This document shows, piece after piece, positions 1 to 32,237 of a DNA stretch of 32,237 nt. The notes beneath the pieces are model-generated. The model did no database searches. It was given only the letters and a program-made list of their open reading frames with translations, and was not told the DNA's origin. The number at the start of each line of letters is the position of its first letter. The stretch's first letter is position 1. A program made the position numbers and the translations under genes. Origin of the DNA: Tabrizicola sp. (lineage in GTDB: Bacteria > Pseudomonadota > Alphaproteobacteria > Rhodobacterales > Rhodobacteraceae); assembly GCA_016792685.1 (NCBI GenBank), contig JAEULQ010000097.1, positions 1-32,237 of the forward strand. The letters run 5' to 3'.

Positions 1-643
1 CCAGCTCTGCATCGTCAGTGACCAGAAATCCCCCCTCGCCCGAGTTCATGTGCTTGTAGGTCTGGGTCGAATAGCAGCCCATCGCCCCATGCCGCCCCGA
101 CGGCACGCCCTTCCACTTCGCCCCCATCGTATGGGCGCAATCCTCGATGACCATAAGCCCCAGCCGCCCGGCCAAAGCCATCAGCGCCTCCATGTCGCCG
201 ACATGGCCGCGCATGTGGGACAGAAGCAGCACCCGCGCCCCGGTCGCCAGGGCCTGCGCTTCCAGATGCCCAAGGTCGATGGTCAGGTCTTCCGTCACCT
301 CGACAAAGACCGGCTTCGCCCCCAGCGAGGCAATCGCGCCGGGCACCGGCGCCAAAGTGAAGGCATTCGACAGAACCGGCTCTCCGGCCTTGACCTGCGC
401 CGCCCGCAGCGCACAGGCCATCGCCGCCCCCCCGGAAGCCAGCGCCAGGCAGTACCGGGCGCCGGTATAGGCCGCGAATTCCTCCTCCAGAAGCGCTGTC
501 TCGGCGATCTCTCCAGCGATGGTGTTATACCGATGCAGCCGCCCGTGCCGCAGCACCGCCATCGCCGCATCGATCCCCGCCTCGGGGATCGGCTCCTGCT
601 GGGTGAAACTGCCGGAAAACCTCTCGCCGGACCGCACGCTCAT
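1..643 (-). CDS. DegT/DnrJ/EryC1/StrS-family PLP aminotransferase, C-terminus cut by window edge
   Basis: The 214 visible residues are the N-terminal half of a fold-type I PLP enzyme that transaminates keto-sugars attached to nucleotides or similar carbonyl substrates. Visible are the cofactor-site ASGGAAM segment (about 69-75), VIEDCAH with the PLP-ring aspartate D168, and STQTYKHMNSGEGG, whose K197 sits where the family's Schiff-base lysine lies. Together these identify the DegT/DnrJ family. The start at 643 is fixed by an ATGA overlap with the stop of the upstream MFS gene, so the two are translationally coupled. The specific substrate cannot be read: no other nucleotide-sugar genes are visible, and the rest of the gene lies beyond position 1. 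Family assignment is firm; function is open. Confidence 0.9.
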   Translation of the reverse strand, partial: MSVRSGERFSGSFTQQEPIPEAGIDAAMAVLRHGRLHRYNTIAGEIAETALLEEEFAAYTGARYCLALASGGAAMACALRAAQVKAGEPVLSNAFTLAPVPGAIASLGAKPVFVEVTEDLTIDLGHLEAQALATGARVLLLSHMRGHVGDMEALMALAGRLGLMVIEDCAHTMGAKWKGVPSGRHGAMGCYSTQTYKHMNSGEGGFLVTDDAEL

Positions 644-1875
644 GCCTTTTCGGACCTCTTCAGCATCAGGAACAGCACCGTCGTCACCATCACGCACCCC
701 GCCGCGACCCAGAAGGCCACGTCGGTCGACCGCCAGACCCGGTCCTCGGCCCAGAAATGCCCGAAGATGAAGGCAAAGAACACGGTCCCGAACAACATCG
801 CGACATTGGTCACCGCCGAAATTCCGCCCTGCAGCTCACCCTGCGCATCCTCGGGCACCCGTTTGGTCAGGATCGCGGTCATCAGCGGATGCACGAAACC
901 CTCCGGCCCGTGCAGGATCATCAGCGCGATCACACCGACCAGCGAGCCCACGAACCCATAGCCCAGCAGCACCAGCGTCGCGCAAGTAAGCCCGAAGAGC
1001 GCCACCTGCCATTCGCCGAACCGCTTGGACAGGGGCCCGGTCAGGAACCCCTGAAAGCCCCCTGCGATCAGGCCGAAGACCGCCAAGGTCGCGCCCACCA
1101 TCGCTTCGGTCCAGCCGAACTTGGCAATCCCCCAGAAGGTCCAGATCGCCGGATAGACCGAGGTCGAGAAGAAGAAGAGCCCCATCACCAGCACCATCGG
1201 CAGAACCCCCGGGTAGGTCGCAAAGACCCGGAAGGCGCCGAAGGGATTGGCCCGCCACAGCTCGAACTTGCGGCGGTTCTCGGCGGTCAGCGACTCGGGC
1301 AGGACGAACCAGCCATAGACGAGGTTCAAAAGCGAAATCCCCGCCGCCACCCAGAACGGCACCCGGGCCCCGAATTCTCCCAGAAGTCCGCCAATGGCCG
1401 GCCCGATGACAAAGCCCACGCCAAAGGCCGCGCCCATCATGCCAAAGGCCTTGGCCCGGTCTTCGGGTGCGGTCACATCGGCGATATAGGCCGAGGCGAT
1501 GATCCAGCTTGACCCGCAGATGCCCGCGATGATCCGCCCGACGAACAGCCATTCCAGCGTCGGCGCCAGCGCCATCAGGATGAAGTCGAGCCCCAGCCCA
1601 AGGATCGCGAGAAGAAGCAGCGGCCGCCGCCCGAAGCGGTCGGCCAGATTGCCCATCAGCGGCGCAAAGACGAACTGCGCCAGACTGAAAGCCGCAAACA
1701 TCCAGCCACCGATCACCGCTGCCCGGTCGATCGTGACATGGCCCACATCCTCGATCAGCTTGGGCAGGACGGGCATGATCAGCCCGAAGCCCACCATGTC
1801 CAGAAACACGGTGATCAGGACGAAAGTCACCGCATGGCGGCTGACCGGAACGGGAATATCTGCGGACTGGCTCAT
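640..1875 (-). CDS. TetA-like major facilitator superfamily drug/metabolite exporter
   Basis: A 411-residue inner-membrane transporter with about 12 hydrophobic segments. The TM1 stretch [12 protein letters not shown] (30-40) and MFS motif [12 protein letters not shown] (75-85), are typical of the tetracycline-resistance (TCR) type of 12-TM proton antiporters. ATG at 1875 (MSQSADIP) is preferred over an in-frame GTG at 1920 because the extra residues are not hydrophobic and match nothing usual for the family. Its stop overlaps the start of the DegT aminotransferase (ATGA), and an endonuclease-family gene ends 72 bp upstream on the same strand. TCR-type proteins in alphaproteobacteria are often annotated as tetracycline exporters without evidence, so the substrate is unknown. 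Confidence 0.9.
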
Positions 1876-1947
1876 GCCCGCGACCCTAGGCAGAGGCCTC
1901 GGAACTGTCAAACAGGCCACCCGACCTGTCCTTGGGCCGGGGGCGCT

Positions 1948-2652
1948 TCAAACCCAGCGCAACGCCGCCAGCAGCGGCAGGTGGTCCGAGGCCTGCGGGC
2001 CCTTTTCCCTTTGCCAGGCAATCGGTTGCAGGTCCAGATCATGGCTGTGTGCCATGCGGTCCAGCGCCAGACGCGGCAGGCGTGAGGGATAGGTCGGAAC
2101 CGCCTCCATCAGCCGGAAGCTGCGCACAAGACGCCCCAGTCCTACCCGCCCCGAATATTCGTTGAAATCGCCCATAACCAGGGTGGGGCGCGGCGGATGG
2201 CGCAGAACCGCGTCGCGGATCGCATCCAGCTGTTTGCGCCGCGATCCTCGCCAAAGCCCCAGATGCACCGCCACCACCCGCAGCGCGACCGGCCCGTCCA
2301 GATCGGCAATCACCGCGCCGCGCGGCTCGATTCCGGGCAGGTCCAGCCGCTCAAGCCCGACCAGATGGAACCCCGGGCGCACCAAAAGTGCATTGCCGTG
2401 CCAGCCAAGGCTTGCCGCATTGCGCCCGATCGCCATGGGCACAAGGCCGGTGCGCTCGGCAATCGCCTCGCGTGGCAATGCCGAAGGCCGCAAACCCAGC
2501 CGGAAGTCGGCTTCCTGCAAAGCCACGATATCGGCCCCCAGCGCCGCAATCCCCGCCAGGACCCGCCCCGCGTCACGGCGCATGTCCGTCCCAAGACCCG
2601 CCCGGATATTCCAGGTGGCGATGCGCAGCTCCGGCTTTGATTCCCGCTCCAT
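1948..2652 (-). CDS. endonuclease/exonuclease/phosphatase (EEP) family protein
   Basis: A 234-residue metal-dependent phosphoesterase of the EEP (DNase I/exonuclease III-like) fold. The family's catalytic signature is complete: ATWN with N15, LQEAD with E47, the AVH histidine at 130, GDFN with D162 and N164, and the C-terminal SDH with D223-H224. There is no signal peptide, so it probably acts in the cytoplasm. The start at 2652 (MERESK) has a G-rich ribosome site immediately upstream; longer in-frame versions run into the divergent membrane-protein gene. It is the first gene of a minus-strand run with the MFS transporter and DegT aminotransferase. Members of this family cleave DNA, sphingomyelin or inositol phosphates, and the sequence does not decide between these. 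Confidence 0.87.
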   Translation of the reverse strand: MERESKPELRIATWNIRAGLGTDMRRDAGRVLAGIAALGADIVALQEADFRLGLRPSALPREAIAERTGLVPMAIGRNAASLGWHGNALLVRPGFHLVGLERLDLPGIEPRGAVIADLDGPVALRVVAVHLGLWRGSRRKQLDAIRDAVLRHPPRPTLVMGDFNEYSGRVGLGRLVRSFRLMEAVPTYPSRLPRLALDRMAHSHDLDLQPIAWQREKGPQASDHLPLLAALRWV

Positions 2653-2692
2653 CCCCCCAATATAGGGATCAGCCCCGCAAGCCGGAACGCCC

Positions 2693-3349
2693 ATGCCCAC
2701 GCCCTCGGTCCTCGTCCTCACCGCGATCCGCCTGCTCCTCGCCTTCGAGTCGGCTTTCGGCCTCCTGCGCGGAAACTGGCCCGCAGCCTTTGTGGCCGGC
2801 TCCGCCCTGGCCCTGACCTTCCTGCCCCAGATCATCGCCGGGCGCGTCCAGCTGCGACTTCCGAACAGCTTCCTTGCGGCCATCGCCGCCTTTGTCCTGG
2901 CTTCGATCTACCTTGGCGAGATGCACGACTTCTACACCCGTTTCTGGTGGTGGGACCTTGTGCTGCACGCCGGCTCCGGCATGGGGTTCGGCATCCTCGG
3001 CTTCCTGCTCATCTTCATGCTCTTTCGCGGCGACCGCTATGCCGCGCCGCCCTGGGCGCTTGGGCTGCTCAGCTTCTGCACCGCCATGACCGTCGGCGCT
3101 TTGTGGGAGATCTTCGAGTATGTCATGGACCAGACCTTCGGCTTCAACATGCAGAAATCCGGCCTCGACGACACGATGGGCGACCTGATCGTCGACGCGA
3201 TCGGCGCTGCTCTGGCGGGTCTGGCCGGCGCGGCCTACATGACCGGCCGCACTGGCGGCTTCGGCTCGGCATTTGATGCCTTCATCCACGCCAACCGCAC
3301 GCGTTTTCGCAAGCTGATCCCCCACCGGAAACCCCGCGGGCGGTCCTGA
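2693..3349 (+). CDS. DUF2238-like (YjdF-type) integral membrane protein
   Basis: A 218-residue polytopic membrane protein with about five or six hydrophobic segments. The conserved middle part has a histidine in VLHAGSGMGFG, the acidic pair in GALWEIFEYVMD and a later LDDTMGDLIVDAIGA stretch, which is the pattern of the DUF2238/YjdF family. The charged residues WE..E and D..D within membrane-associated segments could be functional, but no biochemical role is known to me. It diverges from the EEP gene with only 40 bp between the start codons, so both promoters must be packed into or overlap the coding ends. The C-terminus is basic (HRKPRGR). It ends convergently with the HAD phosphatase gene; the 102-bp gap between them shows no clear terminator. 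Confidence 0.75.
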   Translation: MPTPSVLVLTAIRLLLAFESAFGLLRGNWPAAFVAGSALALTFLPQIIAGRVQLRLPNSFLAAIAAFVLASIYLGEMHDFYTRFWWWDLVLHAGSGMGFGILGFLLIFMLFRGDRYAAPPWALGLLSFCTAMTVGALWEIFEYVMDQTFGFNMQKSGLDDTMGDLIVDAIGAALAGLAGAAYMTGRTGGFGSAFDAFIHANRTRFRKLIPHRKPRGRS

Positions 3350-3451
3350 CATCGCCACTCATCGGCCAGGAAAATATTAACGGATCCTGAACGACCACGC
3401 CGAAGCCATTGATTTTCCACGATTCGAATGACTGTCCACGCTGGTCAGCCC

Positions 3452-4102
3452 TCAGCGAAGAAGCCGTCCCGCCAAGCCCGGCAGATCCTCGAACCTGTCA
3501 AGCAGAGCCGTCGGCCGGAACCGCTCCACCCCCGCCCCTTCCGGCCCGAAGGTCACCAGCGCGACCGGCACCCCCGCCGCCACCCCGGTCTTCGCATCCG
3601 TCTCGGTATCGCCGACCAGCATCGACCGCCCGACCACGCCCCCGGCCCTTTCGACCGCCGCCCGGTAGGGTACCGGATCGGGCTTCCGGACCGGAAAGGT
3701 ATCCGCCCCGACCAGCGCCCCGAACGCCTCCCGCACCCCCAGTTGCCGCAGCAGTTCCTCCGCCAACCCCTCCGGCTTGTTCGTGCAGATCGAGACCGCA
3801 AAGCCCTGCCCCCGCAGCCCCTCCACCGCCTCCATCGCGCCGGGATAAAGCCGGGTATGGACCGCGATCCCCTGCCGGTAGGCCTCCAGAAGCAACGGAT
3901 AGGCCGAATCCACATCAGCCTCCGACCAGTCCATCCGCAGCCGCGAGAACCCCAGCCGCAACATCGCGCGGCCGCCGTGAAACGCCGTAAAAGCATCCCC
4001 CGGCCCCAGCACCGGCCGGGGCAGCGAAGCATTGGCCGCCGCCAGCAGATCTGCCGAGGTATCGGCCAAAGTCCCGTCCAGATCGAAAACCACGCAACGC
4101 AT
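3452..4102 (-). CDS. gph: HAD-superfamily phosphatase, phosphoglycolate phosphatase-like
   Basis: A 216-residue haloacid dehalogenase-type phosphatase. Motif I is VFDLDGTLADT with nucleophile D7 and acid/base D9, motif II is SICTNKP, motif III the lysine of RKPDP, and motif IV LVGDTETDAK. The cap sits between motifs I and II, as in class C1 enzymes of the Gph type that hydrolyse 2-phosphoglycolate. The start at 4102 places motif I at the N-terminus as expected; a longer reading frame would run back over the glmU promoter. It is divergent from glmU across 94 bp. That gap includes a possible glmU promoter (TTGCCA at 4142, TAAAAC at 4164, 16-bp spacer). Subfamily members share this motif set with other sugar-phosphate phosphatases, so the substrate is likely but not certain. 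Confidence 0.82.
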   Translation of the reverse strand: MRCVVFDLDGTLADTSADLLAAANASLPRPVLGPGDAFTAFHGGRAMLRLGFSRLRMDWSEADVDSAYPLLLEAYRQGIAVHTRLYPGAMEAVEGLRGQGFAVSICTNKPEGLAEELLRQLGVREAFGALVGADTFPVRKPDPVPYRAAVERAGGVVGRSMLVGDTETDAKTGVAAGVPVALVTFGPEGAGVERFRPTALLDRFEDLPGLAGRLLR

Positions 4103-4196
4103 GTCTGGCAATCCTGTAACGTGGCGTGAGGCCCTGCCCCCTTGCCACCCCGCCCACGGGGGGTAAAACGGGCGCAACAATAAAGAAAGGGGCAGA

Positions 4197-5549
4197 ATGC
4201 AGGTTTCAGTCATCGTTCTGGCGGCAGGTCAGGGCACGCGGATGAACTCCGACCTGCCCAAGGTCCTGCATCACGTGGCCGCAGCGCCCCTTCTCCACCA
4301 CGCGCTTGCCACCGCCCATCAGCTCGAACCCTCCCGCATCGTCGTCGTCACCGGCCATGGCGGCGAGGCGGTCGCGGCCTCCGCCACCGCATTTTCCGAA
4401 GCTGTCGAGACCGTCGTCCAGGACCCTCAGCTCGGCACTGCCCATGCCGTGGCCCAGGCCGCGCCCCTCCTTTCCCAGGCCGAAGGCGAGGCCATCGTCC
4501 TTTACGCCGACACCCCCCTCATCCGCGAGGAAACCCTCCACGCGATGCTTGAGGCCCGCGCCCGTCACGCCGTCGTCGTCCTCGGCTTTCACGCAAAAGA
4601 CCCCGGCCGCTATGGCCGCCTGATCGCCCGGGGCGAGAACCTCGACCGGATCACCGAATGGAAGGACGCCTCGCCCGAAGAGCGCGCCATCGCGCTGTGC
4701 AACTCCGGCGTCGTCTGCGCCGAGGCGAAGACGCTCTTCTCGCTCATCGCCGAGGTGAAGAACGACAACGCGGCGGGCGAATACTACCTGACCGACATCG
4801 TCGCCCTCGCCCGGTCGCGCGGCCTTTCCGCCGGCGTCGTCCTCTGCCCCGAGGCCGAAACCCTGGGCGTCAACACAAGGACCCAGCTGGCCGAGGCCGA
4901 AGCCGCCTTCCAGGTCCGCGCCCGCGCGGAAGCGCTGGAGAACGGCGTCACCCTGACCGCCCCCGAAACCGTGTTCTTCGCGCTCGACACCTATATTGGC
5001 CGCGACGCGATCATCGGCCCGAACGTCCTATTCGGCCCCGGCGTCACGGTGGAATCCGGCGCCGAAATCAAGGGCTTCTGCCATCTCGAAGGCTGCCACA
5101 TCAGCCGCGGCGCGACGGTCGGCCCCTTCGCAAGGCTCCGCCCCGGCGCGGAACTGGCGGAAGACGTCCATGTCGGCAACTTCGTGGAAATCAAGAACGC
5201 CATCCTGGATGAGGGCGTGAAAGTCGGCCACCTGACCTATATCGGCGATGCCGATATCGGCGAGCACACCAACATTGGCGCGGGCACGGTGACCTGCAAT
5301 TACGACGGGGTGATGAAGCACCGCACGAAAATCGGCAAACGCGCCTTCATCGGCTCGGACACGATGCTCGTCGCACCCGTGACCGTGGGCGACGGGGCAC
5401 TTACCGCCAGCGGCTCGGTCATCACCGAGGACGTGCCCGCCGAGGCCGTCGCCATCGGCCGCGCGCGGCAGATCACCAAACCGGGCCTCGCGACCCGGAT
5501 GTTCGAAAAGTTAAAGGCCATAAAGGCCGCCAAGGCAAAAGGGCAGTAG
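4197..5549 (+). CDS. glmU: bifunctional UDP-GlcNAc pyrophosphorylase / GlcN-1-P acetyltransferase GlmU
   Basis: Makes UDP-GlcNAc from GlcN-1-P by acetylation followed by uridylation, in the cytoplasm, for peptidoglycan and lipopolysaccharide. The 450 residues match the usual GlmU length. The N-terminal nucleotidyltransferase has LAAGQGTRM followed by the PKVL lysine, GTAHAV and GRYGR. The C-terminal half is a left-handed beta-helix with hexapeptide repeats, including NFVEIKNA, the CNYDG stretch and IGSDTMLVAPV. The start at 4197 is preceded by an A/G-rich ribosome site (AAAGAAAGGGGC). glmS follows after 2 bp, so the two last steps of hexosamine synthesis are one transcription unit. Confidence 0.97.
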   Translation: MQVSVIVLAAGQGTRMNSDLPKVLHHVAAAPLLHHALATAHQLEPSRIVVVTGHGGEAVAASATAFSEAVETVVQDPQLGTAHAVAQAAPLLSQAEGEAIVLYADTPLIREETLHAMLEARARHAVVVLGFHAKDPGRYGRLIARGENLDRITEWKDASPEERAIALCNSGVVCAEAKTLFSLIAEVKNDNAAGEYYLTDIVALARSRGLSAGVVLCPEAETLGVNTRTQLAEAEAAFQVRARAEALENGVTLTAPETVFFALDTYIGRDAIIGPNVLFGPGVTVESGAEIKGFCHLEGCHISRGATVGPFARLRPGAELAEDVHVGNFVEIKNAILDEGVKVGHLTYIGDADIGEHTNIGAGTVTCNYDGVMKHRTKIGKRAFIGSDTMLVAPVTVGDGALTASGSVITEDVPAEAVAIGRARQITKPGLATRMFEKLKAIKAAKAKGQ

Positions 5550-5551
5550 AA

Positions 5552-7369
5552 ATGTGCGGTATTGTAGGGGTCCTGGGAAACCATGAAGTCGCCCCGCTTC
5601 TGGTCGAGGCCCTGAAACGGCTGGAGTATCGCGGCTATGACAGCGCCGGGATCGCCACCGTGAACCACGGCAAGCTCGACCGCCGTCGTGCGGTGGGCAA
5701 GCTTGTCAACCTCTCCGACCTTCTGGTCCACGAGCCCCTCGCCGGAAAGTCGGGGATCGGCCACACCCGCTGGGCCACCCATGGCGCTGCGACCGTCACC
5801 AACGCCCATCCCCACCGCGCGGGCGGCGTTGCCGTCGTCCACAACGGCATCATCGAGAACTTCCGCGAGCTTCGCGCCGAACTGGCCGCCGAGGGCTACA
5901 CCCCGGAATCCGAAACCGACACCGAAACCGTGGTCCTCCTCACCCGCCGCGCGATGGACAAGGGGGCAACGCCCGTCGAGGCCGCGCAGGAAACCCTCTC
6001 CCGCCTCCACGGCGCCTTCGCGCTTTGCTTCCTCTTCGACGGTCAGGACGACCTGATGATCGCCGCCCGCAAGGGCTCGCCCCTGGCCATCGGATGGGGC
6101 GAGGGCGAGATGTTCGTGGGCTCCGACGCCATCGCCCTTGCGCCGATGACCGACCGGATCACCTATCTCGACGAAGGCGACTGGGCCGTTGTCACCCGTG
6201 CTGGGGCAGAGATCTTCGACGCCCAGAACCGCCGCGCCAACCGGCCGGAAACCCGGATCCATCTCGACGCGACCCGGATCGAAAAGGCCGGCTACAAGCA
6301 TTTCATGGCCAAGGAAATCGCCGAGCAACCGGTGGTCATCGCCGATTCTCTGCGGCACTACACCTCGTCCAAGGGCACGCTGGAACTGCCGAAAGCGCTT
6401 GATTTTAAAGGCATAAGCCGGGTGACCCTGGTCGCCTGCGGCACGGCCTCCTATGCCTGCCATGTCGCGAAATACTGGTTCGAGCAGATCGCGGGCCTGC
6501 CCGCCGACATCGATATCGCCTCCGAATTCCGCTACCGCGACCCGGTGCTTTCGCCCGCCTCGATGGCGATCTTCGTCAGCCAGTCGGGCGAAACCGCCGA
6601 TACGCTGGCCGCGCTCCGCCACGTCGCCGACAAGGTCGCCAAGGTCGTCGCGGTGGTCAACGTGCCCACCTCCTCGATCGCCCGCGAGGCAGACCTTGCC
6701 CTACCGATCCATGCCGGGGTCGAGGTCGGCGTGGCCTCGACCAAGGCCTTCACCTGCCAGCTCACCACGCTGGCCCTCATGGCGCTGAAAGCCGCCCAGG
6801 ACCGGGGCCGGATCAGCGCCACGGACCTCAAGGCCCGCCTGGAAACCCTGCGCGCGCTCCCGGGCCTGATGAACGCAGCGCTGGCGCTTTCCGATCCGAT
6901 CGCAAAGATCGCCGAGGATCTCGCCCGCGCGCAGGACGTCCTTTTCCTCGGCCGCGGCCCCATGTACCCGCTGGCGCTGGAAGGCGCACTGAAACTGAAG
7001 GAAATCAGCTACATCCATGCCGAAGGTTACGCATCGGGTGAACTGAAGCACGGCCCCATCGCGCTCATCGACGCCGAAGTCCCGGTCATCGTCCTTGCCC
7101 CCAAGGACGCGCTTTTCGACAAGACCGTCTCCAACATGCAAGAGGTCATGGCCCGCCACGGCAAGGTCCTCCTCCTTTCCGACGCCGCCGGCATCGAGGC
7201 CGCGGGCCAGGGCACCTGGAAGACCCTGACGCTGCCGACGGTCGAGCCGCTCTGGGCCCCGATCCTTTACGCGGTCCCGGCCCAGCTTCTGGCCTACCAC
7301 ACCGCGATCGCCAAAGGCACCGATGTCGACCAGCCGCGAAACCTTGCGAAATCGGTGACGGTCGAATAG
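5552..7369 (+). CDS. glmS: glutamine--fructose-6-phosphate aminotransferase (isomerizing) GlmS
   Basis: Converts fructose-6-P and glutamine to GlcN-6-P, the committed step of hexosamine synthesis. The 605-residue protein starts MCGIVG, so after Met removal the cysteine is the N-terminal nucleophile of the class-II glutamine amidotransferase domain (about 1-230). Two SIS domains follow, with ACGTASYA and SQSGETADT in the first and GRGPMYPLALEGALKLKEISY in the second. The C-terminus DQPRNLAKSVTVE is the conserved tail that reaches the active site. It is 2 bp downstream of glmU. It makes from fructose-6-P what the catabolic SIS deaminase encoded about 9 kb downstream would convert back, so the two routes oppose each other. 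Confidence 0.97.
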   Translation: MCGIVGVLGNHEVAPLLVEALKRLEYRGYDSAGIATVNHGKLDRRRAVGKLVNLSDLLVHEPLAGKSGIGHTRWATHGAATVTNAHPHRAGGVAVVHNGIIENFRELRAELAAEGYTPESETDTETVVLLTRRAMDKGATPVEAAQETLSRLHGAFALCFLFDGQDDLMIAARKGSPLAIGWGEGEMFVGSDAIALAPMTDRITYLDEGDWAVVTRAGAEIFDAQNRRANRPETRIHLDATRIEKAGYKHFMAKEIAEQPVVIADSLRHYTSSKGTLELPKALDFKGISRVTLVACGTASYACHVAKYWFEQIAGLPADIDIASEFRYRDPVLSPASMAIFVSQSGETADTLAALRHVADKVAKVVAVVNVPTSSIAREADLALPIHAGVEVGVASTKAFTCQLTTLALMALKAAQDRGRISATDLKARLETLRALPGLMNAALALSDPIAKIAEDLARAQDVLFLGRGPMYPLALEGALKLKEISYIHAEGYASGELKHGPIALIDAEVPVIVLAPKDALFDKTVSNMQEVMARHGKVLLLSDAAGIEAAGQGTWKTLTLPTVEPLWAPILYAVPAQLLAYHTAIAKGTDVDQPRNLAKSVTVE

Positions 7370-7408
7370 CCCAATCCTTCAACCTTATCTAAAATTCGCC
7401 TTCATCTT

Positions 7409-7452
7409 TGCCGAAATATCCCACGGGGGTCCGGGGGTGTGAAACCCCCGGC
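7409..7452 (+). repeat. intergenic hairpin element (partial member of the rhodobacterial-type repeat)
   Basis: After glmS comes a CCGAAATATCCC leader and then a perfect 8-bp stem, CCGGGGGT (7431-7438) and ACCCCCGG (7444-7451) around GTGAA. The same leader-plus-hairpin arrangement opens the repeats near 17475, 26641 and 30529, but the second half of those repeats is missing here. No T-run follows, so it may act as an RNA-stabilising or attenuating hairpin rather than a standard terminator. Confidence 0.6.
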
Positions 7453-7477
7453 TCCGCCCTCTCAACCGGAACCGACC

Positions 7478-8161
7478 TTGGACATCCTCGCCGCACCCCT
7501 GGCCGAACTTCAGGCACTGGCCAATCCGCAGAAGGCCGCCGAGGTCGCCGCCTATCACAAGGCTGACCGGCCCTATCTTGGGATTTCAGTCCCCGATATC
7601 GAAGAACTGACCGACCGCTGGCGCGCGGAACTGAGCCTCGATGACAGGATCGCGCTGGCCGCCGCGCTTTGGCAGACGAACATCCACGAGGCCCGCGTCG
7701 CGGCGGCGAAACTGCTGACCCAGGCCCGCATCCGCCCCGACCAGGCAGCGTGGGAGCTGATCGTCTCCTGGGTGCCCGACTTCGACGCCTGGGCGATTGC
7801 CGATCACGCAAGCATCGCCGGGCAAAAGCGGCTGGTGGCCGACCCGTCACGGATCGACACGGTCGAGACCTGGGTGACGTCGCCCCACATGTGGACCCGC
7901 CGCGCCGCACTAGTGATGACCCTGCCCTGGACGAAGCAGAATTTCCCGAAACCGCAAGACCTTGCGATCCGCGCCCGCGTGCTGGGCTGGTGTGCCACGC
8001 TCGCAGATGACCGCGACTGGTTCATCCAGAAGGCCATCGCCTGGTGGCTGCGCGACTTGTCGAAACACGACGCGCAGGCCACAAGGGCCTTTCTCGACCA
8101 GCACGGCGCCCGGCTGAAACCCTTCGCCCGGAAGGAAGCCGCGCGCCATCTGGGCGGGTGA
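7478..8161 (+). CDS. AlkD-like DNA alkylation repair protein (HEAT-like repeat glycosylase family)
   Basis: About 227 residues forming helical repeats typical of the AlkD/AlkC superfamily, which excises N3- and N7-alkylated purines. Seen are KAAEVAAYHKADRPYLGISVP near the N-terminus, the helix with VPDFDAWAIADH, MWTRRAALVM and the C-terminal DRDWFIQKAIAWWLRDLSKHD, matching the aromatic/aspartate surface the family uses to hold flipped bases. I chose TTG at 7478 because it gives the usual short lead before AAYHK. The longer option, GTG at 7439, lies in the loop of an intergenic hairpin and adds a proline-rich tail unlike the family. It ends 7 bp before the convergent hexosaminidase gene. Confidence 0.85.
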   Translation: MDILAAPLAELQALANPQKAAEVAAYHKADRPYLGISVPDIEELTDRWRAELSLDDRIALAAALWQTNIHEARVAAAKLLTQARIRPDQAAWELIVSWVPDFDAWAIADHASIAGQKRLVADPSRIDTVETWVTSPHMWTRRAALVMTLPWTKQNFPKPQDLAIRARVLGWCATLADDRDWFIQKAIAWWLRDLSKHDAQATRAFLDQHGARLKPFARKEAARHLGG

Positions 8162-8168
8162 GCCGCGC

Positions 8169-10004
8169 TCAGGCCAGCCGGTGCCGCTTCCAGCCGATCC
8201 GGTCGAACAGCGGCGCGTAGCACCCGGCCAAAGCGACGATCGCCGCCCCGTCGGTCCGGCCCGAAGGCTCCCAGGCCTTGGTCGCTATTCCCAGAATCCG
8301 CGGCGCGATCATGCCTTCGGCTTGGGAATCCTCCGTCGTGAACTCGCCCCAGAAACAGGCCTCGACCCCGGCGATGCGCGGTTCGATATCCTCGGCCCCT
8401 TTCGGCACCGGGTCCCAGTCCACCGTCTTCGCCAAGGGCACGAAACCGGCCCAGGCCGCGCCCCAGTCGTCCGGGTCGTCGCTGTGGGCCAGATCGAAAT
8501 AGGCGTTCTGCGCCGGACACATGACCACGTCATGCCCCCGCCTTGCGGCCTCCACCCCCGGCCCCTGGCCGGTCCAGCTGAAAAGAAGCGCGCCGTTGCC
8601 GATGCCCCCCTGCACGCCCTTGGCCGCCTCTTCCCAGGCCGCCACCCTGATCCCCTTGGCGGCCAGCCCCGCCGCAAGCCGCGCCAGCATCCAGCCCTGC
8701 ACATCGTCCGAATTGGCCAGCCCCTCGCGCCCCTTCAGCGCGGCAACAGCAGGAGAGCCATCCCAGGCCCCGTGTGGCGCCTCATCGGCCCCCAGATGCA
8801 GCATGCCGAACGGAAAGAGACCTGCCACCTCCTCGGTCAGGGGCTGCAGCACCTCCCAGGTCGCGGGCATCGCGGGGTTGACGATATTGTCGATGTAACC
8901 CTGGACCGAGGCCTCCTCGCCATTGTCCCCGGGGTCGCGCAGGCCCGGGATGGCCTTGATCATCCCGTGGCTGTGGGCGGGCACCTCGATCTCGGGCAGC
9001 ACTTCGATCTGCAACGCCGCGGCCCGTGCCAGCACCTTTGCGACATCGGCCTTGGAATAACTGCCCCCTGCGCGGATGCCGCCGCCGAAGACGCCCGGCA
9101 CCAGTTCGCCCTCGCCCCGGAAGGCAGTGCGCTGCCAAAGGAGCGGCTGGCAGGCGACCTCCAGCCGGAAAGCTTCGTCATCGGCGAAATGCCAGTGGAA
9201 GCGGTTCAGCTTCACCAGCGCCATCAGATCCAGAAGCCGCAGGATGAAGTCGACGCCAAAGAAATGCCGCGCGCAGTCAAGATGCTGGCCGCGCCAGCCG
9301 AAACGCGGGCTGTCGGTGATCACTCCGCAGGGCAGCTTGCCGTCGCAGGTCTCGCGCAGGGTCAGCAGCGTGATAGCTGCATAGTGCAGGCCCGCTGCCC
9401 CCCCGACCGCTACCGAAAGCCCCCCGGGCGCAATGGTCAGCCGGTAGGCTTCCGGCCCAAGGCTTGCGTCTTCCGTCACGGTCAGCGCAGTCCCGCCCGG
9501 GGCAACGAAAGGTGCCAGCCCCAGGCGCCCGGCCAGCTCCGCGGCGCTTTCCACCCCGGGGGTCGGCGCAAGCGCGGCAAAGTCCAGCGTCCCGGCCGAG
9601 GCCGCCCAGCCCGTCGGCTGCGGCACCAGCGGCAACCGCCCCGGCTCCAGGGGCCGGCGTGCCGGCCCCTCGCCGTCGCGCAGGCCCAGGTCGGTCGCGG
9701 GCGGCAGCGGGAGGCAGTCCTTTCCCACCCGCAGATAGGCCCCCATCGGCAACCAGGCCCGGTTGCGCGGCTTATGCCGTTCGATCACATGGACCAGAAC
9801 CAGCTCATGCACCGCGCCTGCCGAAAGGTCGGGCAGCGCTATTTCGCCATAGCCCGCCACTGACCGCACCATCGTGCCGCCCGAAACCACCCGCCAGGGC
9901 GCCATCAGCGAAAAGCACAACACGGGCGCAGTCAGCGGGCGATCCGTGCCAAGCTCGCAGCGGATCTGATGCCCGTCGATGCGGGCGCGAAAGGTCATGG
10001 TCAT
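8169..10004 (-). CDS. glycoside hydrolase family 20 beta-N-acetylhexosaminidase, predicted cytoplasmic
   Basis: A 611-residue enzyme predicted to remove terminal beta-linked GlcNAc or GalNAc by substrate-assisted catalysis. The GH20 core has the start of the barrel at DSPRFGWRGQHLDCARHF (231-248), LNRFHWHFADDEAFR (266-280), EIEVPAHSHG (338-347) and the catalytic pair D407-E408 in LHLGADEAP. Aromatic residues follow in FSWTG and ACFWGEF. The N-terminus (MTMTFRARIDG) is neither a signal peptide nor a lipobox, so hydrolysis probably follows uptake. The first 230 residues are longer than a minimal GH20 domain and probably include an N-terminal accessory domain. Its start overlaps the GntR gene's stop (ATGA), so regulator and enzyme are co-translated. 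Confidence 0.93.
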   Translation of the reverse strand: MTMTFRARIDGHQIRCELGTDRPLTAPVLCFSLMAPWRVVSGGTMVRSVAGYGEIALPDLSAGAVHELVLVHVIERHKPRNRAWLPMGAYLRVGKDCLPLPPATDLGLRDGEGPARRPLEPGRLPLVPQPTGWAASAGTLDFAALAPTPGVESAAELAGRLGLAPFVAPGGTALTVTEDASLGPEAYRLTIAPGGLSVAVGGAAGLHYAAITLLTLRETCDGKLPCGVITDSPRFGWRGQHLDCARHFFGVDFILRLLDLMALVKLNRFHWHFADDEAFRLEVACQPLLWQRTAFRGEGELVPGVFGGGIRAGGSYSKADVAKVLARAAALQIEVLPEIEVPAHSHGMIKAIPGLRDPGDNGEEASVQGYIDNIVNPAMPATWEVLQPLTEEVAGLFPFGMLHLGADEAPHGAWDGSPAVAALKGREGLANSDDVQGWMLARLAAGLAAKGIRVAAWEEAAKGVQGGIGNGALLFSWTGQGPGVEAARRGHDVVMCPAQNAYFDLAHSDDPDDWGAAWAGFVPLAKTVDWDPVPKGAEDIEPRIAGVEACFWGEFTTEDSQAEGMIAPRILGIATKAWEPSGRTDGAAIVALAGCYAPLFDRIGWKRHRLA

Positions 10005-10762
10005 GGGGAATCGAGCCTCAGTTCGGCGATGAAGTCATAGATGTCACTGCGGTAAAGCCCGCGGGTGAATTCGATCGGGCGGCCCGAGGGCACATAGGCG
10101 GTCCGGTCGATCCGGAGGACCGCCGCACCTTCGGCCAGCATCAGGTGCCGTGCGTCGAGCCCGGTAAGGTTGACCGCCGTGATCCGCTGCACCGCCCGCG
10201 TCGGCGCCGTGCCAAGCGACCGCAGCACATCGTAAAGCGAGGTCTCGACCGCTTCGGGGTCGGGCAGGATGTCGGTGGGCAGCGACGACCATTCGATGGC
10301 CAGGGGCGTATCATCGGCAAAGCGCAGACGTTCGACCCGCGCCACGCGCTCGCCGGCCGAAAGGCCCAGCGCCATCATCTCGTCCGGCGTGGGCAGGAAA
10401 AGGCCCCGGCGCAGGATGCGGCTGGACGAGGTCTTTCCGCGCTGGCGCATGTATTCGGTGAACGACAGCAGGGCCGAGAGCGAATGCTCCATCTTCGGCC
10501 GGGCCGCCTGGACAAACGTCCCCGCGCCGCGCCTTTGGTCCAGGACGCCATCGGCCACCAACTGGCTCACCGCCTTGCGGACCGTCACCCGGCTGACATC
10601 GGCAATCAGCGCCAGCTCCCGTTCCGGCGGCAACTGGGTTTCCGGGGGCAGTTCCCCCGCTGCGATTGCTGCCGCAAGATGCCGGTAAAGCTGTTCATAC
10701 CGCGGACCGCGTGCGGCCCGATACCAGGCTTCAGGGCGGTAGAGCGCGTGTTCGTCTTCCAT
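10001..10762 (-). CDS. GntR-family (HutC subfamily) transcriptional regulator of the amino-sugar locus
   Basis: 253 residues with a winged helix-turn-helix at about 20-90 (LPPERELALIADVSRVTVRKAVSQLVADG, then the wing RRGAGTFV) and a C-terminal UTRA ligand-binding domain (about 105-250, ending RGLYRSDIYDFIAEL). UTRA regulators of this type (NagR/DasR/PhnF relatives) bind sugar phosphates; GlcNAc-6-P or GlcN-6-P would fit the genes around it. The start at 10762 has a GGGGGCCCAGG ribosome site; the longer frame to 10972 covers the divergent promoter region. It is followed by the coupled hexosaminidase gene and faces the ABC transporter operon, which suggests it represses both directions from sites in the 238-bp gap. 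Confidence 0.9.
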   Translation of the reverse strand: MEDEHALYRPEAWYRAARGPRYEQLYRHLAAAIAAGELPPETQLPPERELALIADVSRVTVRKAVSQLVADGVLDQRRGAGTFVQAARPKMEHSLSALLSFTEYMRQRGKTSSSRILRRGLFLPTPDEMMALGLSAGERVARVERLRFADDTPLAIEWSSLPTDILPDPEAVETSLYDVLRSLGTAPTRAVQRITAVNLTGLDARHLMLAEGAAVLRIDRTAYVPSGRPIEFTRGLYRSDIYDFIAELRLDSP

Positions 10763-10778
10763 CCTGGGCCCCCAAAAA

Positions 10779-10802
10779 TTGGTATCATTCGGACGAAACC
10801 AA
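10779..10802. promoter_or_regulatory. candidate operator of the GntR regulator (24-bp imperfect palindrome)
   Basis: Arms TTGGTATCATTC and GGACGAAACCAA form an imperfect dyad in which TTGGT/ACCAA and the TC/GA positions match. It lies 17 bp upstream of the regulator's start codon, where binding would repress its own transcription. TTGGTAT recurs twice in the same gap, at 10884 and 10917. Confidence 0.5.
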
Positions 10803-10883
10803 ATACATCCGCGCCAGCAAGATGGCCCGAGAATCTGCCCGAAAACAAGGGAAATCCGCAGGTGGTACGGTTTTTCTGCAGAG

Positions 10884-10924
10884 TTGGTATTATAATGGTA
10901 GCAATGCCGACGTTTTTTGGTATG
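10884..10924 (+). promoter_or_regulatory. promoter of the ABC transporter operon with two TTGGTAT half-sites
   Basis: A perfect -10 hexamer TATAAT lies at 10891-10896, directly joined to a TTGGTAT half-site (10884-10890). A second TTGGTAT lies at 10917-10923, just downstream of the predicted transcription start near 10903. The -35 region is poor (around CGGTTT at 10868). The overlap of half-sites with the -10 suits direct repression. The leader to the first start codon would be about 98 nt. Confidence 0.5.
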
Positions 10925-11000
10925 GTCAGCCCCACAAGACGATTCGCCTGGCAACCGCTGCCCCGGTTGCACAGCTTACGCCACGGGAGGGGGAAGACGC

Positions 11001-11927
11001 ATGGCCCTGGTCGCCGAGACCGCCGCACCGGAACGGATGCAGCGCCGCGAACTCTCAGATCGGGCCTTTGCCTGGCTCCTGATCTCGCCTGCCGTGCTTT
11101 TCATCGCGGTCATCGTGGTCTGGCCGCTGATCGAGACGATCCGCCTTTCCTTCACCGATGCCACGCTTGGCGGCGAGAACTGGGTTGGTCTGCAGAATTA
11201 TGCGGCGCTCTTTGCCGACCCCAAGTTCTGGCAGATCGTCGGCCGCACCTTCTACTGGATGGTCCTGGCGGTCTCGCTGAAGCTGATCGTCGGCCTGATC
11301 GGCGCCACGCTCCTGAACGCCGCGGTGCCAGGCAAGGCGCTCTTCCGGGTTCTCGTCATGCCGCCCTGGGTGATCCCGATCGCCATCGGCGTCATCGGCT
11401 GGAAGTGGATGTACAACGGCTATTTCGGCCTGATCTCGGGCCTCCTGCAGGAATTCGGCCTGGTGCAGGACCGCGTCGCGCTCTTGGCCACCAAGACCTC
11501 GGCCTTCTACTCGGCCATTGTCACCGACGTCTGGGTCGGCACGCCCATGGTCACGCTCTTCTTCCTGGCCGCCATGCAGGGCGTCAGCCGCGACCTTTAC
11601 GAGGCCGCCTGGGTTGATGGCGCCAGCCGCTGGTATCGTTTCCGTCGCATCACCATTCCCCAAATCATGCCGGTGATTGTTTCCATGGCGCTGCTCTCGG
11701 CGATCTGGACCTTCAACAGCTTCGAGATCATCTGGATCCTCACCGAAGGTGGGCCGCGCGGGGCGACGACCACCCTGATCATCGACACCTACAAGGTCGC
11801 GATCTCCTCGCAGCGCTTTGGCGAGGGTGCGGCGCGGGCCGTCGTGATCGTGGTGCTGCTGGCCACCTTCTCGCTCTTCTACCTGTGGTTCCTGAACCGC
11901 GTGAACCGGCATTACGGAGCAAAATGA
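11001..11927 (+). CDS. ABC sugar transporter permease (MalF/LacF type)
   Basis: A 308-residue inner-membrane subunit with six hydrophobic segments. The EAA loop that docks to the ATPase is visible as EAAWVDGASRWYRFRRITIPQIMP near residues 200-223. The family is the carbohydrate uptake (CUT1) permease group, which imports mono- and oligosaccharides. The start at 11001 (MALVAETA) follows a strong GGGAGGGGGAAG ribosome site; the open frame extends to 10917, but that would place the start in the promoter. Its stop overlaps the second permease's start. As the first gene after the regulated promoter it opens the uptake part of the amino-sugar operon. Confidence 0.93.
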   Translation: MALVAETAAPERMQRRELSDRAFAWLLISPAVLFIAVIVVWPLIETIRLSFTDATLGGENWVGLQNYAALFADPKFWQIVGRTFYWMVLAVSLKLIVGLIGATLLNAAVPGKALFRVLVMPPWVIPIAIGVIGWKWMYNGYFGLISGLLQEFGLVQDRVALLATKTSAFYSAIVTDVWVGTPMVTLFFLAAMQGVSRDLYEAAWVDGASRWYRFRRITIPQIMPVIVSMALLSAIWTFNSFEIIWILTEGGPRGATTTLIIDTYKVAISSQRFGEGAARAVVIVVLLATFSLFYLWFLNRVNRHYGAK

Positions 11928-12772
11928 TGCAGATCGAAAAGCTCTCGCTCCTGCAGAAGATCGGCGTCTACATCGCCACGTTCTTCTTCCTGCTCTTCGT
12001 CCTGATGCCCTTCATCGAGATGATCCGCGTCTCGCTGCGGCCCATGAGCCACCTGATGACCGCCGATTTCACCTGGTGGTCCGAGGATTTCAGCCTGCAG
12101 GCCTATCGCGACATGTGGGTGACGGTCCCGCTTCTGGGCCGCTACATCTTCAACTCGATCTTCATCGCCACATCTGTGACCGCGCTGACCATGGTCGTGG
12201 TGGTCCCGGCCGCCTATGCCTATGCCCGGCTCGAGTTTCCGTTCAAGACGCTCTCGCTTGGCGGGTTCCTGGCGGTCAACATGTTCACCGGGGCCGTGCT
12301 TCTGATCCCGCTCTACCGCGTCCTGCGCACGCTTTCGATGCTGAACACCTATTGGGCGATCATCATCCCCGGCGTGGCCTTCCTGATCCCGACCGGCATC
12401 TGGCTTCTCCGCTCGTATCTCGAGAAGATCCCGCGCGAGCTTGAGGAGGCGGCCTTCGTCGACGGAGCCTCGCGCCTTTACACGCTGCGCCGCGTGGTGA
12501 TCCCGCTGGCCGTTCCCGGCCTGATCGTGGTCGGCACCGCGGTCTTCATCGGCGCCTATGCCCAGCAGTTCCTCTTTGCCATCACCTTCAACAATGTCCG
12601 AGAGATCCAGCCCCTTCCGGCCGGTCTTTACGAGTTTATCGGCTACCAGGACGTGACCTGGAACGAGATGATGGCCGCTGCCCTGACCGGTATCACCCCG
12701 GTGATGCTCGTCTTCCTGTTCCTGCAAAAGTATCTCGTCGCCGGACTGACGGCCGGCGCCGTGAAAGAGTGA
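11924..12772 (+). CDS. ABC sugar transporter permease (MalG/LacG type)
   Basis: A 282-residue partner permease with six hydrophobic segments and an EAA loop, EEAAFVDGASRLYTLRRVVIPLAVP, near residues 182-206. It pairs with the preceding permease to form the membrane channel of a CUT1 importer. Two consecutive ATG codons (11924 and 11927) are possible starts; the first forms an ATGA overlap with the upstream stop and has GGAG at a good distance. The C-terminus LVAGLTAGAVKE is the usual tail of MalG-type permeases. The binding-protein gene follows after 33 bp with its own ribosome site. Confidence 0.93.
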   Translation: MMQIEKLSLLQKIGVYIATFFFLLFVLMPFIEMIRVSLRPMSHLMTADFTWWSEDFSLQAYRDMWVTVPLLGRYIFNSIFIATSVTALTMVVVVPAAYAYARLEFPFKTLSLGGFLAVNMFTGAVLLIPLYRVLRTLSMLNTYWAIIIPGVAFLIPTGIWLLRSYLEKIPRELEEAAFVDGASRLYTLRRVVIPLAVPGLIVVGTAVFIGAYAQQFLFAITFNNVREIQPLPAGLYEFIGYQDVTWNEMMAAALTGITPVMLVFLFLQKYLVAGLTAGAVKE

Positions 12773-12805
12773 CCAACCACGAAGTCCAACCAAGGGAGAC
12801 TACGA

Positions 12806-14014
12806 ATGACCCACCTCAAGACCCTGACGGTCGCCGCTGGCCTGATGGCTGGCACGGCCCTTTCGGCCCAGGCGCAAGAGCTGCACTTCATCATGTGCGG
12901 CGGCGAAGTGCGCCCGGCCGACCAGGCTGTGATCGACAAGTTCCAGGCCGACAACGCCGGCGTCACCGTTAAGATGGAAGCGGTGGAATGGGGCACCTGC
13001 CAGGACAAGTCGATGCAGCTTGCCGCCGCCGGCGACCCGCCGGACGTGGCCTACATGGGCTCGCGCACCCTGCGCCAGCTTGCCAACAATGACCTGATCG
13101 TCCCCGTCACCTTCACGCCCGAGGAAGAGGCCGCCTACCAGCCCGGCGTTCTGAAGACCGTGACCAACGGCGGCCAGTACTGGGGCATCCCGCATGCCTT
13201 CTCGACCAAGGCGCTCTACATCAACTGCGCCGTGGTCGAAGCCGCGGGGGCTGAATGCAAGGCGCCGGCCACCTGGCCGGAACTGATCGCGCTGGCGAAG
13301 ACCGTGACCGACAACACCGATGCCGCAGGCATCGGCATTGCCGGCAAGGATTTCGACAACACGATGCACATGTTCCTCGACTTCCTCTATTCGAACGGCG
13401 GCAAGGTCTACAACGACGACGGCACCCCGGCGCTCGACAGCCAGCAGACCCGCGAGACCCTGCAGCTTTACGCAGACCTACTGCCCTACATGCAGTCCGG
13501 CCCGACCGAATGGGAACGTGACCAGATGAAGGACCTCTTCAACGACGGGCAGATCGCCATGTACGTCTCGGGTCCCTGGGGCGAAGGCCAGCACAAGGAA
13601 AAGGTCCCGACCCAGATCGTCGCCCCCGTCCCGGCTGGCCCCTCGGGTCCCTCGGGCACGATCCTGATCACCGACTCGCTCGCTGTCTTCAAGGGCACCG
13701 GGAACGAGGAACTGGCGATCAAGCTGGCCAAGGCGCTGACGTCCGGTGAAGCCCAGTACGACCTCGACTCGACCTGGGGCCTGACGCCCATCCTGCAGTA
13801 CGAAAAGATCGGCATCGCAGACCCCTACTACACCAAGGGCAACTGGCCGATCTTCGTGGCCGGCATCTCGACCGGCGGCCCCGAGCCGATGGTCGAGGAC
13901 TTCAAGGCCCTGCAGGCCGTCTTCACCAATATGATCCAGGGGATCATGCTCGGCGAAGGCTCGGTTGACGAACTGGTGACGCAAGCCGGCGTCGAACTCG
14001 CAGCGGTCCGCTGA
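12806..14014 (+). CDS. ABC transporter periplasmic sugar-binding protein
   Basis: A 402-residue extracellular solute-binding protein of the maltose/oligosaccharide-binding type. A signal peptide covers residues 1-23 with a likely cut after AQA (AQA|QE). The mature part has the family's GDPPDVAYMG, WGIPHAFSTKALYIN and GQIAMYVSGPWGE stretches. Four cysteines (in MCGG, GTCQD, INCAV and AECKA) could form disulfides, fitting the periplasm. The ribosome site AAGGGAG precedes the start. Unlike many CUT1 operons, the binding protein comes third, after the permeases, and is followed by a strong stem-loop. Neighbouring genes predict GlcNAc, GalNAc or their oligosaccharides as ligand; the sequence alone does not show this. 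Confidence 0.93.
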   Translation: MTHLKTLTVAAGLMAGTALSAQAQELHFIMCGGEVRPADQAVIDKFQADNAGVTVKMEAVEWGTCQDKSMQLAAAGDPPDVAYMGSRTLRQLANNDLIVPVTFTPEEEAAYQPGVLKTVTNGGQYWGIPHAFSTKALYINCAVVEAAGAECKAPATWPELIALAKTVTDNTDAAGIGIAGKDFDNTMHMFLDFLYSNGGKVYNDDGTPALDSQQTRETLQLYADLLPYMQSGPTEWERDQMKDLFNDGQIAMYVSGPWGEGQHKEKVPTQIVAPVPAGPSGPSGTILITDSLAVFKGTGNEELAIKLAKALTSGEAQYDLDSTWGLTPILQYEKIGIADPYYTKGNWPIFVAGISTGGPEPMVEDFKALQAVFTNMIQGIMLGEGSVDELVTQAGVELAAVR

Positions 14015-14029
14015 TCGCCTGAACAGCCC

Positions 14030-14056
14030 GGGGGCGCGGTTCCGCGCCGCGCCCCC
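14030..14056 (+). terminator. strong stem-loop after the binding-protein gene (attenuator or mRNA stabiliser)
   Basis: Perfect 10-bp arms GGGGGCGCGG (14030-14039) and CCGCGCCCCC (14047-14056) with a 7-nt loop, followed by TTTCCTT. Hairpins at this spot in ABC operons often keep the binding protein more abundant than the membrane subunits. The short T-run allows partial termination before the ATPase gene. Confidence 0.75.
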
Positions 14057-14091
14057 TTTCCTTCCGCCCTTCCTGACCCAAGGACGCGCCC

Positions 14092-15189
14092 ATGGCCACG
14101 CTTGACCTTCAGAACCTGACGAAATCCTTCGGCTCGGCCCAGGTGCTGACCGGGATCGACCTCGCCATCCGCGACAAGGAATTCGTGGTCTTCGTTGGCC
14201 CCTCGGGCTGTGGCAAATCCACGCTCCTGCGCATCATCGCCGGGCTTGAGGGTGCCACCACCGGCCAGATCCTGATCGACGGCGTCGACGTCTCGGATGC
14301 CGCACCGGTTGACCGCGGGATCTCGATGGTCTTCCAGTCCTACGCGCTCTATCCCCATCTTTCGGTCTACGAAAACATCGCCTTCCCGCTGCGCGTCGCC
14401 CGTCTCCCCGAGGCCGAGGTCAAGCAGAAGGTCGGCCGCGCCGCCGAGATCCTGCAGCTCACCGAAAAGCTGCCCTTGAAGCCCGGCCAGCTCTCTGGTG
14501 GCCAGCGCCAGCGCGTGGCCATCGGTCGCTCGATTGTCCGCAACCCCAAGGTCTTTCTTTTCGACGAGCCGCTCTCGAACCTTGACGCTGCCCTTCGCGG
14601 TGAAATGCGGGTCGAGCTTTCCGCCCTCCAGCGCGACCTTGACGCCACCATGGTCTACGTCACCCACGACCAGGTCGAGGCGATGACAATGGCCCACCGC
14701 ATCGTGGTGCTGAACAAGGGCCGGATCGAGCAATTCGGCACGCCCATGGAACTTTATCACCACCCGGCGACCCGCTTCGTGGCCACCTTCATCGGCCAGC
14801 CGAACATGAACCTCTTGCCCGCCTCGGTGATCGGCACCGGCGCCGATGGCCTGACCGTCGAATTCCACGGCGGCACCCGGATGACCATTCCGGTCGACAG
14901 CGCCGGAGCCAAGACGGGCGACCGCGTCGAAGTGGGTCTTCGTCCGGAAAACCTGAAACTCGGCCAGGGCGTCTCGATGCGCCTGCGGGTCCTCGAACGC
15001 CTCGGCGGCACCGCCATCGCCTATGGCCAGATGGCCGACGGGCTCAAGATCTGCGCAGCCCTGCCTGGCGACACGACCGTGCACGAGGGCGAGGATGTGG
15101 GTCTCACCTTTGCGCCCGCCGACGCCCATGTCTTTGACGCGACTGGCCGCGTGATGCGGCGCCGGCAGGCCCCCGCGCTCGCCGCCTGA
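14092..15189 (+). CDS. ABC sugar transporter ATP-binding protein (MalK/UgpC/MsmK type)
   Basis: A 365-residue ATPase that powers the two permeases. Walker A is GPSGCGKST (36-44), followed by a Q-loop in VFQSYALYPH, the signature LSGGQRQR, Walker B with the D-loop in FLFDEPLSNLD and the switch histidine in YVTHDQ. Residues from about 240 onward form the TOBE/regulatory domain of CUT1 ATPases (GLRPENLKL). It lies 77 bp after the binding-protein gene, behind the stem-loop. These ATPases can serve several sugar importers in a cell, but the gene order ties this one to the local system. Confidence 0.95.
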   Translation: MATLDLQNLTKSFGSAQVLTGIDLAIRDKEFVVFVGPSGCGKSTLLRIIAGLEGATTGQILIDGVDVSDAAPVDRGISMVFQSYALYPHLSVYENIAFPLRVARLPEAEVKQKVGRAAEILQLTEKLPLKPGQLSGGQRQRVAIGRSIVRNPKVFLFDEPLSNLDAALRGEMRVELSALQRDLDATMVYVTHDQVEAMTMAHRIVVLNKGRIEQFGTPMELYHHPATRFVATFIGQPNMNLLPASVIGTGADGLTVEFHGGTRMTIPVDSAGAKTGDRVEVGLRPENLKLGQGVSMRLRVLERLGGTAIAYGQMADGLKICAALPGDTTVHEGEDVGLTFAPADAHVFDATGRVMRRRQAPALAA

Positions 15190-15204
15190 AGGAAGGAGAA
15201 TACC

Positions 15205-16347
15205 ATGCGGATTGTCACCTCAGGCATCGGCCTGCGGGCCGGTCACGTCTTGACCACGCTCAAGGCCGAGATGCCCGAAGCCGAAATCGTGGGCTACTAC
15301 GACCCCCAGCCCACCCATCTGGATATGATCGGGACCGACACGCCGCGCTATCCCTCGGTCGAGGCGATGCTCTCCGATGCAAAGCCCGACCTCTACTGCG
15401 TCTTCTCGCCGAACGTCTTTCACCTCGACCAGATCCGCCTGGGGCTGGAAGCAGGCGTGCAGGTCTTCACCGAAAAGCCGGTCGTCGTGTCGATCGAGGA
15501 GACCCTCGAACTCGCCCGCCTGCTGGCAAAGCACGGCGGCGTCAACCGCGCCATGGTCGGCCTCGTCCTGCGCTATTCGCAACACATGGTCGACCTCCGC
15601 GCGGCCATGGCGCAGGGCTGGCTCGGCGAAATCACCAGCCTCGAGGCCAACGAACACATCGGCCCCTACCACGGCGCCTTCTTCATGCGCGACTGGCGCC
15701 GGAAGACCGGCCTTGCTGGCGGCTTCATGCTGGAAAAATGCTGCCACGACCTCGACATCTACAACATGGTCACCGGCTCCCGCCCCCAGCGCGTCGCAAG
15801 CTTCGGCGGGCGGAAAAGCTTTGTCCCGGCCAATGCGCCCAAGTCCAACGCCGAGGCCGAGATCTTCCACGTCAAGAAATCGGTCTGGGAAGCGACCGAT
15901 GATCCCTTCAACTCCGACGGCGACATCATCGACTTCCAGACCGCGATCCTGCAGTACGAGACCGGCTCCAGCCTCGCCTTTCACACCAATCTCAACGTCC
16001 CCGACGAACATCGTCGGTTCTGCGTGATCGGCACTCACGGCATGGCCGAAGGCGACTTTGTCCGCGGCTTCCTGAAAGTCACCGCCCGCGACGGCCGCCG
16101 CCTCGCCGACCACGACTATACGCAAGGTACCGCGATGAAGGGCGCGCACTACGGCGCCGACCAGCTCATGTGCCGCGACATCACCGCCTACCTGCGCGGG
16201 CAATCCGACCACCTCCCCGTCTCCATCCTTGACGCCATGGAAGCAGGCATCGCCGCCATCGCCCTCGACGAGGCCCGCACCACCGGGCAGGTCGTCGACC
16301 TCACCGAGACCTGGGCCCAGCTTGACAGCCACGGGCTTCGCAAATGA
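15205..16347 (+). CDS. Gfo/Idh/MocA-family NAD(P)-dependent oxidoreductase
   Basis: A 380-residue two-domain oxidoreductase. The N-terminal Rossmann part begins IVTSGIGLRAGHV (a GxGxxxG-like turn) and has the family's EKP motif (E90-K91-P92), whose lysine acts in catalysis. The C-terminal domain carries GGFMLEKCCHDLDIYN (170-185), with H179 in the usual catalytic position. The start has a strong AAGGAAGGAG site 15 bp after the ATPase gene. Family members oxidise or epimerise sugars, inositols and amino-sugar derivatives. In this operon it may process a modified or linked amino sugar before the common pathway, but no substrate can be read. No signal peptide is seen. Confidence 0.9.
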   Translation: MRIVTSGIGLRAGHVLTTLKAEMPEAEIVGYYDPQPTHLDMIGTDTPRYPSVEAMLSDAKPDLYCVFSPNVFHLDQIRLGLEAGVQVFTEKPVVVSIEETLELARLLAKHGGVNRAMVGLVLRYSQHMVDLRAAMAQGWLGEITSLEANEHIGPYHGAFFMRDWRRKTGLAGGFMLEKCCHDLDIYNMVTGSRPQRVASFGGRKSFVPANAPKSNAEAEIFHVKKSVWEATDDPFNSDGDIIDFQTAILQYETGSSLAFHTNLNVPDEHRRFCVIGTHGMAEGDFVRGFLKVTARDGRRLADHDYTQGTAMKGAHYGADQLMCRDITAYLRGQSDHLPVSILDAMEAGIAAIALDEARTTGQVVDLTETWAQLDSHGLRK

Positions 16348-16381
16348 CCCTGCTTGCCCCCATCACCCCCGGCCGCCAAAA

Positions 16382-16424
16382 GCGCCACTCCTCTGTCGTA
16401 GGGGGTTGGGGTTTGGGGGCGACC
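16382..16424 (+). repeat. G-rich intergenic repeat, copy 1
   Basis: A pyrimidine-rich arm (CCACTCCTCTGT), CGTAGG and three G-tracts (GGGGG, GGGG, GGGGG). Similar elements with the same order lie at 23642-23690 and 26761-26802. The copy sits in the 97-bp gap before the first SIS gene, the widest gap in the first half of the operon. Confidence 0.5.
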
Positions 16425-16444
16425 ACCATCACCCGAGCCAAGAC

Positions 16445-17452
16445 ATGATCGACCTGCCCCCCGACGCCGGCCAGCACATGGCACGCGAGATCGCCGAAGC
16501 GCCCGGCGTCTTCGCGGCCTCCGTCGCGCAACCCGTCACCCTGCCCGACCTGACCGCGCTCCGCGCGATCTACACCGTCGCCCGCGGCTCCTCGGATGCC
16601 GCCGCCAACATCCTCGCCTACGAAATGATGCGCGAGACCGGCCTGCCGGTGACGTCGCTGCCACCCTCGATCTTCTCCCTCGGCCACGGAGTCCGCCTGA
16701 CCGACGCAGCCGTCCTTGTCGTCTCGCAATCCGGCGCTTCCGACGACCTCGTCCGGTCGGCCCAAGGGGCCCGGGCTGCCGGCGCCACGGTCATCGCCCT
16801 TACCAACGCCCCAGACAGCCCGGTTGAGGCCGCAGCCGACACGACACTCCGGATCGGCGCGGGCCCCGAGCTTGCCGTTCCCGCCACCAAATCCGTCGTC
16901 GGCGCCATCGCGGGTGGCATGGCGCTCATCTCTGCCCTCGTCCCCTCCTATGGCCCCCGTGCGACAGCGTCGGCCCAGGGCCTCGCCGCGCTGCAGGACA
17001 AGACCCTTCCCAACACCCGCGCCATTCTCGCCGCCCTCCTGCGCGCCAGCCACGTCTATGTCATCGGCCGCGATACGGGCTACGGGGCGGCACAGGAACT
17101 GGCGCTCAAGCTCAAGGAATGCTGCGCCCTCCACGCCGAGGCCTATTCCAGCAGCGAAGTCCTCCACGGCCCGCTGCAACTGGTCACCAACCCGCTCCTG
17201 ATCCTCATCCTCGACACCGAGCAACCCGACGTGCAGCCCAGCCTCGACACGGCTGAGGCCCGCTTCCGCGCGGCCGGCGGCACGGTCTTCCGCCTCCGCG
17301 CGTCCGAGGCCGGGGCGACAAGCCTCACCCCGGCCGCCGCCGCTGCCGCGCTCCTCTGCCTTACCTATCCGCTTGCCCTGCAAACAGCCCTCGCCCTCGG
17401 TCTCGACCCTGACCGCCCTGCGACCCTGTCCAAGGTGACCCAGACAAGATGA
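16445..17452 (+). CDS. SIS-domain glucosamine-6-phosphate deaminase-like protein (NagB-II type)
   Basis: A 335-residue protein with two SIS domains and no glutaminase domain, i.e. the isomerase half of GlmS used in reverse. Visible are ARGSSDAAANILAYEMM (46-62), the phosphate loop VSQSGASDD (93-101) and HAEAYSSSEVLHGPLQLV in the second SIS domain. NagB-II enzymes convert GlcN-6-P to fructose-6-P plus ammonia. ATG 16445 is the first start in frame after the end of the oxidoreductase gene, with a weak ribosome site. Both flanks carry repeat elements (16382-16424 and 17475-17577), so it stands apart from the tightly overlapping genes downstream. Confidence 0.88.
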   Translation: MIDLPPDAGQHMAREIAEAPGVFAASVAQPVTLPDLTALRAIYTVARGSSDAAANILAYEMMRETGLPVTSLPPSIFSLGHGVRLTDAAVLVVSQSGASDDLVRSAQGARAAGATVIALTNAPDSPVEAAADTTLRIGAGPELAVPATKSVVGAIAGGMALISALVPSYGPRATASAQGLAALQDKTLPNTRAILAALLRASHVYVIGRDTGYGAAQELALKLKECCALHAEAYSSSEVLHGPLQLVTNPLLILILDTEQPDVQPSLDTAEARFRAAGGTVFRLRASEAGATSLTPAAAAAALLCLTYPLALQTALALGLDPDRPATLSKVTQTR

Positions 17453-17474
17453 TGCTTCCGCGCCAATTGCCCGT

Positions 17475-17577
17475 TTCGCCAGATACTCCCGCCAGGGGCG
17501 TCCAGTCCTCTGTGCGCCCTTCGCGGGCAGAGGCGAGACGAAGGCATGCGCGGAACGCGCTCACCTTGATAACCGCC
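17475..17577 (+). repeat. hairpin repeat element, copy A (inside the operon)
   Basis: In the 171-bp gap between the two SIS genes. A CCAGATACTCCC leader is followed by a hairpin with arms CCTCTG/CAGAGG, then the 49-nt block 17529-17577. That block differs from copy B (26690-26738) at only 9 positions. Its stem GCGCG/CGCGC (17548-17552, 17556-17560) replaces GCGGC/GCCGC of copy B by two base-pair swaps, which is covariation. Confidence 0.75.
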
Positions 17578-17623
17578 CCGATCCGCAACCAGACCCTCCC
17601 CAGCCCGAAGTGACCGAAGCAAG

Positions 17624-18682
17624 ATGAACGACCTCGCCCGTCACGCCACCTGGCGCGAAATCCAGTCCCAGCCAGCCATCTGGCGGGACTGGGGGGCAGG
17701 ACTGCCCGTCGCCGACCTGCGCCAGTGGATCGCCGCCACCGGCGTCTCCGAGGTCTGGTTCTGCGGTGCCGGAACCTCCGCCTATATCGGCGACATCCTC
17801 GCTGCGGGTCTCGAAGGCCAGCCCGGTCTTCGCTTCCGGTCGGTCCCCACCACCGACATCGTCGCCCGCCCGCATGCCTACCTTGTCGGCACGCCCTGCC
17901 TGATCGTCAGTTTCGGCCGCTCGGGCAATTCCACCGAATCCATCGGCCTTCTTGATGCCCTCGATGCCCTGGCGCCCGGCTGGCCGCGCCTCAACATCAC
18001 CTGCAACGGCACGTCGGCCCTTGCAACCCGCCCCGGCGCGAACGTCATCACTCTGCCCGAAGCCACCCATGATCAGGGCTTCGCGATGACCTCCAGCTTT
18101 TCGACCATGCTCCTCACCGCTGCAGCGCTTTTCGACACAAGCCTCACGCCGGAAGACACGGTAACGCGTTTCGCCGCCCTCTCCGACACCCTCTCCGTCC
18201 TGCTCCCCGACTTCACCGCCCAGGCCCGTGCCTCCCGCCGCCCTGCCCGTGCCGTTTTCGTGGGCTCGGGCCCCCTCGCCTTCGCCGCCCGCGAAGCCGC
18301 GCTGAAGGTCATGGAGCTTGCCGCCGGCCAGATCCCCGCGCTTTGGGACAGCACCCTCGGCTTCCGCCACGGTCCGAAAAGCTTCACCGTGGGCGATACC
18401 GACCTTTGGCTCTTCCGTTCCGCCGACCCCCTGACCCGCGCCTATGACGAAGATCTTCTGGCCGAGCTTCGCGCCCAGTTCCCGGCAAGCCGCGTCACTG
18501 CCCCGGTCGTACCCCACCCCTTTGGCGACCTCTGGTCCGCCCCGCTCTACGTCGCCCTCGCCCAGATCCTTGCGGTACACTGGTCCGAAGCGCTTGGCCT
18601 CAACGTCGACGACCCTTTCGCCGGACTTGGCACCCTGACCCGCGTGGTCTCGGGCGTCAGGCTGCACAAGGTGACGTCATGA
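17624..18682 (+). CDS. agaS: AgaS-like SIS-domain galactosamine-6-phosphate deaminase/isomerase
   Basis: 352 residues with two SIS domains: FCGAGTSAYIG (46-56) and SFGRSGNSTES (96-106) in the first, and VGSGPLAFAAREAALKVMELAAG followed by STLGFRHGPKSF in the second. The last stretch closely follows the AgaS pattern, distinguishing it from the NagB-II-like protein upstream. AgaS deaminates and isomerises GalN-6-P to tagatose-6-P. The ROK kinase gene overlaps its end (ATGA), starting a block of four overlapping genes. The 171-bp gap in front holds repeat copy A and no obvious promoter. Having both SIS proteins suggests separate GlcN-6-P and GalN-6-P activities. Confidence 0.88.
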   Translation: MNDLARHATWREIQSQPAIWRDWGAGLPVADLRQWIAATGVSEVWFCGAGTSAYIGDILAAGLEGQPGLRFRSVPTTDIVARPHAYLVGTPCLIVSFGRSGNSTESIGLLDALDALAPGWPRLNITCNGTSALATRPGANVITLPEATHDQGFAMTSSFSTMLLTAAALFDTSLTPEDTVTRFAALSDTLSVLLPDFTAQARASRRPARAVFVGSGPLAFAAREAALKVMELAAGQIPALWDSTLGFRHGPKSFTVGDTDLWLFRSADPLTRAYDEDLLAELRAQFPASRVTAPVVPHPFGDLWSAPLYVALAQILAVHWSEALGLNVDDPFAGLGTLTRVVSGVRLHKVTS

Positions 18683-19587
18683 TCGCAGCCGGCATCGACC
18701 TCGGCGGCACCAAGATCGAGGCTCAGGTCTTCGCTCCTGACTGGTCGCTTGCCGCCCGCCACCGCTGGCCGACGCCCAAGGATTACCCAAGCCTTGTCAC
18801 CGCCATGGCCGAGGCCATCCGCTGGTGCGAAACCCCTGCCGCGAATCTGCCCGTCGGCATCTCTGCCGCAGGCCTCATCAACCCAGCCACGGGCCTGGCC
18901 CTGACGTCGAACCTCCCCGCCACCGGCAAGCCCTTCCCGCAGGACATCGCTGACGCTGCAGGCCGCCCCATCGCCTGGATCAACGACTGCCGCGCCCTCA
19001 CTCTGTCCGAAGCCATGCTCGGCGCAGCCAAGGGTGCCGACCCCGCCGTGGGCCTCATCCTCGGCACTGGCGTTGCGGGCGGCGTTGTCACCGGGGGCAA
19101 GCTCCTCCCCTCGCCCGCCGCTACTGGGGGCGAGTTTGGTCATTTCCCCCTCGCTGCCGCCCCCATTGTGGCCCACGGACTCCCTATCCTCACCTGTGGC
19201 TGTGGCCGGCTGGGCTGCGCCGAGACTTATCTCTCCGCCCCGGGCCTCGCCCGCATCGCCTCACATCTCACCGGCGCTGACCACGCGCCCGAAACCATCG
19301 TCGCGGGCCGTGCAACCACCCCCGCTTTCGCCAAGGCCTGGGCGATCTGGCTCGACCTCGCGACCGAGTTTCTCGTTACCCTCTGCCTCACGCTCGACCC
19401 CCATGTCATCGTGATCGGCGGCGGCCTCTCCCGCGCCCCGGGTCTGACCGATGACCTGACCGCTCGGCTGACCAAGGCCACCCTGAAAGGCTTTCCCGTG
19501 CCCGCCATCCGCCTCGCCGAAGGCGGCGATGCCTCCGGCGCCCGCGGCGCTGCCCTTCATGCCGTGAACGAGGGCGCCCATGCCTGA
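18679..19587 (+). CDS. ROK-family sugar kinase, probable N-acetylhexosamine kinase
   Basis: 302 residues. The phosphate-binding loop DLGGTK lies at 7-12, catalytic D103 in INDCRA, the second phosphate loop in GTGVAGG, the substrate contact GEFGH (151-155) with E152 and H155, and the zinc-binding CGCGRLGCAE (173-182). This is the complete ROK signature; no helix-turn-helix is present, so it is an enzyme and not a repressor. Together with the ABC importer, which delivers unphosphorylated sugar, and NagA downstream, it is best read as a GlcNAc/GalNAc 6-kinase. It overlaps agaS (4 nt) and the PF08013 gene (8 nt). Confidence 0.9.
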   Translation: MIAAGIDLGGTKIEAQVFAPDWSLAARHRWPTPKDYPSLVTAMAEAIRWCETPAANLPVGISAAGLINPATGLALTSNLPATGKPFPQDIADAAGRPIAWINDCRALTLSEAMLGAAKGADPAVGLILGTGVAGGVVTGGKLLPSPAATGGEFGHFPLAAAPIVAHGLPILTCGCGRLGCAETYLSAPGLARIASHLTGADHAPETIVAGRATTPAFAKAWAIWLDLATEFLVTLCLTLDPHVIVIGGGLSRAPGLTDDLTARLTKATLKGFPVPAIRLAEGGDASGARGAALHAVNEGAHA

Positions 19588-20848
19588 CCTCGCCCGGATC
19601 ATCTCCCGAAACCGCGCCGGGGAAGCCATCGCCATCCCCTCGGTCTGCACCGCCCATCCAGACGCGCTTGAGGCCTCGCTGACGCTGGCCGAGACCCTCG
19701 ACCAACCCGTGGTGATCGAGGCCACCTCGAACCAGGTCAATCAGGACGGCGGCTATACCGGCCTAACCCCCACAGCCTTCATCGCCTTCGTCAATGACAT
19801 CGCCGACCGGGCGGGTGTCGCCCGCAGCCGGATCCTCTTCGGCGGCGACCACCTCGGCCCTCAGGCCTGGCGCAAGCTCCCGGCGGCCGAGGCGATGGAG
19901 AAGGCCCACCGCATGGTCGCCGACTACGCCGCTGCGGGCTTCACCAAGATCCACCTCGACTGCTCGGAAGGCTGCGCGGGCGAAGCTCCCCAGCTTCCCG
20001 ACGAAATCACCGCAACCCGTTCCGCCGCCCTCGCCGCGACTGCCCTCCAGCACGCCCCGGACCCGACGAAGCTGCTCTTCGTCATTGGCACCGAAGTCCC
20101 GCCCCCCGGCGGGGCCCGCACCGACGACCATGGGCTGATCCCCCCCACCACGCCAGAGGCCGCCAAAGCCACCCTCGCCGCCCACCGCGAGGCCTTCGCC
20201 GCCCTGAGCCTCCCCCTCGACCAGATCGGTGGCCTTGTCGTGCAGCCGGGCGTCGAGTTCTCGCCGATGGAGGTCCACCACCTGCCTCTCGCCCGCGACC
20301 CGGGCCTTCTGGCCGCGCTCACCGACTGGCCCGGCCTCTGCCTCGAGGCCCATTCCACCGACTACCAGCACCCCGCCGCCTATCCCTGCCTGGCCGAGCT
20401 GGGCTTCGCCTTCCAGAAAGTCGGCCCCGCCCTCACCTTCGCCTGGCGCGAGGCGCTTTACGCGCTCGACGCGATCCGTGCCCAGAACGCCTGGGCCAGC
20501 GGCCCATCGCTTCCCGACGCGATGGAAGCGGTGATGCTGGTGAACCCTGCATACTGGCAGGCCCATATCCACGGCCACAGCGCCGATCCGCGGACCGAAC
20601 GGCACTTCGGCCTCGCCGACCGCATCCGCTACTACTGGCCCGACCCCAAGGCGCAATCGGCTGTCGCGCAGCTGATGTCCGACCTCGACGGCAAACGCCT
20701 GCCTGACCCGATGCTCCTGGCGCATTTCCGCGCCGATGAGATTGCCACCGCCCGCGCCAGCCACTATCCCCTGCCCCGCGCACTGGCCCTGGCCCGGGTG
20801 CAAACCGCCCTCCGCCCCTATTTCTTCAACTCCGGACCCCGGTCATGA
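19580..20848 (+). CDS. GatZ/KbaZ-family protein (PF08013): tagatose-bisphosphate aldolase subunit homologue or tagatose-6-P 4-epimerase
   Basis: 422 residues, the full family length. Clear family blocks are SVCTAHP, IEATSNQVNQDGGYTG, FGGDHLGP, KIHLDCSEGC, VIGTEVPPPGG, VVQPGVEF, EAHSTDYQ, KVGPALTFA and DRIRYYWP. In enterobacteria GatZ/KbaZ is a non-catalytic partner of the GatY/KbaY aldolase, but some PF08013 members (described in Agrobacterium galactitol catabolism) are tagatose-6-P 4-epimerases giving fructose-6-P. No GatY/KbaY and no tagatose-6-P kinase is present in the window, which favours the epimerase reading here. It overlaps the kinase gene (8 nt) and nagA (ATGA). Confidence 0.87.
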   Translation: MPDLARIISRNRAGEAIAIPSVCTAHPDALEASLTLAETLDQPVVIEATSNQVNQDGGYTGLTPTAFIAFVNDIADRAGVARSRILFGGDHLGPQAWRKLPAAEAMEKAHRMVADYAAAGFTKIHLDCSEGCAGEAPQLPDEITATRSAALAATALQHAPDPTKLLFVIGTEVPPPGGARTDDHGLIPPTTPEAAKATLAAHREAFAALSLPLDQIGGLVVQPGVEFSPMEVHHLPLARDPGLLAALTDWPGLCLEAHSTDYQHPAAYPCLAELGFAFQKVGPALTFAWREALYALDAIRAQNAWASGPSLPDAMEAVMLVNPAYWQAHIHGHSADPRTERHFGLADRIRYYWPDPKAQSAVAQLMSDLDGKRLPDPMLLAHFRADEIATARASHYPLPRALALARVQTALRPYFFNSGPRS

Positions 20849-21993
20849 GCGCCCAACCCGACCTCTGGCTCCTTCCCGATGCGCTCTTCGACGGCAGCCG
20901 CCTCAGGTCCGGCCTAGCCCTTGGCCTCGCCCGGGGCCGCAGCCTGACGCTCGCCGAGGCCGCGGCACTCCCCTCTGGCGCCCCGGTTCGTCGCATCCCG
21001 GGCACGCTGACCCCCGGCTTTCTCGACCTGCAGGTGAACGGCGGCGGCGATGCCCTGCTCAACAACGACCAGTCGCCCGCCAGCCTTGCCACGATGGCCG
21101 CCGCCCACCGCCGCTTTGGCACCATCGGCATCCTGCCCACAGTGATCACCGACGCGCCCGAAGTCCTGGCCCGCGCCGTCGACGCGGCCATCGCGGCGAA
21201 AGGCGGCCCAGGCCTTCTGGGCCTCCACATCGAAGGGCCCCATCTGTCCATCCCCCGCCGTGGCACCCATGCCGCCGAATGGGTCCGCCCTTTCGAGCAA
21301 ACGACGCTGGACCATATCCTTCGCCTGCGCGCCGAAGGTCTTTTCGTGAAGATCACCGTCGCGCCCGAAAGCGTCACGCCCGACCAGGTTGCCCGGATCG
21401 TCGCAACTGGGGCCGTGGTTTCGATCGGCCATTCCGATGCCACGGCAGATGAGGTGCGCGCCCTTCTCGACGCAGGTGCCAGCTGCTTTACCCATCTTTT
21501 CAATGCCATGTCGCCGATGCTGAACCGCGCGCCGGGCGTGACCGGGGCCTGCATCAATTCGACCGCCTATGCCGGCATCATCTGTGACGGGATCCATGTC
21601 GCCGACGAGATGGTCGGCCTAGCCATCCGCGCCCGTCCCGTTCCCGGCCGGATGTTCCTCGTCTCGGATGCGATGAGCACGGTCGGCGGCTCCGACCACT
21701 TCCGCCTCTACGGTCAGGACGTCTGGCTGAAGGACGGTCGGCTGGTGAATGCCGAAGGCTCACTTGCCGGGGCGCATGTGACCATGGCCGAAGGCCTCCA
21801 GCGCCTGATCACCGTTGTCGGCACCAGCCCGGAGATCGCCCTCGACATGGCCGCAGCGGCCCCGGCCCGCCTGATCGGCCAGACCGAACTCGCCAGCCCG
21901 GAACACCGTGCCCTTGCAGATCTCTTGCTTCTCGACGCCGACTGGCGCGTCACCGGCAATGTGGCGCAGCTGATGGAGCGTCAGGCGGCCTGA
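20845..21993 (+). CDS. nagA: N-acetylglucosamine-6-phosphate deacetylase NagA
   Basis: A 382-residue amidohydrolase that removes acetate from GlcNAc-6-P, and in GalNAc pathways from GalNAc-6-P. Metal and substrate residues are visible: HIEGPHLS with E130, SIGHSDAT with H196, THLFNAMS with H217, DGIH with H251 and the catalytic D275 in LVSDAMS. The start overlaps the PF08013 gene's stop by ATGA. It is the last gene of the operon and the only deacetylase in the locus, so it would have to serve both the GlcNAc and GalNAc branches if both exist. It ends 19 bp before the convergent lipoprotein gene, with no clear terminator in that gap. Confidence 0.95.
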   Translation: MSAQPDLWLLPDALFDGSRLRSGLALGLARGRSLTLAEAAALPSGAPVRRIPGTLTPGFLDLQVNGGGDALLNNDQSPASLATMAAAHRRFGTIGILPTVITDAPEVLARAVDAAIAAKGGPGLLGLHIEGPHLSIPRRGTHAAEWVRPFEQTTLDHILRLRAEGLFVKITVAPESVTPDQVARIVATGAVVSIGHSDATADEVRALLDAGASCFTHLFNAMSPMLNRAPGVTGACINSTAYAGIICDGIHVADEMVGLAIRARPVPGRMFLVSDAMSTVGGSDHFRLYGQDVWLKDGRLVNAEGSLAGAHVTMAEGLQRLITVVGTSPEIALDMAAAAPARLIGQTELASPEHRALADLLLLDADWRVTGNVAQLMERQAA

Positions 21994-22012
21994 CGCTTCG
22001 GACTGACCGGCG

Positions 22013-22495
22013 TCACGGCCCGTAGACCGTCACTTCCGGCAAACCGGTCAGGCTCAGGCCCAGGGCCTGGAACGCCGCCAGCGACAGAAGTGCCGCACCC
22101 GTGCCGGGCCGCAGCTCCAGCGTCAGGCTCTGGCCTTCTGCCGTCACGATGCGCCCTTGGGCCACTTCCTTCACCAAAACCGAGGACAGCCACAGCCCCT
22201 TGTCCGCGGGGGACCCAAGCGCCACGACCACGCGACCCAATTCGCGCTCACCCGCCTGCGCCGGGGCGGCCAGCGCTGCGGCCTTCTCGGCGGACGACGT
22301 CGTGTCCAGAACGGCGGCCCGCACGGCATTTGCCCCAAGCGCCGCCGTCGCCCCGGATTCGGCGATCTCGGTGGCGGGCTGGGCTTCTGACGGGCCAGTG
22401 ATCGAAGCCGGCCCCCCGGTCGAGGCCTCCTTCTGGAAAAGCGCGCAGCCCGAAAGGGCCAGGGCGAGGATCGGCAAAAGTGCAAGCTGTCTCAT
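22013..22495 (-). CDS. predicted lipoprotein of unknown function (Rhodobacterales type)
   Basis: 160 residues with a lipoprotein signal: MRQLALLPILALALSGC, lipobox LSGC with the lipidated cysteine at 17. A low-complexity Ala/Gly/Pro linker follows, then a conserved-looking C-terminal part (LGSPADKGLWLSSVLVKE ... PEVTVYGP) ending exactly at the C-terminus. I recall similar small lipoproteins in Rhodobacteraceae being mislabelled as galactarate dehydratase; nothing here supports a dehydratase. It diverges from moaA with 85 bp between start codons and is probably anchored in the cell envelope. Confidence 0.8.
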   Translation of the reverse strand: MRQLALLPILALALSGCALFQKEASTGGPASITGPSEAQPATEIAESGATAALGANAVRAAVLDTTSSAEKAAALAAPAQAGERELGRVVVALGSPADKGLWLSSVLVKEVAQGRIVTAEGQSLTLELRPGTGAALLSLAAFQALGLSLTGLPEVTVYGP

Positions 22496-22539
22496 GGCCC
22501 TAGCCTAACCTGCCGCCCTTCGCCCCGCAATTGTCGCTC

Positions 22540-22553
22540 GCGCACTTGTGCGC
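22540..22553. promoter_or_regulatory. 14-bp perfect palindrome between the lipoprotein gene and moaA
   Basis: GCGCACTTGTGCGC, a perfect dyad lying 27 bp before the moaA start and 45 bp from the lipoprotein start. It could be an operator or a leader hairpin. No partner regulator can be named. Confidence 0.3.
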
Positions 22554-22580
22554 TTGGCCGCGCAGGCCTACCTTTCGCCT

Positions 22581-23585
22581 ATGGTCCCGCTCATAGACCC
22601 CTTCGCCCGCGCCATCAGCTACCTGCGCGTCTCGGTCACCGACCGCTGCGACTTCCGCTGCACCTATTGCATGTCGGAACACATGACCTTTCTGCCCAAG
22701 GCCGACCTTCTCAGCCTGGAAGAGCTTGATCGCCTCTGCACCGCCTTCGTCCGCATGGGCGTGCAAAAACTCCGCATCACTGGCGGTGAGCCCTTGGTCC
22801 GCAAGGGTATCCTCACCTTCTTCGAGGCGATGTCGCGGCACCTTCAGTCTGGCGCGCTGAAGGAACTGACCCTCACGACAAACGGCAGCCAGCTTGCCAA
22901 ATTCGCCGAACCGCTCGCCGCGCTTGGCGTCAAGCGGGTGAATGTCAGCCTCGACACGCTCGACCCCGCGAAATTCACCCAGATCACCCGCTGGGGCCGC
23001 CTGCCCCAGGTGCTCGACGGCATCCAGGCCGCCAAGGCTGCGGGCCTTCGGGTCAAGATCAACGCGGTGGCGCTGAAAGGCTTCAACGAGGACGAGCTTT
23101 TCTCCCTCCTCGACTGGTGCGCCCGCGAAGATCAGGACCTTACCTTCATCGAGGTCATGCCGATGGGCGAGGATATGGGCGAAGGCCTCCGCCTCGACCA
23201 GTATTGGCCGCTGAAGGACCTGCGCGCCCGGCTTTCCGAACGCTTCACCCTCACCGACCTGGCCGAGCGTTCAGGCGGCCCCGCCCGTTATGTGCGCGTG
23301 GAAGAAACCAGCCAGAAGCTCGGCTTCATCACGCCCCTGACTCACAATTTCTGCGAAAGCTGCAACCGCGTGCGCCTCACCTGCACCGGCGAGCTTTACA
23401 TGTGCCTGGGGCAAGAGGATATGGCCGACCTCCGCGCGCCCCTCCGCGCCAGCCCCGATGACGCGGTCGTCGAAGCCGCCATCCGCGCCGCCATCGCGCG
23501 CAAGCCCAAGGGCCACGATTTCGACTACACCCGCCAGCGCGTCAAAGGCCAGATGACCCGTCACATGAGCCATACCGGCGGCTGA
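22581..23585 (+). CDS. moaA: GTP 3',8-cyclase MoaA (molybdenum cofactor synthesis)
   Basis: 334-residue radical-SAM enzyme that with MoaC turns GTP into cyclic pyranopterin monophosphate. The N-terminal cluster motif CxxxCxxC is C23, C27, C30 (CDFRCTYC), with the SAM-binding GGEP nearby. The second [4Fe-4S] site uses the cysteines of [13 protein letters not shown]. The essential C-terminal Gly-Gly is present (SHTGG). ATG 22581 is chosen over an in-frame GTG at 22548 because MoaA proteins start shortly before the LRVSVTDRC strand. No other moa gene is adjacent. Tandem palindromes follow its stop. Confidence 0.97.
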
Positions 23586-23592
23586 GGCCCCG

Positions 23593-23636
23593 CAAATCCT
23601 TTCGAAAAGATTTGCAAAATCCTTCGAAGGATTTTG
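23593..23636. terminator. tandem palindromes forming a bidirectional terminator
   Basis: Two palindromes back to back between convergent genes. At 23593-23614 arms CAAATCCTTTC and GAAAAGATTTG pair with one mismatch. At 23615-23636 arms CAAAATCCTTC and GAAGGATTTTG pair perfectly. The A/T-rich ends provide U-runs in both directions, so moaA and the 118-aa gene could both stop here. Confidence 0.8.
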
Positions 23637-23641
23637 TCACC

Positions 23642-23690
23642 GCCCTACCCCTCTCCCGCGTAGGAAGGGGCGGGGGTGGCATGCCCCCGG
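23642..23690 (+). repeat. G-rich intergenic repeat, copy 2
   Basis: CCCCTCTCCC arm, CGTAGG, then GGGG, GGGGG and a short GGCATGCC palindrome. The order of parts matches copies at 16382 and 26761, with lower similarity. It lies directly after the tandem palindromes, at the 3' end of the 118-aa gene. Confidence 0.4.
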
Positions 23691-23698
23691 CTTGGACC

Positions 23699-24055
23699 TC
23701 AGACAGCCGCCTTCTGCTCGGCCACATGCAGCAACGCCTCAAGCAGCGCCAGGTCCACCGTCCGCCCGGTGCCAAGACCTATCACCTCGACCTCGTCACT
23801 TCCCCGCGTCTCGCGCAAGGAACAGCGCCAATGCCCATCCGGCTCCGAGGCCTTCCCGGTCAGCTGGATCGTCCAGCCCGGCAGGCAGACATCCACCATG
23901 TGCAGAAGCTGCCCCACGACATCCCCGGCCCCTGGCTCCGGCATCTTCGGAAACACCCGGCGCACCAGGACTGCCGCCTGGTCAAGCTGATCGCCCTTCA
24001 GCGCCGAGGCGCCCCTGATCTTCCCGATCAGGCTCCGGATCTCGCTCTTGCTCAT
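23699..24055 (-). CDS. hypothetical protein, 118 aa, downstream of an FNR box
   Basis: I do not recognise this family. The 118-residue protein begins MSKSEIRSLIGKIRGASALKG, has a mixed middle with LLHMVDVCLPGWTIQLTG and HWRCSLRETRGSDEVEVIGLG, and ends in an amphipathic helix (LALLEALLHVAEQKAAV). Two cysteines are present and there is no signal peptide or membrane segment, so it is probably a soluble cytoplasmic protein. ATG 24055 is chosen for its good ribosome site (AAGGAGA); an upstream in-frame start lacks one. A perfect FNR box centred 63 bp upstream and a TATCTT -10 (24085-24090) place the box near -41, the class II activation position, suggesting low-oxygen induction. Confidence 0.72.
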   Translation of the reverse strand: MSKSEIRSLIGKIRGASALKGDQLDQAAVLVRRVFPKMPEPGAGDVVGQLLHMVDVCLPGWTIQLTGKASEPDGHWRCSLRETRGSDEVEVIGLGTGRTVDLALLEALLHVAEQKAAV

Positions 24056-24111
24056 CTCGCGTCTCCTTGCTTCGGTTCCGACCAAAGATAAATGCCCTTC
24101 CGCCCCGCGCC

Positions 24112-24125
24112 TTGATCCGCATCAA
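24112..24125. promoter_or_regulatory. perfect FNR/FnrL-type box between the 118-aa gene and ppsA
   Basis: TTGAT-CCGC-ATCAA matches the FNR consensus TTGAT-N4-ATCAA exactly. It lies 57 bp from the 118-aa gene's start and 64 bp from ppsA. A -10-like TATCTT on the minus strand puts it at about -41 for the 118-aa gene; the plus-strand -10 candidates are weak. Confidence 0.8.
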
Positions 24126-24189
24126 GACCCGAAGCGCGCGAAAGGCGCATCCTCGTGCGTGACCCTTCCATCAGGCCGGAGCGCGCGAG

Positions 24190-26604
24190 ATGCCGAAGAA
24201 ATCCCCAAATGTCCTGTGGTTCGAAGACCTGTCGCGCGGCGATGTCGCCCTCGTCGGGGGCAAGAACAGCTCGCTTGGCGAGATGGTCCGGCAATTGGGC
24301 AAGAAGGGCATCAAGGTCCCCGGCGGTTTCGCCACCACGGCTGATGCCTACCGCGCCTATCTTACCGCGAACGACCTCGACGCCCGGATCGACGACATCA
24401 TCTCCCGCTGGCAGGACCACAAGATCACGCTCCACGAGGCCGGTTCCCAGGTCCGCGCGATGATCCTGCAAGGCGACTGGCCCAAGGACATCGAAGCCGA
24501 CATCCTGAAATCCTACCGCGAACTTTCCCGCCGCGCCAAGACCACCGACCTGCCCGTCGCCGTCCGCTCCTCTGCCACGGCGGAAGACCTGCCCGACGCA
24601 AGTTTCGCGGGCCAGCAGGAAACCTACCTCAACGTCCGGGGCGAGAAGGCCGTTCTCGCTGCCTGCCGCCGCTGCTACGCCTCGCTCTTCACCGACCGCG
24701 CCATCACCTATCGCCAATTGAAGGGCTTCGGCCACACCAAGGTCGCCCTTTCCATCGGCGTCCAGCGCATGGTCCGCTCCGACACCGGCGGCTCGGGCGT
24801 CATGTTCTCGATCGACACCGAAAGCGGCTTTGACAAGGTCGCACTCATCACCGCCGCCTGGGGTCTGGGCGAAAACGTCGTGCAAGGCGCGGTCAACCCC
24901 GACGAATATGAGGTCTACAAGCCCTTCCTCACCAAGAAATCCCTCACCCCGATCGTGAAAAAGTCGCTCGGCGCGAAAGAGATCAAGATGATCTACGCCG
25001 GCACCACCAGCGGCGAGACAAAGAACGTCCCCACCTCCAAGGCCGAACGCGCGGCCTTCGTCCTCTCCGACGCGGAGATCCTCGACCTCGCCCGCATGGC
25101 CGTCACCATCGAGGCGCACTACGGCCAGCCGATGGACATGGAATGGGCCCGCGATGGCGACACGGGCGAGCTCTTCATTGTCCAGGCCCGCCCCGAAACC
25201 GTGCAATCCCGCATCGATGCCGGGGCGATCAAATCCTACACGGTGAAGAAAGCCGGCAAACCCCTCCTGAAAGGCCTCAGCGTCGGCTCTGCCGTCGCCA
25301 CCGGCCGCGTCAGCATCATCGAAAGCGCGCACGAGATCGACCAGTTCGTCGACGGCTCGATCCTCGTGACCTCCACCACCGACCCCGACTGGGTCCCGAT
25401 CATGAAACGCGCCTCGGCCATCGTCACCGACCACGGGGGACGGACCAGCCACGCCGCCATCGTCAGCCGCGAGCTTGGCCTCCCGGCCATCGTCGGCACC
25501 GGCAACGCCACCCACATCCTGCATGACGAGCAAGAGGTCACGGTCTCCTGCGCTGGTGGCGACGAGGGCGTGATCTATGAAGGCATCGCCGAGTTCTCCT
25601 CCGAAACCCTCCGCCTCGACGACCTGCCCGAGACGAAGACCAAAGTCATGCTCAACCTCGCCAACCCCTCCGCCGCCTTCCGCTGGTGGCGCCTGCCCTT
25701 CGATGGCGTCGGACTTGCCCGGATGGAGTTCGTCGTAAACAACGCTCTCAAGGTCCACCCGATGGCCCTTGTCCACTTCGAACGGCTCAAGGACGAAGCC
25801 GCCAAGGCCCAGATCGCCGAACTGACCAAGGGCTTCGCCGACAAGACCGAATACTTCATCGACGGCCTCGCCCGCGGTCTGTCGCAGATCGCCGCCGTGG
25901 CCTATCCCCGCCCGGTCATCGTCCGGATGAGCGACTTCAAGACCAACGAATATGCCGAGCTTCTGGGCGGCCGCGAGTTCGAGCCGCACGAGGAAAACCC
26001 GATGATCGGCTTCCGCGGCGCCTCGCGCTATTACTCGCCGCGCTACGAGGCGGGCTTTGCGCTGGAATGCAAGGCGATCCGTCGCCTCCGCCGTGACATG
26101 GGTTTCGACAATGTCATCGTGATGATCCCCTTCTGCCGCAGCCCGCATGAGGCCGACCGCGTGCTGGCCACAATGGCCAAACACGGGTTGAAGCGGGGCA
26201 AGGACGGCCTTCAGGTCTATGTCATGGGCGAAATCCCCGCCAACGTGATCCTCGCCGAGGCCTTCGCCGAACGTTTCGACGGCTTCTCCATCGGCTCGAA
26301 CGACCTGACCCAGCTTACCCTTGGGGTGGATCGCGATGCCGAGGACCTGGCCCAGCTTTTCGACGAATCCGACCCAGCCGTCCTCTGGATGATCGAAAGC
26401 CTGATCGCCCGCGCCCACAAGGCCCGCGCCAAAGTCGGCCTCTGCGGCCAGGCCCCCTCGAACGACCCCGCCTTCGCCAAGCTTCTGGTCGAGGCCGGGA
26501 TCGACTCGATCTCCGTCACCCCCGACAGCTTCGTCGCCGTCAAACGCAATGTGGCTGAGGCTGAAGCCGCGACCCGTAAACCCAAGGCAAGAAAGTCCGC
26601 CTGA
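24190..26604 (+). CDS. ppsA: phosphoenolpyruvate synthase PpsA
   Basis: Converts pyruvate, ATP and water to PEP, AMP and phosphate, the entry to gluconeogenesis from three-carbon compounds. The 804 residues match PpsA length. Domains in order: the ATP-grasp N-terminal domain (VGGKNSSLGEM, AVRSSATAEDLPDASFAGQQ), the swivelling phosphohistidine domain with H421 in GGRTSHAAIVSRELGLPAIVG, and the C-terminal PEP/pyruvate barrel (MGEIPANV, FSIGSNDLTQLTLGVDRD, GLCGQAPSNDP with the catalytic cysteine). The phosphohistidine position equals that of the E. coli enzyme. The arrangement is PpsA-like and not pyruvate phosphate dikinase-like. Its C-terminus is lysine-rich. An FNR box lies 64 bp upstream. 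Confidence 0.95.
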   Translation: MPKKSPNVLWFEDLSRGDVALVGGKNSSLGEMVRQLGKKGIKVPGGFATTADAYRAYLTANDLDARIDDIISRWQDHKITLHEAGSQVRAMILQGDWPKDIEADILKSYRELSRRAKTTDLPVAVRSSATAEDLPDASFAGQQETYLNVRGEKAVLAACRRCYASLFTDRAITYRQLKGFGHTKVALSIGVQRMVRSDTGGSGVMFSIDTESGFDKVALITAAWGLGENVVQGAVNPDEYEVYKPFLTKKSLTPIVKKSLGAKEIKMIYAGTTSGETKNVPTSKAERAAFVLSDAEILDLARMAVTIEAHYGQPMDMEWARDGDTGELFIVQARPETVQSRIDAGAIKSYTVKKAGKPLLKGLSVGSAVATGRVSIIESAHEIDQFVDGSILVTSTTDPDWVPIMKRASAIVTDHGGRTSHAAIVSRELGLPAIVGTGNATHILHDEQEVTVSCAGGDEGVIYEGIAEFSSETLRLDDLPETKTKVMLNLANPSAAFRWWRLPFDGVGLARMEFVVNNALKVHPMALVHFERLKDEAAKAQIAELTKGFADKTEYFIDGLARGLSQIAAVAYPRPVIVRMSDFKTNEYAELLGGREFEPHEENPMIGFRGASRYYSPRYEAGFALECKAIRRLRRDMGFDNVIVMIPFCRSPHEADRVLATMAKHGLKRGKDGLQVYVMGEIPANVILAEAFAERFDGFSIGSNDLTQLTLGVDRDAEDLAQLFDESDPAVLWMIESLIARAHKARAKVGLCGQAPSNDPAFAKLLVEAGIDSISVTPDSFVAVKRNVAEAEAATRKPKARKSA

Positions 26605-26640
26605 CCCGATCAAGCTCTCCGCCCAACCCTTTCACCTTGC

Positions 26641-26738
26641 AAGAAATATCCCCTGCGGAGCACGCCCGAGCCGGTTGAGCCGCAGGCTCAGAGGCGAGAC
26701 AAAGGCTTGCGGCGAAGCCGCTCAATTTGAAAACCGCC
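26641..26738 (+). repeat. hairpin repeat element, copy B
   Basis: Downstream of ppsA. Leader AAGAAATATCCCC, hairpin TGAGCC-GCA-GGCTCA (26676-26690), then the 49-nt block 26690-26738 shared with copy A. Its stem is GCGGC/GCCGC (26709-26713, 26717-26721) around GAA. It lies in the convergent gap before the GNAT gene. Confidence 0.75.
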
Positions 26739-26760
26739 GCGCCACGCCCGCCGTCCCGCG

Positions 26761-26802
26761 CCTCCCTCCCCCTCGTGGGGTGGGGATTGGGGTGGGGGGC
26801 AT
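26761..26802 (+). repeat. G-rich intergenic repeat, copy 3, with a four-tract G-quadruplex motif
   Basis: CCTCCCTCCCCCTCG arm, then GGGG-T-GGGG-ATT-GGGG-T-GGGGGG (26777-26799). Four G-tracts with loops of 1, 3 and 1 nt meet the usual G-quadruplex rule on the plus strand. The motif would lie in the 3' end of the ppsA transcript and just past the GNAT stop. Confidence 0.55.
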
Positions 26803-26806
26803 CCCG

Positions 26807-27376
26807 CTAGCCCAACCCGGCAAACGCCATCGGATAGACCAGTTCCGCCTCCGGCACATCCGCCCCAGGCCGCAGGATCAGCGTATGGTCGACCGAATAC
26901 GGCGAGCGGACCCTTGCCGCCCGCACCAGCGAAAACCCCGCCCGCGCATAAAACGAGGGCTTGCCCAGTACGACAAGCGTCACGGCCTCCTCACCCAGAA
27001 GCCATCCACTTTGGCTCAGGACGTCACGGATCGGCAAGCCCGACCAATCCGCGGTCATCTGGCTCAGGAGTTCCGACCCAAGATGAACCCGGCTCCCATC
27101 CCCGCGCCTCAGCGCCCCCCGCTGCCACTCCGGCCAAACCGCGACGGGTGCGAGGCAAAACCAGTTCACCGGCGCCACCATCCGGCTGATCCCGGCATGG
27201 GCCCCGATCCGCCCCTCCCAGGGAAGGACCAACTCTGCCACCATCTCCCCGCTGGTCCGCAAGGCCCGGACCAGCTCCGCCTCCTCCGGCCCCGGAAAGG
27301 CCGCACGCAAAAGCGCATCAACCTCCCCCGCCTCCTCATCCCGCATGCTGCGGACAAAGTCCGGCCCGATCACCAT
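26807..27376 (-). CDS. GNAT-family N-acetyltransferase (YhbS-like)
   Basis: 189 residues. GNAT hallmarks are FVRSMRDEEAGEVDALLRAAFPG at the N-terminus, the LAPVAVWPEWQ beta-strand leading to the acetyl-CoA loop, and VVLGKPSFYARAGFSLV, which is the C-terminal GxxxxYxxxGF pattern of YhbS-type acetyltransferases. ATG 27376 (MVIGPDF) has a strong GGGAGG ribosome site; an in-frame extension upstream is not needed. The loop after PEWQ is much longer than usual (about 30 extra residues, RRGDGSRVHLGSELL onward), and the normal Q/RxxGxG/A motif is not clear. Substrate unknown. Its transcript could begin at the hemP promoter or in the 371-bp gap upstream. Confidence 0.8.
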   Translation of the reverse strand: MVIGPDFVRSMRDEEAGEVDALLRAAFPGPEEAELVRALRTSGEMVAELVLPWEGRIGAHAGISRMVAPVNWFCLAPVAVWPEWQRGALRRGDGSRVHLGSELLSQMTADWSGLPIRDVLSQSGWLLGEEAVTLVVLGKPSFYARAGFSLVRAARVRSPYSVDHTLILRPGADVPEAELVYPMAFAGLG

Positions 27377-27513
27377 TGGTCCACCTCCCAAATGGACACA
27401 ACCGCACCGGCCGCCCCACCCCAATGCTTGCACCGGGCTGCCCGAAAGTCCAACTTACCCCGCTGCGCCCGGTCCCCGACACGCAGCGATCAAAGGCTTC
27501 GCCTCGCGCGCAG

Positions 27514-27532
27514 GGTGGGCAACCTGCCCACC
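27514..27532. terminator. perfect 7-bp stem-loop downstream of hemP
   Basis: GGTGGGC (27514-27520) and GCCCACC (27526-27532) around AACCT. GC-rich with no clear T-run on either strand, so it is either a weak terminator for hemP or another intergenic hairpin of the kind common in Rhodobacteraceae. Confidence 0.5.
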
Positions 27533-27551
27533 ACCCCGATTCGGCCGACAT

Positions 27552-27627
27552 GGTTAACGCCCGTCAGGCCCGACCGATGTCGGTACAGATGCCAGACACA
27601 TGCCAGACGCCTGCCATACCGTTAACC
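27552..27627. repeat. inverted GGTTAACG/CGTTAACC pair enclosing three 11-bp direct repeats
   Basis: The two 8-mers are exact reverse complements 60 bp apart. Between them ATGCCAGACAC, ATGCCAGACGC and the diverged CTGCCATACCG follow head to tail at one helical turn each, which would place the three units on the same face of the DNA. Confidence 0.6.
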
Positions 27628-27747
27628 TGTCGGAAATCTGCTGGATTGACCCAGCGTTCTCAAGCCGTTGGAGACCCCTGCGTCCCCCCACAACCCGGCC
27701 GGACCGGTAAGCCCGTTCACCTTCCCTTACCGCCACCGGGAAGCCCC

Positions 27748-27906
27748 TCACTTCGTCAGGATCAGCTTCCCCGCCCGGGTGATCCGCAGGGCATAGACCT
27801 GCCCGTCAAGCACGATCCGCGCCAGGCTCCCGCCCTCGGTCAGCGCCCGCGCGTCATGCACCGGCGTCGCATCCGTCGTCAGCCAGGGTTCTACCAGCAT
27901 GTTCAT
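27748..27906 (-). CDS. hemP: hemin uptake protein HemP
   Basis: A 52-residue protein matching the HemP family over its C-terminal 35 residues: VHDARALTEGGSLARIVLDGQVYALRITRAGKLILTK. The DGQ.Y.LRIT..GKLILTK ending is the family signature. HemP is linked to heme/hemin uptake genes and in some species regulates heme transporter expression. The start at 27906 (MNML) overlaps the stop of a 38-codon ORF (ATGA), so translation is coupled to it. No hemin transporter genes are in the window. The promoter upstream (28085-28113) has a palindrome suited to iron-dependent control. Confidence 0.9.
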   Translation of the reverse strand: MNMLVEPWLTTDATPVHDARALTEGGSLARIVLDGQVYALRITRAGKLILTK

Positions 27907-28019
27907 CGCCCGCCCTCCATCCGCGCAATCAGCGCTTCCAGCATGGCACCGGGAAACACCCCGGCCCCAGCGATCAGGATTTCCAGCAATTCGCCCCACG
28001 GGGCGCGACGTTCGGGCAT
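27903..28019 (-). CDS. 38-aa small ORF translationally coupled to hemP
   Basis: ATG at 28019 with a very strong ribosome site (TTTGGAGGTCATC) encodes a 38-residue peptide. It begins MPERRAPWGELLEILIAGAG, continues with a short hydrophobic/amphipathic helix (GAMLEALIARMEGG) and ends by ATGA overlap with the hemP start. It is the first ORF of the hemP transcript. Hydrophobic stretches at about 11-30 could associate with the membrane, or the ORF could act as a leader controlling hemP translation. I do not recognise the peptide. The strong site plus overlap make translation likely. Confidence 0.7.
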   Translation of the reverse strand: MPERRAPWGELLEILIAGAGVFPGAMLEALIARMEGGR

Positions 28020-28084
28020 GATGACCTCCAAAAGGAAAGCACACCGGGCGGACCCGAACCGGGCTGGCTAGGCTGAGGACTCAT

Positions 28085-28113
28085 ATCCTTACTAAATTAC
28101 TAAGTCTTGTCAA
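28085..28113 (-). promoter_or_regulatory. hemP promoter with an internal palindrome (candidate iron-responsive operator)
   Basis: On the minus strand a perfect -35 TTGACA (28108-28113) is followed after 17 bp by AAGGAT (28085-28090). The spacer contains the 17-bp imperfect palindrome CTTACTAAATTACTAAG (28088-28104), A/T-rich amid a GC-rich genome. An operator between -35 and -10 is typical of repression. Fur, Irr, RirA or IscR type regulators are candidates; I cannot tell which. Confidence 0.65.
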
Positions 28114-28173
28114 CCGCACATTCCTCTGGCCCCCGACACTGCAGCCGCTATCCTGCCGCGCGGAACACAGACC

Positions 28174-29199
28174 ATGACCCAAGACCCCGCCGGCTCCCTG
28201 CTCTCCTTGCCCCCGCCCCGCTTGCCGGCCACGGACCTCGCCCGGCTGGCCGCAGCCCATTGGGCGCTGACCGGCACCCTTCACCCCCTCACCTCCGAAC
28301 GCGACCAGAACCACCGGCTCGACACACCTCAGGGCAGCTTCACCCTGAAGCTTGCCAACCCGGCCGAGCCTGCGGCCCTGACGTCATTCCAGACCCTGGC
28401 GCTTCTTCATACCGCCACGATGGCACCCGACCTGCCTACCCCTCGGGTGGTCCCGGCAACTGATGGCCGTACCATCATCCCGACCCCGGACGGAGCGCTC
28501 CGCCTCCTGACCTGGCTGCCCGGCACCCCGCTTGCGCACCTGCCGCGATCCCCGCTCCTGGCCGGCGCGATCGGCGCCGCCCTGGGTCGCCTCGATGCCA
28601 CGCTTGTCGACTTCACTCACCCCGCCGCCGACCATCACCTCCTCTGGGACATCCGGAACGCGCTCGACCTCGCACCGCTCCTTCCCGCGCTTCCCGACGA
28701 CCTTCGTCCCCGGATCGCTGCCTTCCTTGAGCGCTACCGCGACCAGACCGCCCCGGCCCTTGCCGAGCTTCCGCGCCAGGTGATCCACGGCGACTTCAAC
28801 CCCCACAACCTTCTTGGCGACCCCGCAGATCCCACGCGCCTGACAGGCATCCTCGATTTTGGCGACATGACTCTCAGCCACCGGATCTGCGATCTCGCCG
28901 TCGCGGCCTCCTACCTGATCGAGCCTGACAATCCGGCCGCGCTTCTGGTCCCCCTCTTCCGGGCCTACCACCAGACCAACCCCCTGACGGAAAACGAACT
29001 TCGCCTCTTTCCTGACCTCGTCACCGCCCGCCTCGCCACGACGCTCACGATCACATCCTGGCGCGCGGCCCGCTACCCCGAGAACGCGCCCTACATCCTG
29101 CGCAACGCCCCGACTTCGCGCGCAGGCCTGGACGCACTGACCGATCCGGTCGCGCTTTCCGACGCGCTGATTCATGCCTGCGAAAGGCCAAGCCAATGA
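28174..29199 (+). CDS. APH-family kinase, hydroxylysine kinase (HYKK)-like
   Basis: 341 residues of the aminoglycoside phosphotransferase/choline kinase fold. Seen are SERDQNHRLDT with the glycine-poor nucleotide loop of hydroxylysine kinase relatives, the lysine in FTLKLAN, the catalytic loop VIHGDFNPHNLL with D207, and the metal-binding ILDFGDM with D228. The gene overlaps the class-III aminotransferase gene (ATGA), so the two products work in sequence. In animals the same pair (HYKK plus PHYKPL, or ethanolamine kinase plus ETNPPL) phosphorylates an amino alcohol and then removes phosphate and ammonia together. A drug-resistance role is less likely given the partner. Confidence 0.85.
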   Translation: MTQDPAGSLLSLPPPRLPATDLARLAAAHWALTGTLHPLTSERDQNHRLDTPQGSFTLKLANPAEPAALTSFQTLALLHTATMAPDLPTPRVVPATDGRTIIPTPDGALRLLTWLPGTPLAHLPRSPLLAGAIGAALGRLDATLVDFTHPAADHHLLWDIRNALDLAPLLPALPDDLRPRIAAFLERYRDQTAPALAELPRQVIHGDFNPHNLLGDPADPTRLTGILDFGDMTLSHRICDLAVAASYLIEPDNPAALLVPLFRAYHQTNPLTENELRLFPDLVTARLATTLTITSWRAARYPENAPYILRNAPTSRAGLDALTDPVALSDALIHACERPSQ

Positions 29200-30509
29200 C
29201 CCGCCAGACCACGATGCTGAACGCCTATGTCCCCGGCGCCGGACATCTTTCACCCGAGGATCGGGCCCTGGCCGACCGCCGCGCGGCAGCGCTTGGCCCG
29301 GCCTACCGGCTTTTCTACGAGACCCCGGTGCATCTCGTCCGCGGCGAGGGCGTCCATCTTTTCGATCCTGAAGGCAACGCCTACCTCGACACCTACAACA
29401 ACGTGGCATCCGTCGGCCACTGCCACCCCCGCGTTGTCGAGGCTCTGGCCCGGCAGGCCGCCACGCTTGCCACCCATACCCGCTACCTGCATGACGGCAT
29501 CCTTGCCTACGCCGAGCGTCTTCTGGCTCTGTTCCCGCCGGACCTTTCCCATGTGATGTTCACCTGCACCGGGTCCGAGGCGAACGACCTTGCGCTCCGC
29601 ATTGCCCGCGCCGCGACCGGCGGAACCGGGGTCATCGTCACCGACAACGCCTACCACGGCGTGACGCTTGCCACCGCCGAGATGTCGATGTCGATCGGTC
29701 CTGCCGTCGCGCCCGGCCCCACGGTCTTCCCGATCCCCGCGCCCAGCCCGCAGAACTACCCCGATGGCGTCGCGTCAGGCTTTGCCAGGGCCGTGACTCA
29801 GGCCTGCGACCGGATGGAAGCGCAGGGCATCCGGCCCGCACTCCTTATCGTCGACACGATTTTCTCGTCGGACGGCGTCTTTCCTGACCCCGAGGGCTTT
29901 CTCGCCCCTGCCGCCACGGCCATCCGTGCCAGGGGAGGGCTGTTCCTCGCCGATGAAGTTCAGCCCGGCTTCGGCCGCACCGGCACGCAGTTCTGGGGAT
30001 TCCAACGGCACGGAGTGATCCCCGACATGGTCTCGATGGGCAAGCCGATGGGCAATGGCTACCCTGTCGCGGGCCTGGTGATGCGCCCCGAAACAATCGC
30101 CGAATTCGGCACGAAGGCGCGCTATTTCAACACGTTCGGTGGCAATGCCGTAGCAGCAGCCGTGGGCCTCGCCGTCCTCGACGTGATCCGGGACGAAGGG
30201 CTGAGACAGAACGCCGCCTCGACCGGCAAGGCCTTTGCCGATGGCCTCCGCGCCCTTGCAGAGCGCCATGAGGCCCTGGGTGAAACCCGCGCTGCGGGTC
30301 TCTTCCTCGGCCAGACGATCCTGACCGACGGCAAGCCCGATCCGGCCCGCACATCCCGCCTGGTAAATGCGCTGCGCGAGAACCGCATCCTGATCAGCTC
30401 GACCGGACCGCGGGGCGACAGCCTCAAGATCCGCCCGCCGCTCCCATTCGGCTCGGCCCATGTCGACCAGTTTCTGACAACGCTCGACAAGGTGCTGAAA
30501 GCCGGCTGA
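29196..30509 (+). CDS. class-III PLP aminotransferase-fold enzyme, ETNPPL/PHYKPL-like phospho-lyase
   Basis: 437 residues. The PLP lysine is K283 in MVSMGKPMGNGYPVAGLV. Other family blocks are YNNVASVGHCHPRVVEA, THTRYLHDGILAYAERLLALFP, TCTGSEANDLALRIAR, DNAYHGVT and ADEVQPGFGRTG. The GKPMGNG-P-A block with the RYLHD stretch resembles the ethanolamine-phosphate and 5-phosphohydroxylysine phospho-lyases more than omega-amino acid transaminases. Such enzymes remove phosphate and ammonia to give an aldehyde. The start overlaps the kinase stop by ATGA. A plain transaminase function is the main alternative. Confidence 0.85.
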   Translation: MTRQTTMLNAYVPGAGHLSPEDRALADRRAAALGPAYRLFYETPVHLVRGEGVHLFDPEGNAYLDTYNNVASVGHCHPRVVEALARQAATLATHTRYLHDGILAYAERLLALFPPDLSHVMFTCTGSEANDLALRIARAATGGTGVIVTDNAYHGVTLATAEMSMSIGPAVAPGPTVFPIPAPSPQNYPDGVASGFARAVTQACDRMEAQGIRPALLIVDTIFSSDGVFPDPEGFLAPAATAIRARGGLFLADEVQPGFGRTGTQFWGFQRHGVIPDMVSMGKPMGNGYPVAGLVMRPETIAEFGTKARYFNTFGGNAVAAAVGLAVLDVIRDEGLRQNAASTGKAFADGLRALAERHEALGETRAAGLFLGQTILTDGKPDPARTSRLVNALRENRILISSTGPRGDSLKIRPPLPFGSAHVDQFLTTLDKVLKAG

Positions 30510-30528
30510 CCCGCGGCATCTGCTCTTT

Positions 30529-30645
30529 TCCCAAAGACTCCGGGACGTTCGAGGGGCAGCGCCCCTCGTCAGCCGAGGAGGAGGCGAAGGCCGACGACGA
30601 GACTAAGGATTGCGGCTCAGGCCGCTCAATCAGATCGCCGTCGCG
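30529..30645 (+). repeat. hairpin repeat element, copy C
   Basis: After the aminotransferase gene: leader CCCAAAGACTCC, a perfect 8-bp hairpin CGAGGGGC-AGC-GCCCCTCG (30550-30568), an inserted purine-rich stretch, then GAGACTAAGG and the stem GCGGC-TCAG-GCCGC (30612-30625) followed by TCAAT. It has the same order of parts as copies A and B with more divergence. It lies in the convergent gap before phoB. Confidence 0.65.
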
Positions 30646-30696
30646 ACAGTCATGGCTTGCCGAACTGTGTCCTTGATCCGAAAGCTCAGCGTCCAA

Positions 30697-30713
30697 CTGT
30701 CCACTGCGGACAG
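30697..30713. terminator. small hairpin directly after phoB
   Basis: CTGTCC (30697-30702) and GGACAG (30708-30713) with a 5-nt loop, one base past the phoB stop. There is no T-run, so it may protect the transcript's 3' end more than terminate it. Confidence 0.4.
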
Positions 30714-30714
30714 C

Positions 30715-31407
30715 TTACCCCAGCGCGTAGCCCGCGCCGCGTACCGTCCGCACCGGGTCGCCGCCGCCATGCTGCATCAGGCTCTTCCGCAGCCGCCCGA
30801 CATGGACGTCCACGGTCCGGGTATCGACATAGATGTCCCGCCCCCAGACCAGGTCCAGAAGCTGCTCGCGCGAGAATACGCGACCGGGCCGTTCCATCAG
30901 CGTGACCAGAAGCTTGAACTCGGTCGGCCCCAGCTTCAGCACCTTCTCGCCCCGGTAGACCCGGTGGCTTTCCGGGTCGAGCCGGATATCCTCATGCTCA
31001 AGCACGACACCGGCGGTCGAAGGCCGCACGCGGCGCAGTTGCGCCCGGGCGCGGGCCATGAGCTCCAGGACAGAGTAGGGCTTCACCACATAGTCGTCTG
31101 CGCCGGTCTCCAGACCCCGGATCCGGTCCACTTCCTCGGCCCGGGCCGAAAGCATGATGATCGGGATGCCGCGCGTCTCGGGCCGCATCTTCAGACGGCG
31201 GCAAACCTCGATGCCGCTGACCTTCGGCATCATCCAATCCAGGATGATGATATCGGGCTCTTCCTCGTCGACCAGCACCAGGGCGTCTTCACCGTTGTCG
31301 GCCTGGGTCACTGCAAAGCCCTCGGCCTCGAGGTTGTAGGCCAGGACGGTCCGCTGTGCCGGTTCGTCCTCGACCAGCAGCACCCGGGGTTGTCCGTTCT
31401 TTGCCAT
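30715..31407 (-). CDS. phoB: phosphate regulon response regulator PhoB
   Basis: 230 residues: an OmpR/PhoB-type regulator that activates phosphate-starvation genes after phosphorylation by PhoR. The receiver domain has acidic pocket E13-D14, phospho-acceptor D57 (IILDWMMP) and K109 (VVKPYS). The C-terminal winged helix has KLGPTEFKLLVTLMERPGRVFSREQLLDLVWG and the recognition helix TRTVDVHVGRLRKSL. The reading frame stays open far upstream, but ATG 31407 (MAKNGQPRVLLVEDE) gives the normal N-terminus and starts 2 bp after phoU ends. phoR is not in the window. Confidence 0.96.
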   Translation of the reverse strand: MAKNGQPRVLLVEDEPAQRTVLAYNLEAEGFAVTQADNGEDALVLVDEEEPDIIILDWMMPKVSGIEVCRRLKMRPETRGIPIIMLSARAEEVDRIRGLETGADDYVVKPYSVLELMARARAQLRRVRPSTAGVVLEHEDIRLDPESHRVYRGEKVLKLGPTEFKLLVTLMERPGRVFSREQLLDLVWGRDIYVDTRTVDVHVGRLRKSLMQHGGGDPVRTVRGAGYALG

Positions 31408-31409
31408 CC

Positions 31410-32111
31410 TCAGTCCCCCGTTCCCGTGCTGTCGACCTTCGGCCGCTCGTCGCCGGGCATCGCCCCGGTCACCAGGTAGATCACCTGTTCGGCCACCGCC
31501 GTCGCATGGTCGCCCACACGCTCGATGTTCTTGGCGATGAAATGCAGGTGCATGCAGGGCCCGATGTTGCGCGGGTCCTCCATCATGTGGGTCAGGAACT
31601 CGCGGAAGATCGAGTTGTACATCTGGTCGATGTCGCGATCGCGCCGGCGCACGTCCTCGGCCAGCTTCACGTCGCGGCGGATATAGGCATCCAGAGCATC
31701 GGTCAGCATCTGGACCACGGCCTTCGCCAAACGCCGGATCGAGCCGGAAGCCCCGGGCACCGGCGTCATCTGCGCCAGGACCGCCGTCCGCTTCGCCAGG
31801 TTCTTCGCGTAATCCCCGGCCCGCTCCAGCGCGGCGGCGATCTTCATCACGGTCAGCACTGTCCGCAAGTCGCCGGCCGTCGGACCGCGCAGGGCCAGCA
31901 GCATGGCGCATTGCGTGTTGATCTGGTCTTCCAGCCCGTCGATGGCCGCATCACCCGCCCGCACCTGGGCGGCCAGATCCTCGTCGCGGGTATCCAGCGC
32001 TTCTGCGGCATCCAGAAGCGCGGTCTCGACCAGCCCCCCCATGCGCATGACCAGCGCCTGCGCCGACTCGAGGTCACGGTCAAAGGCCGTCAGGATATGT
32101 GCGGTGTTCAT
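31410..32111 (-). CDS. phoU: phosphate signalling complex protein PhoU
   Basis: 233 residues, all-helical with two PhoU repeats. Conserved stretches are LGGLV-like MGGLVETALLDAAEAL at the N-terminus, VLTVMKIAAALERAGDYAKNLAKR in the middle and HFIAKNIERVGDHATAVAEQVIYLVTG near the end; the ERxGD(H/Y)A motifs bind metal in this family. PhoU links the Pst transporter to the PhoR/PhoB two-component system and keeps it silent when phosphate is plentiful. Start at 32111 has an AAGGAGAGA ribosome site, 11 bp after pstB. phoB follows after 2 bp. Confidence 0.96.
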   Translation of the reverse strand: MNTAHILTAFDRDLESAQALVMRMGGLVETALLDAAEALDTRDEDLAAQVRAGDAAIDGLEDQINTQCAMLLALRGPTAGDLRTVLTVMKIAAALERAGDYAKNLAKRTAVLAQMTPVPGASGSIRRLAKAVVQMLTDALDAYIRRDVKLAEDVRRRDRDIDQMYNSIFREFLTHMMEDPRNIGPCMHLHFIAKNIERVGDHATAVAEQVIYLVTGAMPGDERPKVDSTGTGD

Positions 32112-32122
32112 CGTCTCTCTCC

Positions 32123-32237
32123 TTACCCGATGCGGCCGGTGATGTAGGCTTCGGTCCGAGGGTCCTTCGGGTTGGTGAAGATGTCGCCGGTGTCGCCATA
32201 TTCGACCAGGTGGCCCAGATGGAAGAACGCGGTCTTC
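32123..32237 (-). CDS. pstB: phosphate ABC transporter ATP-binding protein PstB, C-terminal end only
   Basis: Only the last 37 codons are inside the window: [19 protein letters not shown] then [17 protein letters not shown] and stop. The [10 protein letters not shown] ending is diagnostic of PstB, the ATPase of the high-affinity phosphate importer. Its position directly upstream of phoU matches the usual pstSCAB-phoU order. The ATP-binding motifs lie beyond the right edge. Confidence 0.93.

Follow-up and report, generated by a model that had tools for sequence, protein, structure and literature searches.

How could one operon handle both N-acetylglucosamine (GlcNAc) and N-acetylgalactosamine (GalNAc), and where would the two branches meet? 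This question is raised by a locus in a 32,237-nucleotide stretch (the window) from Tabrizicola sp., a member of the Rhodobacteraceae whose genome assembly comprises 136 contigs at 88.9% completeness. The original prediction had described an ABC importer, a ROK kinase, NagA and two SIS proteins, divergent from a GntR regulator and a hexosaminidase, and every gene that it named was recovered by profile matches (Pfam, NCBIfam) within the window (Table 1). It had omitted two genes inside the span it described (10001-21993), encoding a Gfo/Idh/MocA oxidoreductase and a PF08013 protein (AgaZ), and its GH20 gene lies almost entirely outside that span. The AgaS, ROK, AgaZ and NagA genes overlap consecutively by 4, 8 and 4 bases (from their coordinates), as in an operon. 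The gene order is repeated in relatives at protein identities of about 40-92%, and the locus is thus far beyond chance; among cultured relatives, Tabrizicola thermarum (L091) carries the operon in full. The named loci used for comparison were the best 80 of 394, which biases counts to close relatives; importer-gene matches below 38% identity were ignored, and adjacency was counted in the 62 of these 80 loci that are longer than 19 kb.

Table 1. Features of the locus, in window coordinates.
Feature	Coordinates	Strand	Evidence
GH20 beta-N-acetylhexosaminidase, 611 aa	8169..10004	-	Pfam PF00728, 276 bits
GntR-UTRA regulator, 253 aa, divergent	10001..10762	-	Pfam; start chosen in the analysis
Three TTGGTAT sites (10779, 10884, 10917)	10779..10923	+	Motif analysis
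ABC permease A (UgpA/MalF type)	11001..11927	+	NCBIfam best UgpA, 114 bits, cut-off 335 not reached
ABC permease B (MalG type)	11885..12772	+	NCBIfam best MalG, 116 bits, cut-off 261 not reached
ABC solute-binding protein	12806..14014	+	Pfam PF13416/PF01547
MalK/UgpC-type ABC ATPase	14092..15189	+	NF008653, 446 bits, above cut-off 432
Gfo/Idh/MocA oxidoreductase	15205..16347	+	Nearest fold NAD-dependent glycosidase GH188 (SqgA)
NagB-II-like SIS protein (SIS1), 335 aa, predicted glucosamine-6-P deaminase	16445..17452	+	NagB_SO3506, PDB, tree
AgaS-like SIS protein (SIS2), 352 aa, predicted galactosamine-6-P deaminase/isomerase	17624..18682	+	TIGR02815, PDB 3c3j, tree
ROK sugar kinase, 302 aa, predicted GlcNAc/GalNAc 6-kinase	18679..19587	+	Pfam PF00480, 167 bits
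AgaZ/KbaZ/GatZ-like PF08013 protein, 422 aa, predicted tagatose-6-P 4-epimerase	19580..20848	+	Pfam PF08013, about 453-454 bits (cut-off 26.7)
NagA-like deacetylase, 382 aa	20845..21993	+	NF008371, 237.5 bits, cut-off 483

We consider it likely that the locus encodes a dual GlcNAc/GalNAc pathway that uses no PTS and ends in an epimerase. N-acetylhexosamines or their short glycosides would enter through the ABC importer, monosaccharides would be released by GH20 and perhaps by the Gfo/Idh enzyme too, the ROK kinase would form the 6-phosphates and NagA would take the acetyl group off both. NagB-II would then convert glucosamine-6-P to fructose-6-P, and AgaS would convert galactosamine-6-P to tagatose-6-P, which AgaZ would turn into fructose-6-P by C4 epimerisation; AgaS and AgaZ together could thus yield the product of NagB-II. 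With the branches meeting at fructose-6-P, no tagatose-1,6-bisphosphate aldolase would be needed. All these genes are probably under the control of the single GntR regulator encoded divergently. Sequence comparison establishes the genes and their families, the conserved order, and how the modules separate and co-occur; every substrate in the scheme (of the importer, kinase, deacetylase and SIS proteins among others), the regulation and the direction in which AgaZ works are predictions. SIS1, SIS2, ROK, AgaZ and NagA all score under the NCBI equivalog/subfamily cut-offs given here (NCBIfam models).

Both SIS proteins have intact motifs. The best NCBIfam model for SIS1 is NagB_SO3506 (182 bits, scored on a longer reading frame from 16229; equivalog cut-off 430 bits), and SIS1 matches PDB entries 8eol and 3hba at 142 bits; SIS2 scores 259 bits against TIGR02815 (cut-off 529 bits). 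Since both scores lie below the curated cut-offs, the two proteins count as relatives within their families and cannot by rule be called equivalogs. In a tree of stop-free matches with a query coverage of 75% or more, which carries a warning of long branches (E. coli AgaS being one), SIS2 grouped with E. coli AgaS and SIS1 with NagB-II-like proteins in separate clades (supports 100/100 and 98/98), the grouping of SIS1 with NagB-II-like rows having a support of about 98/98 to 99/97.

Both SIS proteins could instead serve one sugar, or AgaS another amino-sugar epimer, in an operon essentially for GlcNAc/chitin. SIS proteins can indeed do other chemistry, as in the NagS dehydratase (PMC12680351, accessible text), and the regulatory elements track the NagB-II part: GntR relatives at 52-55% adjoin NagB-II-like genes in four loci (L066, L068, L069, L070), with NagA-like genes also beside such relatives in other loci, and the TTGGTAT array is present in a locus without AgaS (L052). 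This array, in which the second and third sites are spaced by 33 bp and an additional TGGTA lies 11 bp past the second, is a probable operator array; of 84 intergenic stretches collected, 76 distinct ones were used, and the shuffles preserve base composition only. However, SIS2 clusters with E. coli AgaS, whose gene is required for GalNAc, nagB being dispensable (PMC3668189, accessible text), and every sampled AgaS genome has a PF08013 gene, of a family known for tagatose-6-P handling. We regard this alternative as quite improbable.

The dual pathway also draws on co-occurrence across the family. AgaS was found in 29 of 295 Rhodobacteraceae genomes (two of these calls, G093 and G206, being weak or broken), and PF08013 in 29/29 of these versus 22/266 others, so that 22 genomes have PF08013 without AgaS; the corresponding P of 1e-26 assumes independent genomes and ignores common descent. 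The NagB-II and AgaS searches scored at most seven candidates per genome. NagB-II orthologs, taken as proteins of at least 53% identity (a gap in the list, the next being at 42%, rather than a formal border), occur in 23 genomes, in one of which (G128) the gene stands without the importer. The 20 of these that have AgaS all have PF08013, and the three without AgaS have none. L052 has the same operon except that AgaS and AgaZ are missing; this locus and the co-occurrence counts show the AgaS/PF08013 pair to be separable from NagB-II. A local AgaZ is absent from 5/20 dual operons, and all five genomes carry PF08013 elsewhere; the same is true of 15/15 genomes with an AgaZ-less locus in the named collection, at least three of them shared with the family sample. 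The in-trans genes of these 15 genomes score 476-575 bits, versus 453 for the window, and may have another main job. Four relatives (L062-L065) and a Paracoccus plasmid (L167) show a sister layout, in which NagB-I directly follows the ATPase gene of an importer related to that of the window, AgaS is present and NagB-II is absent; NagB-I occurs in none of the 23 NagB-II-ortholog genomes. The separate clades, the separable AgaS/PF08013 pair and the substitution of NagB-I for NagB-II support the prediction that both sugars share importer, kinase and deacetylase and diverge at two different SIS enzymes, although the original prediction was incomplete in overlooking PF08013.

AgaZ is a member of PF08013 and scores 446 bits against TIGR02810 (cut-off 569). 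E. coli GatZ and KbaZ have fructose-6-P/tagatose-6-P C4-epimerase activity in vivo, in the direction of tagatose-6-P, and seven active-site residues of GatZ are named in the accessible text of the same source (PMC11907403). These residues (C20, E44, D87, H88, E171, H257, K279) correspond to C23, E47, D90, H91, E172, H258 and K280 of the window protein and are identical in 54/54 rows, window included (stop-free matches that span 75% or more of the query; one of 52 PF08013 rows was the window again and was left out). Because they are kept in every row, they do not distinguish between an epimerase, a kinase and a partner of an aldolase. The AgaS-PF08013 link does not discriminate between these either, since all it shows is a dependence of AgaS on a PF08013 function of some kind.

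We searched 32 genomes for the enzymes of a tagatose-1,6-bisphosphate route. KbaY/GatY (TIGR01858) was over the cut-off of 443.55 bits in 0/32 (best 161 bits; 145.9 in the window genome), the E. coli control being over it in the same search; weaker class II aldolases occurred in 21/32, and LacC kinase at E<=1e-40 in 0/32. The window genome has a single PF01116 aldolase gene, which follows iolC- and iolB-like genes, and we found eight PfkB-family matches and, at 487 bits against a cut-off of 392, a class I fructose-bisphosphate aldolase that might cleave tagatose-1,6-bisphosphate. These last genes would suit a dual operon in which AgaZ is a tagatose-6-P kinase, as proposed earlier (review PMC12118421, accessible text, citing Leyn 2012), or acts together with a kinase, and in which the class I aldolase forms triose phosphates from tagatose-1,6-bisphosphate; co-occurrence fits this equally well as an epimerase. 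The in vivo activity of the E. coli PF08013 members and the LacC and KbaY results argue against it, and we hold a kinase role to be unlikely.

For the shared steps, the best NCBIfam match of the ROK protein is N-acetylglucosamine kinase (181.5 bits, cut-off 380), and the NagA-like protein scores 224 bits against TIGR00221 (cut-off 225.65) and matches PDB 3egj. Deacetylation of both sugars by one enzyme has precedents in the accessible texts: nagA and agaA are interchangeable in E. coli (PMC3668189), and Streptomyces NagA deacetylates GalNAc-6-P (PMC12680351).

At the entry side, the solved relatives of the solute-binding protein are distant (best 82 bits), and inspection of the GH20 N-terminus by eye revealed no obvious signal peptide, which makes the enzyme possibly cytoplasmic. 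The Gfo/Idh protein matches the GH188 fold. Lys107, Glu189 and His193 of ArSqgA (residues from the accessible text of PMC10755693; numbering offset of 13 derived by hand) correspond to its K91, E177 and H181, invariant in 25/25. In the profile alignment, L122 and I152 replace ArSqgA Tyr136 and the sulfonate-binding Arg166, and the protein is therefore probably not a sulfoquinovosidase. Intracellular cleavage of an imported glycoside is possible, given these features of GH20 and the resemblance of the Gfo/Idh protein to NAD-dependent glycosidases. Together with the distant binding protein, this would be compatible with an operon whose target is an unrelated sugar or a compound one (an oligosaccharide or glycoside that contains HexNAc), free monosaccharide use being a by-product. 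This has little probability in our view: the downstream genes suit HexNAc-6-phosphate catabolism, and L053 (a 4.5-kb contig) has no Gfo/Idh gene between ATPase and NagB-II yet keeps the binding protein, ATPase, NagB-II, ROK and NagA.

If the dual pathway with an epimerase ending is true, many Rhodobacteraceae do not use the GalNAc route via tagatose-1,6-bisphosphate, and the PF08013 protein, still termed a non-catalytic aldolase subunit in NCBIfam and plasmid records, would be the enzyme closing the pathway. Annotation would be sharpened for AgaS as well, which plasmid records name "phosphosugar isomerase" or "SIS domain-containing protein", and the two-sugar operon would be testable by single deletions and growth on the two sugars. 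A more speculative reading, which we hold to be less likely than not, is that in Alphaproteobacteria two or more mergers of the GlcNAc and GalNAc pathways took place, starting from opposite sides. In one, seen in the window, a nag operon under GntR control would have gained AgaS and the AgaZ epimerase; in the other, NagB-I would have joined an AgaS locus that has a divergent ABC arm. The GalNAc branch of both would skip the tagatose-bisphosphate aldolase and re-join at fructose-6-P, with the importer-linked Gfo/Idh protein a new NAD-dependent glycosidase for imported N-acetylhexosaminides.

Searches of open-access literature did not show the merged operon, and we make no claim that it is undescribed. 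Leyn 2012 reportedly placed AgaZ in the Shewanella non-PTS GalNAc pathway. That pathway (AgaP, AgaK, AgaA-II, AgaS) resembles the window in its permease and kinase replacing the PTS, its deacetylase and AgaS (PMC12118421, PMC2996990). Non-PTS GalNAc pathways, and a NagA common to both sugars, are known from the accessible texts, and to call the merged non-PTS design distinctive, as the original prediction did, was an overstatement given the two-sugar deacetylase of E. coli (PMC3668189) and the Shewanella route (PMC12118421). Similarly, the Shewanella GlcNAc pathway (NagP, NagK, NagB-II) proceeds by kinase, deacetylation and NagB-II to fructose-6-P, but as described for GlcNAc in the accessible part of PMC2996990 it has no AgaS/AgaZ, both present in the window, and the Nag and Aga pathways form separate sets there, whereas the window holds both deaminases and an ABC importer in one operon. 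The Paracoccus saliphilus plasmid locus (L167) is like the window in its Gfo/Idh, ABC importer, AgaS, ROK, PF08013 and NagA genes and differs by two divergent arms, a DeoR/GlpR regulator, a CutC gene and NagB-I in the absence of NagB-II. The E. coli aga/kba GalNAc cluster (K-12 record) shares an AgaS-type deaminase and a KbaZ-type PF08013 protein but imports through a PTS and has KbaY, an aldolase of its own, together with an additional putative deaminase, AgaI (in K-12, agaW and agaA are pseudogenes); the window operon instead combines an ABC importer with a kinase, a GntR regulator and NagB-II, and KbaY is absent. Finally, AgaZ shares its family and the seven named residues with the PF08013 4-epimerases of E. 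coli (GatZ/KbaZ), Agrobacterium and Sinorhizobium (PMC11907403, accessible text); in E. coli, gatZ and kbaZ belong to PTS clusters for galactitol and GalNAc that carry aldolase genes of their own, whereas the window gene stands downstream of AgaS and beside NagB-II, with no such aldolase.

The operon and its divergent partners are set out in the table. The original prediction, of a single operon serving both GlcNAc and GalNAc with the branches parting at two SIS deaminases, came with a gene list that is correct as given but lacks the Gfo/Idh/MocA oxidoreductase and AgaZ. The window belongs to a 3.58 Mb assembly (88.9% complete), where it is contig C3. Among the named genomes (best 80 of 394 loci) the closest relatives of its AgaS, at 80-85%, come from Tabrizicola, Rhodobacter and other Rhodobacteraceae, which places the window in this family.

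Features of the window (operon genes in order) and of related loci
Feature	Position	Strand	Remark
MFS transporter	640-1920		similar to Tet(A/B/C) efflux pumps; 305 bits, far below cut-off of 475; not claimed as resistance
glmU and glmS	4197-7369		biosynthetic, opposite flux, close to the catabolic cluster
GH20 hexosaminidase		opposite to operon
GntR-UTRA regulator		opposite to operon
TTGGTAT direct repeats	10779-10923		upstream of operon, in helical phase (11, 22, 33 bp)
Permease A		+
Permease B		+
Solute-binding protein		+
GC stem and T tail	14030-14056		strong; between solute-binding protein and ATPase genes
MalK-type ATPase		+
Gfo/Idh/MocA oxidoreductase		+
NagB-II-like SIS (SIS1)		+
Intergenic hairpin	17453-17623		171-base gap between SIS genes; -67 kcal/mol, z -3.4
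AgaS-like SIS (SIS2)		+
ROK kinase		+
AgaZ (PF08013)	19580-20848	+
NagA		+
APH-type kinase and class III aminotransferase	28174-30509		adjacent; each matches one end of the long fused model PRK06148
L067 (genome G206)	8369-14450		dual operon left only as fragments
CutC-family gene, L167	10191-10934		Paracoccus plasmid; adjoins Gfo/Idh gene
CutC-family gene, L171	10259-10987		Paracoccus plasmid; adjoins Gfo/Idh gene

SIS1 shares conserved motifs with the NagB-II structures that it matches, 8eol and 3hba, and SIS2 does so with its own match, E. coli AgaS (3c3j). A maximum-likelihood tree (53 rows) separated an AgaS group (27 rows, including E. coli AgaS) from the operon NagB-II group (21 rows, adjoined by 4 further NagB-II-like rows), with the caveat of long branches, both those that part the two families and those of E. 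coli AgaS and GlmS. The hairpin gap between the two genes may be an inserted repeat element at the start of the AgaS part; a 28-base piece of it occurs once in the window.

We used a sample of 295 genomes of the family for comparison. AgaS was detected in 29 (E<=1e-10; weak or broken in G093 and G206), PF08013 in 51 and NagB-II-like proteins in 96 (E<=1e-35), 23 of these genomes having an ortholog at >=53% identity, the remaining matches lying at 33-42%. AgaS was present in 20 of the 23 ortholog genomes, and in 19 of these 20 the two genes are adjacent on one contig; in the last (G287), contig ends cut the operon and a NagB-II fragment still adjoins AgaS. PF08013 accompanied AgaS in 29/29 genomes, versus 22/266 genomes lacking AgaS and 0/3 NagB-II-ortholog genomes lacking AgaS, the co-occurrence P values assuming independence of genomes that are in fact related. 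One of these three (G128) carries NagB-II apart from any such importer. Among the named loci (best 80 of 394), NagB-II adjoins AgaS in 60 of the 62 longer than 19 kb, and AgaZ is absent from 15. Genome comparison supports the dual-pathway reading well, the substrates being predicted ones. In G206, the dual operon looks as if it were in decay, and NagB-I is retained elsewhere in the genome.

The NagB-II ortholog is absent from nine of the 29 AgaS genomes: six carry NagB-I (two slightly below the curated cut-off) and three a NagB-II-like protein at 35-42%. NagB-I was found in none of the 23 NagB-II-ortholog genomes. In four of the genomes with NagB-I (L062-L065), its gene immediately follows that of the ATPase in an arm that runs divergently (Gfo/Idh, permeases, solute-binding protein, ATPase) and whose importer proteins are 42-64% identical to the window's, and the opposite arm holds AgaS and ROK in 4/4, AgaZ in 2/4 and NagA in 3/4. 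The NagB-I layout recurs on a Paracoccus saliphilus plasmid, there with a DeoR/GlpR regulator, and on a P. seriniphilus plasmid, where NagB-I was not found within the 25 kb seen. AgaS, ROK and NagA also occur in two plasmid loci of Rhizobiaceae, which lack this importer arrangement. NagB-I and NagB-II are described as non-orthologous enzymes of one reaction (PMC5583593), and each occupies the same place beside AgaS in its layout; this replacement is the best argument that NagB-II would act on GlcN-6-P. It also suggests that two separate mergers may have taken place.

Some relatives carry natural deletions. L052 (G155) retains GH20, GntR, importer, Gfo/Idh, NagB-II, ROK and NagA and lacks both AgaS and AgaZ; this pair therefore resembles a module that can be taken out of a NagB-II operon. 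Of the 20 dual operons, five (L055, L057, L058, L059 and L060) have AgaS without AgaZ in place, and each of these genomes carries a PF08013 gene elsewhere. All 15 named genomes with an AgaZ-less locus (at least three also in the family sample) and one added genome (L139) likewise have a PF08013 gene; AgaS thus appears to depend on such a protein, regardless of where it is encoded, a pattern silent on the PF08013 reaction. In G056, another of the dual-operon genomes, the operon is divided over two contigs (L038, L061), the second of which holds AgaZ together with its neighbours ROK and NagA.

In NCBIfam, AgaZ bears the name of a non-catalytic tagatose-bisphosphate aldolase subunit. With 14 controls, and the E. 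coli control above cut-off, the catalytic partner KbaY/GatY exceeded its cut-off in 0/32 genomes (29 with AgaS, three without); weaker class II aldolases occurred in 21 of the 32 (best match 125-161 bits versus a cut-off of 443.55), 9/29 AgaS genomes had none at E<=0.001, and the sole PF01116 gene of the window genome follows iolC- and iolB-like genes. LacC kinase reached E<=1e-40 in 0/32. A bisphosphate route may still operate in place of an epimerase ending, since a class I aldolase is present in the window genome. E. coli GatZ and KbaZ are reported to convert fructose-6-P to tagatose-6-P in vivo, and modelling in the same source proposes a zinc site and a catalytic Asp (PMC11907403); the seven residues named there are identical in 54/54 PF08013 rows, window included. 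Conversion of tagatose-6-P to fructose-6-P by AgaZ is the simplest reading.

Of 76 distinct stretches between GntR and permease genes, 74 contain TTGGTAT, at 2.4 copies per stretch versus 0.04 in base-composition shuffles, and the commonest TGGTA spacings in these 76 are 11, 33 and 22 bp. All three TTGGTAT sites of the window lie inside this region (as many in 2/100 window shuffles), and the array also precedes L052, which lacks AgaS. We infer that the GntR protein probably uses this array as its operator; direct instead of inverted repeats are unusual for GntR/HutC-type regulators. Within the operon, the stem after the solute-binding protein gene is possibly an attenuator raising that protein above the remaining genes, with terminator-like matches around it not above shuffles (8 versus 6.6). 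Outside it, the APH-type kinase and aminotransferase pair appears as if it were a split form of the PRK06148 protein.

For the shared steps, PMC3668189 reports that E. coli nagA and agaA are interchangeable and that GalNAc use requires agaS, not nagB. Streptomyces NagA is described as deacetylating GalNAc-6-P at ~1/10 of its GlcNAc-6-P efficiency (PMC12680351), and operons without AgaS (L052, L053) retain a ROK relative (54-59% identity). The single parts are all known; what sets the operon apart is their combination, together with the predicted epimerase ending.
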